Below are positions 1 to 64,000 of a stretch of 64,000 nucleotides of DNA, piece after piece (position 1 is the stretch's first letter; every line of letters starts with the position of its first letter). Position numbers and translations under genes: made by a program. Below the pieces are notes generated by a model. The model saw only the letters and a program-made list of their open reading frames with translations. It was not told where the DNA came from and ran no database searches. Source of the DNA: Cladocopium goreaui (lineage: Eukaryota; Sar; Dinophyceae; Suessiales; Symbiodiniaceae); contig CAMXCT020000383.1 in the NCBI GenBank assembly GCA_947184155.2, positions 115,684-179,683 of the forward strand, in the 5' to 3' direction.

Positions 1-143
1 ACATTACTTTTTTTGTATGCTGGAGACTGTACATTTAAGCATCGAATCTAAAACATGATTTTGCGATATTTTTAATGGCCTTAGAACGTTCGGTTCTACG
101 TTAAATTTCCCATGGATTCAATGGATTGTGAGTCGCATGGTAA

Positions 144-222
144 TGGAGTTTAACGAACTGAAAACCCACATGATGTTGATTGATGTAACAAAACCATTTG
201 GGTTACAGTTCGTTAAACTCCA
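144..222. repeat. 17-bp perfect inverted repeat
   Basis: Arms at 144-160 and 206-222 (TGGAGTTTAACGAACTG and its reverse complement) enclose a 45-bp loop. CCCACATGATGTTG occurs at 165-178 and again at 243-256, so the stem sits in a small repeat cluster. Confidence 0.7.
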
Positions 223-976
223 TGTGGGTTTATGTGGGTTAACCCACATGATGTTGTGATGCATGGTAACCAGAAAATTTTCATCGCCCAGAACCCAAAC
301 ACATACACACACACATTTGCATGGGTTTTTCCACAATATTCCAACTCACGTAGCAGTTACTGAATGATCACATTTATTTATCACCTGCATATTCTGTTGA
401 TCTATTTCACCATTTATACCAAAAATTTCCCATCTTCTGCATGATGCCATCAATCACCTGACGAGGGGGCGACTGGGACCGCTTTTTGTTCATTTCAATA
501 TGAAGATGGGTCAACATCTTACCTGGAGAATCATGCGCATCCAGCCTCTCCAAGCGCTAAAACAATGGCTGAAAAGCAGGGTTTCTTGTCCAAAGATTCG
601 GCCCAAAATCAAACTGGCATGGATTGGCTGTGACCAAATAATTGAAACCCTCTTGTTATAATCTAAGATATTTAAGATATACCTTGGATCACTTACCTCT
701 TGATACGGCTGTCTGAAAAGGTAAGTGATCTGAACATGTGATGATGGAAATCATTTTTCGGTCTTGTGTGGCAATCTTGGACGGACCGAAACATCATGGC
801 CCTGGTCATATTCCATTATACCAATATGATATTCCATGATATACCTGGGGTCACTGTCATTTGTTTGATTCGTTCTTTTCAGGGGTAAATCCTCATAAAG
901 GCTATTGATTATGATTAAACACATGTTGTTCTTGGTTAAACCGAATTTTTGGGTGGTAACATCTCATAAATCCACA
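223..976. other. non-coding, no gene seen
   Basis: AT-rich with stops in all frames. The only structure noticed is an inverted repeat at about 688-731, built on GATCACTTACCT and its reverse complement. Confidence 0.5.
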
Positions 977-1084
977 TACCCTCTGGTGAACTAACATAGC
1001 AATGGAAAATGGCCATAGAAATAGTGGATTTTCCCATAAAAAATGGTGGATCTTTCCATTGCTATGTTAGTTCACCAGAGGGTA
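977..1084. repeat. family A inverted-repeat element (MITE-like)
   Basis: 108 bp, nearly a perfect palindrome with ends TACCCTCTGGTGAACTAACA and its complement. The core holds GGCCATAGAAATAGTGGATT and TGGTGGATCTTTCCA. TA lies at both ends. It shares the rare end word GTGAAC with the copy at 24135. Confidence 0.9.
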
Positions 1085-2040
1085 AAAGGATTCCCCAAAT
1101 TTTGAATCGTTGCTGGTTTTTACACTTGCCCCAAATCTTGAGATGTAAATCCGAGCATTTCCCTCCAGGTTTCTCGGTTTTGACGCACCAAATCAACATT
1201 ATCCTGATGTAATAATTATCCATTATCTATGTTAATTAACATTACAATATAGTAATATTACTCTATAACCAACATCTCCATTATTATCCATTATCCTCAT
1301 CAAATCGAAACAGTAATAATCATTATTCACCATGATGATGGGTTTTGAACCATTTCCCCAAGTACTACTGTACTAGTTAGTTATTCCTCATACTGCGCAC
1401 ACACACATTTATTTGTATAATTTAATATCATATATATATATATATAAATAGATATAGATACCATCGCCATCACATATCCTCCATTATTGGTTACTCATGT
1501 GGCGATTGGTTCCAATTATTGGTTACATGAATTTCCGTTGGATCACCTTTTGGGGAAGAAAAATCATGGGCTAGCAATAATTGTTTGGTGGGAATACTCT
1601 CCAAAAATCATGGTTTATCCAATAGAATTCACCATAGAAATCATTCGCAATATTTTCGACTATTCCGAAAAAAATTGGCCGAGTAACTCCCAAAAAGATA
1701 GACATTTTACATGAATCAATGTTCGACTGGGAATTGCATCTGTGATCCCCAGTATTGTTTCAATGACCGCAAGTTTCAGCTGTTTTCAGGATAGTGAATT
1801 ACTACAATTCAGCCAGAAAGATTAGACTTCTATTTCTATAAGAACCTGTGCTCCATATTTAAGCAGCCATTTTGGGGGTATACACACCATTTTCAGACAA
1901 ACCATAAACTGATTTTCATAAACTGATATAAATAAACCAAAAATGGTGTGTATCATATCTTCATTACCCTAATTAAATTTTATATGGATTTATATCTTCT
2001 ATATCTCCATAAACTGATTTTCAGCTTCCAACCAGATTCA
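1085..2040. other. AT-rich non-coding DNA
   Basis: Contains an (AT)n tract near 1427-1450 and an inverted repeat at about 1879-1953 (TATACACACCATTTT against AAAATGGTGTGTAT), which resembles the ends of family F at 54509. No convincing coding frame. Confidence 0.5.
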
Positions 2041-2130
2041 TCGGCGCCGGCCGATGAGAGGTGACCATAAGCACCATGAAAACTTCCGAGGAGAAGGCGG
2101 AAGCGCGGGTTGCGGGGTGTGTCTCAATGG
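2041..2130 (+). CDS. possible exon, product unknown
   Basis: A GC-rich island in AT-rich surroundings. One plus-strand frame is open and includes GDHKHHENFRGEGG followed by SAGCGVCLNG, preceded by CCAG. The opposite strand is open too, so strand is uncertain. No family recognised. Confidence 0.25.
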
Positions 2131-2555
2131 GATGTTTAGAACACAGCAACATGGTAGGGATATTTGATGGGATATCATGAGGATAACCAATTGTGACAAT
2201 GATATTTTTTAGCTATTTTGAATGATGATATGATGGGATACAATGGGAAGTATTTGATCTCCAAGTCTTATAGTTATCTGAAATATCTACAATAGCCAGG
2301 ACGGATTATGGAAATTGACCAACAAACACAACTGGGAGCCTTCCTGCACCAAGAAAACTTTCATCCATCATCCGTCTAGGGGGATGATGATTTTTAGTGC
2401 CCACATGGCTCTGATGGATTTTAAATTGGAAACTCAAACTTTGGGAGGTTTAGACTTTGGAAGGTTTCAAACAAGTCACAGGTTCAGAAGTACTTGATTC
2501 GGACTTTATAGCAGTCGCTGGCAGGAATGGATTTGGAGTGATTTAAGCAAGATGT

Positions 2556-2664
2556 CTGGTTGGTGGTTTGGAACATGAATTTTATTTTTTCCACATATTG
2601 GGAATTTCATAATCCCAACTGACGAACCCATATTTTTCAGAGGGGTAGGTATACCACCAACCAG
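2556..2664. repeat. family B inverted-repeat element, 4-bp TSD ATGT
   Basis: Ends are CTGGTTGGTGGTTTGG and TATACCACCAACCAG. ATGT is repeated at 2552-2555 and 2665-2668. The inner part has a TTGGGAAT...ATCCCAA hairpin and a splice-acceptor-like TTTTTCAG before AGGGGTAGG. Confidence 0.9.
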
Positions 2665-2805
2665 ATGTGTTCAACTATCAGGACACATTGAAGTTGGAAC
2701 CCCCAGCTACCCTCCTCTATCACTTCATCAGGGTCAGAGGATTTCTTTCCAAAGTACCTGTTTTTTTTCAGAACATGGCGTGCTCCAAATTTATTTGCGA
2801 GAAAT

Positions 2806-2945
2806 TAGGGTATCCTCAACAATATATCAACATATATCAACAATATATCATCGCACATAAATTAGACAGATTGATACTTGGACAGATTTTACACGACTAT
2901 CCTCAACAATATATCAACAATATATCAACACTACATAAATGTTCT
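2806..2945. repeat. imperfect minisatellite
   Basis: TATCCTCAACAATATATCAA occurs twice about 89 bp apart, with further CAACAATATATCAACA units. Degenerate relatives (GTTGATATAT) recur at 5150-5185 and near 16828. Confidence 0.6.
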
Positions 2946-3004
2946 GATATTCACCATAAGACGGCTTGGTTGATATCCATAAAAAGATGTCCAATTTTGC
3001 CAGA

Positions 3005-3111
3005 TATTCCCTATATACCCATAGCCCCCAGAAGTGTTGTGAAATCGGTCTCGACTCAGGGTGAAGTCTTAGGACGCGAAGAAATCCAGCTGCTGGGCGT
3101 ATCCAGCTGAT
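3005..3111 (+). CDS. possible exon, product unknown
   Basis: After CCCCCAG a plus frame reads SVVKSVSTQGEVLGREEIQL and ends at a TGA at 3108-3110. Third positions are moderately G/C-rich. No domain recognised. Confidence 0.2.
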
Positions 3112-3216
3112 TTGGGGGTTTCCATAGTGAAGTTAGCCCAAAATGGTTGGTTTATGATGGAACATCCGCAAAGAACATGAATGATTTAGGGGTACCACCA
3201 TTGCAGGAAACCGACT
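3112..3216. repeat. family D-like element, diverged
   Basis: Starts GGGGGTTTCCATAGTG and ends ACCATTGCAGGAAACC, matching the GGTTTCC...GGAAACC ends of the better copy at 5526. Another fragment lies at about 3463-3515. Confidence 0.5.
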
Positions 3217-3516
3217 AAAATGGGGAGACTATGGAAGTCTAGAGCAAATTGGAGCAAATTAACCATCAAAAAAGGGGCATCAATGAGAATCAATTGGAAG
3301 TACCAGCCATAGAGTTTTTGCTGGTTCAAACTCATCTTTCTTTTCCAGTCTTTTCAACCATATTTCGGTGTTGAGGATCCCAGTTTTTCGGAAGATCTTT
3401 TGGGAAGGGTGGGTCAACCACCAATGGTAAATCATTGGATTCTATATATGGGGATTTCGTAAAATGGGGGTGGCCCAATAGCTGGATGGTTTATAATGGA
3501 CAATCCAGCTATACCA

Positions 3517-3655
3517 TTATATATATATACATATACATATAATTATACATATAATTTAATTATACATATAATTTAATTATACATATAATTATACATAATA
3601 TATATATAATTATATATATATATTACTGTATATCAATATATTATATATACGCTAT
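3517..3655. repeat. AT microsatellite tract
   Basis: About 140 bp almost entirely A/T, with repeated ATACATATAATT units. No coding potential. Confidence 0.9.
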
Positions 3656-3668
3656 ACCCACCATCACA

Positions 3669-3763
3669 TCATGAATCTGGGCGACTGATATTGACCAGTG
3701 CCGCTAGTGGTCTCACAACAACGGTGTCCACAAGAAGGCCCCCATCCAGCAGATCAATCCCAG
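3669..3763 (-). CDS. possible terminal exon on the minus strand
   Basis: After a CTAG|G acceptor-like site the minus frame reads GIDLLDGGLLVDTVVVRPLA and continues to a TGA at 3669-3671. This is the clearest minus-strand island. Product not recognised; a chance open frame remains possible. Confidence 0.3.
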
Positions 3764-4031
3764 CCTAGTCATAAAGCAAGCTTATGGTGGATATGTCTAT
3801 AATTGTATTCTGTGATATTAGAATATGTATGTACTTAATATCGAACATATCCACCATATTAATAAAGCATATATTAAATCTATTCTGTGATATGGTATGT
3901 TCGATATGAGATTTATGCTTAATATCGAACATGGTATGTATGTACTTAATATCCACGATTACGTGTGCCATAGCCACCATAAGTAGATCCATAGACATAT
4001 AATTCATCGCACTTAATAGATCCAGCATATT

Positions 4032-4135
4032 TACCCTCTGGTAAACTAACATAAGTATGGAAAATCACAATTTTTAATGGGAAAACTCACTATAAATTGC
4101 CATTTTCAATAGCTATGTCAAATTACCAGAGGGTA
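4032..4135. repeat. family A element
   Basis: Left end TACCCTCTGGTAAACTAACA, right end AAATTACCAGAGGGTA. The two ends carry different words (GTAAAC and GTAATTT). Core AATTTTTAATGGGAAAA. Confidence 0.88.
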
Positions 4136-4208
4136 TCTTTATTCCTTAATATCGCATTTTTTCTTTTCCTTCCATGTGCCATATCTATACTTACTGAATC
4201 TTACTGAT

Positions 4209-4295
4209 GCTAAACCTAGGAAATGTGGGAACGGTTTTGGATTGGTTTTGGTTCCGATATATTCCGATCATTCCCCCATTCCCTACGTTTAGCAT
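4209..4295. repeat. family N inverted repeat
   Basis: GCTAAACCTAGGAAATG faces CATTCCCTACGTTTAGC across about 50 bp. A second copy with the same arms lies at 47530-47630. Confidence 0.6.
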
Positions 4296-4469
4296 TCTCA
4301 AAACCACCGTAACCATCAATAAATCAGCATTAATGGTTATGAATGGTTATTAATGATGGAATATAATATGATACATACTTATTATGATACATACTTATAT
4401 GATCTTATATGACAAACAAACAATTTTTATAAACCAGCACTTTTCCAATGGTTATGGTATGGTTTTCCA

Positions 4470-4640
4470 AAACACTTGAGGCCCAAAAGTCGGTGAAAGT
4501 TTCCACCCAGTGCCTTATGCGCTTCGGTCGATGCGCCGTTGCGCGACCCGCACGACCCAGGACCTTTAGCTCCGAAGAGAATGATGTGCTGCAACTGACC
4601 TCCACAGGTGAACTGGATGCAGTTTCTGCCATGGCTTCCA
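4470..4640. CDS. coding-like GC island, strand uncertain
   Basis: Two frames are open and protein-like: plus (KSVKVSTQCLMRFGRCAVAR...) and minus (QFTCGGQLQHIILFGAKGPG...). G/C at third positions is similar for both. Probably one exon of an unrecognised gene. The flank at 4426-4462 (AAACCAGCACTTTTCCA) recurs near 39031-39070. Confidence 0.3.
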
Positions 4641-4677
4641 GTTCGCTATGTAACAAATAACCATGTATATATATATA

Positions 4678-4782
4678 TACCCTCTGGTAAATTAACATAG
4701 ACCCTGAAAATCACCAATTTTTAGAGGAAACTAATCTTCCAACCCATATCTACCAGGGTCTATGTTAATTTACTGGAGGGTA
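4678..4782. repeat. family A element, subfamily A2
   Basis: Family A ends (variant right end TTTACTGGAGGGTA) around a different core: ATAGACCCTGAAAATCACCA facing the complementary CAGGGTCTAT. A very close sister is at 50378-50482. Confidence 0.88.
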
Positions 4783-5045
4783 TATACATGTATGATATAT
4801 ATATATAGGTATTACACTAACATATCGATATATTATATATTATACGTATGTAAAGATTATGCATCTAATCATATAGTTATATTTATATTCACAAGTATGT
4901 ATGTATATTGTAGAAATAGAAATAGACATAGTTTGCGAAAGGGATGTAGGCGCTAGGTCACCTGTACATAAGGCATGTATTCACCATCGGATATTTGCAT
5001 ACTACATACACTTATATTTGCCACACTATGTATGTATATGCACTT

Positions 5046-5150
5046 TACCCTCTGGTAAACAAACATAGCTATTGAACATGGTGATTCATAGTGGATTTGC
5101 CCATTCAAAATGGTGGATCTTCCATAGTTATGTTAGTTTACCAGAGGGTA
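5046..5150. repeat. family A element
   Basis: Ends GGTAAACAAACATAGC and GTTAGTTTACCAGAGGG. The core is GGTGATTCATAGTGGATT then AAAATGGTGGATCTTCCAT. It is followed directly by short GTTGATATAT tandem units. Confidence 0.9.
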
Positions 5151-5284
5151 TGTTGATATATGTTGATATATGTTGATACATGTTGATAACACTAAGATAA
5201 TAAACTGAAAAATAATTGGACAAAGCATTGATATGCACTTTATATACACACACATTTTGTTTCCCCTATCATATCTCCTGTGGT

Positions 5285-5395
5285 ATGCCAGTTTCCGCGT
5301 TTCCGCGCTAGGGGATGTGGTGGTGCAGTCCATGGAGGAATCCTGGGACTTCCTGCAACTTGCACCGGTGGATGAGGCGAAAGCATCGATTTTTT
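5285..5395 (+). CDS. possible exon, product unknown
   Basis: Open plus frame containing ALGDVVVQSMEESWDFLQLA then PVDEAKAS, with mostly G/C third positions. Nearby GC-rich words are absent from the flanks, so it stands out as a coding island. No family recognised. Confidence 0.35.
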
Positions 5396-5417
5396 TTCCA
5401 CATTTAGTTATTTCCAT

Positions 5418-5496
5418 GAAATGGCCATAGAAATAGTGGATTTACCCATGAATAGCATGGTGATTTTCCGTAGTTACGTTGGTTTACCAGAGGGTA
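5418..5496. repeat. family A, right part only
   Basis: Begins in the core (ATGGCCATAGAAATAGTGGA) and runs to GGTTTACCAGAGGGTA. The left terminal repeat is missing; the upstream neighbour is the exon-like island. Confidence 0.8.
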
Positions 5497-5525
5497 GTTA
5501 TACTGTATAAGAGGGTACTGTTTTT

Positions 5526-5658
5526 GAGATATGGAGGTTTCCTAAGTCATGGGGGCATCCCCAGTCATAACCCATTTTTATCATTTTTGTTCGGGATTTT
5601 CCATGAAATAAACCATCTAGCGAGCTTGGGGTAGCTCCATTTCAGGAAACCTCCATAT
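5526..5658. repeat. family D inverted-repeat element
   Basis: Ends ATATGGAGGTTTCCTAA and TTCAGGAAACCTCCATAT are inverted copies. The core holds CATCCCCAGTCATAACCC and TTTTCCATGAAATAAACCAT. It serves as the reference copy of the family. Confidence 0.8.
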
Positions 5659-5664
5659 ATTGCA

Positions 5665-5729
5665 CTGGTTGGTGGGTTGGAATCCCAACTGACTTTCATA
5701 TGTTCAGAGGGGTTGAAACCACCAACCAG
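5665..5729. repeat. family B element, short form
   Basis: 65 bp: CTGGTTGGTGGGTTGG, GAATCCCAACTGAC, GTTCAGAGGGGTTGAAACCACCAACCAG in sequence. The first half of the core is deleted. Flanks TGCA and TGCT differ at one base, so the TSD is nearly intact. Confidence 0.8.
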
Positions 5730-6359
5730 TGCTACGTAGTTTACCCTGAGGTATCAGAATGAAAATAGATGTAGGGCATTCCCGGAATTGATGTATTGGA
5801 ATCTGATAAAGTATAGGGAATGAAAAGAAAGAGTTCCATAGAATTTGGGACATGGCCACTGACACCAAGGGACAACCATCAACTCGGAGATGCCCGTGGA
5901 TTTGAATATGTCAAGCCTTGTCCAACGATTGAAGGTTTCCCTTAATCGAACCAAAGGAACCAATGCGACAATGCGACGGCAGTCGTTTGGGATTGAAATT
6001 TCGGGACCTCACCATGGTTAAACGAGGTTTTTTTCGTTGCAATGCTGGGCTATTGGAAGGTTCGCCATGTTTTTTTTCCACTAAGGTGGTTCAACACAAC
6101 TGCGTCAAACGTGGATGGAAAACACATGGAGATTTTGGGATGGAAAAACCTAGCCTAGCTTAGCTACATCAATGCTTTGTCCAATTATTTTTCAATTGAT
6201 TATATTCTGGTTGGTGGTTTCAACCATTTTTATTTTGCATAATATATGAGATAATCCTTCCCATTGACTAATATTTTTCAAAAGCCCGGGCTCAGGAACC
6301 TTCCAGAGGTAGGGCGGCTCTGACTAATCCTGAGGTGAGTTGTGCCGTGGCCGTTTGCA

Positions 6360-9300
6360 ATGGGGCCCATCTTCATACCTGGATCATGGAACATGCTGAC
6401 TATGGGGCAAAGAATCCCGGTTGTTTTCACAGTCATTTGTAGAGATGTTGAAGCTGGAAAACATTTAGCATTTTCATGTGATCGACCAGGACATCGGTTT
6501 TGGATCAATGGTGTGCTCCCTGAGGGTAGGGTTCTGTCTGGCATTGGTTTGGAGGTGACATCACTATCCCCCACCACCTTGAGCATGGGTGAAAAGGCCT
6601 GGGTTCACGCACTGCCTGACTGCGATTTCCACTCGTCCTCCAGTGTGATTGAAGTCTGTTCAGGTTTGGGTGGATTTTCCAAGGAAGCTGCAAGGTTAGG
6701 GTTGAAAGTCCTGTGTGGGGTTGATTGGAACAAAGCTTGGTCGCCCCTGTTCTCTGCACTGCATGATGGAGCGTCCTTGGTGGTTGGGGATCTGTCTGAC
6801 TTGCATGTTGCGTCTAGCCTTGCAGCCAAAGGGGGTTTTTATGCAACTTTGCTTTCAGGGATAGCATGTCAGCCACACTCCAAGCTTGGAGACAAAGGCG
6901 GGATGTCAGACTGCCGTGCAGAGTCATTGCCCAAGACTTTGAACTTGGCCTGGAATTTGCAGTGTCCAATTGTGGTGTTGGAATGTGTCCCAGAGATTCA
7001 AGGTGACTCCGAGGTTCAGCAGTTGCTTAGACAATTTGCCCTTGCCACTGGATACCGGATATCCCAACAAGTTCTCAGCCTTCAGAATGGGTGGTGCAAC
7101 CGTAGGTCACGTTGGTTTTGTGTGCTCACTGCACCCCTGCTTGGTCTTTGCGAGTTGAAGGACTTCCCAGTGTTTGATCAGTTTCGTCGAGTGCAAGATG
7201 TCATGCCAGGTATCCGTCATTGGCCTGAAGTAGATCATGCTCAAATTGACCTCAACTTGTATGAGCTTTCCAAGTTTTATGCATATGCTTCTGGGGGGAT
7301 TGAAAACTTGTTTTTGCGCCTTGGAGAAGCATGTCCGACTTTGCTTCACTCAGCAGGAAACCAGCTCTATGCCTGTGCTTGCGGTTGTAGGGGAGCCTTG
7401 TCTGAACAGCGCATCAGCTCACGTGGTCTCTTTGGAGTGCTTGTCCCACTTGCAACTTCGCAGGTACACATGCAAAGGGTCATGCAGCATTGTCGCTACC
7501 TGCACCCGCAGGAGATGTGGGCATTGCTTGGGGGAATCCCAGGCATTGATGTTGGTCTCAACCTCCGATTGGCCATGGCAGGCATAGGACAGGCAGTGTC
7601 GCCTATGATTGGTCTATGGGTCTTGTCTCAGGTCAAACGACATGTGGATGTTTTCTATGGTCTTGCACAACCCTGTCAGCCAGATCAAGTCCTTGACGCA
7701 TACATGAAGGAGCTGATTGTCACATGCCGGAATTGGTGGCCAGAACCGATTCCTCCCACTGTCCCAGCCACAGCCGAGCCAGAAGATCCCATTGAAGACA
7801 TTCGTCCGTCAATCCGAGTCCAAGTCCGTTGGTTGTCCGACATGTCTGTCCCTGTGTCCGTTGCCTGCCCAGAAGGAACCACAGGTCATGAACTTTTGGA
7901 AGCTGAACAGATCCTCACAGGTACAGCAGCTGAGTTGATGCTGTGGCAAAATGCAAAGGCATTGGACTTAAGCCAGCCTCTGTCAGATGGTGTTGAGATT
8001 GGAGTCGCTCCACTTGGGTTTGAAGCGCCGTGCAGTTCCAGTCTTGCTGTGCCATGTTGTCTGTCCCCTAGTGATGTTTTGGCCGAGTGTCATGAGCAGC
8101 CAGGCAGGGATTGGAATGTATATGCGGTCACGTCCATGGACCAACTGCTGACAAAAAGGGCGTCTCAGATGACCAAGATTGAGCGGGAAGCCATCCTGAG
8201 CTTGCAAGGACCAGTTTGGGGAGATGATGAGCTTTTGGTAGGCCTCCAGGGTATCGCACAACATACAGATCAGGATCAGCATGTCTTGGTTTGGGATCCC
8301 CTTCTTCTCACAGGGTTGGTTCTGTCCCCCAATGATCAAACATGGGCAAAGTTGTGTGCTACGCTTGGTGCAGTTGCCACAATCCTTACAGCAGTCATGG
8401 TTGATCATCACTGGTATCCTCTGGTGTGGCGTATGGACTCAGCAGTTGTCAGGCTTTTCACTTGCGGTGTTGTCCCAGCCCATGTCGAGGTGTTTGAAAC
8501 CTTGGCTACCAAGGTTGGTAGCTTTCGAGGGGTTGAAGGCCAGTGGTGCAACAAGCTTGTCTCATTCGTTCTGTCTGGACATTGTGGAGCTCTTGTGTTG
8601 TCATTTGCCAAGCACCTGCTTTGGGGTGAGTCTTTTCCGTCATCACAGGTTGAGTTGGAATGCATTGCCAAGCAGCTGCGGCAGGATTTTGCGTCTGGTC
8701 TGTCTGAAATGTGTTTCCGTCCTCAGTTGGCAGCCCTTGGACTTTCCGTGGTTGACCAACTTGCTGCGTTGCTCAGTGAACATGGGGTTGAGGCAGGGGA
8801 GTCAATTGCACGTGCAAAAGATGTGATTCAACACTTGGGGGATTCGCATGTCAGCAAGGCCTTGCAGGCAAACAATGCATGGAGGGAACTCAAATGGCTG
8901 GCCAATCAGATGAGACCACCGCTGGTGTTGATCAAGCCATCCGAACTCCAGCGGGCTATTGAAAAACGAGGCGGGACCTACCAAGTAGGCAATAAGCGCC
9001 ACAAAAGAGCCAAGGGACAGGGGAAGGGGAAGCATTTGCCCAGCCTAGATGCTACCATGTTGCGCTTAGAGCCTGGCCTTTTCCAGGATCAGCAAGATCA
9101 AGACTTGAGCCAAGTCGCAGTCGCCAGCATTGGTCCACAGGTTTCAGGTGTAGTGGTGCTCAACCAAGTCATGGCGGAGCCCTACTTGAAAGCCAACAGA
9201 TGTATGTCTGCAGGTGCCTTGGGTCTTTTTGTTGTCGATGCCACCGTCCCATCCGCCACCACGTTGCCTGTGTCACCAGCCCGTGTCCCTTTGATGTGCA

Positions 9301-10748
9301 CAGCCAATTCCGAGCCGTTGCTAGTTGATGGACTTCTGTATCAGTTGGGTGCACAACATGTGAAGCGCTCTATGCCAAGGGCAGGATGTACAGTGCAAGC
9401 AGTAGCAACATGTGTCGTAAAAGCATTGGTTTTTCGTGACATGACTGATGAGAGTTGGCAGCAGGTCTGTGCACACCCTTTGAGGCATATCTTCAGCAAG
9501 GTCAGCCCTTTGCTACCATGTGAAGATGATGAGTGCCCGGGTTGCGAAGCATGGCACCAAACTATGCAGTATCCAGTTGTCTCGCCTGTCTTGGAAGCAT
9601 GGGGAAAACAATGGATGAAGCTCAATTACCAGTATTGCCCTTCTGACCAGGCCGATGTTTTTGGGGTTCATCTGCGATTGCCTGAGGTGCTGCAATGTCA
9701 GGTCCAAGCCTTCAGTGGTTTTCAGGGTGTCTTTCTGGAGCCTCGGTCATTGGACGGCAAGAAGCCTTCCGATCAGTTTCAGGTGATTTGGATGGCTAAG
9801 ACCGACATCTCTCAGCTCATGATGCAGCGCCAGTCCATTCCAGCAATTTGCGGACTTGCCAGGATGGGTTCGAAATTGGGATTGCGTTGTCAGATTTCTA
9901 ATGCAGCCGAAGTGTATGCCAAGGTCAAGCCAGGCCAGACCTACCTGCCTTCTGGTGACAAGCATTCGTACCTAGTGGGGCCTTTCCCTTTTGGAACTTT
10001 GAAGTCATCAGTCGCCCATGCTTTCGCACAGAGCGGATGGGTGGCCAGGCCTGTCCAGCCAGTTGGAACACATGATCACTTGCAAGGGTTGATGTACAGG
10101 GTTCACGCAGTGTCAGCACCTCCTTCGAAAGTGCTGCACATGACACATGGTGATGTTGTGGTGACACAAGAGGGGCTTCCTCCCAACAATGCGCCACTGG
10201 TTCCTAAAGTGCTTGCATCACCGGCCACTGTAGCTATGGTCACCAAGGACCAAGAGGTTGATCATTTGCAGCTTCATGACCCATGGGCACCAGCAATCAA
10301 AGGACACAAAGCAGGTCCAGTGCCAATTCAGATAGGCAACCCTATCGAAGATATGGAGCAGCGGGTGGTAGCAGCAGTGTTGGCTAAGATGCCTGTCAAG
10401 GGTATGGAGGTGGATCAGGATGACAGCCAGCCCGACCGGGTTAGCAAGTTGGAACAGCAAATGCAGGAGCTCCATCATCACACACAGAATTTGGGTCACA
10501 CAGTGCAGCAGCATCATGCCGAACACTCTCAGCAACTGCAGGAAGTTCAGACACAGCTTCAGCAGCAGCATTCGCAGTTTGATGCCGCCATCCAAGCACA
10601 GGCCTGCCAAATCCAGGGTTTTCAGGACACCTTCCAAGAGCAGTTCCGACAGCAGGTTCATCATCAGCAGTCAATGTTAGATGGAATGTTCCAAAAACAG
10701 ATGAACCAATTTGAAAGCCTGCTCACCAAGCGTGCGAGGCAGGAGTGA
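6360..10748 (+). CDS. LINE ORF1: C5 DNA methyltransferase, Ulp1-like region, coiled coil
   Basis: The frame is open from a GTG at 6342, but the first ATG is at 6360, which I prefer (1462 aa). Residues below count from 6342. Methyltransferase: motif I VCSGLGGFS (105-113); catalytic-loop motif IV SGIACQPHS with Cys176; motif VI LECVPE (213-218); motif VIII-like NRRSRWFCVL (253-262); C-terminal RYLHPQEMWALLGGIPG and GQAVSPMIGLWVL (385-428), the target-domain and motif X region. All key residues of a C5-cytosine methyltransferase are present. A second region has WGDDELLVGL (626-635), HHWYPLVW (689-696) and HCGALVL (747-753), the order of tryptophan-acid, His-Trp and Cys-Gly boxes of C48/Ulp1 cysteine proteases; this is tentative. 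Residues about 1360-1460 are Gln/His-rich coiled coil, as in many LINE ORF1 proteins. No stop or frameshift seen. Likely role: a self-encoded activity acting on element or host DNA in the nucleus (inference). Confidence 0.85.
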   Translation: MGPIFIPGSWNMLTMGQRIPVVFTVICRDVEAGKHLAFSCDRPGHRFWINGVLPEGRVLSGIGLEVTSLSPTTLSMGEKAWVHALPDCDFHSSSSVIEVCSGLGGFSKEAARLGLKVLCGVDWNKAWSPLFSALHDGASLVVGDLSDLHVASSLAAKGGFYATLLSGIACQPHSKLGDKGGMSDCRAESLPKTLNLAWNLQCPIVVLECVPEIQGDSEVQQLLRQFALATGYRISQQVLSLQNGWCNRRSRWFCVLTAPLLGLCELKDFPVFDQFRRVQDVMPGIRHWPEVDHAQIDLNLYELSKFYAYASGGIENLFLRLGEACPTLLHSAGNQLYACACGCRGALSEQRISSRGLFGVLVPLATSQVHMQRVMQHCRYLHPQEMWALLGGIPGIDVGLNLRLAMAGIGQAVSPMIGLWVLSQVKRHVDVFYGLAQPCQPDQVLDAYMKELIVTCRNWWPEPIPPTVPATAEPEDPIEDIRPSIRVQVRWLSDMSVPVSVACPEGTTGHELLEAEQILTGTAAELMLWQNAKALDLSQPLSDGVEIGVAPLGFEAPCSSSLAVPCCLSPSDVLAECHEQPGRDWNVYAVTSMDQLLTKRASQMTKIEREAILSLQGPVWGDDELLVGLQGIAQHTDQDQHVLVWDPLLLTGLVLSPNDQTWAKLCATLGAVATILTAVMVDHHWYPLVWRMDSAVVRLFTCGVVPAHVEVFETLATKVGSFRGVEGQWCNKLVSFVLSGHCGALVLSFAKHLLWGESFPSSQVELECIAKQLRQDFASGLSEMCFRPQLAALGLSVVDQLAALLSEHGVEAGESIARAKDVIQHLGDSHVSKALQANNAWRELKWLANQMRPPLVLIKPSELQRAIEKRGGTYQVGNKRHKRAKGQGKGKHLPSLDATMLRLEPGLFQDQQDQDLSQVAVASIGPQVSGVVVLNQVMAEPYLKANRCMSAGALGLFVVDATVPSATTLPVSPARVPLMCTANSEPLLVDGLLYQLGAQHVKRSMPRAGCTVQAVATCVVKALVFRDMTDESWQQVCAHPLRHIFSKVSPLLPCEDDECPGCEAWHQTMQYPVVSPVLEAWGKQWMKLNYQYCPSDQADVFGVHLRLPEVLQCQVQAFSGFQGVFLEPRSLDGKKPSDQFQVIWMAKTDISQLMMQRQSIPAICGLARMGSKLGLRCQISNAAEVYAKVKPGQTYLPSGDKHSYLVGPFPFGTLKSSVAHAFAQSGWVARPVQPVGTHDHLQGLMYRVHAVSAPPSKVLHMTHGDVVVTQEGLPPNNAPLVPKVLASPATVAMVTKDQEVDHLQLHDPWAPAIKGHKAGPVPIQIGNPIEDMEQRVVAAVLAKMPVKGMEVDQDDSQPDRVSKLEQQMQELHHHTQNLGHTVQQHHAEHSQQLQEVQTQLQQQHSQFDAAIQAQACQIQGFQDTFQEQFRQQVHHQQSMLDGMFQKQMNQFESLLTKRARQE

Positions 10749-10775
10749 TGGTGCCCAGTCACACAGCTGACTACC

Positions 10776-12560
10776 ATGGGTGATTGGGTTAAATCGGTTG
10801 GTGGTCACCTTGGCCTTTTTGGCCCAGAAGTGCTCTTCTTTTTGGTGTTTGCCCTCGTTGGACTTGGTGGGCTTTTGGCCATTTGGATTGCAGGCCACTC
10901 CTGTCTTTGTGCCGTGGGGGTGTTTTCTGAAAGGGTTCCACAGGGGACTAAGGTAGCAACACAGATGTGCAGGGACACGCTGCTCTCTCAGCCAAATGAG
11001 GACGTCCCGCGGATGGCATCTTGGGTTTCACATCTTTTTGGCCATTTTGGCGTTTTTGCAATTTTGGAGCTTCTCTGTCTTTGCGATGCAGTGCCGAATG
11101 CTGGGGGTTGCCCAGAGGGTGATGCTGGTAGGGATGGTAGAGCTTGGACTTTGCGCATGGAGCATGACAAGAATGGGCTCAGCTACAAGGCTTGGTTCTA
11201 CAGTGAGAGCGCCACACAGGGCCTAGGAAGTTTGATGGGAGCTGGTTTGGATTGCATAGCAGGGGCAGTTCAGCAAGTCTCTAACATCAAGTGTGCCTTG
11301 CGTAGTGGACTTACTCACAATGTAGGAGCACAGACACAGTCGGAATTGCCTCAACATGTTCACCAGGTTGGATGTGGTTTGGTATCACAGGGTGCACTGT
11401 GTCTTTGGGTCGGGTATCTGGTTTGTCCCTTGTCGCAAGTGTTGGTGAGCCACGTTGGACTTCCCTTTTGGCTCTTGGCCTTCTGGATTGCCGGCCACGC
11501 ATTGCAGATGTTAGGTTTGGTAATCACCCTGGGGACACTTCAGAGACCGTTCCGGGGTCAGCTTCTCAGTGGCTTAGCAGAATGGGAAGGAGCACCAGTG
11601 CACAAGTGCCATGCGGATGCCCATACAAAGGGCTTTTCATTTTTTGGCCATTTTGGCCACCTTTCAGTTTTGGACTCCAATTGCTTGCACCTTGGTCAGC
11701 AGCGACCTAGCCATGAGAAGGGGAATGCTAAGTTGGATGCTAGGCCCACTGCCAAACCTGCCCCACCCAGGGATTTGCCTGGCCATCGATGGTCGGCTCT
11801 GCAACGTAGGGGTAGCTTCAGTTGGTTGTTCTGGTTTTGTATCTTGGGCGGTCTTTTTCGTTTTGGTGAAGCGGCTCACCCGGGGCCTGCTCCAGTGTCG
11901 GACACATGGACTTTTGGACTTGCCAATGCGTCAGGCCTAACTACGAAAGTGGACCAGGTTGCACACCAAGAGGGCCAAGCATGGGTCTTCTCTGAGACAC
12001 ATCTCTCCAAGCAGGGTTATCGGTCTTTCAAAAAAGGTCTCCAGTGTCTGAAGACCAAATGGAAATACTTGATACCAGGTGCACCATGTCCAGTCAGGAA
12101 GACCGGCCAGGCAGGAGTTCACTCAGGTGTTTTGCTTGTTTCCTCTTACCCAGCCAGAGCACTGCCGCATAGTTTTGACTCCGAAAGCTTTGCAACCGGC
12201 CGCATGCAAGTGGCGGGAATGATGGTTGGTTCAGATTGGGTCACTGTAGGGATGCTGTATGGGGTTCCGTGCAATGCCACGCATCATTTTGCAAGGTATC
12301 AGACAGAAACAATGTTGGCTGACCTTATAGATCGAGTGGCATGTCAAGCTTCAGGTCCCAGAATCATTGGAGGTGATTTCAATTATGCCACCCATGAACT
12401 CAGTCAGGTGCAAAGGCTCCAGGAATATGGTTTTCGTGAAGTGCAGGACCTTTGGGCATGGAAAACAGGGGTTTCAGTCAGTCCAACCGGCAGAGGCACT
12501 AAACGGATTGACCAGCTGTGGATTTCTCCAGAGCTTCAAGTGGTGTTGGAAGAGGTATAG
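10776..12560 (+). CDS. LINE ORF2, N-terminal part: APE-type endonuclease
   Basis: ATG at 10776 follows the ORF1 stop by 27 bp. Residues 20-105 and 215-305 look like two copies of one hydrophobic module (LLAIWIAGH and LLAFWIAGH, then LFGHFG and FFGHFG). FRFGEAAHPGP (362-372), a motif common before the endonuclease in dinoflagellate LINEs, precedes the endonuclease-exonuclease-phosphatase fold: SETHL (406-410), GGDFN (532-536), KRIDQLW (576-582). The endonuclease nicks target DNA to prime reverse transcription. The frame stops at a TAG at 12558-12560, but the final ADHA box of the fold continues in another frame (from about 12557), so a 1-nt indel has broken the ORF. Confidence 0.85.
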   Translation: MGDWVKSVGGHLGLFGPEVLFFLVFALVGLGGLLAIWIAGHSCLCAVGVFSERVPQGTKVATQMCRDTLLSQPNEDVPRMASWVSHLFGHFGVFAILELLCLCDAVPNAGGCPEGDAGRDGRAWTLRMEHDKNGLSYKAWFYSESATQGLGSLMGAGLDCIAGAVQQVSNIKCALRSGLTHNVGAQTQSELPQHVHQVGCGLVSQGALCLWVGYLVCPLSQVLVSHVGLPFWLLAFWIAGHALQMLGLVITLGTLQRPFRGQLLSGLAEWEGAPVHKCHADAHTKGFSFFGHFGHLSVLDSNCLHLGQQRPSHEKGNAKLDARPTAKPAPPRDLPGHRWSALQRRGSFSWLFWFCILGGLFRFGEAAHPGPAPVSDTWTFGLANASGLTTKVDQVAHQEGQAWVFSETHLSKQGYRSFKKGLQCLKTKWKYLIPGAPCPVRKTGQAGVHSGVLLVSSYPARALPHSFDSESFATGRMQVAGMMVGSDWVTVGMLYGVPCNATHHFARYQTETMLADLIDRVACQASGPRIIGGDFNYATHELSQVQRLQEYGFREVQDLWAWKTGVSVSPTGRGTKRIDQLWISPELQVVLEEV

Positions 12561-13594
12561 CATGGGACAAATGGGCGGATCATGCCACCGTGGAGGCTAC
12601 CTTCAAGATGCATGGTAAGCAACAGGTTAGCCAGGTATGGCGGCAGCCACAACCATTTCCTTGGCCCACCAACTGGGATTGCCAGCTGGATTTTGATATT
12701 ACTGCAGACTCCACCATGGCCTATGCACAATTTTGGCAGCAACTTGAAACACAGGCCCAGTGCTGGAATGCGCAGCAGGGTAAATACATATCCAGGGCCC
12801 AGTGCGGGAGGGCACAAACACTTGCCACTCAGACCCGGAAATGGCAGGGGTCACCACCGAAATTGGGGAGGGAAGGGGAAGTTCAGCCCAAATACTTTGG
12901 CATCAGTCTGCAGCATGCAAGGTACTTTCGCCAGCTCAGGCGGTTGCAAGCGCTCACACAGCTTTTGAAGAAAGGCCTTGCTTCGGATAATGCCATCACC
13001 AATGCCCAGGAGACATGGCGGGCAATCAGGGGTGCAGCGGGCTTTCCGGGGGGGTTTGTACACTGGTGGGCTCAGCATGGACTTGGATTTACGCTGGCCT
13101 CACCGTTGCAGTTGCCCTATTTTTTGCCGGCGCTGGAGGTGGTTGAGTCTCTGTTTGAGGGTTTCCACAGTTTTGTCAAAGCCTATGAAGGGCGCCTTGC
13201 CCAACGAAGGTACCAGTATGGTACTGAGCGCCGCAGAGAAGATATGAATCTGGTTTTTCAAGACTGCAAAGCAGAGCCACCCCCAGTAGTTGACACACTC
13301 CTGGACAGGGTTGAGGTTGCGGTTGAAGAGGTGAGACCAGAGGATAGCTCGGTAGTTTTGGTGCGCCCAGTTGAGTTGTTGCATGGACTTCCCGTAGTGA
13401 TTCATGGACATGCTCATGAGGTGTTGGTACACGAGCATGATCAGGTGTGGCTGTCTTCAGTGGAAGGGCTGGCTCCAGGACATGTTTTAACTCAGGAAAG
13501 GGTTGTCATGACGGATGCTGCAGTTTTGGATCGCTTCCGACAGACCTGGGAGCCTAGGTGGAACAAGCCTTCTCATGTAGCGCCAGGCCAGTAG
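12557..13594 (+). pseudogene. LINE ORF2, linker between endonuclease and RT (frameshifted)
   Basis: After the shift the reading frame gives IAWDKWADHATVEATF, the end of the endonuclease domain, then about 330 residues of linker rich in Gln and Trp with no domain I recognise. It ends at an in-frame TAG (13592-13594). The same frame then continues without interruption into the reverse transcriptase, so the TAG is most simply a point nonsense mutation rather than a true ORF end. Readthrough cannot be excluded. Confidence 0.75.
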
Positions 13595-16500
13595 GATCAG
13601 ATCTGTGGTTTCATCGAGCGTGTGTTGCGACCTCAGCAGTGGCCTGACACACCATGGACTTCCTCCAGGTTTATGGACTTGGTTACTCATAAAAAAGTAG
13701 TATCCGCCAAGGGACCGGATGGAGTTTCCCAGCCGGATTTGGCTGCACTGCCCCCGACAGCTCAACAAGCAATGGTCAAGCTTTTCAATGCGGTGGAGCA
13801 AGGTATGCCATGGCCTGCACAGGTGGCCTCAGGGTTTGTAGCCAGCTTAGCAAAGAATCCAGGAGCTCAATCGGTAGATGAATATAGGCCTGTCACAGTC
13901 TATAGTCTCTTGTACAGAGTTTGGTCGTCTGCCAGGGCCAAAGAAGCACTGCGAGTTTTGGCTGAAATCGTCCCACAGAGCGTCCAGGGTGGCCTCCCAG
14001 CAAGGCAAGCTAGGGCAGTTTGGTATACCACGGCACAAGTTTTGGAATCAGCCTTGGTAGATGCGGTTCCTTTGCATGGCATCCTGATGGACATCAGACG
14101 GTGCTTCAATGCCATACCTAGGTATCCACTTTGGTTTGCGTTGCGGGTGCTTGGATTTCCCACGGGGGTCTTGCGTGCTTGGGTTGCGTTTGTGTCCGGT
14201 CAGACCAGAAGATTCAAGGTGCGTCTCTCTACGGGGGAGCCAGTCTTTTCTGTGTGTGGACTACCAGAGGGTTGTGCGCTGTCTGTTTTTGGAATGGTCA
14301 TCATCGATTGGATTTTGGATCTTTGGCTGAATGCAACACAGCCAGGCATTGGACTTCATGCATTCATCGATGATTGGGGGGTTTTGTTCTCATCACATGA
14401 CCAATTCCAAGCAGTATGGCAGGCAGTCTTGGATTTTACTTCTGCCCTTGACCTTGAACTGGACTTTCGTAAAACCAAGGTTTGGAGTACCCAATCATTG
14501 GCGCGGCACACCTTCCGCCAGAGGAGTCTCCAGGTCACACTCGCAGCTAGGAACTTGGGTGCCCACCAAAACTTTTCCAAGCATTCCTGGAATTCCACCC
14601 TTCAGGCAAGACTCCGCACTATGCCAGACATATGGACAAGGCTTCGAGCAAGCCTCTCACCATACAGAACCAAACTGCAAGCAGTCAGAATGCTCGCTTG
14701 GCCCAGAGCATTGCATGGAATCTCCGTGGTTCATTTGGGTCACTCACACTTCAAGACCCTGAGGGCAGGGGTCATGAAAGCCCTCAATGCTAACCGTAAA
14801 GGGGCAAACCCGATGCTCCACATGGCCAGTAATTCGCTGGAAACAGACCCTGAAGCCTGGTCTATTCTTCAGACGTTGCGAGATGCCCGGGAGCTAGGTG
14901 GTTTTGACAAGGTAGATGCCATGCTTTCCGTTTTTGCCTCGGCAGACTTGGACTTACCTGCCAATGGTCCTACAGCCGTCTTGTTAGCCAGGGTGCGTAG
15001 ACTTGGTTGGGCGGTTGGTACAAATGGGTTGGTTCAAGATCGGTATGGAGTGTTCAGTGTCATGCAGGTAGGATGGGATGAGTTGTATCAAAGGGTTGCC
15101 ATGTCTTGGGGCCATGTCATGGGACAGGAAGTTGCACACAGAGCGTCGTTTCAAGGCATTGAAATGGCAGACCCTCAGGCAGTCACCAGTGCACTGGCTC
15201 ACTTTGGCACAGCAGATCAGGTCTATCTCAGGTGTCACTTAGATGGTACGCTCTACACGCAGAATGGCCGGGCTCATTTCATGTCTGAGGTCAGTGGTCA
15301 ATGCCCCTGGTGCACAAGCAAGGATGGTTTTTTCCATAGGGCTTGGACTTGTCCCTTCTTTGCCGACTGCAGGACCCACATGACTGCGGAACAGCTTGCA
15401 CAAATCCCAGTCTTGCCACAATGTTTAACCTCTCATGGTTGGGCTGTCCTACTGCCAGAATGGGAGGTCTATGCCAGGTGGTTGGTGCAGGATCATGGTT
15501 TTTCATGCATGTCCCCCATAAATCAGTGCCAGACAGACCCCTCCCATACGGTTGAGTTATTTGTGGATGGAACAGCAGCAAACCCACAGGAACCGAAACT
15601 GAGGTATGCAGCATGGGCAGTCACGGTGGCTCAACTTGGCAGTTTGAACAATCAGGTCGTCCTAGGGGGTCATGTGCAGGGCCTCAGTCAAACGCCCTTT
15701 CGGGCTGAACTTTCGGCAGTGTTGGCGGCGCTCCTTTGGGCTAAAGAACAGGCACAGAAAGTACGCATTTGGACCGATTGCTTGGGCGTCCTGCGTGGAG
15801 TGAACAAAGTGAAACGAGGTGTTCCAGTGCGTGTGAACCGTGCGCACTCCGATCTCTGGTTGCGCATCCAAGGCTTGTTTGAAGAAGGCCACTTGGACAA
15901 TGTTCAGATGATGAAGGTTGTCTCTCACTGCAGTATCGACAAGGCTACATCACCGGTGGAAGAATGGGCTTATTGGCATAATGAGCTTACAGACCGAGCA
16001 GCGGCCAAGATCAACGACACCAGGGAACCGGTTTTTTGGGAAACGTGGAAGGGCTTGGCTAGCGCTTTGCAGGTGAACAGACAACTGCACAATGCGATCC
16101 TTATGGTTCTACTGAAGACGGGTCGGAAGGCTCACATGGCAGAACAACAAAAGGGCACGATGCCTGCACCCAAACCTAGGCCACTACCAGTCGGCTTGGC
16201 ACAGCAACCTGCAGCACCTGTTTTTTGGACGTTTCCTGAGCGAATGGTTCGTCGTTATCGACAACACAATGTTCAGATGGTTCATGACTGGTGGAGCCAA
16301 GTTGGCAGTAGATACATGGAGGGAGATGCCCCACTGACGATGGTCAGCGGAGTCCAGCTGTTTTGGGATTTTTTCCAGGCCACAGCCTACGAAGGACCGT
16401 GGGTGCACCAAAAGAAGTGGTATCACCAGGCACAACAGGTGCCGGAAGCTGGTAGGGTTTCATGGGGACAACGAATCAAACCTTTTTTGTTGTTGTGGAA

Positions 16501-16708
16501 AGCCTATCTTGGTTGCCATTCGGTGAAACTACCTCAAAAAATGACTCGTCCCAATTCTGCAGCCATTTCCTTGTTTTTGGTTTGTTACCGTTTACGTTTT
16601 CCCCCAGAAAGAATTGCCCTGTGTGATGCGGCGATCTTCGAGCAGCTGGGCCGTCAAGCGGCTTGCTCGGCTGACATCCAGGAGCTGAGGCCGGCAAGGC
16701 ACCGGTAG
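13595..16708 (+). CDS. LINE ORF2, C-terminal part: reverse transcriptase, zinc knuckle, RNase H
   Basis: Residues count from 13622. RT: SAKGPDGVS (28-36), motif A ILMDIRRCFN with Asp157, motif B GLPEGCALS (213-221), motif C FIDD (248-251). Zinc knuckle C-x2-C-x7-H-x4-C at Cys561, Cys564, His572, Cys577. RNase H: Asp649 (FVDG), Glu696 (FRAEL), Asp719 (WTDC), Asp791 (LTDRAA), so all four catalytic acids are present. A basic, Trp-rich tail of about 230 residues follows. No ATG sits at the start; the frame is continuous with the preceding segment apart from the TAG. It copies the element RNA at the nicked target. Confidence 0.88.
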   Translation, partial: DQICGFIERVLRPQQWPDTPWTSSRFMDLVTHKKVVSAKGPDGVSQPDLAALPPTAQQAMVKLFNAVEQGMPWPAQVASGFVASLAKNPGAQSVDEYRPVTVYSLLYRVWSSARAKEALRVLAEIVPQSVQGGLPARQARAVWYTTAQVLESALVDAVPLHGILMDIRRCFNAIPRYPLWFALRVLGFPTGVLRAWVAFVSGQTRRFKVRLSTGEPVFSVCGLPEGCALSVFGMVIIDWILDLWLNATQPGIGLHAFIDDWGVLFSSHDQFQAVWQAVLDFTSALDLELDFRKTKVWSTQSLARHTFRQRSLQVTLAARNLGAHQNFSKHSWNSTLQARLRTMPDIWTRLRASLSPYRTKLQAVRMLAWPRALHGISVVHLGHSHFKTLRAGVMKALNANRKGANPMLHMASNSLETDPEAWSILQTLRDARELGGFDKVDAMLSVFASADLDLPANGPTAVLLARVRRLGWAVGTNGLVQDRYGVFSVMQVGWDELYQRVAMSWGHVMGQEVAHRASFQGIEMADPQAVTSALAHFGTADQVYLRCHLDGTLYTQNGRAHFMSEVSGQCPWCTSKDGFFHRAWTCPFFADCRTHMTAEQLAQIPVLPQCLTSHGWAVLLPEWEVYARWLVQDHGFSCMSPINQCQTDPSHTVELFVDGTAANPQEPKLRYAAWAVTVAQLGSLNNQVVLGGHVQGLSQTPFRAELSAVLAALLWAKEQAQKVRIWTDCLGVLRGVNKVKRGVPVRVNRAHSDLWLRIQGLFEEGHLDNVQMMKVVSHCSIDKATSPVEEWAYWHNELTDRAAAKINDTREPVFWETWKGLASALQVNRQLHNAILMVLLKTGRKAHMAEQQKGTMPAPKPRPLPVGLAQQPAAPVFWTFPERMVRRYRQHNVQMVHDWWSQVGSRYMEGDAPLTMVSGVQLFWDFFQATAYEGPWVHQKKWYHQAQQVPEAGRVSWGQRIKPFLLLWKAYLGCHSVKLPQKMTRPNSAAISLFLVCYRLRFPPERIALCDAAIFEQLGRQAACSADIQELRPARHR

Positions 16709-16779
16709 TGCGAGCAAACAGAGGGGGCAACGGGGTCGCAAGGCTGCCCACTTGCTCTGCAATAAAGTGCAATAAAGTG
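16709..16779 (+). other. LINE 3' end
   Basis: A 71-bp 3' region ends in two units of AATAAAGTGC rather than poly(A), directly before the TSD. Short tandem 3' ends are seen in several LINE clades that prime without a poly(A) tail. Confidence 0.75.
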
Positions 16780-16841
16780 TAATATTTTTCAAAATGGTTA
16801 AAACCACCAACCAGTATTAGTTTTATCAACATATATCAACA

Positions 16842-16954
16842 TACCCTTTGGTAAACTTTTACATAGCAAACTGGAAAATCCACGATTTTTAGTGGGTAAA
16901 TCCACTATTTCTATGGCCATTTTCAACAGCAAACTGTTAGTTTACCAGAGGATA
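16842..16954. repeat. family A element
   Basis: Left end TACCCTTTGGTAAACTTTTA (rare TTT variant), right end GTTAGTTTACCAGAGGATA. The junction words AGCAAACTG appear on both sides of the core. Confidence 0.85.
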
Positions 16955-17013
16955 TATAAACTATTTTTGTGGTTTCAACCTGTTCGTTCTGATGATATCC
17001 CCATCATTCCCCA

Positions 17014-17101
17014 TCGGCGCTGAGAGACCGCGGAGAGGCGGTGTATGGCTACTGCCACGAAGTCTGCGCGATTATGGCCTTCGATCGTCAGGCGGGGGAA
17101 G
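17014..17101 (+). CDS. exon of an unrecognised gene
   Basis: Plus frame with strongly G/C third positions reads RDRGEAVYGYCHEVCAIMAF then DRQAGEG. It ends at AAG|GAGTCC, which would be a GA donor, a type used in dinoflagellates. Product unknown. Confidence 0.45.
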
Positions 17102-17193
17102 GAGTCCCCTGAGGTTAATTGTATAGTTATGTATATGTATACTTATATATAATTATAGTTATATATAATTATGGCAGCTATAATATGTATATA

Positions 17194-17304
17194 TACCATC
17201 TGGTTATTTAACATAGCCATGGAAAATCCCAACCATAAATGGAGGTTTCGTTCGCTGGGAAAATCATCTATTTCTATGGGCCATCTATAAATAACTAGAG
17301 GATA
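17194..17304. repeat. family A element, diverged
   Basis: Left end TACCATCTGGTTATTTAACA, right end ATAACTAGAGGATA. The core contains ATGGAGGTTTCGTTCGCTGG, a word otherwise seen near 50690. Confidence 0.75.
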
Positions 17305-17709
17305 ATATAATTGTATTAGTATGTCAATGTATGGATAATATGTTAAGGTAACCATACATTAACCATTAATAATGGCAATATTGATTTTTCAGTTGATGTA
17401 TGGTTAATATTTATTTTTCCACTGATTAATAATGGTAAGAGTTGATAATAGTGGTTCATGACGGTGAACAATGGCAAAAAATGGTGCTTGAATGGGATTT
17501 AAATGGGATTCTATTGGGATTTCAAAATGATTAGTGATGGTAAATGGTGGTTCATGATGATTTTATGGTGATTACTCGAACTAGCTCTTGGTAATCAAAC
17601 ATGGCCGGAAAATCCCAAACTAGCCATGGAGGTTTTTCTGGGAACAGCATCGAAGTAAACAAACTGGGGATTTCCTGCTTGAATTCTTTATTCAAACATC
17701 AATTAGTGC
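17305..17709. other. non-coding with a decayed family A remnant
   Basis: Repetitive ATGGT-rich DNA. At about 17583-17640 CTCTTGGTAATCAAACATGG and GGAAAATCCC look like a worn family A left half. No gene. Confidence 0.5.
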
Positions 17710-17942
17710 CTGGTTGGTGGTGACTGGAACCATGGACTTTATGACTTTCCATGTTGGGAATGAATCATCATCCCAACTGACGAACTCCATTGATAACCAT
17801 ATATATTCATAATCCCAATGATATTCATTAAGCATATATATATATATATTCCATATATCAACATAATCTATCAATTATTGGATCCCAATCATATCCCAAT
17901 CATATCAATTTCAGAGGGGTTGGTGGCTCAACCACCAACCAG
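17710..17942. repeat. family B element with AT-rich insertion, TSD GTGC
   Basis: GTGC at 17706-17709 and 17943-17946. Between the ACTGACGAACTCCAT and TTTCAGAGGGGTTGG parts lie about 110 bp of extra AT-rich DNA (17794-17910), so the element has grown internally. Confidence 0.85.
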
Positions 17943-17946
17943 GTGC

Positions 17947-18578
17947 CCTTAAGGTGATTCTTTTCGACGAAAAGTAGATGCCAGGTGGATGTAGCTGGAT
18001 TGAAGATGTTTTCTTGCCTGAAACGAGCCACACAGTTGACAATTATATATAGTACAATATTGTACTGTGTACCATATTGTACTAATATTTTCTGTACCAG
18101 TACAATCATGGTTTATTTCCATATTTAAATATACCCCGCCAGTTATGGAAATAAACCATTTCTCGAGGAATGGGGACGATATATGTGTGTATATATAAAT
18201 ATCACATTATTTATCCCAGTCTGGGGGGATACTTACCTCCAGTTCCAAAGAAACATACAATTTTCGGAAATCATTCCAGCAGGTGTTGCTCTGTTCAAAG
18301 TGATCAAGCTGCACCGGCGTGAGTTCATCAAGAAAACAACACCTAAAGAAAGTCAGTTGAACTGTGTTCTGTTCATCCCTGGTTGATGAAAACATAGTAT
18401 GCTGCCCTAGATGTCATTGTTATACTACATAGCTTGTTCTTCACGGGATTACCGACTCAATGAGATGAAACCCACTGAACCAAGCTCAACCTTCACGGAT
18501 GACGGGTGAACTGGGGCGTAAGATGACTGCAACCCTCTGACATCACATTCCAAGATCATGTGTTGCAAATAGCCCCAT
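17947..18578. other. non-coding, no gene seen
   Basis: Includes a short near-palindrome of TAGTACAATATTGTACTG type at about 18049-18085 and ordinary AT-rich sequence. An open plus frame at 18183-18386 has no coding signs. Confidence 0.45.
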
Positions 18579-18845
18579 TAATGGAGGTTTCCATAGTCAT
18601 GGGTGTACCCTCTGGTAAACTAACGTAGCTAGAGAAAATCACAATTTTTAATGGGTAACTCAACTATAACTGGTCATTTTCAATAGCAAACTGTGAAATT
18701 ACCACCATTATGAAAATGGGTAAATCAACGAACTTTCTATGGCCATGGCTTCAAGAGCAAACTGTTAAATTACCAGAGGGTAACCCCAGTCATCATCCAT
18801 TTTCAGATTGGGATTTTCCATGAACTAAACCATCCAGCTCTGGCA
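18579..18845. repeat. family D element interrupted by family A
   Basis: GGAGGTTTCCATAGTCATGGG on the left and CCCCAGTCATCATCC...TTTTCCATGAACTAAACCAT on the right are the two parts of a family D element. The family A copy at 18606-18782 lies between them. Confidence 0.7.
18606..18782. repeat. family A, composite copy
   Basis: 177 bp, longer than usual. A first element runs to AAACTGTGAAATTACCA without the AGAGGGTA end and a second right arm follows, ending TTAAATTACCAGAGGGTA. It looks like one and a half elements fused. Confidence 0.8.
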
Positions 18846-18853
18846 GGCTACAG

Positions 18854-18945
18854 GGCTGGTGGAGGAGTGTGCAGATGGCAGCACCAAAAGCTACAACCAA
18901 CAAGACATGATGGAAGAGACCTACTGGACAGCCGTGGTTTGGGGA
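18854..18945 (+). CDS. exon of an unrecognised gene
   Basis: After CTACAG|G the plus frame reads LVEECADGSTKSYNQQDMME, then ETYWTAVV. G/C third positions. It may belong with the islands at 17014 and 21112. Product unknown. Confidence 0.4.
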
Positions 18946-19126
18946 CTGGGACTGTTTGAGTCATCCGAGTTTTGGGGATTTCATGGGACTTCATGGGATT
19001 GGGATCGGCCGGCTGCTTTGAATGGCCCGTTATTTGTTGAAGAAATACACATCATTTCAGCACTATGCATATCTATGCACATCTATTCACAATTTCTAGT
19101 CTAGGCATCCAGAAAGGGGAATATTG

Positions 19127-19255
19127 TACCATCTGCTTATGACTAACAGTTTGCCATGGAAAGATCCACCATTTTCAATAGGTAAACCCAGGTAAACCAT
19201 CTATTTCGATTAGGGCAATCTATACCATGGCTATGTTAGTCATAGCCAGAGGGTA
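19127..19255. repeat. family A element
   Basis: Left end TACCATCTGCTTATGACTAA, right end GTTAGTCATAGCCAGAGGGTA. The TTATGACTAAC word occurs at both ends, a matched pair. Confidence 0.85.
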
Positions 19256-19417
19256 ATGTCAGAAAGAAGCTGATTGCTAAGGCAGAGGTCATCAGGTATA
19301 TTTCTCCAGAGCTTTTTGATTTGGAGATGACACAAGTTCTTGGTGCTTGAAGCAGACTTTTGCAGCTTAAATCTGTTTGTCAAATCCCCATGTTCAGTAC
19401 CATATTGTATTCTGCAA

Positions 19418-19527
19418 CTGGTTTGTGGTTTCAAACATTTTTTTATTTTTCCATGTCATATATGGGTTGTCATCCTTCCCATTGACGAACTCTTATTTTT
19501 CAGAGGGGTAGGTCAACCACCAACCAG
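19418..19527. repeat. family B element, TSD GCAA
   Basis: GCAA at 19414-19417 and 19528-19531. It has TTATTTTTCAG before AGGGGTAGG and the TCCTTCCCATTGACGAACTC core. Confidence 0.88.
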
Positions 19528-19589
19528 GCAATGTTTGGTGCTTCAATCGAACTTTTTTTGATGATTCAAATGCGACGCATTTCACCATG

Positions 19590-19690
19590 ATCACCATGGC
19601 GAATCGCAGGAGTGTCACCTCGGGCAAGGCCTGCCGTTGGCATTCCAGCGACGGTCGGGAGCTCAGTGCACGGAATGCTTGGGGATTTGG
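19590..19690 (+). CDS. possible exon, frame uncertain
   Basis: GC-rich island with two open plus frames, one reading HHDHHGESQECHLGQGLPLA and the other TMANRRSVTSGKACRWHSSD. Both have reasonable third-position bias, so the correct frame cannot be chosen. Confidence 0.25.
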
Positions 19691-19730
19691 GGTCGAAGAT
19701 CAACCAATTCTGGGGGATGTAGTAGTTAAT

Positions 19731-19862
19731 TACCATCTGGTTATGACTAACATAGCCATGGTATAGATGGCCCATAGAAATAGATGGTTTACCTGGGTTT
19801 ACCTATTGAAAATCGTGGAACTTTCCATGGAATGGTAAACTGTTAGTCATAACCAGAGGGTA
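19731..19862. repeat. family A element
   Basis: Left TACCATCTGGTTATGACTAA, right GTTAGTCATAACCAGAGGGTA. Contains GGCCCATAGAAATAGATGGT, the longer core form. Confidence 0.88.
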
Positions 19863-19871
19863 ATAGGTATG

Positions 19872-19981
19872 TACCCTCTGGTAAACTAACATAGCTAGTG
19901 AACATGGCCATAGAAATAGTTGATTTACCCAGCTACAAAATGGTGGATCTTTCCATGGTTATGTTAGTTTACCAGAGGGTA
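19872..19981. repeat. family A element, adjacent copy
   Basis: Starts 9 bp after the preceding copy but belongs to the GTAAAC-ended form, so the pair is not a simple tandem duplication. Core CCCAGCTACAAAATGGTGGA. Confidence 0.9.
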
Positions 19982-20002
19982 ATAATCTAATGGGTATGCT
20001 AT

Positions 20003-20102
20003 TTGGTCGGTGGTTTGGAACATTTTGTATTTTTACATATATTGGGAATAATAATCCCAACTGACTTTCATATTTTTCAGAGGGGTTGAAACCAGCAACC
20101 AG
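20003..20102. repeat. family B element, TSD CTAT
   Basis: CTAT at 19999-20002 and 20103-20106. Left end mutated to TTGGTCGGTGGTTTGG. TATTTTTCAG precedes AGGGGTTGAAACC. Confidence 0.85.
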
Positions 20103-20451
20103 CTATCAATAGGTATACTATGTGAATTATTTAGATGTATTTAATCTAATGGCTATACTATGGTATAGGCAATTTTAAATGGAGATATTGGGGGAACCCC
20201 CATGTTTGTTCGGGAAGTTTTGATATTTCACGGCTTTTTTGTTGGGGTACCATCCAGTAAACATACAGCAAACTATGGAATTCCATGGGTTTCTTGAAAT
20301 TGCGATGCCCCAAAACACGTTCCCTTCCAACCCCGGGTTCGCCCACACTCAATCAACACATCCAAACAATATGATATATATATATATATATATATCACCA
20401 AAGGATGCATGAAAACACTGGCTATACGCAGCAATTTTGACTTTAAGTTTT

Positions 20452-20510
20452 CAGGGTTTAGGGTTTCAATTTAGGGTTAGGGTTTTAGGTTTTAATAAGG
20501 TTTTAGGGTC
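20452..20510. repeat. interstitial telomere-like tract
   Basis: A run of degenerate TTTAGGG units (AGGGTTTAGGGTTT, TTTAGGGTTAGGG, GGTTTTAGGG). TTTAGGG is the repeat reported for dinoflagellate telomeres. Confidence 0.7.
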
Positions 20511-21111
20511 TGTTGTTTTGGAAAGTAAAAAATAAAACCCTACGCAGGGGTTTGAGCATGTCAAAGGATATGCGGGATTGGACGCGGGCAAACCTAGGGT
20601 TTGCAGCGAACGTGTTTAAACACATTGAGCACCCCAATTTCGAGAAACATGCAAAACAGATAGTTTTGGGACTCCAATGGGTTGCTTCCCGCACAACTCC
20701 CACAAGAACCTCCCATGTTTTCACCAAAACAATCCGAGGGGGGTTTCACTCAAATGTATTCGGCTGATTTATATAGTAGTCCTGATCAATGAATCTCCAC
20801 AACAGGGTTATCTTGCTGATAACTGCTCCCGAATTGTTGCTCTTGAGATCCCGATTTGTCTTATATAAATCAGCTGAAACGAACCCAAATTTGTGAGGTG
20901 AAGTGCCCCAAATTTCACCCGTTTCGCTCAACTTCATTGTTTATTGATTTCCATGTTTGATACCTGCTCAAAATCATTTTCTTGCTAGGAAACACATGGA
21001 AAAACAATGGATGGAATCAATCTATTGATCCAAATCCATCAAACTCCCTTTTTTTTCGGGAAAACCCCCAGCACAACGTGTTTTTCCGCCGACGTTTTTC
21101 CACGTCTCCAG
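20511..21111. other. no convincing gene
   Basis: A plus frame (20513-20767) and overlapping minus frames are open, but codon use shows no bias and nothing is recognised. ATATAAATCAGC appears twice in inverted form (about 20763 and 20860), a possible stem. Confidence 0.35.
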
Positions 21112-21224
21112 CGTTTTTACGGCGTCTCCACGGCTTCGGTGAAGGCTCCTTGATTGCCGGTACCTCCCGCGGCGACGCCGAGCACCGAGCGTCCATCTCC
21201 TTCCTGCCCGTGGCGTACTTTCAG
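21112..21224 (+). CDS. exon of an unrecognised gene
   Basis: The plus frame has near-uniform G/C third positions and reads GFGEGSLIAGTSRGDAEHRA then SISFLPVAYFQ. It ends TTTCAG|GCCATA, consistent with a GC donor. All minus frames are also open but with worse codon bias. Confidence 0.5.
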
Positions 21225-21238
21225 GCCATATAGGGATC

Positions 21239-21341
21239 CGATGTTCAACTGCCAAGCCCGGATGAACCATGGTTTATTAAGTTGGGGGTACTCCTCCAAT
21301 AGTCATAGTCACAGGGGTTTTTCTTAATCCAGGGTTGACAT
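21239..21341. repeat. family M element, diverged
   Basis: Shares AACCATGGTTTATTAA, GGGGGTACTCCTCCAATAGT and AATCCAGGGTTGACAT with the copy at 62146-62252. Confidence 0.7.
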
Positions 21342-21588
21342 GATTTTCAAGTGATTCAACACGGGCCAATGGGGATTTCAGCAATTCCAACCATGATTTC
21401 CAGTGGGAATTCTCGAAGATCCAACTGCCCCGAGACATGAAACTAAAAGAACTGAGGACTGCTGAGATCATCCAGTTTTTCCCTGTTTATTCCCTATTTT
21501 TTTCCAAGAAAAACCGGGAAATCCACCAACCTCAACCAAGCGATTTCGGATATTTCGGATTTCACATGTCGAAATGTCGAGATGTCGA

Positions 21589-21670
21589 TGTGTTGGGTGA
21601 GGACACCACGCCCTTCCCCATGACCTTGACGTCGGTGAAGATCATTGGTTCGCAAAGCACCAGCTGCCAG
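21589..21670 (+). CDS. exon of an unrecognised gene
   Basis: Reads VLGEDTTPFPMTLTSVKIIG then SQSTSCQ and stops at CCAG|GTGGGA, a GT donor. The minus strand (CEPMIFTDVKVMGKGVVSSP) is almost as coding-like; plus is preferred for agreement with neighbours. Confidence 0.4.
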
Positions 21671-22455
21671 GTGGGACGCCCCTTGCTGAAAAATCCTCCA
21701 GAATTTGGAGATTTCTTTGATGTTTTTTTTCTTTTAAGGATGATTTCATGGGGCATAAACACTATTAACGATGCAATTCATGAACATGATATATGATATA
21801 TGATGTATGACATATAATATATGATATATATATACAGATTTATGTTCTAGCCCTAGGTTGTCTTTCCCCTTATGCCAGAGGTGTGTGGATGTTACTGTAC
21901 GAGCCTGTTGTCGTAAGCTATCCAACAATTTGATATCATTGATAGGTCATGCCCCAAGATGAGGGACCCCAAATTATCCAAACTGCCGTTTTTGGAATGG
22001 GGAAAACCAATGGTTGAGGGCTTCCCCAATTCTTGGAAGCTTTACGAAACCAAATGGTGAAAATCGGTGTGATAGAGGGAACATCTCAATTTCTACTGCA
22101 ATATTTTTCATAGTATGAGTGGTAGGGGTCTGGAAAATTTTGAAAACGGCACCCCACAATCCAACACCCTATCACTCATACTATTAAACAGTTTTAACAA
22201 CAGTTTTAACAACCATTTTAAACAACAGTTTTATCACCCATCACCCAAAGGTATCCAACAGTTTTAACAACCATTTCTTCCTGTTGGCCTCCTTTTTCAG
22301 GCTTTCGCAGAGATTGATGCAGTCTCAGCAAGTTCTGGTAGCCTCAACTTGAAGATTTTGGAGAATTTCCATGTTCAATCAAAAACAGCCGGGGTACTGG
22401 AACTTGCAATGATAGGCAATTTCTCAATTTCTCACACATTCTTCAAAACTTACAT
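21671..22455. other. non-coding
   Basis: Contains a TATGATATATGA-type microsatellite at about 21785-21835 and repeated CAGTTTTAACAACCATTT words at 22188-22280. No gene seen. Confidence 0.5.
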
Positions 22456-22557
22456 CTGGTTGGTGGTTTGGAACATGAATTTTATTTTCCATACTATATG
22501 GGATAATCCTTCCCATTGACTTTCATATTTTTCAAGATGGTTAAAACCACCAACCAG
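22456..22557. repeat. family B element, second subfamily
   Basis: CTGGTTGGTGGTTTGGAACA to AAACCACCAACCAG with the ATGGGATAATCCTTCCCAT core hairpin and TTTTTCAAGATGGTT instead of TTTTTCAGAGGGG. No exact 4-bp TSD. Confidence 0.85.
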
Positions 22558-22989
22558 TTACAGGTTCATATACCTACCCCTAAACATTCCATATTTCTGC
22601 TGGGTTCTTCCAGGTTGATAGGGACTTTTTCATAGATTCTTTTGAACACCTTCAGGTACCAAAAAACGACGTGTTGTGCTATGTCAGGAAATACTTTGGG
22701 GTAATGTTCCCTTAAAAAGTGGTCTTGCAAGATCTTACATTGGATATCATTGGATAATTGCTCCTTGACATGTTCCTTGATTTACTATGACTGTAGTGGG
22801 GAAGTATTGGCGATATCATATTGTTGGAAAAATCAAACATTGTACACGTGCTTTTCAGGTACAGTGACAATTTTTTGCACTTTCAAACAGCCTTTTTTCG
22901 CTGTGCGAAATCGCACGATGATTTTCCTCTTAAAACTATCAGGATTTGTTGGCTTTCCCCTGCAAGTCCTTCATGTTTGAAACTTTCCA
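22558..22989. other. non-coding, no gene seen
   Basis: Open plus frames at 22750-22980 lack codon bias. Nothing else recognised. Confidence 0.4.
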
Positions 22990-23110
22990 CTGGTTGGTGG
23001 TTTGGAACATGAATTTTATGACTTTCCATTCAGTTGGGAATTTCACAACCCCAACTGACGAACTAACTCCATGGTTTTTCAGAGGGGTAGGGCGAAAAAC
23101 CACCAACCAG
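22990..23110. repeat. family B element
   Basis: The core has the ATGACTTTCCATTCAGTTGG insertion also seen at 47267 and 62775. Right end AAAAACCACCAACCAG. The flanks do not show a TSD. Confidence 0.85.
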
Positions 23111-23276
23111 CTAAGTAACTAAGTATGATCATCAATGGGATGAATTGCACCATATTAAACCATACAATCACCAAATATCGTGTATTTCCACTGGTTGATT
23201 TTGCCGTTCGAAACAAAGCCTGTCATTTTAAGGGGAAATGGTCCATGGAAATCCGCCAAAATGTCCGATTCGCCAG

Positions 23277-23336
23277 GTGGATGGCGGTAAGAGCTTCACG
23301 TTGCAGGGCAGTGGATCAGCGCTTTGGATCGCTATC
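23277..23336 (+). CDS. short exon of an unrecognised gene
   Basis: After GCCAG|G the frame reads VDGGKSFTLQGSGSALWI with good codon bias. Product unknown. The downstream splice site is unclear. Confidence 0.35.
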
Positions 23337-23379
23337 TTGAGATTTACTCATCACTATAGTCACATATATATATAGGGAT

Positions 23380-23497
23380 TACCCGGCCTGGTAAACGTTA
23401 ACATTTTGCGAACTGGAAAGATCCACCTAAAAAAGTGGGTAAATCAACTATTTCAATGGCAATTTTCAATAGCAAACTGTTAAATTACCAGAGGGTA
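23380..23497. repeat. family A element
   Basis: Left end TACCCGGCCTGGTAAACGTT (mutated), right TTAAATTACCAGAGGGTA. Carries the words TTTTGCGAACTGGAAAG and AGCAAACTG. Confidence 0.8.
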
Positions 23498-23992
23498 GAT
23501 GTTTATACGTGGGATTAATCAATTGTTAGTGATTTAGATTACAGTGGTCAATAGATCTATTATAGTGGGGCTATTGTTAGTGAAAGTGATTTACCCATTT
23601 GTTTGATTCGCCCCATCCTGTGTACTTAATAGAGAGATGTGATTTGAATGTACGACTCATGGGTAAAGCTAATCAAATGACAATGATTGTGATTGCTTAA
23701 ACTATAATTATGTGATTTGTTTTAAGATAATAGCTAACTATCGTAACATTGGGATTTACCAATCCAACACTGGCATTTAACCAGCAAAAAATGACCATTG
23801 TTTGATGACTACCAAAGATTGACTATCTAAACATTGAACGTTCAAAGATTGCCAAATTGCAATGGTAGTAAACTACTCTTGAATCCCAATACCAAGTAAA
23901 TCACCCGTTCAAATCTATGCTATTTACTACCAAGTAAATCTTTGACTACCAAACATTGACTACCAAACAGTTTAACCTTTCGAAACAGCGGT
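23498..23992. other. non-coding
   Basis: Low-complexity DNA rich in TGACTACCAA and AGTAAATC words (23760-23970), perhaps decayed short tandem repeats. No gene. Confidence 0.45.
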
Positions 23993-24095
23993 GATGTTTA
24001 AATCCCTGTGCCTTGATGAATCGACCGAAGCGCGACCACCCAAAAACAAAAAAAAACGGGCTGCAACGGGGGAAAATCCCTGGGATGAAGACACA
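23993..24095 (+). CDS. possible exon
   Basis: The plus frame reads LCLDESTEARPPKNKKKRAA then TGENPWDEDTKIG, a basic stretch followed by an acidic one. The A-run makes frame errors possible. No domain recognised. Confidence 0.3.
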
Positions 24096-24134
24096 AAGAT
24101 AGGTCCCTCCGTGTTTTCAAGGATTCAGAGGAGT

Positions 24135-24242
24135 TACCCTCTGGTGAACGTTTACATAGCAATGGAAAGATCCACCATTTTTAATGGGAAAATCCACTAT
24201 AAATGGCCATTTTCAATTGCTATGTTAGTTCACCAGAGGGTA
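24135..24242. repeat. family A element
   Basis: TACCCTCTGGTGAACGTTTA on the left, TTAGTTCACCAGAGGGTA on the right. The GTGAAC word is matched at both ends. Confidence 0.9.
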
Positions 24243-24381
24243 TTCATAGATGTTGGGCAGTGTACAACGCTTTATTTTGGTGTTTTTTTGAGGATGAAAT
24301 GCTTTTTTGCAGGACATTGTCGGCAATTTTTGCATATCTTTACCTTACAAGTACCAAATTGTCCAAGTTGTCCAACTATTG

Positions 24382-24487
24382 CTGGTTGGTGGTTTCAATC
24401 ATTTTTTTTTCCATAGTATATGGGATAATCCTTCCCATTGACGAACTCCATCATTTTTCAAGATGGTGAAATAGCACCACCAACCAG
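24382..24487. repeat. family B element, second subfamily
   Basis: TTTTTCAAGATGGTGAAATA and ACCACCAACCAG end. A bare right-end fragment (TATACCACCAACCAGTATT) follows at about 24560-24580. Confidence 0.85.
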
Positions 24488-24715
24488 ATATAGATAGATA
24501 GATGTAGCCAGTATTATATACTATGATTTATATATTTAATATATACCACCAGTATTGTTATATACCACCAACCAGTATTTTTGTTCCTTGCTGTGTTGGA
24601 CAAACATCGTCTTTCTGGGCCTCCGGTGCCGAATTTTTAAAGGCTCCAACTGGAGGAATAGCTCCAACTGTCGTGTGAAAGAAGCCACATATTTTTTTTA
24701 CCAATGGCAACCATA

Positions 24716-24829
24716 TCTGGGTAAATTATAACGAGCTCACTGCGAGCTCACTGGAAATCATAGTTAGTAAGGGAAATCATCCCCAAATGGCCTTAATTCA
24801 GGTTAGTGAATTATTATAATTTGCCCAGA
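24716..24829. repeat. family H inverted-repeat element, TSD CCATA
   Basis: TCTGGGTAAATTATAACGAG faces ATTATAATTTGCCCAGA. CCATA is repeated at 24711-24715 and 24830-24834. Sister copy at 45561. Confidence 0.8.
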
Positions 24830-24834
24830 CCATA

Positions 24835-25302
24835 TACTTCACCGTGTAATATCGTCTAACTATTATTGAGTAGGACTATAAGAATAATCATTCTAGTTCA
24901 GCTTTTGATACACCATATCGAGCAGGTTTGTCCAACCGTATTTTTTCCAGCACGTTGTGACATTTTTTTGGAATTCGCAATCTAATTACCCCCGTGGAAT
25001 TTCCACAGTTTGCTGTGGAAAACTCAGTATTTGTTTCACAGCTACAAGGCAGGGTTTCCAGTTATAAGTTGGTTAACCCCATGCATAGTAAAGACAGTAT
25101 AGTTATATCAACTCACTATGCTTTATAAATCCCATGAATAGTATAGTTATATTTTCATAGTACTATAGTTATATTTTCCCCTATAGATTTATGATGCACT
25201 ATATTTTCACACTTCTTATGAATAGTATAAATCCCACTATATGATGCACTATAGTTATATTTTCCCCTACAGTAATCAACCATAGAATTCACCGAGAACT
25301 CT
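24835..25302. other. non-coding
   Basis: Has repeated TAGTTATATTTTC and ATGCACTATA words between 25090 and 25270, a loose minisatellite. No gene. Confidence 0.45.
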
Positions 25303-25415
25303 ACGTCAACCCGTTGCGATCTCGTCATTTCGGGGGCCTCAGGTCTATTCTGCGGAGCTCCCTGAAGTGGCAGCCAAATCGCATGTGGTCTGCGACCAGG
25401 GGGCCGCTTGGCAGG
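25303..25415 (+). CDS. exon of an unrecognised gene
   Basis: The frame reads VAISSFRGPQVYSAELPEVA then AKSHVVCDQGAAWQE with G/C third positions, ending near GGCAG|GAG. Product unknown. Confidence 0.4.
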
Positions 25416-25428
25416 AGATTATATGAGT

Positions 25429-25545
25429 ATGGGTCAATACCTATGAAAATACAATTTTTAGTGGGATGAACATCCATAAATCCCAGCTATTTTGATGTGA
25501 ACAGAAGGGGTACTGTACAAGGTTTTGACACACTGCCATATAGGT
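25429..25545. repeat. family E element
   Basis: GGGTCAATACCTATGAAAAT at the left, CAAGGTTTTGACACACTGCC at the right, with GGGATGAACATCCAT and CCCAGCTATTTTGATGTGAA inside. Copies also at 52237 and 59887. Confidence 0.75.
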
Positions 25546-26050
25546 TCACCAGTTGTTTTGGTGGAGAAATAATAAATATCAATAACCATCAATACTTGGG
25601 CTTGTAAAGATATCGCATGATTGGGTATTGATACATCAATAGCCACCAATATTTCAGATATCAGTTGTGATATCAATACTTGGGTATCACATTTGTATCA
25701 CAACATGTTTTTTTGGGTAACAAGCCATCGTTTTTAAGTGGGATTTAACCGTAAGAAATTCATGGAAGTTGATTTAACATCAACGTGATGATGAAAAATC
25801 CAATGGGGATTTGGGTCCATCATTGGATTTGGTTGACGGATGACCTGCTGGAAATCATTGATGGATTATCGAAACCAGCGGGAAAACCAACTACTGAATG
25901 TATATATATATAGTGTATATATGTATACATAGTGTATACATACATATATTATATGTATATATATATATATCATATATTATAATATAAATTTGTACCTAGC
26001 CATAATACTATAGTATCTGATTTCACTTGTATGATGCCTATTTCCTCTCG
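25546..26050. other. non-coding
   Basis: ATCAATA-rich repeats (25570-25700) and an AT microsatellite at about 25900-25990. No gene. Confidence 0.5.
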
Positions 26051-26125
26051 GATCACCTGCCCCTTTTGATTGGGACCAGGTGATGGTCTTTGGACTGGAT
26101 CCAGGCGGGACAGCACCGCACGCGG
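26051..26125 (+). CDS. exon of an unrecognised gene
   Basis: The frame reads SPAPFDWDQVMVFGLDPGGT then APHAG, ending at a CGCGG|GTTTTG GT donor. Good codon bias; product unknown. Confidence 0.4.
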
Positions 26126-26439
26126 GTTTTGTTTGTAGGACATCTATAAATTGGTGGATTAATGGTGGATTAATGGTGGATGAATGGTTTAATAACACCA
26201 AATTCATAGCAATTTTTATTGGTGGATGAATTTCACTTAAGTTTTCTGGAGATGAATTTCAGTAGACGCATGCTTTTGCTAGAATTTTTCAACGATGTTT
26301 TGCTTGGCTCAACTACAGACTTAAATCAATCTGGGGGTTTCCTCGGTTCTGGACAGACTCGCATGTGTTTGAAAATGGTGTCATTCGCCAGTGGATTTGG
26401 GGGGACCGTTCAGCCAAAGCCATTTCAATCTGTGGATGT

Positions 26440-26539
26440 TACCCTCTGGTAATTTAACGTATTGAAAATGGCCATTTATAGTGAGTTTTCCCATTAAAAA
26501 TGGTGATTTTCCATAGTTATGTTAGTTTACCAGAGGGTA
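26440..26539. repeat. family A element
   Basis: 100 bp, TACCCTCTGGTAATTTAACG to GTTAGTTTACCAGAGGGTA, so its ends carry different words. It is the last copy before the DIRS-like element. Confidence 0.9.
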
Positions 26540-26667
26540 GATTTCATCATATTTCCATCATATTCCCATCATATACCCATTATATACACATGATATTCCC
26601 ATCATATACCCATTGCCAAAGGAAGTTTAGAAGTCTATACTTCCCTGTTACAGAGTTTCAAAAGCCA

Positions 26668-26872
26668 CTGCAATGTTTGTCGACAGCACTGATTGTCACA
26701 GCAATGGTTGTCACTGCAATGAAGTCACTGCAATGATTGTAAATTGCACTGATGGTCACAGCGATGATTGTCACTGCAGTGATGGACACTTCAGTGATTG
26801 TCACTGCAATGATTGTCACTACTATGAAAATGATGATTGTCTCTGCAATGAGTGTCAATACAGTGATTGCAA
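26668..26872. repeat. imperfect tandem repeat of CACTGCAATGATTGT type
   Basis: About twelve diverged 12-18-bp units alternating TGTCACTGCAATG and GATGATTGTCAC. It borders the 53-bp repeat array upstream of the DIRS-like element. Confidence 0.8.
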
Positions 26873-26876
26873 CTTG

Positions 26877-27036
26877 AAGTTTCGGTTTTTGAAGGAAGTC
26901 TCGCATGAAAGCTTGATTTTTACATCTTAAAGTTGTAGTTTTTGAGGGAAGTCTCGCACGAAAGCTTCGCTTTCACATCTTCAACTTTCAGTTTTTGAGG
27001 GAAGTCTCGCACGAAAGCTTCGTTTTCACAAGTTGA
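26877..27036. repeat. three tandem copies of a 53-bp unit
   Basis: GAGGGAAGTCTCGCACGAAAGC recurs at exact 53-bp spacing (from about 26886, 26939 and 26992). The second and third units are nearly identical and the first is more diverged. Possibly part of the 5' end of the retroelement. Confidence 0.85.
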
Positions 27037-27126
27037 AGTTTGCAGTTCAATTGCGACAAAGTTGCGGCAATGAGTTTGTGCAGTTTTAAACGTTTTTTGG
27101 TGCCTTTCATTTTCCATTTAGAATTC

Positions 27127-27209
27127 CTTTTAAAAAGCTTCAAAAATCGCACTTTTTGTGGCTTTGGCGCCGAGACCCAGTTTTGGAGCAGGGTTTGGCC
27201 AGGAGAAGC
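27127..27209. repeat. 5' direct repeat of the DIRS-like element
   Basis: CTTTTAAAAAGCTTCAAAAA, then TTTGTGGCTTTGGCGCCG and GTTTTGGAGCAG. It aligns with 34249-34329 at roughly four bases in five. Confidence 0.7.
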
Positions 27210-27227
27210 TTCTGTCTTGCCAACGTT

Positions 27228-27368
27228 ATGATGGCGCCCAAGGTGGGGGCCAAGCAAAAGAAGAAGGCTAAAGCCAAAGCCAAGGCCAAGGCCAGAGCCA
27301 AAGGATGTCTTCAGGAGGAGGCGCCCAAGGGGAGCAGTTTGAAGAACCCGAGGAGCAAAGAGGCATAA
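27228..27368 (+). CDS. short Lys/Ala-rich ORF
   Basis: ATG at 27228 gives 46 residues beginning MMAPKVGAKQKKKAKAKAKA. It is strongly basic, of a type that could bind nucleic acid. It lies between the direct repeat and the gag-like ORF. It may be a degraded start of a longer ORF, since an overlapping frame (27305-27628) is open into the triplet repeats. Confidence 0.35.
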   Translation: MMAPKVGAKQKKKAKAKAKAKARAKGCLQEEAPKGSSLKNPRSKEA

Positions 27369-27480
27369 AGAGGCTGGAGGAACAGAGGCTGGAAGGGCAA
27401 AGGCAGAGCCAAAGGAGAGCCTCAAAAAGAGGGGCGAGGAAGGGAAAGAGCCCGCAAAAAACAGCCGCAACAGAAGGCTG

Positions 27481-27701
27481 GGCAGTACTGTTGCTAGTTG
27501 TATTGCTGCCCTTATTACCACAGGCACCACTATTCTTACTAGTATTGCCGTTCCTGCAACTACTGCTACTGCTACTACTATTACTACTACTACTACTACT
27601 ATTATTACTACTAAGTGACTACTACTAAGTGACTACTACTAAGTGACTACTACTAAGTGCCTACTACTAAGTGACTACTGCTACTGCTGCTGCTGCTACT
27701 G

Positions 27702-27737
<36 letters not shown>

Positions 27738-27790
27738 GTACTAGTACTAGTACTAGTACTAGTACTAGTACTACTAGTATTACTATGGCA
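27481..27790. repeat. triplet repeats (CTA/CTG type) with TAAGTGACTACTAC units
   Basis: Long ACT/CTA runs, four units of about 14 bp (ACTACTAAGTG), and a CTAGTA tract at 27735-27785. A Leu-rich open frame through it is an artefact of the repeat. Confidence 0.9.
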
Positions 27791-28162
27791 GTGTTTTCAC
27801 GTGAAGATTTTGAGCGAACAGTCTGAAAGAAGACGTTCCCATGAAATGTGGGCTCAAGATAATAAGTGTCGGTGCTGCAATGAAGTTCGAAAGCCTCCTG
27901 CTAGCCACATTCTTGCAGCTTGTCCAGGTAGGAATCAAAAGCGGGATTCAGGAATCATCAGGAGAACTGAATCAGATCGAAACTTCCACTGTCGTATCCT
28001 GCCATTGTGATTGCCATTGCTATCCAAAACTCCTTCCCTTTGATCTCTCTGCTCTTGAGCTTGGAATTGGGCTGATATCTTTGCTTTGCCTCATCTGTCT
28101 TCCCTTCTCCATTCGAGTGGATACTTCCCAGCAGATAGATCCTAGCCCTCGACGGCGTGGAC

Positions 28163-29599
28163 ATGGAGTCATTGTCTCAGCTCGTGCATGGTCAGACCTT
28201 AGCTGTGTATTACAGTGACGACAATGTATGGCATGAGCGCCTTGCTTTGTGGAAGCAATCTGGCACACACTGGATGATATACACACCTGATTCCGATAGG
28301 TACGTAGAAGATCTTAGTGGCACAGATCCCGACGGTCCCAATAGGGTCAAGGTGAAAGGCGTTGACTTCAAGTATTGGTCACGAGTGGGAGGTTCAGCCT
28401 ACAGATTTCGGTCTTTTCCCTCTGAAGCTGACTTTAGAATGCTGCTTAAAGACTCCTTCCGCGAGCTCTCCAAGGAGGTGGTTGACTTTGACCGGGATTG
28501 GAGGCCCAGTAGCATCATGGACATGAAGGGCCAGACCCATGCGGCAGAAGACTTCCTGGGAGGCCTGTTGACCACTCATCGCATTACCTGCAAGGGTGGT
28601 GGAGTCCTCACGTCTGATCCTCTGAGCCCTGAAGATGCCCGTCACAAACAGCAGAAGATGATTCGCGATTTTGTGCCGGCAGATCTGCCGCCCGTGGGCA
28701 AAGAATGGACATCCCTGGAAAGCAGTGCTCCATACCAAAGAGGTGAGGTGCTTACTATTGATGCCAAAAAGGATGTCATGAACGGCGACCTGGCCCTCAT
28801 TCAGACTGAGTCTGGGTGGTTGGTTGCCCGGCTTATGACCCAGACGGAGCGTGACAACATGCTGCAAGATTCCAAGCAGGCGGCTTCTTCCTCTCATGCC
28901 CCAGAAGCACCAGCTCCTACAGCAGAAGACAAAGAAGCAGATATAGGCTCGGATGCCCGCACTCTCTTCATTGACTATAATGAGCAGAATTGCCGATACA
29001 AGGAGTGGCGCAAGGTGGTGATGGAGAGCCGTGACTACAACTACAGCGACTGGCCCCATCAAGGACCTAGCACAGTGCTACATCTCCTGACACACATGCA
29101 TTGCTTTGGCGGTGATCCCCGTCAGTGGTTGCAGCTCTGGGCTCGCCAGAAAGGCGTGTATGAGAGTGACCGGGTCATGCATGAGCTCCGTTGCCTCACC
29201 GGCATTTTCTACCATGGCGGCACCTTTGACCAGCTCAACATGCCCGTGCTCAGCTCTATGGAGGTGGCTGCTCGCCGTATTCAGTCCATTGTTGAGGCCT
29301 ATTCAGCTGGTCCGCCTGGTGCTTCAGATTGGTCCAACTCCAAACTCTTCACTGGGTATGTTGGTCCAGATGATCTGGTTTCTCCATCACTCCGCAGCTG
29401 GGCGGTGCGCCGTGGGAAAGAATAAGTTGAAATTTCCCAAGCCAGAAGCAAGATGAGAGAATTGAAGAAAGCGGCTGCAGCATCTGTCTCCGATGAGGCT
29501 GCATTAGCTGTGGCTGAGGGCAGTGCACCATCAGGCGCCTCCACCAAGCGACGGGCCCGTGGCCGTGGCAGAGGGTTGGAGGCGCCGGGGAGCCCATGA
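28163..29599 (+). CDS. gag-like ORF of the DIRS-like element (one internal stop)
   Basis: The first ATG is at 28163. About 420 residues run to TAA at 29423-29425; the same frame then continues for 57 more codons (through KKAAAASVSDEAALAVAEGS and a basic KRRARGRGRG tail) to TGA at 29597-29599. The TAA is therefore probably a nonsense mutation in one longer protein. The Trp-rich N-terminus (HERLALWKQSGTHWMIYTPD) and the region SRDYNYSDWPHQGPSTVLHL have no family I can name. Position before the RT suggests a structural, RNA-binding role (inference). Its stop overlaps the next ATG as ATGA. Confidence 0.65.
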
Positions 29600-31260
29600 G
29601 CTTGGGAACGGCCGCTCCTGATTTGGGCCCAGAGTCCGGCCGAGACAACTGCATGATTGGCCCGCAACGGATCTTTCCGTTACCTCTGGTGGAGATGCCA
29701 ACAGCCCGTCAGACTTTTGGACGGCGTCAAGCACAGGGGCAGTCTTTGAGGAGGAGAATTCATTTTGAGATGAACGAGAGACTCCGTTCACTGAATTGGA
29801 TGCATGGTTTCAGCAGCCCGGACTCTTCACCCGGGCGTCCCAATCAGATCCAAGGAGAAGTGCTGGGACATGTCCGAAGGCTTGTTGAGGATGCTGGAAA
29901 TTTGGGTGACCTTTCACACCCGCCATCGATGGAGGCAGCTCTTGGCAGTTTGCTCCAAGGGAGGACGGATTATTTTGAACCTTCCTCTCCAGTTTCACTC
30001 GCGCACTACAACCTCGAGCTCATCTCGCTGCCTAGTTCTCTTAAAGGAGCTCCTCGTGCTGAGGACTTGCTAGGAGCAGATGACCTTCGATATTTGAAGG
30101 AGCAAGAGCGCATAATCCGTGCAGAGCCCCACAAAGATGTCCATGTTAGTCCTTACTGGGATCCGGCCTTGAAGTATAACCAGAGAAATTATCGAAGGTT
30201 TTTGCAGAAGCTGAATGACATATCCTATCTTGATTTCACTTTGGAACCCTCCGACCATGCGGGAGTTTTCTTTGTGTGGAAGTCCGACAAGAAACGGATT
30301 CGCATGATCATCGATGGCCGTTCTGCAAATATGCGATTTCATGATCCACCTTCAGTTTCTTTGAGCACAGCAGAAACTTTCAGCAAGATTGAGATTGATA
30401 TTCCTGAGGAGCTGGTCCACGACCACGTCCAGAAGGAAGCTTTCTTGGATAGCATCCGCATTTATGCAGGGCTCTCAGATGTCAAGGATTGTTTCCATAG
30501 GATCCGACAGCCTCGGTGGCTAGCAAAGTTTTTCTGTTTCATGCCCATTGAAGCCAGACACCTCAATTTAACGGGTACAGTTTTGGAAGGGAAAACGCTG
30601 TCCAGCAAAGACCTGGTATATCCAATGCCGGGTTCTCTGTGTATGGGTTGCTCATGGTCACTTTTCTTCGCCCAAAAGATCAACGAGCGTCAGTTTTCGC
30701 TGTCTCCGCAGCTAGGAAGTTCCCGATTGATTAGTGATCGTTCTCCTCCTTTGGTTATTAATCCTTTTGATCCTGACATGCTTCACCACTATGTATACGT
30801 AGATAATTTGGGTGTCATTGGGCAAAACCAAGAACTTGTTCACCAGGTAGTCCAGGCAATGCAGGATCATTTCAACAGCAAGGATTTGTCGTTGCATCCA
30901 GGTGAAGTGCAGTGTGATGACATCAAAGCTTTGGGTATTCATTTGGATGGGAGAAACAAACGAACGAGGGTGGCACGCGAACGGCTCCACAAGGTCAGAC
31001 AAGCCCTGCGTTGCCTACTCCATCGAGGACGGTGCTCTGGCAAGGTGCTTGAAATTGTGATAGGGCATGCCACCTTTTGTGGCCTTGGCTCTGTCAGTCT
31101 TCCATTCCTCTTACAAATTTATTCAACAGCATTACAATTCTCCAGCAGTTATTTGGGATTCCGTCCTTCAAGAATTGCGTGTTTTTGCAGGTCTCATGGT
31201 TTTCTTGGAACACAACTGGGGAAAGGGCTGGAACCAGTTGGTTTCAACTTCAGATGCTAG
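29596..31260 (+). CDS. DIRS-like reverse transcriptase
   Basis: ATG at 29596, overlapping the gag-like stop. Residues: RMIIDGRSAN (236-245), motif A region GLSDVKDCFHRI with Asp295 and Asp298, motif B PGSLCMGCSWSLFFAQ (345-360), motif C YVDN (401-404). The second Asp of the usual YxDD is Asn; whether this is a family trait or a loss cannot be told here. The last part, after about 31085, is out of frame: the expected continuation (ALSVFHSSYKFIQ) is in the next frame. Confidence 0.8.
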   Translation: MSLGTAAPDLGPESGRDNCMIGPQRIFPLPLVEMPTARQTFGRRQAQGQSLRRRIHFEMNERLRSLNWMHGFSSPDSSPGRPNQIQGEVLGHVRRLVEDAGNLGDLSHPPSMEAALGSLLQGRTDYFEPSSPVSLAHYNLELISLPSSLKGAPRAEDLLGADDLRYLKEQERIIRAEPHKDVHVSPYWDPALKYNQRNYRRFLQKLNDISYLDFTLEPSDHAGVFFVWKSDKKRIRMIIDGRSANMRFHDPPSVSLSTAETFSKIEIDIPEELVHDHVQKEAFLDSIRIYAGLSDVKDCFHRIRQPRWLAKFFCFMPIEARHLNLTGTVLEGKTLSSKDLVYPMPGSLCMGCSWSLFFAQKINERQFSLSPQLGSSRLISDRSPPLVINPFDPDMLHHYVYVDNLGVIGQNQELVHQVVQAMQDHFNSKDLSLHPGEVQCDDIKALGIHLDGRNKRTRVARERLHKVRQALRCLLHRGRCSGKVLEIVIGHATFCGLGSVSLPFLLQIYSTALQFSSSYLGFRPSRIACFCRSHGFLGTQLGKGLEPVGFNFRC

Positions 31261-31876
31261 CGAAACTGGCTTTGGTGTGTGTACAGCGTTTTGGCCTACT
31301 GCGGAGGTCGCAGCAGCTGGCCGCATCAACGAGCGAAGCCGTTTTCGGAGGACTGCCGGGCATTCGGCCAGAGAATCTGCCCTCACTTCAGCTGGTTTTG
31401 TTCGTGATGAAGTTTCAGGTAAATGGGTTGTCAACGAAATAGACAGTGCAGAATTTTTAGACAAAGCAGGGTGGGAAGTCGACCCATGTTTTTCTGAGAT
31501 TCCTGCTAAACTACTATCTCGTGATCTCTGGACCCCCAAAGTTTCTGGCACATGGAAGTATTCAGCGCACATTATGGAGCTGGAAGCAAGAGCTTTGGTA
31601 AAGTCTTTAGAGCGCATCTGCCATTCTAGGTTTGGGCATGACAACCATCAACTTTTACTCACTGATTCTTTGTCCATGGCTTTGGCATTTGACCCAGCAC
31701 GGTCTCGCAGTTACAGAGTCTTACAACAGATCCGGCGGTTGGCAGCTCTGGCTCTATCCCGTAATGTCAGTCCTCATGTTCGTTGGGTGCCGTCAGAGTT
31801 AAACTCGGCCGATGAGCCCAGCCGAACGACAGCAGCTGACAAGTCAAAAAAATTGATAGATTTGATCCCAACAGCG
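31086..31876 (+). CDS. DIRS-like RNase H region
   Basis: Continues the RT in the +1 frame. FAGLMVFLEHNWGKGWNQLV leads into STSDASETGFGV, HIMELEARALVKSLERI, LLTDSLSMALAF and HVRWVPSELNSADEPSR, the typical D-E-D-D spacing and the closing NSADEPSR box of DIRS/Ty3-type RNase H. The frame stays open to 32467, but coding signs fade where the recombinase ORF begins, so the true end overlaps it. Confidence 0.75.
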
Positions 31877-31877
31877 C

Positions 31878-33208
31878 ATGTCCAAGCGCCGCCGGGTCTT
31901 GGAAGCTCCTCAAGACCAGCAGCAGCAGCTGCGCTCAACCCGGCGTCGCACTCTGCTGCCAGGCGAGGTGAAACCAGAGCCCCGCAGGAAATCAATGAGC
32001 AGGGTTTTGCCTGCGGCCAACCTGTCAACGCGGCTGAACAGCACGCCTCTGAAGCAAGAGTGGGCAGCCCTAGACCAATCTCACCTGCCCTTCCCTGTGG
32101 CTTCAAAACGCAAGAGGTCCAACAGCTCGGACTCGAGCTCCAGCAGTTCAGACCCTCCGGCAGTGAAGAAGATGCAAGCGAACCTGATTCGGAGACGGCG
32201 GCGTCGCCTTGCACTCTATGTCACAGAGATTTTGGAGGCCAAGTCTCAGGGGTTGGCTCTTCTGGAAAAGAAAGCAGTTCAGGCCAAAACAGAGGCATAC
32301 TATACCAAGGAATACACAGAGTTCATGTCGTTTGTGAAAGAGAGTCGGCTCACTGTGGGTTCTGCAGCTTCAATGGATTCGGCACTTTGCCAGTACATGA
32401 CTTCACAGTTTCTGGCGGGCCACCCTTCACACAAGGGGGACAAGCTGGTGGCTGCTGTTTGCCATAGCCATGCGCAGTTCAGCAAGCACGGGCCACAGTC
32501 CCTCCCCCGCACAATTCGTGCCATGAAAGGGTGGAGGCGTTTGGCCCCAGGTCAGTCTCGCAAGGCTTGGCCTCTTGCAGTTTGGAGCGCGGTGGCTATG
32601 GAAATGGTGCGCGTGCATCAGGTGCGCATGGCGCTGTTCACTTTGACAGCTCTTGCCAGCTACGCACGCCCCTCAGAACTATTAGCTTGCAAAGTTTTTT
32701 GCCTGGTCCAGCCGACAGCTCAAGTCACGGACCATTGGGCTATCCTTCTGTGCGCCCAGGAAATGGCACACCCTTCAAAGACTGGGGAGTACGACGACTC
32801 AGTTCTTTTGGACAACCCCTACCTCCTGCCTTGGGCCAAGCACTTGTTCAAGGAGCTCAAGACTCAACCCAAAGACCAGCCCCTGTGGGATTTCGGATAC
32901 TCCGACCATTTCCATGTCTTTACCCAGGTGAGCCGGTGAGCAAGAGACTGTCATTGACGGTGACGCCGTACCAACTGCGGCACTCCGGGCCTTCAATCGA
33001 CCGTGCCCGCAACTTGAGAAGCTTGCTGGAAGTTCAGAAACGTGGCAGATGGAAAAGCCAGAAGAGCGTGACCAGATACGAGAAATCTGCACGGCTGGCT
33101 GCCAACTTCCAAGAGCTACCTTTGCAAGTTCAACGCCACTGCCTGCACGCCGAAAGTCTTCTCGCGGATGTGATGTTGGGCCGAGCCACGCCCGTGACCC
33201 CGCCTTGA
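31878..33208 (+). CDS. tyrosine recombinase (frameshifted)
   Basis: ATG at 31878 overlaps the previous ORF in another frame. A basic and Ser-rich N-terminus (KRKRSNSSDSSSSSSDPP) is followed by a SAM-like core-binding region and the catalytic part: Arg in LASYARPSELLACK, then, after a frame change at about 32920-32940, YQLRHSGPSID and GRWKSQKSVTRYEK with the nucleophile Tyr. The Arg, the Arg-His box and the Tyr are all present. It would cut and join circular cDNA into the genome. The original frame ends at a TGA at 32937-32939; the C-terminus ends at TGA 33206-33208. Confidence 0.8.
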
Positions 33209-33939
33209 TTCGGCGAAAGCACTTTCGCAAGTATGTGGCAGATTTGTTTGCTGGCACTGGTGGGGTTGCTCATCAGGTGCGGCGGCTTGGATTTTCAGCA
33301 AAAGAATGGGATGTGCAAAGGGGTCCTGACTTTGACCTCACCTCTCCCACGGTTGTGCACCGTTTGTTGAAAGACATTCGAAATGGCAGAGTTTTGGCTG
33401 TCATGATGTCTCCTCCAAATGCCAGTCTTTCACCTGCCAGAGATCGTCAGAGAGCCATCCGGTCCAAACGTTTCCCTTGGGGCCTTCCACAACGATTTTT
33501 GACGCCAGAAGATCGCAGAAAAGTTACAAGTGAGAATGCCTGCCTTAGAACATGTTTCTCTCTCATATCTATTTTGCAGCAACACAAGATACCTTGGATC
33601 TTTGCACAGCCAGCTAGCTCTAAAGTTTGGTTTTTCCCAGAGATGCAAGAATTACAGCAGCACCCTCAATGCCATTCAATGACGACAGATCTCTGCCAAT
33701 TCAGAACTATGTGGCGGAAACCAATCACCTTATTGTTTGGAAATTTGGACTCGCAGGACACTGCGCGGCTGCTGCGCTCTTGCACTGGGCTCCGAGGCCG
33801 CTGCTCTCGCACTGACCAGGCCCACTTTCAACTCACGGGGTGGCACCACTCAGGAGTCCGGTGGTCTCAAGTTGCTCAATCTTTTCCTTTAGAGTTTTGC
33901 AAACATTTGGCCTTTGTTTTAACTGCCCCTTCCCAATAG
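33209..33939 (+). CDS. methyltransferase ORF of the DIRS-like element, degenerate motifs
   Basis: The frame is open from 33049, but the part before 33209 overlaps the recombinase. Motif I is excellent: YVADLFAGTGGVAHQVRRLG. The motif IV position reads MMSPPNASLSPARD, where a C5-cytosine enzyme has Pro-Cys and an adenine enzyme has (D/N/S)PP(Y/F). The motif VI position reads IPWIFAQPASS, where C5 enzymes have Glu-Asn. The rest (WFFPEMQELQ, LLFGNL) keeps the methyltransferase layout. It is either a different chemistry or an inactive remnant. DIRS elements often carry a methyltransferase-like domain at this place. It stops at TAG 33937-33939. Confidence 0.7.
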
Positions 33940-33982
33940 AACTTCTCCACCAACTGCCCCTTCCCAATAGAACTTCTCCACC
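33921..33982. repeat. 31-bp tandem duplication across the ORF end
   Basis: AACTGCCCCTTCCCAATAGA begins two identical 31-bp units at 33921 and 33952. The first holds the methyltransferase stop codon. Confidence 0.9.
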
Positions 33983-34248
33983 CTTAGTCAACATTCTGGC
34001 TTCGGAATGATTTGGGACGATTCTTAGTGTTTGTGGAAGCACACCATTTTTTCTTTTCAGAGTGCTGTGGAAATGATGTTTAGCAAGGGGCGGCACTTTG
34101 ATTTCTTCTGATCTGTAAAGTGCCTACAAGAGATGCGAAACGATGCTTCATCTCCAGCATAGCGCGGAGGCCATGACTGTGCGAGACGAGATTTGAGAAA
34201 GTGTGTCCGCAAAAGACTGAGAGCGGTTGAATCGTACTACTAGTAATT

Positions 34249-34329
34249 TGCTTTTGAAAAACTTTCAAAACCGCACTTTGTGGCTTTGGCGCCGGGCTGC
34301 GGTTTTGGAACAGTTTTGGGGAGAGAAGA
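34249..34329. repeat. 3' direct repeat of the DIRS-like element
   Basis: GCTTTTGAAAAACTTTCAAA, TTTGTGGCTTTGGCGCCG and GTTTTGGAACAG, in the same order as at 27127-27209. Confidence 0.7.
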
Positions 34330-34440
34330 ACTGAGATGATCTGAGAGTAAACTGAGAAGAACTCAGATGAGGTGAGGAGAGCTGACAGGAGTTGAGATAA
34401 ATTGAGATGATATGAAATGAGATGAGATGGGATGCACAGA
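34330..34440. repeat. purine-rich GAGATGA tract
   Basis: Irregular tandem GAGATGA, GAACTGAGA and GAGATAAATTGAGATGA words. On the minus strand it gives Ser/His-rich open frames that I treat as artefacts. Confidence 0.7.
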
Positions 34441-34757
34441 CTGCGGTGACAATGGGGTGCAACGAACAATGTCCAAGGGAAACTGCAATGCGATGAGGTC
34501 AGATGAAATAAGAAAAGGTCCAACCTCGAAAAGAGATGGCACCGGAATGAAAAGCAAAAACATTTGTTGCGAAGGACAGAAGGTCGGCCAGCAACTTAAA
34601 GGAACATTTTTGTTCGGCTCTTTAGGCTATAGGCGTTTCATTTTTAAAATTTCCGCCCCCGGCTTGCCCGGGCGCTATTTGTATACCACATTATATATAT
34701 ATATGCAAATCTCTTATTTCTGGTTGTTGAAATCCAACATGAACCCCAGATCCGCAG
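34441..34757. other. no gene assigned
   Basis: A plus frame is open at 34427-34867 and covers the exon below, but its first part has no codon bias. A short AT tract lies at 34691-34703. Confidence 0.4.
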
Positions 34758-34845
34758 GTCTGAAGGACACCGTGCAGCTGGTTACGGCGCCGGCGGGGCG
34801 TAAGGCAGCCTACACCAAGTTCGGCAGTGGCACGGGGCACCCAGG
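34758..34845 (+). CDS. exon of an unrecognised gene
   Basis: After CGCAG|G the frame reads LKDTVQLVTAPAGRKAAYTK then FGSGTGHP with almost only G/C third positions. Ends near CCAGG|GAGATC, a possible GA donor. Confidence 0.5.
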
Positions 34846-35422
34846 GAGATCTGGAGTTGAGGGATGAGTTTCAGCAACCAAAATGCAAATTTAAATTACC
34901 TAACCATGATCATTGATGCAACGTCGGGATTTCAATGATTGAGACTGAAATATGGGTTTGTTTGAAGATGGTTTTTGCCTTCCCACAAACGCTCATTTTA
35001 GCAGGGATGATTTGATTGACCATTGGATAATTTGGATAATTTAAGTGCCCTATTTTTAGGGAAAACCATATGTACCATGGTCAAAAACTTGAGTAAATTC
35101 CCCAGTCCTCGGGGTCTTTGGATTGCCTCTGTGGGATAACCAATCATAACCATACCGCATAAACCATGAAATTTGACCATGGCACATCTGAATCACAGGT
35201 AGGTGAAGATCCCAAGCCTTCAAGCGGGACTCTTCAGTTCGGCATCGGATTGTCAAGTGGGAGAAACATGGTCAATGGGGGGTACCCATGTATTTCCATT
35301 AAAAAAACCATCTCCGATTCAGCCCTTAAGCACCTCCAAAGAAAACCATGGTCAATCCCAGCACCTTAAAAAAATCCCATCTCCCATAAAATTCCCACGG
35401 TTCATGTACCTGGAAAACAAAG
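34846..35422. other. mostly intron-like
   Basis: One short island after CACAG|GTAGG (35190-35270; KPSSGTLQFGIGLSSG in one frame) may be an exon, but two frames are open. The rest is AT-rich. Confidence 0.3.
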
Positions 35423-35543
35423 GATCGGGATGGGTTCATGGGAGCGTCGTTGAATGGGCCGGCAAAACTGGATCCCATCTCCTGGAGCAACATCAGATCA
35501 ATCCCAGGAAGGCCGATGATAATCTGGGCATCGCAGTCTGGTT
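35423..35543 (+). CDS. possible exon, frame uncertain
   Basis: One plus frame reads GSVVEWAGKTGSHLLEQHQI then NPRKADDNLGIAVW; another plus and one minus frame are also open. Near the 3' end of the gene that stops at 35953. Confidence 0.3.
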
Positions 35544-35603
35544 GTGATAGCAATCGTTGGATGTCGATATCTCCAGACATTACCTGTTTTGTAACATATA
35601 ACA

Positions 35604-35699
35604 AGCTATTGAAGCCATGGCCCAGTCGAAATAGTTGATTTACCCAGCTACAAAATGGTGGATCTTTCCATAAGTTTTTTGTATGTTTACCAGAGGGTA
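35604..35699. repeat. family A, left end missing
   Basis: Starts AGCTATTGAAGCCATGG and ends GTATGTTTACCAGAGGGTA. Same core as the copies at 41353 and 50086. Confidence 0.8.
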
Positions 35700-35749
35700 A
35701 CAGTTCGATGATCCCAACGGATATTTCCCGTGTGACTTCCTAAGCAGGA

Positions 35750-35856
35750 TACCCTCTGGTAATTTAACATAGCTATGGAAAGATCCACCATTTTTAATGG
35801 GAAAATCAACTATAAATGGCCATTTTCAATAGCTATTTTGACATAACCAGAGGGTA
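35750..35856. repeat. family A element
   Basis: TACCCTCTGGTAATTTAACA on the left but TTTTGACATAACCAGAGGGTA on the right: two different end words. Ends 11 bp before an exon. Confidence 0.9.
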
Positions 35857-35867
35857 ACTATCAATAG

Positions 35868-35953
35868 GAAGGTGGACACGGACGACTGAACGAGGTGTTT
35901 GTGACGGCAACGAGAAGTTCAACAAGTTCACGTTGGAGGAGGATAGCAGTTGA
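35868..35953 (+). CDS. terminal exon of a plus-strand gene
   Basis: After CAATAG|G the frame reads RWTRTTERGVCDGNEKFNKF then TLEEDSS and stops at TGA 35951-35953, with G/C third positions. It would end the gene carrying the 34758 exon, about 1.1 kb before the DUF1349 gene. Product unknown. Confidence 0.5.
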
Positions 35954-37040
35954 CAAGGGACGACCCAACGGGAAAGATGGGAGATGGGAGATGGGAAGGG
36001 TGATTCAGGGGTTGGTAAATGTCCCATGACTTGGGAATATTGGACATCACCTTATACTAGCCATCTAGTAGACCATATACCTAATGGAATCTAATGGTTG
36101 GGTGATGTTCAATGGGGACATTTAACAACCCCTGTGGGAAAGGGTGATTTTCGAAAAACACGTGTTTTGAAGATGATGGGGATAGACTCCCCATGGAATA
36201 TATAGAATCCCCAAGGGAGTGGATAGAATCCCCATGTTCATTTACTTTTCTATATATTTTTTGGGAGGTGATGGGGATGCCAGTCATGATCAGTCATGCT
36301 AATGATGGAACAAATTTGAGCTTTTCTGGAAACACAACATGTAAGTCACTCTAATTACTCTAGTGATTTGAGCCACAGATGCCACGACCATTGGTCTTGG
36401 GAAAAACCATTGAAATCCACATGTTGCATAGCAAAATCATCGATTCTGTACATGTCTACTTCTTTTCCCACCATGGTTGGTGAATGTTGATGACTACAGA
36501 ATCACAGGGTACATATCGTCTCCAAAAAACTGAGGCTTCCAGGGTTCAGCAACAGCAACATTTGTTTCTTCCCCCAAACGAGGCCTACAGCGCGTTGCTG
36601 ATGCGTTGCTGTGATCACAGCCAAAATCGAAATTGGGTGAGGTCTTCGCATCGCAAAATCTCAAAAAAAACCCTTGGTGAACTCTGTTCAGTTCCACTTC
36701 GTCCCAGGTTTCAGAGTTCTTACCATGGCATCTTTGTGAAATATGAGCATTGCATAGCAATGACACTGTCTCTTGGTACGCCACGGCCCCATGCTCGGGT
36801 GATCATCCATAGGACCTGAAGCCGTGAGAATTCACATCTCTCCATGAAATTGATACAGAGAGTTTGGTGATCTATGATCATCTCCATATATCCTCCATTC
36901 ATCTCCCATTTTTCCGTTTCTAGAATTTTTCCATGAAATCAATGATAGAACCTCTTTCCCAACAATAAACGTTCTTTTTCCCCCATGTTCAACATCCCCA
37001 AAGAGTGCCCCGTTTGGTTCCCCAAAAGCACCACCACGCC
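35954..37040. other. intergenic region before the DUF1349 gene
   Basis: No coding signal apart from weak open frames at 36484-36819. Contains repeated GATAGAATCCCCA words near 36180-36240. No promoter motif can be claimed; dinoflagellate promoters are poorly defined. Confidence 0.4.
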
Positions 37041-40000
37041 ATGGACGTTGTCGACTTCGGCAGCCCTTTGCTGCTCTGGGAGCCCAGTGCCCCCGACGCA
37101 TGCGGTGGCAGCTGGCGCTTCGAAGACGACCGCGAGGGTCGAAGAGTGCTGTCGGTGCGGCCGGCGCCGCAGCGGGATTTTTGGAGCAGCTGGGAGTGTT
37201 TCACTGGAGATGTGGGAAGATCATGGATGCACCAAGATATGGTCATTTTTTATGCCATTTTGATATGACAAATGAATACACATGATGATAAAGCATGATA
37301 ACATAATATGAGACATGGACATTTCTGCAACAAAGATAGTTTTGCAATGTTTTGCACAACTCTGAATGGTAAAACATGTTGTGAATGGCTGGCTCTTGAG
37401 TTCCAACCATTTCCAAACTCTTTTTTTTTTTTTTTGCGGGGTTGTGCGGTCTTTAGAGGTGTCGTAGTCTTGGGAATCTTGGGATCCAAGCATTGTGTAC
37501 CGCGAATCGAGGTAAGACTTTCTACCAGCCCTTGCTGGTGAAACATGATGGCCAGGTTGGGGTGGCCAGTGGTGACATCGATTTTTTTCCGAATGCCTAA
37601 CATGCCGAACGAAAATATTTTAGGCGTACTGAAAAACACATGACATTGATTGTGGATCATGAAGATGTAAATATATACATGGAATATAATGGAATGATAA
37701 AAGTAGATAGATGTGTAGTGAAACACTTTTCAAAACTCTGCTGGAAACAGGTTTCAAGGAAAAATCTCCGAGTCATTTGGTTGGATGCCATCCAGTCTGG
37801 AATCAGCAGCAACTAAATATCATCAACCTTAGATTCATATTCATCACATGTTTATCATGATTTCTTAGCAACCATAAATTATTTAAAGACTTATCAACAT
37901 ACTTACCATAATATACAATTATGAATATCATCATGCTAATATAGACTCGTTACTAACACATATTGGTTACATGTTGTATAGATAATCTAGTTAGTCACAC
38001 GTATATAATCATATATACATATATATCACATGTTAATTTACTAATAACATATATATATATATATCACATGTTAATTTACTAATAACATATATATATATAT
38101 ATATATAAGGGACACCTATGTTATACCGGCAGGTCTTGGTATGCCCGGTCTCCGCGAGTGAAGCCACCCTTTCATTGGCCTTCACCTTGACGCCCAAAGC
38201 GCAATTCGATCAAGCTGGGGCGGCTTAGTCTCTGGCGATAGCCGGTTTTGATGGTCGCTTTCTGAGGTTTTATGGTGCAGGATGGGGCCCCCAAGATAGC
38301 TAAGTTGCCTTATTTTTGTGGCTGAATTCTATGGTTTATGGTGGATATAACTATAGTTATTGGGGTTTGGAAACCAACTTATAAGATCTTATAAGTGGGG
38401 GGCACATGGGGGCACCATCCTGTAGTTTAATGGTAATATTATGATATTTTATGGTCGTTTTTATTATTATGGTAGTTTTGGAAAAATCAAAGCAACATGG
38501 TCATGAGTGAGTGTGTTACTGTAGCACAACGCCAATAAAAACCTTGGGTGGTTTCAAATGTATCTTATGTTCAAACATACACACTGGGGATTTTGAAGGT
38601 AGTTGGGGTGACCTGGTGATGTAGCAGCAATCTGAAACAATCTGACTATGTTTGGAACCTGGCTAAATTGGCTATATCAGGTACGGAATAGCTAAATGGA
38701 TAAATACCTGACTATATTGATAACCTATTTGGCAATATCAGGTATTTTTTATCTATCCGTGGATGTTTCTTTTGTTCAAATCTTCATGTCATGATCAGTC
38801 AAGACTGACGGTTTCTCCAGCGTCTGATCCATAGTTTCTATTCAGTCGGGTCAAAGTCGTACTTCTTACTGTGTAGGGTTAACCAACACTACTTAAACTG
38901 GTTGGTGGTTGGGAACCTTTTTTATTTTCAATCATATATGGGATAATCCTTCCCATTGACGAACTCATATTTTTCAAGATGGTTATTGCACCACCAACCA
39001 GTATAACTATAACCAATATAACCATTCATAAACCAGCACTTTTCCATACTTTTCCAATGGTTATGGTATGGTTTCTGTTGGTTTAATCCATTGATTAACA
39101 CTCTGAACACTCGGTTATGATCATTTCTCTGAGATACCCAGCTACATCATAGCGGATGGGACGGGACGGGAAGGGGGTACTTGCCATACCAATGCGAATA
39201 GTATCAGTTCATGTGGTTGGTTATATATCCCATAAGATATCCCAAAAGCATCTTATAACATGACAACATGTAAGTATAATCACCTTAAAATCTCCCAGAA
39301 CAGATTCTTATGGCATATGTATGAATGGACAACATCCTTTTTTCCAGCCTTTTTCCATTCTTTTCCCATGAACATGGAGAATATGGTAGCTCTAGATCCA
39401 TTGGTTCATCCTCATTTTCTCATCATTTTCCCTATTCTATAGCATTATTTTCATGTTTTTTTTAAATGGCAATTTCCATGGGGTTTCATCATGTTTCATG
39501 GTTTTCTATGGTTTAATTCATGGGTTTTGCTTGAAAACATGGGTTTTTCATAGGTTTTTCATAGGTTTTCATCATGTTTCATAGCTTTTCTATGGGTTAA
39601 TCCATGATTTTTCATCCAAAACCAGCCCCGGAGCTCCCGGGGATCCTCCGGGGATTCCCATTGAGGCCATGGTTCTGGTGGACGAGAACACCTGGGTCAA
39701 GGCCGGCATCGAATACTGCGACGCTGTGCCGCGGCTCTCCTGCGTGGTGACCAACGAGGGCTTCTCGGAGCCTCGGGACAACGCCGAACGGAAACGAAAC
39801 GGTTTTGTGGAGGAAGGACGGCATGACTTTTTGTGGATGTTTTCATGCAGTGTATCATGTGTATAATACAATACATATATAAGATATTATATATATGGTA
39901 TTATAATATATATATATATTTAGATACAGATATAGAGATGGAATGTTTATTGGAACATTTAGTGGACAAGAGCAACCAGCATGATATGTGGATGTACCCT

Positions 40001-42862
40001 CCGGTAATCAAACATGGTTAGCGGGAAAATTCACTTTTGATGGATGATTTTCCCATTAGAATCTTCATTTAGAAGGGATTCTCTGTTGTCAGGTTTGATT
40101 AGCAGAGGGTATATGTGTATGTATCTATCTAATTCTATATGTGTGTATATAAGCATATATGTTGGATTATGCAACCATATTGAGGCAATGGCTTAACTGT
40201 TACCCCGTGTTACAGTTAGCGTACGAAAGTTTGAGGAAAGCATGGGCAGCAATAGTTTTTGGGCACCTCAATTTAAGGCACATCCACCAAGTCTGGTAAG
40301 CCTCAATTGGGTTTACCAGCGTTGGTTCCAGGCAATTTTTCCAGGCAGTTTTTCCTGGTCAAACATGGACGGATGCCAACTTCACTGGATCATCTGACAT
40401 GGGAAAAACGAGAGGTTTTTTTTCTGCGGAAAAATCATTGTCTCATGGCCATGAGATGTTTGGGACATGACCCCATGCCCGATGCCCAACATGGAAATCC
40501 ATGGAACTCGGCACAAGGATTGGAGCACTCAGTCGTGGAAAGAATGGGATGGCAACTGCACCTCTCTTCGTTTGAGGGTTCACAAGGCGGCCATGTCATG
40601 ACGTGACGCCATTGGAGTTGTGATGGATGGGTCAATATCGTGGGTAAGCCTTGGTTGAGTAGTTTTCATGATAGTTTATTGAGGTCATTCGTCAAATGGG
40701 GAATCTCCTGAATATCTCATACCACCCAGCATGCAGATGAAGCAGCCAGCCATTGGAGCTTTCCAAGAATGGGGACCCCCAATGTCTTTCCAATGTCTTT
40801 TCTTGTGGTCTCCAATTCGAAACATGAGGTTTCCAACAGGAAACCAACAAGTCACCAAGTCCCAAACTGGTTGGTGGTTTGGAACATGAATTTTATTTTC
40901 CATTTCATATATGGGATAATCCTTCCCATTGACGAACTCATATTTTTCAAGATGGTTATTGCACCACCAAACAGTATAAGATTTATCCATTATTGCTTAT
41001 GAAATACAACTCATACCATTATTCTTGCTACCTTCGTTGATGATCATTACCCTCTGGTAAACTAACATAGCTATGGAAAATCACAATTTTTTTTAATGGG
41101 AAAATCAACTATAAATAGCCATTTTTAATAGCTATGTTATTTTACCAGAGGGTACTCTTGGTTACCACAGAATTTGCCAATGATTTCGACATCTTTTCGG
41201 AGAGCCCGCGGAGCCTGCAGGCCGCTGGAGGAGTTTCCGGGAGCCGCCCAGGGCCCTGCGCTGGTGGTCGAGGCGGCTCCTTATCGTCCTGGAGACCAAG
41301 CGGAGTCGGAAGGTGCCACAGAGTTCACCATATTTCATCCAGGGGTGATGGCTACCCTCTGGTAAACATACAAAAAGCTATTGAAGCCATGGCCATAGAA
41401 ATAGTGGATTTATATCTCCATATACCCTCTGGTTATGTCAACATAGCTATTGAAAATGGCCATAGAAATAGTGAATTTTCCCATGAAAAATGGTGGATCT
41501 TTCCAGTTCGTTTTTTGTATGTTGACCAGAGGGTAATCATGGTTGATGAAGATGAACCCATGGTGAACTACCATTAACCATATAATGGAATGATCAACCA
41601 TAAATGATCATTCCATAATTCAATGAATATAATACCATTCTGAACCAGTCAGAATATCATGGAATGATGATGGTTGATGAAGATCACTAACCATGTAGTG
41701 ATAATCCCATCACCCGGCCCTTTTTTTTACACCCCATAAGCATGGTCCCAATGGAATGTGGAAATTCCCCCAAGAAAAAACACCATGGTTTCGTTGAATG
41801 AACGGGTGTTTTTTTTTTTACTAAAAACGGAGGATGGGATTATTTGGTGGGGTTAATTTGGGGTTTATATCCCAACTTCTGGATGTTACTACCATGATAG
41901 CAATGTATAACCTCAAGTGTACCAGCAAGGGATTTACTGGCAGCCCATATATGGTGCTTTCCTAAAGATGGGGCTAGCCGCTACCCCAATAGCTGGATGG
42001 TTTATAAAAGAAAATCCCAAACAAAAACGGATGGTTTAGGGGTATCCGGGGTATCCCCATTTCAGGAACCCCGTATAATATGTATATATATATATATATT
42101 ATAACATATATAATAACATATATATATATAGTAATATATATATATATATATCAGTAACCATCTTGATCACCGTTAAATCAATGGCATCTCCCCAACATCC
42201 CCAACATCCAGGCCGACTAGGCATCATTAACGGCATCCACTCAGCGCCGATCTCAGGGGACTTCACCTTCATTCGCATTGCGAGCCTTCGCACGGAGAAA
42301 CCCTGGAAGATGGGCATCTTTTGCTTCGCACCCATGGAACAGCAGGGCTGTGAGGCCAGACACTCTGGACAAAAACCCAGTTGACATTCATTTTGATATC
42401 AGATGATGGGGAAAGAAACACAAAGGCTTTCCGGGAAATGTTTGTTTTGCTTGGATTAACTGGATGATGTCGTTGAGTTGAGTGTAGTTGGGACGTGGAG
42501 CAAGGCGGATATCATTTTGGATTGGAATGGATGGGTCAGCCTGGCGTGAGGGGAGCCACGAAAAGCACTGGTGCAGCCTTCACCAAGCTTCTGAAGCCTC
42601 CTGTAATTATAGCACCCGCCAAAAAGATAGAACAGCTTCAAATTATCACAAAAAATCGGACTTTCGGACTTTTTCGAGTGGCATTCTCCAGTACTTTTCT
42701 GTTTTGGCACAATTGGCATAGGTTTCCCCCATTTTTTTTGGGCCTTTTGGGTTTCCCGGCGTTCAGCCCTCCGTGTAGCACCAGGCCACGTTCCACTACC
42801 TGAAGCTGGGGCCCAAAGTGGCCTCCAGCCACGATGCCGATGCCTCGAAGATGACCAGCTGA
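37041..42862 (+). CDS. DUF1349 domain protein (enolase-regulator-like), six exons
   Basis: The exons read in order as one DUF1349 protein of about 205 residues, the usual size. Exon 1 37041-about 37193 (ATG; SPLLLWEPSAPDACGGSWRF, QRDFW). Exon 2 38133-38219 (AFTLTPKAQFDQAG). Exon 3 39666-about 39767 (MVLVDENTWVKAGIEYCDAV, RLSCVVTNEGFS). Exon 4 about 41215-41312 (PGAAQGPALVVEAAPYRPGD). Exon 5 42257-42354 (DFTFIRIASLRTEKPWKMGI, then FCFAPMEQQGCE). Exon 6 42785-42862 (ATFHYLKLGPKVASSHDADA, stop TGA 42860-42862). The DQAG, ENTWVKAGIEY, VVTNEG and FxRIAxLR boxes are diagnostic. Donors: apparently GAGTGT (exon 1), GCGGCT (exon 2), GTGCCA (exon 4), GCCAGA (exon 5); acceptors are AG|G. The junction of exons 3 and 4 is unsolved and about 15 residues (DWS-type box) may lie in an unseen exon. 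Function in eukaryotes is uncertain; a bacterial and fungal relative is linked to enolase regulation. Confidence 0.75.
38281..38419. repeat. family C inverted-repeat element (intron 2)
   Basis: GATGGGGCCCCCAAGATAGC faces GGGGGCACCATC. Contains TATGGTTTATGGTGGATATA and CTATAGTTATTGGGG. Copies at 54740 and 56521. Confidence 0.75.
38420..38897. other. intron 2 DNA
   Basis: Within the intron a short inverted pair surrounds 38690-38745 (CTGACTATATTGATA and TGGCAATATCAGG words). No exon seen. Confidence 0.45.
38898..39001. repeat. family B element, second subfamily (intron 2)
   Basis: CTGGTTGGTGGTTGGGAACC to GGTTATTGCACCACCAACCAG. Nearly the same sequence, with TATA following, recurs at 40867, so the two may share a source copy. 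Confidence 0.85.
39995..40111. repeat. family A, diverged (intron 3)
   Basis: TACCCTCCGGTAATCAAACA to TTTGATTAGCAGAGGGTA, with a unique core (GGATTCTCTGTTGTCAGG). The end word AATCAAAC appears at both ends. Confidence 0.75.
40112..40866. other. intron 3 DNA, no exon identified
   Basis: A plus frame at 40307-40606 is open but without codon bias. This is where a missing DUF1349 exon might lie; I could not find its DWS-type box. Confidence 0.35.
40867..40974. repeat. family B element, second subfamily (intron 3)
   Basis: Right end mutated to CCACCAAACAG. Core CATATATGGGATAATCCTTC and TTTTTCAAGATGGTTATTGC as at 38898. Confidence 0.85.
41048..41154. repeat. family A element (intron 3)
   Basis: Textbook copy: TACCCTCTGGTAAACTAACA...TTATTTTACCAGAGGGTA with AATTTTTTTTAATGGGAAAA. 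Ends about 60 bp before exon 4. Confidence 0.9.
41353..41410. repeat. family A, left half only (intron 4)
   Basis: TACCCTCTGGTAAACATACA then AGCTATTGAAGCCATGGCCA. It stops in the core (GAAATAGTGGATTT) 13 bp before a complete copy. Confidence 0.8.
41423..41535. repeat. family A element (intron 4)
   Basis: TACCCTCTGGTTATGTCAAC on the left, TTTTTTGTATGTTGACCAGAGGGTA on the right: mixed end words. It shares the GTATGTT word with the half copy beside it. Confidence 0.9.
41955..42075. repeat. family D element (intron 4)
   Basis: GTGCTTTCCTAAAGATGGGG to GGGGTATCCCCATTTCAGGAA, with CAATAGCTGGATGGTTTATA inside. Followed by a TATA microsatellite (42080-42155). Confidence 0.7.
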
Positions 42863-42940
42863 AAGCTACTCCCAGATGTCAAAAAGCAGCATTCAAAAAC
42901 ATCCACCAAAAATGGTCATGATATCCATGATATCCACATC

Positions 42941-43051
42941 CGGTTAGTGGTTTGGAACATTTTTTTTTAATGACTTTCCATATATTGGGAATTTCATCAT
43001 CCCAACTGACGAATTCATATTTTTCAAAGGGGTAGGTATACCACCAACCAG
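42941..43051. repeat. family B element
   Basis: Left end CCGGTTAGTGGTTTGGAACA, right TTTTTCAAAGGGGTAGGTAT then ACCACCAACCAG. It follows the DUF1349 stop by 78 bp, so it may lie in the 3' untranslated region. Confidence 0.85.
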
Positions 43052-43578
43052 TATATATATATATTATATCAATTGATATTTAGCCATATGGGTTACTATT
43101 AGTTACCACACAAGTATATACAGTAAATATTACCACAGAAGCCAACTGTGGTATGACATGGATGTAGTATTCACATACCTATGTGGTAACCAATAGTACT
43201 GATGATCAACAAAGGTAGCAATAATAGTAATGGTATGAGTTGTATCTCATGAGCAACAATGGATATAATGGAATAAACTTATACATTAGTAGAAACATGT
43301 TTGGGAAGTTCCAAAATTCATATTTCTTAATTTTCATGGCCGTTCCCAGTTCAAGGATGATGCTAGTCTCCAATATTTGCAGCTTGAAATCAGGCCGTGA
43401 AGATCTGATGAAGTCGTTAGATATGGGGCTTTCTAAAAATTGGGAAACCCAAAATCATGACACATTGGTCATTCTATGTTATTCTTAGATGGAAAAACCC
43501 AATGGTTTGGGAGTAGCCTAATTTCAAGAAAGACCCACATTGACATCCATTGAACAGGGATTGTTGATGCAAAAGATC
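43052..43578. other. non-coding
   Basis: GTTACTATTAGTTACCAC and GTGGTAACCAATAGTACT (43092-43200) form a loose inverted pair. No gene. Confidence 0.45.
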
Positions 43579-43667
43579 AGCAGTCCAAAACGAAGAGCTG
43601 CTGAGTGCGGTTGTGCATTGGTTCAAAAAGGAGCTGGCAGCAAAACGTCCAGATTTGTTGGAACCCC
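43579..43667 (+). CDS. exon of an unrecognised gene
   Basis: Reads SAVQNEELLSAVVHWFKKEL then AAKRPDLLEP, an amphipathic helix pattern, and ends at CCC|GCAAAA, a possible GC donor. First island downstream of the DUF1349 gene. Product unknown. Confidence 0.4.
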
Positions 43668-43838
43668 GCAAAAAAACACACAATTGCAGATATGTATAGA
43701 TGGATATGTAGGATATGACAGATTTTCTTAATGTGGTTTTCCACCATGTACATCCCATTGGTTGGTCAAGTCATCATCCCCAAACGATGGTCCGATGGTT
43801 GTTGCCATGCTGGCGGTGAGTTCGGCAGTTTTCAATAC

Positions 43839-43965
43839 TAACCTCTGGCTATTTAACATAGCTATGGAAAATGGTCCATTTATAGAGGGTTTATGATGAT
43901 TTACCATGATTTACCTATCCAAAATGGTGATTTTCCATGGCTATGTTAGTCATAACCAGATGGTA
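43839..43965. repeat. family A element
   Basis: TAACCTCTGGCTATTTAACA to GTTAGTCATAACCAGATGGTA. Core has a doubled GATTTACCATGATTTACC. Confidence 0.85.
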
Positions 43966-44002
43966 ACATTCTCACCCTGCACCTTCTCCATTCTCTCCAC
44001 AG

Positions 44003-44090
44003 GGAATGAGATCACCCTACAGATCCAGATCCTGATATCACCAGAAAACCATTCACCTTTGGGCTGTGACTCCTCCTCCCAGGGAGTTTC
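44003..44090 (+). CDS. possible exon
   Basis: After CTCCACAG|G the frame reads NEITLQIQILISPENHSPLG. A good polypyrimidine tract precedes it. The 3' splice partner is unclear. Confidence 0.35.
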
Positions 44091-44672
44091 AGGGTTCGTC
44101 AGACAGGATCTAATGGCGGGAACCAACCCAACTTAGCTTATGAGAATTGATTTCTGGATTCACTTCAGGTTTTGCGAACACCACATATACACCCTTTTCT
44201 ATTCTGCCCATCTCAGGTTTTTCCATGACATCTACATACATCTACCGTCCAGTAATTTAACATTTAACATAACCATTTTGTAGATGATTTACCACTTATT
44301 TCCATGGCCATTCTCCATAGCACAAAGTCACACATTTTCCATCCCCCAAAATCCATCGAACAATCTCATTTCTTCACCCCTCGATCCAATCATATCAATC
44401 ATCAAAAGCCACTAGTCATCAGAGTCACCCAAAAATCCAAAAAAATCGCCAATCTATGGAACATCCCCCAAAAAATCACCTTCTATGGGGGAAATCGGAA
44501 AATCCATCAGAGTCAGCTTCTAAAATCTCGGGTTTTTTCGCCAGTGGATTTCTCCTAACACATCCATGGAGGGAAAAAACCTTGGTGAAATCCCCCATAA
44601 AATCACCAAGAAATCCATGGAAAATCCCGGGAAAAATGGGCCAACTGGGCCATCCACTCATCTGTTCACCAG
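44091..44672. other. intron-like DNA
   Basis: Contains a worn family A remnant at about 44241-44330 and many AAAATC/CACC words. No convincing exon. Confidence 0.4.
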
Positions 44673-44760
44673 GAGTATCCCACCTTGAGCGAAGAGAAGA
44701 ACTTGGACTGGAAGCTGATCACCACCCGAGAAGCACCAGGCAGTTGCCGGCAGTTTTTCC
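44673..44760 (+). CDS. exon of an unrecognised gene
   Basis: Between CACCAG|G and TTCC|GTTGAA. Reads EYPTLSEEKNLDWKLITTRE then APGSCRQFF with strong third-position bias. One of the cleanest islands; product unknown. Confidence 0.5.
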
Positions 44761-44959
44761 GTTGAAGAGGTGAGATTGATGGTAAAAAAAACATGGTAAA
44801 TAGATGTCAATATACTCAACACATACTCAAAATAGATGTCAATATCTATCCATCTGAAAGTAACCCATGTTTTTTTGAGGCCAACAACTTGTCTTTCAAC
44901 CTCCTTGTTATTTCTCTTTGGTTTGTCGAGTTTGTGAGGCATTTGCAACGCTGAATCCG

Positions 44960-45045
44960 TGGATGAGTGCTTCCATTTGTGCTCTGTGGTCAGCGTCACT
45001 CGGCACACGGCACACTTGTTCTTCGTCGCGGTGGATGGATTTCCA
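44960..45045 (+). CDS. exon of an unrecognised gene
   Basis: Reads VDECFHLCSVVSVTRHTAHL then FFVAVDGFP. It probably follows the 44673 exon. Ends at CCA|GATGGG, a possible GA donor. Confidence 0.4.
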
Positions 45046-45115
45046 GATGGGAGGGTGATGTTTTGCAGAACATCACCCTCAAAAAAAGGTTGATTCTGTA
45101 TATGTTATTGTGATA

Positions 45116-45235
45116 TAACATGGTAATATAATATAATATAATATAGTATAATATAATATAATATAATATAATATATTTTCATATAATATAATATAATATA
45201 TTTTAATTAATAATATATATATATTATTCAATGGA
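45116..45235. repeat. (ATAAT)n microsatellite
   Basis: About 16 five-base units with single interruptions, then TATATA. Confidence 0.9.
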
Positions 45236-45460
45236 TTGAAGGGATCATTTTTGGCCGGAAACTGTGGAACACCTGTTACTTGGCGCGACGTTTAGATCAA
45301 ATTTGCCATTGGATTTTTTGGTAATGGATACCCTTTGGAGAAACTTTCACTTTTGACATTTCTATTCCATTTGATAATATATCCCATGAAATATCCCCAT
45401 TATATGACCCCCTGATACATCCTCAAAAAGCCAATCATAGAATATCATAGGCCAAAAAAA

Positions 45461-45544
45461 ATCACCGAGGAGTGCAAGTTTTTCGCCACCCACTTTGCCG
45501 TGAATTGCCAAGCTTGTCTCCTCTTCAAGCACCTCGGACTTTGA
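45461..45544 (+). CDS. exon of an unrecognised gene, possibly terminal
   Basis: Reads ITEECKFFATHFAVNCQACL then LFKHLGL and TGA at 45542-45544. G/C third positions and Cys-rich. Either the gene ends here or splicing occurs before the stop. Confidence 0.45.
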   Translation: MTEECKFFATHFAVNCQACLLFKHLGL

Positions 45545-45560
45545 GCTTGGCGACAATTCT

Positions 45561-45672
45561 TCTGGGCAAATTATAACGACCTCACTGTTCTCCCTCACTG
45601 GAATCCTGGTTTTAAGGGGAATCATGCCAAAATGGCCCAACATTCAGAGTGAATTATTCTAAATTGCCCAGA
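45561..45672. repeat. family H element
   Basis: TCTGGGCAAATTATAACGAC faces CTAAATTGCCCAGA, with the AATCATGCCAAAATGGCC core. It begins 17 bp after the exon above. Confidence 0.8.
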
Positions 45673-45839
45673 TTCATTCCGCAACAAGTGGGGATTTAGC
45701 CACTCTCAACATGGCTAGAAGCGTCGGTTCACCCTACCCTGCCAACCCAAGTTGCGGGCGAAAGAACCGGTTTCACTCCATTTCAAAATGGGCCTGAAGT
45801 TGTAACCAACGATTGCGAACAAGCAAGCATCAGGATGTA

Positions 45840-46003
45840 ACTATATAATATATATAATATATATAATATATATAATATATTTAATATATTTAATATATTT
45901 AATATATTTAATATATTTAATATATTTAATATATTTAATATATTTAGTATATTTAATATATTTAATATATTTAATATATTTAATATATTTAATATATTTA
46001 ACA
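45840..46003. repeat. (TTTAATATA)n 9-bp tandem array
   Basis: First four units TATAATATA, then about 14 units TTTAATATA. A minus-strand frame reads an endless Asn-Ile-Leu repeat, which I regard as an artefact. Confidence 0.95.
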
Positions 46004-46293
46004 TATCATATACGATGACAATACTATATATGATGATAAGGATTCATAAGGTGTATAATTAATAACATATATCGCCATTTTTATAGGTGGGATTTCAACC
46101 ATGCCCAAATGGCTGGTTTATTATTATTGTTTTGCCCACATTCACTAGTTCATAATCCATTAACCCATATTAACCAGGTGATGCTCGATATATCTATCAC
46201 GAACAAAAGAATTCACCTAGTGTTTATTCACATTAATAAATATATAAGCAAACTGTCGGTCCATCCATGGAATTATATCCGGCTGGTTCCCAG

Positions 46294-46366
46294 GAGCTGT
46301 CCAAGCCGCGCGGGCGTTTCGTCCTTGGTGGAAGACACTGTGGGAGGCGCGGAGGGGGCGTACTAA
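46294..46366 (+). CDS. possible terminal exon
   Basis: After TTCCCAG|G the frame reads SCPSRAGVSSLVEDTVGGAE then GAY and TAA at 46364-46366. A second frame (ELSKPRGRFVLGGRHCGRRG) is also open. Confidence 0.35.
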
Positions 46367-46612
46367 GTGTGGGTTATGAATGCAAGTTACAACAGGTATG
46401 TTATCAGAATAGTGGTTGATATAGTCTAATAGTGGTCATTTTTTTGTAGTGATTATAGTGGTCATAGTACTTGTTCTTATAGTTATAGGATGATATCATA
46501 TGCATAAATGGATATATCCCACCATATCCCACCCCCCAAAAAAAGCAGGGTTGGAGCTCAGCCGGAAAATCATCAAAGATCTTTCCTCAAACTCTGGCAG
46601 TTTTCAGGAGGG

Positions 46613-46722
46613 TACCCTCTGGCAAACTAACATACCCATGGAAATTCACAATTTTTAATGGGTAAATCGACTAACTACAAATCACCATTTTCAAGAGCTA
46701 TGTTAGTCATTACCAGAGGGTA
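46613..46722. repeat. family A element
   Basis: TACCCTCTGGCAAACTAACA to GTTAGTCATTACCAGAGGGTA; the AGTCATTACC end word is a blend of two common ones. Confidence 0.88.
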
Positions 46723-47266
46723 GTTCCAGCAAACATGAATCAAAGATTGGGGCACTTGGAAGTCCGGCAATGGTTGAATGGTTGTAACAGCAAAAGAGGC
46801 AGGAGATTCTACCAGCGATGCAACCTGGGATTCACCAGGAACCTTTCCATACCTGGTCATCAAACATGGCTGGAATAGCACCCATTGATTTCGATACACT
46901 TTTCCCAGAAAAAACCCAAAGTATCGAGGATTCTCAATCGCCATGTTTAAGGACCACAGGTTTTTCATCAAACCACGTTCCTGGAATCGAAGCCGCCAGG
47001 TGACTCCCAGACAGCGGATCTACAGATGTGCCCGGCTGTGGGGGATCAAACAAACAAGGGGGGGTCAAAAAAACAAGGTGCCCTAAAAAATGTATATATA
47101 TATTTATAATTCTATGGGACAACCATTGAACATCATTGAGTTCTAAATGTCTGTAAATTTTATACATGGTGCCTTTTCCATCCATTTTGGTGACCAGAAG
47201 GAAGGGATTAACCTCTGGAAAGCTTTAAAAACGCTATGGAATATGGAGGTGAAAGTAGATACATAA
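46723..47266. other. no convincing gene
   Basis: One possible island at 46960-47035 (open both strands). A homopolymer-rich patch at 47040-47080 (GGGGGG, AAAAAA). Confidence 0.35.
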
Positions 47267-47375
47267 CTGGTTGGTGGTTTGGAACATGAAGTTTATGACT
47301 TTCCATTCAGTTGGGAATTTCATCATCCCAACTGACGAACTCATATTTTTCAGAGGTTGGTGAACCACCATCCAG
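47267..47375. repeat. family B element, TSD ATAA
   Basis: ATAA at 47263-47266 and 47376-47379. Carries the ATGACTTTCCATTCAGTTGG core and TATTTTTCAG. Confidence 0.88.
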
Positions 47376-47529
47376 ATAAAGTACCTATGATGAATTCTAG
47401 TTTTTCATGGCTATGTTGGTGGCTACCGGAGGCTATGGCATTGAAATCATTGAGCAAATGCTCCATGACTTACACTATAATTGTCTCAAGAATTATGGGA
47501 AAACCATGGAAATTTGATTTCATCTTACT

Positions 47530-47630
47530 GGTGCTAAACGTAGGGAATGGATGGGTTGCTGGGGGTTGCTGGGATTATGAAATTGCTAGTTAGCCAGTGG
47601 ATCATTCCCGAAAATTCCCTACGTAAAACG
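47530..47630. repeat. family N inverted repeat
   Basis: GGTGCTAAACGTAGGGAATG faces AAATTCCCTACGTAAAACGC. Partner of the copy at 4209. Confidence 0.65.
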
Positions 47631-47814
47631 CGCCAATAAGTCATTTTGGGACGCACCCAGTTGTGACATTTTTTCAAAAAACCCAGGTTCTGATTGCGAT
47701 GTACCCAGCTGTTCTTTGATGGTCCTTTTTTGGTACCCTTTTTGGGTACAAAAAAAGGTACATTTTTTTAAAGCGGGTATCTCCATGTTCAGACGCACAT
47801 CGGATGTTGTTAGT

Positions 47815-47935
47815 TACCCTCTGGTTATGACTAACATAGTCATGGAACATGGTTCATTTATAGATGGTTTACCGTTCTTAAAACCTCCATTTGTTTTGGG
47901 GATTTTCCATGGCTATGTTAAATAACCAGATGGTA
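47815..47935. repeat. family A element
   Basis: TACCCTCTGGTTATGACTAA left and GTTAAATAACCAGATGGTA right; the two ends carry different words. Confidence 0.88.
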
Positions 47936-48573
47936 TATAATGTTAGATTGTTGGATGTCCCACTATGTTCCCACAAAACTGTTGGGTTTATGCCAATTTT
48001 ATGCCAAATTCTTCTGGCAATGGGAAACAGAATTGTGGAACCCGGATATTCCAAGAAGATACTGGATATATCACATGGATTGTTTATCATTGTTTATCAT
48101 CCCCATTCCAAGATTGAGCAGTTTCTTCCATAGATTTATCATCCAATTATATATATGTATATAATATGGGGATGGGTTTTTAAACCTATTACTACCATAT
48201 TTTGGAGAATACCCATCCATAAACCAGCGATTTTATACTGTGGAAGCGGTGCAAACACGGGGTATTCCATATTATGATTACTACCACCGAACTATAGTGG
48301 ATAGTAGATAGATGTATATAGATAGAGGAAAGCAAATTAGTAGGTATCTTGATTGTTTAACAACCCTTCAGCCACCCTTGAGGTACGATATCTTCCAACT
48401 GGAACAGTCAGAGTCAGGTGCGGAGGATGGTTCTGCAGAAGATGTTCCGGAAGAAAAAACAGATAGATACAACGGCAAACACACAACTACCATTATTTAC
48501 TGTGTATGTATATATTCGTAGTAGTTTCATAGATATGTAATATATGTTGATATATGTTCTATACAATCTACTC
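47936..48573. other. mostly non-coding
   Basis: A small acidic open stretch at 48400-48465 (SESGAEDGSAEDVPEEKTD) may be an exon. No other signal. Confidence 0.3.
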
Positions 48574-48672
48574 TGGTTGGTGGTTTGGAACCATGGAATT
48601 TTATGACTTTCCCAACAAAGTGGGAAAAATGTCGCTGGTGAACTTCCGTTCCCAACTCGAGAAACCAGGATC
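48574..48672. repeat. family B, right end lost
   Basis: CTGGTTGGTGGTTTGGAACC start and TTTTATGACTTTCCCAACAA core; the right inverted repeat has decayed. Confidence 0.65.
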
Positions 48673-48679
48673 CCAACAG

Positions 48680-48745
48680 GTTTCATGGCGCAATTAGGCT
48701 TCCCGATTTTCTGTGGCCAAAGGGCCGAAACTTGTCGCTTTGAAG
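48680..48745 (+). CDS. exon of an unrecognised gene
   Basis: After CAACAG|G the frame reads FMAQLGFPIFCGQRAETCRF and ends at GAAG|GATTGT (GA donor). Directly follows the damaged family B element. Confidence 0.4.
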
Positions 48746-48769
48746 GATTGTGTGATGTATAAATATATA

Positions 48770-48845
48770 TATATAGTTATACATATATATATATATAGAT
48801 TATATATATATAGAGATTATATATATATATATATCTACAGATTAT
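48770..48845. repeat. AT microsatellite
   Basis: TATATA runs broken by TAGATTATA words. Confidence 0.9.
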
Positions 48846-48949
48846 ATTTATGATGTTCACATATGTTTTTGTATTATATAGCCTTTGCTGATTTGCTCCA
48901 TGGAACAGACACATTTAAAATGGGGCCATCCGCTTTTTGTTGATCATCC

Positions 48950-49000
48950 GCTGGGTCTGTCGACTGGCCAGAAGTCAATGCGGAGAAGAATTTGGTGAAG
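48950..49000 (+). CDS. possible short exon
   Basis: Reads AGSVDWPEVNAEKNLVK with fair codon bias. Edges not defined. Confidence 0.25.
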
Positions 49001-49199
49001 TCTCCTGACTGAATATGATATATATATGATATATATATAGATAATGGGAAATGGGAAATTGAAATGTCTAGATATTAGATATCATATCTTAGATTTGACT
49101 GAATTTCTATGGGAAGTTGAAGGATTGAAGGATCTCAGGTCGGCCCCGAAGAGCTTTGATGTAGATTAATGTTGAATTAGTACAGATATCTGATATATC

Positions 49200-49330
49200 T
49201 ACTCTCTGGTTATGACTAACATAGCCATGGTTTTTCGATGGCCCTCATCGAAATAGGATGGATTTTCCCAGCTATAAATTTCCATTGATCATGGATTTTC
49301 CAGTTCGCTATGTTAAAAAACCAGAGGGTA
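49200..49330. repeat. family A element
   Basis: TACTCTCTGGTTATGACTAA to GTTAAAAAACCAGAGGGTA. The core has an extra inverted pair (TTTTTCGATGGCCCTCATCG). Confidence 0.82.
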
Positions 49331-49451
49331 ATATATCTAAATGTAGATATTATATCCACAGAGGGTCACCTTATATCATATCTATTTCATGTGACACTAA
49401 TATCGTTTTTTTCTCCTTGTTTTCAGGTCACTGAGCCTCAGCTTTGTAGAT

Positions 49452-49712
49452 CAATACAGATTTGTATATGATATGTATATGATATGTATATGATATGTAT
49501 ATGATATATATATATGATATGTATATGATATGTATATGATATGTATATGATATGTATCTGTATGATATGTACATGATATGTACATGATATGTACATTATA
49601 TGTATATGATATATACATGATATATATATATATACACATGCATGATATGTATATATACATGATATATATATATATACACATGCATGATATGTATATATAT
49701 ATATATATGTAT
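49452..49712. repeat. tandem array of GATATGTATAT units
   Basis: About twenty 11-12-bp units (GATATGTATAT, GATATGTACAT), then two longer units of about 40 bp with ACACATGCATGATATGTATA. Tyr/Ile-rich open frames through it are artefacts. Confidence 0.95.
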
Positions 49713-50085
49713 ACATGATTTCCGTTTTTTTGTTGTGACTCCCGACTTCATCTGGCTTATTTTGATGATGAATTTTCTTCCGGACATGTCTCACTGGGAT
49801 ATATACAAAATATTATATGGTCTCCAGCCATCGCATGTGCTCAGTACATGCAAGTTCATGTTAAAGTACACCATGAAAAAATGTATTTATGTTGACCCAA
49901 CATGAAGAGAAGGTGCAGTGTTCTTGTGCACATAGTGCTACACCTTGCCTGATCGGCTCACAAAAAAGTGCCAGGCTGCACTGGTTTGTGGCTAACATGA
50001 TCCCCTCTGGTTATGTCAAAAAATATAGTGAATATAGGGAAAATGGGGGGAATTTCTTGTGGAACATCATCCATAAATGATGGAA
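49713..50085. other. no gene assigned
   Basis: A fragment of family A lies near 50003-50020 (CCCCTCTGGTTATGTCAA). Weak open frame at 49889-50080 without bias. Confidence 0.4.
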
Positions 50086-50206
50086 TACCCTCTGGTTGTG
50101 ACTGTCACAGGCACTGCGAACTTGAAGCCACGACCATAGAAATAGTGGATTTACCCAGCTAGAAAATGGTGGATCTTTCCATCGTTTTTTGTATGACCAG
50201 AGGGAA
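50086..50206. repeat. family A element, right end eroded
   Basis: TACCCTCTGGTTGTGACTGT to GTATGACCAGAGGGA. Middle CCCAGCTAGAAAATGGTGGA. Confidence 0.8.
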
Positions 50207-50377
50207 GTTGTGTATGGCAACGGGTGATGTTCAAGATATGGTTGGCACTTGAGCAATGTCACCATGTTCGATGGTGAAACAACACCTTTGCTGACGAAAT
50301 CACCAACTTTTGTTGCTTAAACATCACCGCATAACTATGATCATATATTTGTGGATCACTTCATATTATTATCATGT

Positions 50378-50482
50378 TACCCTCTGGTAAATTAACATAG
50401 ACCCTGAAAATGACCAATTTATAGTGGAAACTAGTCTTCCAACCCCTATCTGCCAGGGTCTATGTTAATTTACTGGAGGGTA
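50378..50482. repeat. family A element, subfamily A2
   Basis: Almost the same as 4678-4782: ATAGACCCTGAAAATGACCA and CTGCCAGGGTCTATG core, TTTACTGGAGGGTA right end. Ends 38 bp before an exon. Confidence 0.9.
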
Positions 50483-50520
50483 GTATCACGTTAAATCCCC
50501 ATGTTGCTATTTGTTTCCAG

Positions 50521-50615
50521 GAATGATCATCGTTCAATCCCCATCTGGCGCAGTGGCGCTGGCCGAGGAATCCATCCTTCAACGACGGCAAGAGCGGTTG
50601 GACCGAGTTTTGCCC
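50521..50615 (+). CDS. exon of an unrecognised gene
   Basis: After TTTCCAG|G the frame reads IIVQSPSGAVALAEESILQR then RQERLDRVLP, ending at CCC|GTGGGG. Good bias and a clear polypyrimidine tract. A helix rich in Arg and Glu; product unknown. Confidence 0.5.
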
Positions 50616-50658
50616 GTGGGGTTGACCCATCTGGGGGCTACCCCAAGCTCGCTGGTGC

Positions 50659-51060
50659 TACCATCTGGTGATGATTGACATAGCGAACTGGAAAATCCAT
50701 GATCAATGGAGGTTTAGTTCACTGGGAAAAATGGAGGTTTTAATGGGAAAAATGGAGGTTTTAATGGTTTCTAGCTGGGAAACCATTAGAAAATTGGTTT
50801 TCCATTTTGGATTTCCATGAAATAAACCCATTTTTTTTGATTTTCCTATGGGTTTTCCATTGGGATTTTCCTAATGGTTCTATCCTAGATGGCTCGCTGG
50901 ATGGTTTACCATCTGGTTATGACTGACAATAAATGGAGGCTGATGTCGCTGGGAAAATCATCTATGAAATAAACCCATCTGGGATTTTCCTATTGGTTTT
51001 CCACTGGGATTTTCCTAATGGTTCTATCCTAGATGGTTTATTTCATGGGACATCCCAATT
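50659..51060. repeat. mosaic of decayed family A and D pieces
   Basis: Two family A left ends (TACCATCTGGTGATGATTGA at 50659, TACCATCTGGTTATGACTGA at 50908) and repeated TTTTCCATGAAATAAACCCA, GGGATTTTCCTAATGGTTCT words. None is complete. Confidence 0.65.
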
Positions 51061-52010
51061 GAAAATGGATGAGAACTGAGGGGTACCATCATTTAATGGT
51101 AACCTCCTAATATAGTCATTGCCAAAATAGATGGAAAAGTAAATCCCTACTACTTTGATGATGATTTACCTTTCCATCTTTCTGAGGATGGCTATATTTG
51201 TAGAATGCAAGAACGAGCCAAGATTTTCTTTATGAGATGTTTGAACAATGTGTTTGTGTTTTTTGGGATTCAGATAGTATTGACGCCACCAACCCAGAAT
51301 GATATGTTGCATGTGGAGCCATGTGTTGGGGGTCGCCGAAATGGATGAAGGACCGCCGAAATTGCAAGTGAAAATGAGGACAATTATGAACACACATGAG
51401 ATTTTGGGAGTATTCTGCTTTCACACAAAGCCTTTTTGAAAACTAGAAGCAATGAAGCCGCGCAAAAAACCCGCGTGGTTTTTGTTTAGCTGCGTGGTTT
51501 GTCATTTCCATTTCGCGCGGCCTTGAGGCCAATGAGCTACAACGGAAAGAATCTGACCTTTGGATGTCAGAATGAAGGTGTCTCAACAAGCATCTCCAAG
51601 GCCCGAAAAATCTTATGGCTGGAATGGGGAGATGTGGGGAGATTTTCTCTAGGCCAAGCCCAGGTGTTTTATGGTGTTTTGCTGATTGATATTGGGGACG
51701 TTGGGGAATGTTCCGTTACTTTATGTGAGGTGGATCAAAAAATGGTTTTGAGAGTAATTTGGAGATAGAAACCGATGATTTTCAGCCCCGGAAATTCCTG
51801 GCATTTGATCCTCAGGAATTTAAAGTGCATCACGGTGCATAACATGCAAATAACATGCAAATCACGTGCAAAAGACCCAATGAACCGTTGCCTTTGGCAA
51901 GTCTTGATTTGATTGAGTCATGTGCTATTTTGCAACAATGAAATCCGAAAGATTCAGGAGGATAACGATTATGACAGATTGGATACTTACCTTTGCAGAT
52001 TGGATAGCCA
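51061..52010. other. no convincing gene
   Basis: A plus frame at about 51310-51415 (VAEMDEGPPKLQVKMRTIMN) is the only weak candidate. The frame at 51499-51768 lacks codon bias. Confidence 0.3.
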
Positions 52011-52126
52011 TTACAATTTGGTTGTTTAACATAGCCATGGAAAGATCCACCATTTTTAAGTTCGGTAAACCATCTATTTCTATGGGCCATGGCTTCCATG
52101 GCGAAACGTTAAATAACCAGGGGGTA
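52011..52126. repeat. family A, left end eroded
   Basis: ATTTGGTTGTTTAACATAGC to TTAAATAACCAGGGGGTA. Contains AAGTTCGGTAAACCATCT, shared with 58927 and 62476. Confidence 0.8.
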
Positions 52127-52236
52127 ATCTTTCTCCTGGCGCAGCCTCGTCTCGCAGGAATTGGGTGGTGATACCACGGCCTACCACATCAAAGGAAACT
52201 GTTGGCAAGGTGCTGAAAGCTTGGGAACATCAGGGT

Positions 52237-52407
52237 ATGGGTCAATAGCTATAGATACATTAGTGGGATGAACATCCATTTTATCCCAGCTATTTTGGGG
52301 TGAATACCTATAAAAATACCATTACTATAGTGGGTTATTCACATCCATTTTAACCCAGCTATGACTTGGGGTGAACAGAAGGTACCAGGGTTTTGACCCA
52401 TCCCCAT
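52237..52407. repeat. family E, partly duplicated
   Basis: GGGTATGGGTCAATAGCTAT to GGGTTTTGACCCATCCCC. The inner part (ACATCCATTTTA, CCCAGCTAT) occurs twice, so the element has doubled internally. Confidence 0.75.
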
Positions 52408-52946
52408 CAGCCTTTTGGCTTTGGAACCATGGATTTCATGAGACGAAAATATGGAGAAACAAGGCATGAAAAAGAACGGTACACCATTTAAAAATTGGCA
52501 CATTTTAAGGTGGGAGATGATTTTTTAGTGCACACTGGGAGACTAATAGTCATGCGATATTTTTCATATTATATTTCTTGTGCTGTTTTACTTGGTATTC
52601 CCCAAATTTCCCAAACACATGCCATGAATCATGGGAACTACGATGAAGCAAGTGATGAATGGTGGAGCCCAGTGAATCTGCGACATGTTTTACATGTTTT
52701 GCCTTCAGGATCTCGAGGGGGAGTCTATCAAGACATCAAAACTGAGTTGGGCGACCCAGTTCTTCAGATACAGATGACACGGATGACATGGATCGACATC
52801 CTTATTTTTTCTGGAGCATGAAGAAATTTCTATGCCATTTTTTTTTTTGCATGTTCGAAAACAACTGCTGTCAATCAGGGGTGACTAAACCATTTAATTG
52901 ATTTTTTGTCATGGAACATGGTCACAACCTGTTGAAATTGACCAGT
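52408..52946. other. weak coding signs only
   Basis: At about 52706-52760 a frame reads GSRGGVYQDIKTELGDPV after TTCAG|G and could be a short exon. The rest is AT-rich. Confidence 0.3.
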
Positions 52947-53035
52947 CCTGGTGGGTGTGGATGATTTTTTCGGTGCGGTCCCCTTGGCCTCAAAAATGAC
53001 TCGACGAGATACATCTTTCGCCATTCCCAAATTAC
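52947..53035 (+). CDS. exon of an unrecognised gene
   Basis: After GACCAG the frame reads VLVGVDDFFGAVPLASKMTR then RDTSFAIPKL. Fair codon bias; product unknown. Confidence 0.4.
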
Positions 53036-53276
53036 GGGAGGAACCGACATAGAAATTTTATACTGTTAGTCATGCATATCCTACTGGTATATATATATAT
53101 TTATATGTATTATATGCTATATATATAGTTGTAATATCCCGTACATATATATATATAATTATATATATAAATATCTCTGTCTATTATTAAATATATACAT
53201 ATCCTGCTTTAAGTACCCCCATGATTGTTACCTAAGTTCTATCCCAAATTATCTGGAAAAACCGTTAAATGGACTG
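53036..53276. other. AT-rich DNA
   Basis: TATATA-rich tract at 53085-53195; no gene. Confidence 0.6.
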
Positions 53277-53345
53277 CTGTCGCTGCTGCCACTGCTACAG
53301 CTGCTGTCACTGCTACTGCTACTCCACTGCTACTGCTGCTGCTCC
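53277..53345. repeat. CTG/CTA triplet repeat
   Basis: About twenty imperfect CTGCTACTG triplets in CTGTCGCTGCTGCCACTGCT style. Confidence 0.9.
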
Positions 53346-53706
53346 TGCTGATTGGGATATTGATCCACGACTCAAGATTCGGTTCAGGAGAGTGAACTGA
53401 GCCACTTGGGCGGTTGATTTGGCTCTAAGCTCTGGTAATTTGTATGGCACCAGTAAACTAACATGGCTGGCTGGGAAGTCCCTTATAAATGGATGTTTAT
53501 AGCTTATAGCTGGGAAATGGGCCATGGTAAGGGAAAATAGCGGCTATAGAAGCCATGGGCACTGAAAATAGATGATTGCCCATTCTTTGATTGTTTAAAA
53601 ACGCGTTTGAAAATAGAGGGTTGCCATTTTTAAATAGGTAAATCAGCAGTTTTACCAGGTGATGTTTGCAGTTTGCAAACTGTAACTGGTAGTACCTAAG
53701 GAACCA
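53346..53706. other. decayed family A remnants
   Basis: GGTAATTTGTATGGCACCAG and ACCAGTAAACTAACATGG (53433-53470), and GTTTGCAGTTTGCAAACTG (53666-53684), a short palindrome. No gene. Confidence 0.4.
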
Positions 53707-53786
53707 GTGGGGACAGCGGGACCGCTGTCACCATCTGTCACCACAAGCATCTGAGGTTGGGCTACACATACACTGTCACCTTCAAG
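53707..53786 (+). CDS. exon of an unrecognised gene
   Basis: Reads SGDSGTAVTICHHKHLRLGY then TYTVTFK and ends at AAG|GTGTTT, a GT donor; CCAG precedes. Strong bias. Product unknown. Confidence 0.5.
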
Positions 53787-54045
53787 GTGTTTCTTGGATT
53801 GTCATCGGATAGGTGGCTTTGGCTTGGTTTTGGTGGGGAAAATTTGCGAAAATCGATAGGAAACCATGCTTTTTTTTTTACAAAGAGATGTTAGGTTTTT
53901 CTGCACATGTTCCCTTCTGATTCTGGAATGACTCAGTTCGGTTTCCATGGTTGAAACGGGATGTGAAACTGATGGAGTTGGGAATACTTTGCAATTATAA
54001 TACAGAGGATGATTCATAGTGGAAGATACCGGCAATCCATGGACA

Positions 54046-54154
54046 TATCCTCTGGTAAACAAACATGACATAACTATGGAAAAACACCTTCTTTAATGGG
54101 TAAATCAACTATAAATGGACATTTTCAATAGCTATGTTAATTTTCCAGAGGGTA
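54046..54154. repeat. family A element
   Basis: TATCCTCTGGTAAACAAACA to GTTAATTTTCCAGAGGGTA, with an extra TGACATA after the left end word. Confidence 0.85.
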
Positions 54155-54508
54155 TCCCATGTAATGTTGAACAACTTGGTGAATATCCCAGGTTTTTGTC
54201 ACTGATTTTCCTGGAATCAATGGAAATCAGTTGGCCAATTTTTTGTGGTCTGACTGTGTTGTTGTGACTGGTTATAAATATGAAGCAACTGGCATACACC
54301 AAGTGTGCAATATGTCTAAACCGAATAGAGAACGCATCGCTGTGGATAGATCGGATAGCTCTTGAACATTTGCAGAGATTTCTGGGCAAGATGGGGCTCG
54401 ACTGAGAAGCACAAAAAAATGGGCGGGCTATGCCTCTTCTGTACCAAAGTCAACGGCTGTTCTTCAGAGACAAATCCAAGCAATTCTGAACATGACATTT
54501 TCAGTTAG
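54155..54508. other. no gene seen
   Basis: Open minus frames only, without codon bias. Confidence 0.4.
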
Positions 54509-54618
54509 ACTATGGGTATGTCTGAAAATGGGGTATACCCCAATTATAGCCATTTAGTAGGGATAATGATCATTAACCATTGGGTGTAGGGGTACACTAT
54601 TTTCAGACAAACCCATAT
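54509..54618. repeat. family F inverted-repeat element
   Basis: ATGGGTATGTCTGAAAATGG faces ACTATTTTCAGACAAACCCAT. Has GGGGTATACCCCAATTATAG inside. Relative at 60895. Confidence 0.7.
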
Positions 54619-54739
54619 ATGTCCAGATATGTCCAAATATGCCAACCGATTCAGAGAATCCAGATGAATCCGGTCTATTGACATATTACTGGACGATAGT
54701 CTGACATATTTGGATCGCACTGTAGATCCATTTGTAGAA

Positions 54740-54858
54740 AGTGGGGCCCACTAGATAGCTAAGTTGGTTTATAACTCCAATAACTATGGTTTATGGTACT
54801 TATAACTATAGTTACTGGGGCGAATCTAAACCAACTAACATCACGGGGGGGCCCCACA
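54740..54858. repeat. family C element
   Basis: GTGGGGCCCACTAGATAGCT to GGGGGGGCCCCAC. TAAGTTGGTTTATAACTCCA and CTAAACCAACTAACA form the inner stem. Confidence 0.78.
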
Positions 54859-54870
54859 TTGTAGGTATGT

Positions 54871-54998
54871 TTTCCCTTCGACGAAGCGCGAATCGGAGCG
54901 ATGGCACACTGACGATCCTCAGGATTGACGGCTGGTTCGACAAGAAGAACTCCAAAGAGGAAAAGAGTTGGGCGACAGACTCAGATGCCACCCTGTGA
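54871..54998 (+). CDS. exon of an unrecognised gene
   Basis: Reads SDGTLTILRIDGWFDKKNSK then EEKSWATDSDATL to TGA at 54996-54998. An AG|G at 54921-54923 could be a later acceptor. Strong codon bias; product unknown. Confidence 0.45.
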
Positions 54999-55127
54999 AA
55001 TTGGAGGTTTCTATAGCTGGGAAAATCGATGAACATCATCTATAATATTCTATCATTAGTTGCTGGGAAAATCATCTATAAATGGTGATATATGGTGATC
55101 TTTGAAACAGAAATCCAACAATCATCA

Positions 55128-55197
55128 TGATGCATGCCGTCTTCATTCACGTGTTTCGACAAAACGGCCGCGTCCCGACAACAACTTGCTCCCAGCA
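55128..55197 (+). CDS. possible exon
   Basis: Reads MHAVFIHVFRQNGRVPTTTC to TCCCAG. A second frame is open (SSFTCFDKTAASRQQLAPST). Confidence 0.35.
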
Positions 55198-55378
55198 CTG
55201 ATTTAAGAGGCGACCAATGTAGCACCACCCGCCATGATATTTGGATGGATATACATCAAACCATCAGCAAATCATCAAACAACATCCTCAGATATCCAAA
55301 AACAACTTCTAAAATCTTCAGAAACATCTAAGATCCATGGTGGTTAAAACCACATTTTTTCATTTTCCCCCCCAAAGT

Positions 55379-55502
55379 TACCATCTGGTTATTTAACAGT
55401 TCGCCATGGGAAATTTTAAATGGCCCATAGAAATAGATGGTTTACCTATTAATAGCATGGTGGACTTTTCCATGGCGAACTGTTAGTCATAACCAGAGGG
55501 TA
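55379..55502. repeat. family A element
   Basis: TACCATCTGGTTATTTAACA left, GTTAGTCATAACCAGAGGGTA right; CAGTTCGCCATGG word matched on both sides. Confidence 0.88.
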
Positions 55503-56092
55503 TATGGTATAATATGGAGATATCCACCTTAAATACCATGGGTTTATAATACAACTATGGAGATATATTATTGTTTTACTATCACCATAATAATTTATCA
55601 CCATAAAATCCATAAAATATGGAGAATCTATGTATCAACAGTTGCAGATGTTAGTCTTCTGATGTCTTTTCCATTTATATCAACTATGATTGTTTTACTA
55701 TCACGATAATACCCCAAAGTCCTAACATTAGAAGAACATCAACCACCATAAAATCCCATGGAATTCCACCATGATAATAACCACCATGGTAATAACTTTA
55801 TAATATTATAATCCCATGGTAATACAACTATAATCCCAAAGTTACATTATAACCATGGGATTATAAATGGTAATACAACTATTATAACCATGGTAAATCA
55901 TGGATTACAACTATAATACAGCTATAACCATGATTTATAACTGGTGATACCCCATAGTTGTATAATGGGTTACCATGGGTTTATAACTTTATAATAACAA
56001 CCATTTATAACTATAATACATGGTAATACAACTATAATCCCAAAGTTACCACCCATTTTTCCAGCCCATCACATAACCATCACCGCTTTTAG
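55503..56092. repeat. diffuse minisatellite of ATAACCATGG and ACAACTATAAT words
   Basis: From about 55690 to 56050 the words TAATACAACTATAATCCC, ATAACCATGG and CACCATAATAA recur in irregular order, often as mirror or inverted pairs. No gene. Confidence 0.6.
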
Positions 56093-56215
56093 GTGGAGGT
56101 GCAAAGCCCTGTGAGTCATCCGGTGATGGATGAGGAGATCCGGACAGGCAACAGCCTGAAGGCGAGGCGATCCGAGGAGACCCGGCGAGGAGGACAAGGA
56201 GGAGTGAAGAAGTGA
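56093..56215 (+). CDS. terminal exon of a plus-strand gene
   Basis: After TTTTAG|G the frame reads VEVQSPVSHPVMDEEIRTGN, then SLKARRSEETRRGGQGGVKK and TGA at 56213-56215. Near-pure G/C third positions. The basic Arg/Gly tail is notable. Product unknown; it may close the gene holding the islands from 48680 on. Confidence 0.5.
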   Translation: MEVQSPVSHPVMDEEIRTGNSLKARRSEETRRGGQGGVKK

Positions 56216-56390
56216 AGATCCCAGGGAAAACATAGAAAAAACCATGGAAAATCAATGAAAATCACCATTTTTCATGGGTAAATCAACTATAGATGTTAAA
56301 ATTTGAATGATTTTTGGGGAAACACCCTATTTTGGGACACCTAAACATAGATTTATAGATGATTCCCTCCATTTATGGATTATTTTCCAC

Positions 56391-56502
56391 TATCCTCTGG
56401 TAATTTTTGACGTTCGCGAACCGGAAAGATCCACCATTTTAATAGGTAAATCAGTCATAAATGGGCCATTTTCAGTTCGCTATGTTAGTTTACTGGAGGG
56501 TA
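56391..56502. repeat. family A element
   Basis: TATCCTCTGGTAATTTTTGA to GTTAGTTTACTGGAGGGTA. Its right end is of the A2 kind but the core is ordinary. Confidence 0.85.
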
Positions 56503-56520
56503 CTGAGCTAGGTTTGGAAA

Positions 56521-56638
56521 ATGTGCCCCAGTTCGTTAGCTAAGTTGGTGCCAGTAACTTCAATAACTATGGTTTATCGTAGATATATCTATAGTTAATG
56601 GGGCTTATAAACCAACTTATAACTGGGGGGGCACCACC
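56521..56638. repeat. family C element
   Basis: ATGTGCCCCAGTTCGTTAGC to GGGGGGGCACCA with ACTATGGTTTATCGTAGATA inside. Confidence 0.75.
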
Positions 56639-56642
56639 TTGT

Positions 56643-56760
56643 TTACGGGGGGTTTCCTAAAATTAAATGGGGGTACCCAAAAAAGGTTGGTTGATAAGGG
56701 AAAATCCTATTCAAATGGGTGATTTAGGGGTAATTACCCACCATTTTAAAAACCTCCGTA
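56643..56760. repeat. family D element
   Basis: GGGGGGTTTCCTAAAATTAA to TTTTAAAAACCTCCGTATAT. It begins right after the family C copy. Confidence 0.7.
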
Positions 56761-57269
56761 TATATATATAAGTTTATATAGATAGTGAGATCGCTAATGT
56801 TTAGTACAATGACTATTAATTAATATATTAGGTTTATATATATATAATATAGTAAAATCAGGATTTATATGTAGTACAATGAGTATGAATCACTATTATT
56901 GGTAGTAAAATCACTACTAGTCATAGGAAAACCCCATGTTTTTTTTCTGATATTCAATAAATCTTCATCGTGAAATAATGATTAGATAGTTTAGTATACT
57001 GTATACTTTTTGAGGGAAACAAAACAGAACAACCAATGATTAATCAGATATAGTGAAATAGTGAAATAGTGAAATAACTCGATTACTGTAACTCTATATT
57101 CACTATATTAAGTGTTATCTATTTTCACTAATAATAAATCATATAGTAAAATAGTGATTATTAGACAGTTAATACATGTTTTGCTGCCCGCCTGTCTCAC
57201 AAAAGGTGGCTTGAAAATCACCGATGATTTCATGAAGGTTTGTTCATCGGAACATCAATGGTTAGGGGA
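56761..57269. other. AT-rich with one weak island
   Basis: 57176-57238 reads VLLPACLTKGGLKITDDFMK and might be a short exon. The rest is AGTGAAATAGTG-type repeats. Confidence 0.3.
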
Positions 57270-57486
57270 TGACCCTCTGGTAAACATACACAAAGCTATG
57301 GAACATGGATGTGGGTCAAAATGGAAGACCTAGGGGACCACAGATGTTAGTCTAGTTTAGTATTAACCATCCATAATTTTGGGGTACCTAATTTTGACCC
57401 ATACCCACATGGCCATAGAAATCGTGAGTTTTCCCGTAAAAAATGGTGGATCTTTCCATTGCCATGTTGAAAATTGCCAGAGGGTA
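57270..57486. repeat. family A element with a nested insertion
   Basis: Left GACCCTCTGGTAAACATACA, right TTGAAAATTGCCAGAGGGTA, 217 bp in all. About 100 extra bp begin GTGGGTCAAAATGG and end ATTTTGACCCATACCCAC, an inverted pair that resembles family E ends. Confidence 0.8.
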
Positions 57487-57730
57487 GTTGATAGTTACAG
57501 TGATTTTGGGATAGCTGATAGTCAAACTGTCGGATAAAGAGCAAACTTCGACTATCATCATAAGTTAATATTAGTCGCTGCTTAATTGTGGTTGATACTA
57601 TGATTATTAAGTATACCATGGCAAGCCATAGCATTAAACATGCCCGACATACCCCTGTTGATCAATCATTATAGGGGGTGAAAAAAGACCGTGTTGCTTT
57701 ATGATCAAACCATTTTTTTCCCGTGAGGAA

Positions 57731-57839
57731 TACCCTCTGGTAAACTAACATAACTATTGAAAATCACCATGCTATTAATGGGAAAACTCACTATTTCAAT
57801 GGCCATTTTCAATAGCTATGTTAGTCATAACCAGAGGAA
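57731..57839. repeat. family A element
   Basis: TACCCTCTGGTAAACTAACA to GTTAGTCATAACCAGAGGAATA; mixed end words. Confidence 0.88.
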
Positions 57840-58211
57840 TAAATGAGAAAACGCTGATGAAGCATGCCATTTGAATGTCACCCGATTTTTCCAGCCACCT
57901 CCACCTCTTCCATTTTCAACAAGAAACTTTACGCGAGACTGTCACTGTATAGACTGCCAAGATTTTTCAAAAAATGGATGTTATGTCTATCAGTGCAGCC
58001 AAGTTTTAATTTCTTCCAAAACAGTTTGAATTTGTGAAAAATATTGCTTGAGGTTTGGCCCATACCATCACAGACCTGTTCGATATGGCATGATATGGCT
58101 GGAAAATGAGCCACGGAAGTAAACAAATCCATTGATCATTGATTGTTTCACCTTTTCTATAGCCAGCCATGTTTCGCCATGTTTCTTTATAGTGAAAAGT
58201 AGCCATCCTTC
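57840..58211. other. no gene seen
   Basis: Minus-strand open frames (57929-58206) show no codon bias. Confidence 0.4.
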
Positions 58212-58310
58212 GACCCCTGCAGACGCCTACCTCGGGTCAGTGGGAGACGAAGGGTCCCTTCAAGTTTCTGGGCATCGCATCGTTGTGGAAAAGGATGTGG
58301 CGAACTGATG
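58212..58310 (+). CDS. exon of an unrecognised gene
   Basis: Reads PLQTPTSGQWETKGPFKFLG then IASLWKRMWRTDED, with good third-position bias after CTGCAG. A competing frame ends at TGA 58306-58308. Product unknown. Confidence 0.4.
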
Positions 58311-58926
58311 AAGATAGCTATAGATTCCAATAATGTGGAATAGTTGGTAAATGGAAATACTTGATAAAGCTGGCTATAGATTCAATCTTAGGAGATGCAG
58401 CTTTACCAGCTATTTTCATGTGATTGATCCATAGCAAAACGTCGGTTTGCAAAACGTGGTTTTGCAAAAACATCCGCGTTTCTGTGCATATTTCAACAGC
58501 TGTGTGCACATTGGGATGATCCGCGGTAGGCCATAGCTGTTGGTCTCATTCCATGCACAACATACACGAATTGGAGGTATGGTGCTCAAAATCAGCCGTA
58601 GTATTTCCTGACATCTGCCATTTCATCCATTTCATCCTCATTCGATTCTGGCATGATGAAAAATCATATCAGAACCTCAATTCTCTAAGTGGGATACACT
58701 TGATTTTTCCCATATAGATAGATAGCCGAAAAACGATAGAAAAGAAAGGTCACTCCCACTATTTTTTAAAGTGAAGAAACATCGTTTTCTGTCTTCTTTT
58801 TCAGATTTTTAAGTAATCATAACCCCTAGGATCCATGTATGCTATATATGGTAACATAGATCCCATAAATATACCTCCTTTATCTTAGCATATATACCAG
58901 CACCATGGATCCTATGGGTAAGTATC
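58311..58926. other. non-coding
   Basis: Has an inverted pair around 58826-58914 (CCCTAGGATCCATG and CCATGGATCCTATGGG). No gene. Confidence 0.5.
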
Positions 58927-59039
58927 TACCATTTGGTTATTTAACATCGCCATGGAAAATCACCATTTTTAAGTTCGGTAAATCATCTATTTCTATGGGC
59001 CATCTATACCATGGCTACGATAGTCATAACCAGAGGGTA
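58927..59039. repeat. family A element
   Basis: TACCATTTGGTTATTTAACA to GATAGTCATAACCAGAGGGTA; TTTTTAAGTTCGGTAAATCA core. Confidence 0.88.
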
Positions 59040-59055
59040 TATCAATGGGAATTTC

Positions 59056-59173
59056 AGGATCCTAAAACGGAGGTACTGTACCATATAAGGCCATATTTTG
59101 TGGGGATATTCCCTTACATAGGCCTTATATAGGCCTTATATATGGTAGGTACCTCCAATTTAGGATCCTGAAA
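59056..59173. repeat. family L: long palindrome
   Basis: AGGATCCTAAAACGGAGGTA and TACCTCCAATTTAGGATCCT, with ACCATATAAGGCC and GGCCTTATATATGGT inside. Only copy found. Confidence 0.75.
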
Positions 59174-59288
59174 TGGCCATTGAGTAGTAGTAATAATCAT
59201 TCACTATCATTGGGGTTGACTATCATTCACTATGTTAATAATAACCAAATGGTACCACTAAAATATACCACTACTATAGTCATTGATA

Positions 59289-59379
59289 TACCCTCTGGTA
59301 AACGTTTACATAGCTATGGAAAGATCCACCATTTTTAATGGGTAAATCCACGAACTAAATGTTAAATTACCAGAGGGTA
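59289..59379. repeat. family A element, short
   Basis: 91 bp; TACCCTCTGGTAAACGTTTA to TTAAATTACCAGAGGGTA with part of the right core deleted. Ends 30 bp before an exon. Confidence 0.88.
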
Positions 59380-59409
59380 GTCTATTTTCCAATCTCCATG
59401 TTGATCCAG

Positions 59410-59541
59410 GAATCTGCTTCGGAGACCTCGCCGAGATTCCGAGGTTCGTGGCTGCTTCGGAGACCTCGAGGTTGTTCTTCTATACCGGCCAGGGGCCCAA
59501 GGGTCTCAGGGAGGCCCCGGCCGAACATCAACGAATCCAAG
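59410..59541 (+). CDS. exon of an unrecognised gene
   Basis: Between GATCCAG|G and CCAAG|GTGAAA. Reads ICFGDLAEIPRFVAASETSR, then LFFYTGQGPKGLREAPAEHQ. Strong bias, canonical sites: the best unassigned exon. TCGGAGACCTCG occurs twice inside it. Confidence 0.55.
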
Positions 59542-59886
59542 GTGAAAAACCTGGCTAACATGCTGCTGATTTCATAGGAGGATGGGATTCACATAGATTT
59601 TTTCATGGATTAAAACATATTACCAGTGGATATGGTCAGATGATGAAGAAACGGAAATGAGAAGGGCACCAATGAGTCATGACTTAAGACTAGGCATGGG
59701 GCTAATATTGGTCACATTTACATGTTCGAGACACATTGAGACAGAACATGACTACCCATGCTGGAATTTTGAGCCAAACAGACAAAGATGTTTTGAGCGA
59801 CTCGAACGTTGTACTTTATATTTCCATATATTTATACATAGTGATTAATGTTGGTTGTTTGTTTGCTTTTCCATATTATATATATA
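59542..59886. other. intron-like
   Basis: No coding or repeat signal recognised. Confidence 0.4.
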
Positions 59887-59997
59887 TGGGTATGGATCAA
59901 TACCTATTAATACCACTTTTAGGGGGATGAACATCCATTTACCAGCTATTTTGATGTTCACCAGGGGTACAAGGTTTTGACACACTGCCATATATAT
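59887..59997. repeat. family E element
   Basis: ATGGGTATGGATCAATACCT to CAAGGTTTTGACACACTGCC; close to the 25429 copy. Confidence 0.78.
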
Positions 59998-60007
59998 ATA
60001 TATACCA

Positions 60008-60140
60008 ACCAACTAACCACGGCTCGAACGAAGTTGTTCTCCAGAAACGTTGTGGCACAGCTGGGTAGCGGACCGGACCTTTGGCAAGGGCAACTCTCGG
60101 CGCCGGGAATTCGGCATCCACAGTCCAAAATAGCAATCCA
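60008..60140 (+). CDS. possible exon
   Basis: Reads ARTKLFSRNVVAQLGSGPDL then WQGQLSAPGIRHPQSK. A minus frame is open too. Product unknown. Confidence 0.35.
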
Positions 60141-60154
60141 CATCATGGGATTGG

Positions 60155-60257
60155 TACCCTCTGGTAAACGAACAGTTAGCTATTGAAAATGGCCATAGAA
60201 ATAGTGGATTTTCCCAGCTACAAAATGGTGGATCTTTCTCATCAGTTATGTTTTCGT
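60155..60257. repeat. family A, right end truncated
   Basis: TACCCTCTGGTAAACGAACA runs to TCAGTTATGTTTTCG and stops where the next copy starts. Confidence 0.82.
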
Positions 60258-60373
60258 TACCCTCTGGTAATGACTAACATAACGAACTGGAAAGATCCAC
60301 CATGCTAATGGGAAAATCCACTATTTCGACTGGGTGGCTTCAATAGCGAACTGTGTATGTTTACCAGAGGCTA
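60258..60373. repeat. family A element, abutting copy
   Basis: TACCCTCTGGTAATGACTAA to GTATGTTTACCAGAGGCTA, with TTCGACTGGGTGGCTTCAAT. Inserted at, or recombined with, the right end of its neighbour. Confidence 0.85.
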
Positions 60374-60581
60374 AATGGCTGGATGTTGTCTCCAAAAACA
60401 TGCGATCGGATCAATGAGTCTAATATAATCTCAATACACCTCAACATACCTAAATATATCTCAATGGATCTCAATGACTCAAAGATTTTTCAACATATTC
60501 CAAGAAACTTTTGACAATTTCATCATATTTCTGGCCCACGTGAATTTTCCCCTTCGCCATGGCAGTGTTTCCGGCAATGAG

Positions 60582-60637
60582 GTGGTACAGCCTGCACCAA
60601 CATCGATGAGGTGGTGGTTCGAAAGACCAAGGACCAG
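60582..60637 (+). CDS. short exon of an unrecognised gene
   Basis: Between AATGAG|G and GACCAG|GTTTTT. Reads GTACTNIDEVVVRKTKDQ with strong bias. Product unknown. Confidence 0.45.
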
Positions 60638-61114
60638 GTTTTTTTTTGTTTTTTTTGGATCGAGAGATGTCGAGTTGGCCCGTGACGGCCACGGCCACGT
60701 TTTTGGGTGAACAACGTTGACTTAGTGGATTTTTTGGCAATGTTTTTGGTGCTTGTACAAGTTGAAATTACTGGATTTGGCATGGAGATCTTGATTTTCT
60801 TCGCGTTTCTGGGGGTTGAATTTTACCAGATAGCCATTGGGGACCAACATACCAAGACTAGTGCGATCGATATCAGCCTCCATATTTGAATGCTATATGG
60901 GTTTGTTACATGGGCTATACCGGTATACCCCCAGATGGCAAATTTGTGGAAGATGATGTAATGATCGACTGGACGAAATTAGCGTTGCGGTACCCTATTT
61001 TCAGAGAAACCCATATTTTAACACATGTATTTTTGGTGAATATGGTGAATCACCTAAAGATATTTCAACTTTGCTGAGGGGAAGAAGCTAACCCCCCATT
61101 GCTCAGTGCTTATA
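60638..61114. repeat. intron-like, with a diverged family F copy
   Basis: At about 60895-61018 ATATGGGTTTGTTACATGGG and TATTTTCAGAGAAACCCATA are the ends of a family F relative. No gene. Confidence 0.5.
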
Positions 61115-61233
61115 TACCCTCTGGTAAACGTTGACATTTTGCGAACTGGAAAGATCCACCATTTTCTAGCTGGGTCAACTATTTCGACTGGGCCATGGCT
61201 TCAATAGCTATTTTGTTAAATAACCAGAGGGTA
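61115..61233. repeat. family A element
   Basis: TACCCTCTGGTAAACGTTGA to GTTAAATAACCAGAGGGTA. Its TTTTGCGAACTGGAAAG and TTTCGACTGGGCCATGGCTT words are shared with 23380 and 60258. Confidence 0.88.
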
Positions 61234-61540
61234 TTCCATGATGTATAGATGATTTTCCACTATACTCCCCCCATGTTCCCTATATTGTCTATATTTTTTG
61301 ACATAACCAGAGGGTAGATGTTGTTAAAATGGCCCCACTTAAGTTCATCCCGGCTTGACCATGTTGCCATGTTGCAGGTGACAAGGAGATGGGGTGAATT
61401 AAAAAAACCTGGAAAATTTCACAATGCTGACTTAAATCCCAATTTTTTTTAATGTTCAAATTTCGCTAACTTTCCATTTTGGTTGGTTAAACACATCGTT
61501 TTCTTTCTTTTGGACTGTTATTTTATGATATTTTCTTGAT

Positions 61541-61613
61541 TTACCCATTAAAAATGGTGATTTTCTATAGTTATGTTAAATTACCAGAGGGGTAGGTATA
61601 CCACCAACCAGGT
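61541..61613. repeat. family A / family B chimera
   Basis: ATTTACCCATTAAAAATGGTGATTTTC-type family A right half runs to TTAAATTACCAGAGG, then switches to GGTAGGTATACCACCAACCAG, the family B right end. The switch lies in the CAGAGGG word both families share. Confidence 0.75.
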
Positions 61614-61681
61614 TATTTTATGATATTCAACCAGGGTGTTCCCCTTTTTCAACCATGGCCATGGATGGACTGAGCCATCAG

Positions 61682-61753
61682 GATGCCAAGCTGGCGGTCT
61701 TCTCCTTTGCCACGCTGATCCAGGAGAAGAACTTCATTGTGACCCGTTGCAAA
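61682..61753 (+). CDS. exon of an unrecognised gene
   Basis: Between CCATCAG|G and GCAAA|GTCATG. Reads DAKLAVFSFATLIQEKNFIV then TRCK. The open frame extends back to an ATG at 61655 (MAMDGLSHQ), so this could also be a first exon. Strong bias. Confidence 0.5.
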
Positions 61754-61768
61754 GTCATGGGGTTTTTA

Positions 61769-61850
61769 GACATGAGTCATGGAGGTTTCCACCCAGTCAT
61801 GGGGGTACACCCAGTCATCATCCATGTTTGCTTGGAATTTTCCACTATAA
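61769..61850. repeat. family D fragment
   Basis: GGAGGTTTCCACCCAGTCAT and CACCCAGTCATCATCCATG with TTGGAATTTTCCACTATAAA; the right end is replaced by a family A copy. Confidence 0.6.
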
Positions 61851-61855
61851 ACATT

Positions 61856-61960
61856 TACCCTCTGGTAAACTAACATAACTATGGAAAATCACCATTTATA
61901 ATAGGTAAACCATCTATCAATGGGCCATTTTCCATGGCTATGTTAGTTTACCAGAGGGTA
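61856..61960. repeat. family A element
   Basis: TACCCTCTGGTAAACTAACA to GTTAGTTTACCAGAGGGTA, a matched pair, with AATAGGTAAACCATCTATCA core. Confidence 0.9.
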
Positions 61961-62145
61961 AATAACATTTATAAACCAAAACAAACTGATGAAACAATGA
62001 TGAAACACTAATCCTGGCTAGCCCATGTCACCTTGATGGCTGCCAACAATCTACTGACATTTATTTTTATCATCCAGCGAGCTTGGAGTACCCCCATTAG
62101 TGGGATACCCCCAGAGATGTTCCGGATGTATGCTTAAATGGCTGT

Positions 62146-62252
62146 AATGTCAACTCCGGATTAATAAACCATGGTTTATTAATTAGGGGGGTACTCCTCC
62201 AATAGTCACAATCTAATACTTAATGTAATAGTTATAATCCAGGGTTGACATT
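62146..62252. repeat. family M inverted-repeat element
   Basis: AATGTCAACTCCGGATTAAT faces TTATAATCCAGGGTTGACATT. Best copy of the family. Confidence 0.75.
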
Positions 62253-62475
62253 ATAACTGTGTCATTCTTGGGCGAAATGAGGGGACCACATTTGTTCAGC
62301 GCGGTTGCTTTTTGGGTTTGGGGCTGGTTTTCACGACTAAAACACTGGAAACACCCAGACCTGTGGGATAGCTGCAGATGGTGAGAAGGTCACACCGAGG
62401 CGATTTTTCAGGAATTGCTTGAAGGAAACACCGGAAAGGACAGGTTTGGAGGGTAAAACCATGGTAAATCCATGG
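62253..62475. other. possible exon region
   Basis: A plus frame at about 62340-62440 reads GIAADGEKVTPRRFFRNCLK and a minus frame is open too. Not resolved. Confidence 0.25.
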
Positions 62476-62594
62476 TACCATCTGGTTATGACATTCACAG
62501 TTCGCCATGGAAAAGTCCACCAGTTTTAAGTTCGGTAAACCATCTATTTCTATGGGCCATCTATACCATGGCTAAGTTAAATAACCAGAGGGTA
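62476..62594. repeat. family A element
   Basis: TACCATCTGGTTATGACATT to GTTAAATAACCAGAGGGTA with CAGTTCGCCATGGAAAAGTC. Confidence 0.88.
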
Positions 62595-62774
62595 CAGACA
62601 TGTACAGACCCTGTCGTTTTTTTCGCTCAAAAATTTCCCATGATTCGCCAATGTTGATCCTGGAGTGTCCAGCTGAAGATTTTGACGAAAAAAAGAGTAG
62701 CTGAGTAGCTGAGCTAATTATGGGATAATGATGGTTAATGATGGTTAATGATGGTTAATAATGGTTAATAATCA

Positions 62775-62917
62775 CTGGTTGGTGGTGACTGGAACCATGG
62801 AATTTTATGACTTTCCATAACATTATTTATGACTTTCCATTCAGTTGGGAATGCCATCATCCCAACTGACTTTAACTCCATCATTTTTCAGAGGGGTAGG
62901 TTGAAACCACCAACCAG
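62775..62917. repeat. family B element, expanded
   Basis: CTGGTTGGTGGTGACTGGAA start; ATGACTTTCCAT occurs twice, lengthening the core. TTTTTCAGAGGGGTAGGTTG and ACCACCAACCAG end. Confidence 0.85.
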
Positions 62918-62967
62918 CATATCATTGCAAGAAGTATTCATAAATATTCCAGTTCTGTCTGGAGCTG

Positions 62968-63031
62968 TCTGGGCCCGAGTTATAAACCTACCATTCAGAA
63001 TTTAGCTACGAAGCTGGAGCACCTGAGGGAT
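62968..63031 (+). CDS. possible exon
   Basis: Reads LGPSYKPTIQNLATKLEHLR then DEG. Short, moderate bias. Product unknown. Confidence 0.3.
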
Positions 63032-63436
63032 GAAGGTTGATGATTCAGCCCACGTTTTGGGGGACGTTGCCATTTTACCATGATGAAATACTATGAAGAA
63101 GTGGTTGTGAATAGTTTAGAATGGTACCAGTTTAGAACTTTGGGCGAACGTGCGGTATGATCAAATCATTCACACTCGCTGAAGTTACACAGGCGATCTG
63201 CCCGGAATGGTCGATATCCATCCATGAATTTCCCCATTCTAAATGGGTTCACCCTTACATATTCATGTAGTGAAAAGATGGTGATCTTTGCTGGTTGAAT
63301 GACATTTCAGAATTAAACATCTCACATTTTGGTGAAAGACCCCCACCTTTAGTCACTTTAGTCGTCCCTACCGGCCGCCCATTGGCGAAAAATCCCGATG
63401 TGTTCCTAGCCTTATCCCGCTGGACGGCCCGGCCGT
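63032..63436. other. no gene assigned
   Basis: GC rises near 63365-63430 but frames disagree. Nothing else seen. Confidence 0.35.
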
Positions 63437-63530
63437 GACTTAGTGGTGATTCCTGAGGTCACCAAAGGTTCCTTTGTGAGCTCTGACAACAGCAGTGCCG
63501 GGAGTTCCATTAAGGTGCTGAAGGAGCCCG
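63437..63530 (+). CDS. exon of an unrecognised gene
   Basis: Reads DLVVIPEVTKGSFVSSDNSS then AGSSIKVLKEPG, with G/C third positions. The frame stays open downstream (to 63703) but the bias fades after about 63530. Product unknown. Confidence 0.4.
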
Positions 63531-64000
63531 GGTGGAAATCATATCGCAGTGGCTGGAGGATTTTCCAGGTTTGGATACCGGGTACCTTTGGTGCGGGTTC
63601 TTACACTTTGCGAGTCCTGGAAACTATGGGAAACTCCCTGAATTATTCAGGGATTTTGTTGAACAGGAAGAGTGTACCGGGTGCCGAACAATGGGGAATT
63701 TGATATCCTCAACTCCTCAACCTCTAGCAATTGGAAAAAATGGTGATAAACCATGGGCTCGAATGAGTGCTCAACGGGCAAATAGGGGGATTATTCTTTG
63801 AGATTCGAAAATTCGTTTTTTTTTAACCAAAACATCCCATGGTTATTCCCCTATTTACCCAAGAAAACCATGAGAAATCGCCAACGAAGGCACCATTTTT
63901 CGTGGGATGACCGACCTGGAATCTGGGATCCTTCATCTTTTTTAAGGGTCTGTAGCCAACCTGGTTATGACTATCTTGGGATACATGGATTATAGTGGTT
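63531..64000. other. no gene assigned
   Basis: Open frames to 63801 without clear bias; the rest is AT-rich to the window end. Confidence 0.35.

Follow-up and report, generated by a model that had tools for sequence, protein, structure and literature searches.

A SymbioLINE-Dnmt retrotransposon of Cladocopium goreaui that joins a cytosine methyltransferase to a putative Ulp1-like domain within an introner-like repeat

We analysed a 64,000-nucleotide stretch of Cladocopium goreaui genomic DNA (contig CAMXCT020000383.1, positions 115,684 to 179,683; hereafter the window) and found a LINE whose ORF1 carries a C5-cytosine methyltransferase followed by a region with a distant resemblance to Ulp1 proteases. 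The element is a member of SymbioLINE-Dnmt, a published dinoflagellate LINE family (de Mendoza 2018, PMC5890265), and capture of the methyltransferase is therefore already known. With moderate confidence, we interpret it as a target-specific, apurinic-endonuclease LINE of this family that sits in introner-like repeats, would be released by a ribozyme and encodes an ORF1 with the methyltransferase and a divergent Ulp1-like domain. Relative to the main text of PMC5890265, the putative Ulp1-like domain, the apparent repeat-specific insertion and the probable 5' ribozyme are new. The first-pass annotation of this DNA knew of no LINE ORF1 containing both a methyltransferase and a protease-like region; the protease-like region is absent from that main text.

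The LINE and its two open reading frames are arranged as follows:

6284..16779, plus strand: LINE, 10,496 bp, delimited by exact 15-bp duplications at both ends
6269..6283, plus strand: target-site duplication, 5' copy, TAATATTTTTCAAAA, exact 15-bp repeat
16780..16794, plus strand: target-site duplication, 3' copy, exact 15-bp repeat
6360..10748, plus strand: ORF1, 1462 aa from ATG, in a frame that extends upstream to a GTG at 6342
10776..12560, plus strand: first frame of ORF2, with an apurinic-type endonuclease (PF03372, residues 438-590)
12518..13594, plus strand: continuation of ORF2 in a different frame, terminated by an in-frame stop
13622..16708, plus strand: remainder of ORF2, with a reverse transcriptase (PF00078, 13874-14488) and an RNase H-like region (PF00075)
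16709..16779, plus strand: 3' UTR, ending CAATAAAGTGCAATAAAGTG, without poly-A

Counted from the GTG, the ORF1 frame (6342-10748, plus strand) has 1468 aa and its first ATG (6360) encodes residue 7; this numbering is used for all ORF1 residues. The ends of the element match those of a sister copy (C1523) that has its own 14-bp duplication, and both copies have target duplications and no poly-A tail. ORF2 is broken in the window copy by the frame change and the in-frame stop, and its RNase H-like region scores 24.3 bits against a PF00075 cut-off of 25.8. The order of parts is that of the published family, in which ORF1 with its methyltransferase precedes an ORF encoding endonuclease, reverse transcriptase and RNase H, and further shared features are the lack of poly-A, target duplications, CpG depletion and many intronless copies (PMC5890265). 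At least 115 intronless copies were scored among 645 candidates in the genome, and dN/dS indicates purifying selection.

Within ORF1, the following features were located:

6642..7631, plus strand: C5-cytosine methyltransferase domain, residues 101-430, with catalytic Cys176, Glu214, Arg255/Arg257 and Gly416-Gln417
7374..7391, plus strand: CxCxCR cluster, residues 345-350, the three Cys and the Arg invariant in 29/29 copies
8157..8741, plus strand: putative divergent Ulp1-like domain, residues 606-800
8409..8411, plus strand: His690, putative catalytic His, 70/70 copies
8436..8438, plus strand: Asp699 (His+9), Asp in 25/25 copies of the window's clade and 0/45 others
8583..8585, plus strand: Cys748, putative nucleophile, 70/70 copies
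9054..10271, plus strand: conserved C-terminal region, residues 905-1310, without a PDB profile match
10389..10748, plus strand: Gln-rich, coiled-coil-like C-terminus, with weak, sub-threshold Pfam matches only

The methyltransferase proposed by the first-pass annotation is borne out by a Pfam PF00145 match (E 2.8e-11, residues 101-263) and by matches of a profile of 29 copies to the solved structures of Dnmt2 (E 6.8e-14) and M.HhaI (E 1.7e-13). All of the strings on which that annotation relied (VCSGLGGFS, IACQPHS, LECVPE, the Arg-rich RRSRW, GQAVSPMIGLW, WGDDELL, HHWYPLVW and HCGALVL) lie in one frame. Its description of the domain as complete holds for the motifs, since I, II, III, IV, VI, VIII and the motif X-like GQ are present, but the profile match to known structures reaches only some 210-230 residues into it. 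Canonical C5-methyltransferases have PCQ in motif IV and ENV in motif VI. Here the residue preceding the catalytic Cys is never Pro in the 29 copies, so that motif IV reads xCQ instead of PCQ, and motif VI is ECx instead of ENV in 28/29. The motif residues themselves are nearly invariant across the 29 copies (Cys 29/29, Glu 28/29, both Arg 29/29, GQ 29/29), and dN/dS of the domain is 0.040-0.084 in 8 of 12 pairs, the other pairs being saturated. No relatives of the methyltransferase were found in viral and prokaryotic contigs. The published tree contains a Symbiodinium-specific orphan clade of methyltransferases (PMC5890265), to which the domain of a family member would be expected to belong.

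Sister copies at about 30-92% identity have the methyltransferase and the Ulp1-like region in one frame, and the distance matrices of the two regions correlate with r 0.97 (23/30 copies). This shared frame and joint evolution exclude the possibility that the domains come from unrelated neighbours.

The probable substrate of the methyltransferase is either the newly made DNA copy or the RNA of the element. Methylation of the element's own copies, as first suggested, fits the window copy, in which ORF1 has a CpG observed/expected ratio of 0.40 compared to 0.54-0.57 in the flanks and a TG/CA ratio of 1.58 compared to 1.23-1.26; yet host enzymes could cause this pattern, and among five ORF1s of other clades two are low in CpG (0.43, 0.44) but three are undepleted (0.55-0.58). 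That the enzyme acts on RNA, either tRNA or that of the element itself, and not on DNA is a serious alternative, although we consider it somewhat improbable given the CpG depletion and TG/CA excess. Dnmt2 is a tRNA methyltransferase and gives the top structure match, but its score gap to M.HhaI is trivial. One SymbioLINE-Dnmt domain assayed in yeast produced no DNA methylation, a result that its authors deem inconclusive and that speaks both against self-methylation and for RNA, and the same authors raise RNA methylation as a possibility (PMC5890265).

The middle region of ORF1 is interpreted as a divergent Ulp1-like domain and putative protease. Its invariant elements are DE, DP, HWxP and Cys, with the His placed before the Cys in all 70 aligned copies, and dN/dS points to purifying selection on it (0.058-0.146 in 8/12 pairs, the others saturated). 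Compared with peptidase family C48 (Ulp1/SENP), the DP, HW, acid and CG boxes occur in order and at roughly the spacing of C48 proteins from the same genome; a Pfam match, a fixed oxyanion Gln and, in the window's clade, the canonical acid are lacking. More specifically, Pfam C48 (PF02902) does not match the region, the 12 C48 places reported by Pfam in the genome include no LINE copy, and a PDB sequence-profile search of the region returned no match below E 1. A phenol hydroxylase match of the middle region (E 1.3) was dismissed as chance.

The acid separates the clades. At the canonical position (His+19) the window copy has Gly709 and its clade has an acid in 0/25 copies, whereas all 45 copies of other clades have Asp or Glu, preceded by Trp in 43. 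The invariant Asp of the window's clade sits ten residues before this position. No Gln or Asn is conserved at residues 738-747, upstream of Cys748, in either clade set. The Ulp1-like domain of the window's clade may be a reduced or non-catalytic version, and the whole region could even be a pseudoenzyme that retains the fold and some residues but does not cleave, and that has a structural role or binds ubiquitin/SUMO. Besides the missing acid and oxyanion residue, the failure of known protease models to match the region points in this direction; the invariance of His690 and Cys748, the acid of the other clades and the earlier Asp of the window's clade argue against it, and we regard a pseudoenzyme as the less probable reading, albeit one with substantial weight.

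A further alternative is that the middle region is unrelated to Ulp1 and that its HW and CG boxes are coincidental in a LINE-specific domain. The absence of LINE copies from the Pfam C48 places agrees with this, as do two earlier, shallower comparisons with Ulp1-like proteins, which were insignificant (the first with a probability of 0.2, the second, using a six-sequence C48 profile, scoring 15.5 with permuted profiles reaching up to 22.1). Significance was obtained only with trimmed, deeper alignments. In hhalign against C48 proteins of the same genome, the region reached E 0.0049, a score attained by 1 of 498 permuted profiles, and a reversed profile and 14 decoy windows scored lower. When SENP1 and SENP8 fragments were added, E was 4.2e-4 and none of 500 permuted profiles scored as high, although the hhalign probability was only 34%. 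Over the 140 columns of the best alignment, the DP, HW, acid and CG boxes line up with those of Ulp1/SENP, which makes coincidence unlikely. No relatives of the LINE middle region, nor of the C48 proteins of this genome, were found in viral contigs.

We retain the divergent Ulp1-like domain, whose putative fold is supported by the profile comparison. The original reading survives as a distant relationship with an invariant Cys and His, any protease activity being hypothetical. The first-pass annotation suggested that the region may process ORF1 or act on SUMO-like host marks. Most likely, the substrates or at least the binding partners of the domain would be ubiquitin- or SUMO-like proteins, met either on the ribonucleoprotein or where the element inserts. 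Processing of an ORF1-ORF2 polyprotein was rejected as its main role; such processing is not needed because ORF1 and ORF2 are separate frames.

The C-terminal region of ORF1 gave no usable match in PDB and Pfam sequence-profile searches. For residues 490-560, a ubiquitin-like fold is a guess, 1 of 30 members matching TUG-UBL1 (E 0.062).

The LINE interrupts a short repeat of the following structure:

6203..6206, unstranded: TATT, 4-bp duplication flanking the host repeat on the left, paired with 16815-16818
6207..6283, plus strand: introner-like host repeat, left part, from inverted repeat CTGGTTGGTGGTTT to TGACTAATATTTTTCAAAA
16780..16814, plus strand: introner-like host repeat, right part, ending ACCACCAACCAG
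16815..16818, unstranded: TATT, 4-bp duplication at the right flank of the host repeat

Insertion into this one repeat family was observed in 39 of 41 LINE copies examined, at two clade-specific positions: 27/28 copies of the window's clade occupy one position and 12/13 copies of other clades another, with two copies (L002 and L042) outside the repeat. The LINE thus looks target-specific for the introner-like repeat. It is oriented as its host repeat, and 31 of 33 neighbouring repeat pairs are co-oriented among 100 repeats listed. The genome contains 1,189 exact empty target sites. Because an exact GACTAAT core is found in none of the 10 unoccupied repeats within the window, the target is a sub-variant of the repeat. 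A survival effect, in which insertions elsewhere are purged and those into spliced repeats persist as less harmful, is very improbable, since purging would not pick a single position within a 100-bp repeat as the two clades do. Inverted repeats are present in the host repeat, and an exact 4-bp duplication flanks 2 of the 6 copies listed (the occupied one and 2556). Symbiodinium introners are likewise short inverted-repeat elements with 4-bp duplications (PMC9860276). We infer that the host repeats are spliced introns, for which the co-orientation of neighbouring repeats is an indirect sign. SymbioLINE-Dnmt elements are reported mostly in introns and intergenic regions (PMC5890265).

A further structure is predicted at the 5' end of the LINE:

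6284..6334, plus strand: HDV-like ribozyme fold, from a descriptor compared with shuffles and from covariation

P1 pairs GCCC (6284-6287) with GGGC (6312-6315), P2 pairs CUCAGGA with UCCUGAG, P3 is a hairpin, and the putative catalytic C is at 6324, within CUAA. In the window copy, the top-scoring P1 of the descriptor lies in another register. The descriptor was composed after the sequences had been seen, and its specificity was judged against shuffles. It fits 35 of 37 unique 5' ends (24/25, and 11/12 in the other clades after the start range was widened, from 1/12 before), the exceptions being L120 and L039. Covariation supports the same pairing, with 85.1% of cells paired compared to 76.5% when shuffled, and 11 pairs changed on both sides compared to 5.1 (0/500). 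Both descriptor and covariation place the nested pseudoknot of P1, P2 and P3 at the putative cleavage site. The J4/2 C is invariant in 17/17 aligned 5' ends, a position at which the descriptor itself demands CNRA. Rfam HDV-type models did not match the 5' end. Taken together, the LINE 5' end is a probable self-cleaving HDV-like ribozyme.

Repeat-specific insertion combined with a 5' HDV-like ribozyme suggests co-transcription in host introns and release by the ribozyme. The element would be transcribed as part of the host intron and cut by the ribozyme at its 5' end; the freed RNA would be coated by the ORF1 protein, and ORF2 would nick a new repeat and copy the RNA there. Insertion would do little harm because the host would splice the nested insertion out. 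Extending this, we tentatively propose, at somewhat short of even confidence, an introner-dwelling LINE lineage that inserts in sense at a fixed base and uses host-gene transcription, in which the ribozyme frees the RNA before or instead of splicing, and the ORF1 methyltransferase and a ubiquitin/SUMO-type isopeptidase mark copies and handle host silencing marks. Why a retrotransposon should keep a DNA methyltransferase has been a standing question since 2018, and apparent fixed-position insertion, a probable self-cleaving 5' end and the coupling of methyltransferase to Ulp1-like domain make it testable. The model also suggests that larger elements can use introners as safe harbours.

Parts of this combination occur in other systems. 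R2-type elements are target-specific, have 5' HDV-like ribozymes and are co-transcribed with their host locus, the rDNA. The window LINE resembles them in target specificity, 5' ribozyme and, as proposed here, host-locus co-transcription, and differs in target, in endonuclease type and in having a methyltransferase. One Tx1-clade LINE inserts into a DNA transposon, whereas the window LINE targets an introner-like repeat. Tx1-clade LINEs combine an apurinic-type endonuclease with target specificity (PMC4640811), and the window LINE resembles them in these two features. The NeSL and Utopia-1_TSP LINEs are target-specific non-LTR elements with an N-terminal Ulp1-like protease, but they belong to restriction-like-endonuclease clades and have protease and reverse transcriptase in the same protein, and the passages of PMC4640811 describing them mention no methyltransferase.

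In keeping with a dinoflagellate host, the spliced-leader motif was counted 172 times, compared to 0 for the reversed control.

The LINE of the window is bounded by exact 15-bp duplications (TAATATTTTTCAAAA), and on either side of it lies one half of a short inverted-repeat element (6207-6283 and 16780-16814), with CTGGTTGGTGGTTT at 6207, the complement of that sequence closing at 16814, and TATT on both outer sides.

6284-16779 (+), the LINE
6342-10748, ORF1, a single open frame
10776, start of ORF2, with an apurinic-type endonuclease
2556, 5709, 19418, 20082, 22456, 22990, 24382, 40867, 47267 and 62897, unoccupied copies of the host repeat, about one per 6 kb

The terminal repeat of the host element has 13 matches in the window (0.01 expected), which, from their sequence contexts, we read as ten unoccupied copies plus the occupied one. 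Because the exact core GACTAATATTTTTCA is missing from all ten unoccupied copies, the target is taken to be a sub-variant of the repeat. Across the genome, 39 of 41 examined LINE copies (L001-L008, L039-L043 and L106-L133) lie at one of two fixed positions in the host repeat, their single orientation relative to it following from the search of the LINE sense strand only. More specifically, 27 of 28 5' junctions in the window's clade begin directly after the core: seven of L001-L008 exactly, and all 20 of L106-L125 (16 exactly, four with one or two changes), the latter set, in which alone the left inverted repeat was counted, having it upstream in 19 of 20 and including two pairs of duplicates with common flanks (L114/L117 and L121/L123). 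The exception, L002 on contig C1523, lies outside the host repeat, and its 14-bp duplication likewise opens with TAAT. Copies of other clades start inside the same repeat in 12 of 13 cases, a few to about 20 bases past the left inverted repeat as judged by eye, L042 being the exception.

As an exact 38-mer, the empty site occurs 1,189 times in the genome (reversed control, 0). Among the 100 sites listed, 31 of 33 pairs of neighbours within a contig share an orientation, as would be expected of intron elements located in arrays of genes that all point one way. Published work on Symbiodinium describes introners that have inverted repeats as well as 4-bp duplications (PMC9860276), and from its sequence the host repeat is introner-like, with a putative intron role. 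The dinoflagellate spliced-leader motif is found 172 times, the reversed control never, and the host is therefore taken as a dinoflagellate.

The first 51 bases of the LINE (6284-6334) fit an HDV-like nested pseudoknot beginning at 6284. The descriptor, drafted after viewing the sequences, required P1 of 4-6 bp, P2 of 5-7 bp, a P3 hairpin and C-N-R-A ahead of the P2 3' strand. With the start range used initially it fitted 25 of 37 unique 5' ends (24/25 in the window's clade, 1/12 in others) and 15 of 740 shuffled ends; with the range widened to the other-clade junction, 11 of 12 other-clade ends fitted against 3 of 120 shuffled, and the 5' end of L042, tested singly, fits as well. In the window copy, the P1 that the script scores highest is in another register than the GCCC/GGGC pairing supported by the alignment. 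Covariation was assessed on an alignment of 17 of the 25 window-clade ends: paired cells (85.1% versus 76.5% shuffled), pairs changed on both sides (11/17 versus 5.1) and the covariation score (0.394 versus 0.206) were each reached by 0 of 500 shuffles, and further pair types by 2 of 500. Sliding the partners lowers pairing to 38-58%, a comparison biased toward the named pairs, which came from one of the 17 sequences, and biased in the opposite direction because the P2 of three of the 17 rows is one or two columns out of place. Rfam gave no credible match to the 5' end; the predicted fold fits an HDV-like ribozyme.

The first-pass annotation had placed a methyltransferase and later protease-like boxes in one open frame, and both are indeed present in ORF1. 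Residues 101-263 (numbered from the GTG at 6342) match the Pfam C5-cytosine methylase (E 2.8e-11), and the methyltransferase profile matched Dnmt2 and M.HhaI near-equally. The Cys of motif IV, the two Arg of motif VIII and the GQ of motif X do not vary among the 29 aligned copies, and 28 of these retain the Glu of motif VI. Two positions depart unusually from the canonical motifs: the Cys of motif IV follows Ala, Ser, His or Asn and never Pro (0/29), and 28 of 29 copies have a Cys directly after the Glu of motif VI. Farther along, within the methyltransferase region, a CxCxCR cluster (7374-7391) is invariant in 29/29 copies; in the window and its sisters it looks zinc-knuckle-like. In ORF2, the reverse transcriptase and RNase H region, the latter slightly below the Pfam cut-off, lies in a different frame from the endonuclease and beyond one stop; ORF2 of the window copy is thus broken.

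For the middle region, at least 140 matches were scored of 473 candidates in its own genome. Seventy copies were aligned: the window (L009 of 30 fetched loci, among which L013, L017, L033, L035 and L038 were excluded as partial or broken), 24 others of its clade and 45 from other clades. Asp629-Glu630, Asp652-Pro653, His690-Trp691, Pro693, Cys748 and Phe755 are invariant, and Gly749 is found in 69. A fixed acid is present in both sets at different positions: at His+19 other clades have Asp or Glu in 45/45, directly preceded by Trp in 43, and the window's clade has Gly, Ser, Ala or Gln in all 25 copies; at His+9 the window's clade has Asp in 25/25, the others 0/45 and one Glu.

None of the 12 Pfam C48 matches in the genome is one of these LINEs, and no member of the two LINE alignments matches that family. 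As a bridge we used own-genome C48 proteins (L045, L048 and L051; Pfam E 1.6e-8, 8.5e-7 and 4.2e-5), whose profile matches SENP1 in the PDB (E 1.1e-7). Earlier profile comparisons with shallower alignments were not significant; with 39 diverse LINE copies, an hhalign alignment of 140 columns reached E 0.0049, its DP, HW, acid and CG boxes falling in register. The score of 24.5 was equalled by one of 498 column-permuted profiles, all aligning over at most 70 columns, and compares with 10.8 for the reversed profile and at most 16.5 for 14 decoy windows elsewhere in ORF1. Adding SENP1 and SENP8 fragments raised it to 30.8 (E 4.2e-4, hhalign probability 34%), reached by 0 of 500 permuted profiles. 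Of the Ulp1-like assignment first proposed, the box order in register with C48/SENP profiles and the invariant His and Cys stand; a Pfam C48 match is absent, and no oxyanion-type Gln or Asn upstream of Cys748 is fixed across the 70 copies. We rate the evidence that the region is a divergent Ulp1-like domain as fair; as an enzyme it is hypothetical.

Before this domain, residues 490-560 (7809-8021) evolve faster and read like a ubiquitin-like fold, although only one of 30 copies has a Pfam match there, a weak one (E 0.062). The C48/Ulp1-like proteins at L045-L049 and L051-L053 are encoded in long open frames, occur as near-identical copies within this genome, and perhaps themselves belong to mobile elements.

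In sister copies the methyltransferase, Ulp1-like domain and C-terminal region share one frame at about 30-92% identity. Across the 23 of 30 copies that span all three regions, the between-copy distances of these regions are correlated (r 0.97-0.98). Over the 8 of 12 pairs unsaturated in each region, dN/dS lies at 0.040-0.084 in the methyltransferase and at 0.058-0.146 in the Ulp1-like domain; the ratios are rough because dS is high in many pairs.

At least 115 methyltransferase matches were scored of 645 candidates in the 1.17-Gb assembly. CpG observed/expected is 0.40 in ORF1 and 0.46 in ORF2 versus 0.54-0.57 in the flanks; five other-clade ORF1s include two low values (0.43, 0.44) and three that are not (0.55, 0.56, 0.58). 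Owing to these other-clade values we lowered our confidence in the overall best explanation slightly, to somewhat better than even.

Judged by this architecture, the life cycle of the LINE is most likely that of an R2-like parasite. The LINE would be transcribed inside a host intron, its RNA released by the 5' ribozyme and packaged by the ORF1 protein, and an empty repeat would be nicked and reverse transcription would take place at that spot. The methyltransferase may mark either the RNA or the newly made copy; the Ulp1-like domain may act on or bind ubiquitin- or SUMO-like proteins. A methyltransferase-bearing dinoflagellate LINE family, SymbioLINE-Dnmt, has already been published by De Mendoza and co-workers, and the window element fits its description (PMC5890265) in copy number and CpG depletion, with the three other-clade ORF1s that are not depleted speaking against. 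Word searches of that paper's main text found no Ulp1-like domain, target specificity or ribozyme. A literature search of main texts, few of them subscription papers and with ribozyme not itself a search word, returned no report of these three in methyltransferase LINEs. Other LINEs, NeSL and Utopia-1_TSP, also carry a Ulp1-like domain (PMC4640811).

A second element at 28157-33939 may be a DIRS-type retrotransposon; its reverse transcriptase match is weak and below the cut-off (E 0.022). The frame at 33049-33939, with no family match in Pfam, contains VADLFAGTGG, similar to methyltransferase motif I.
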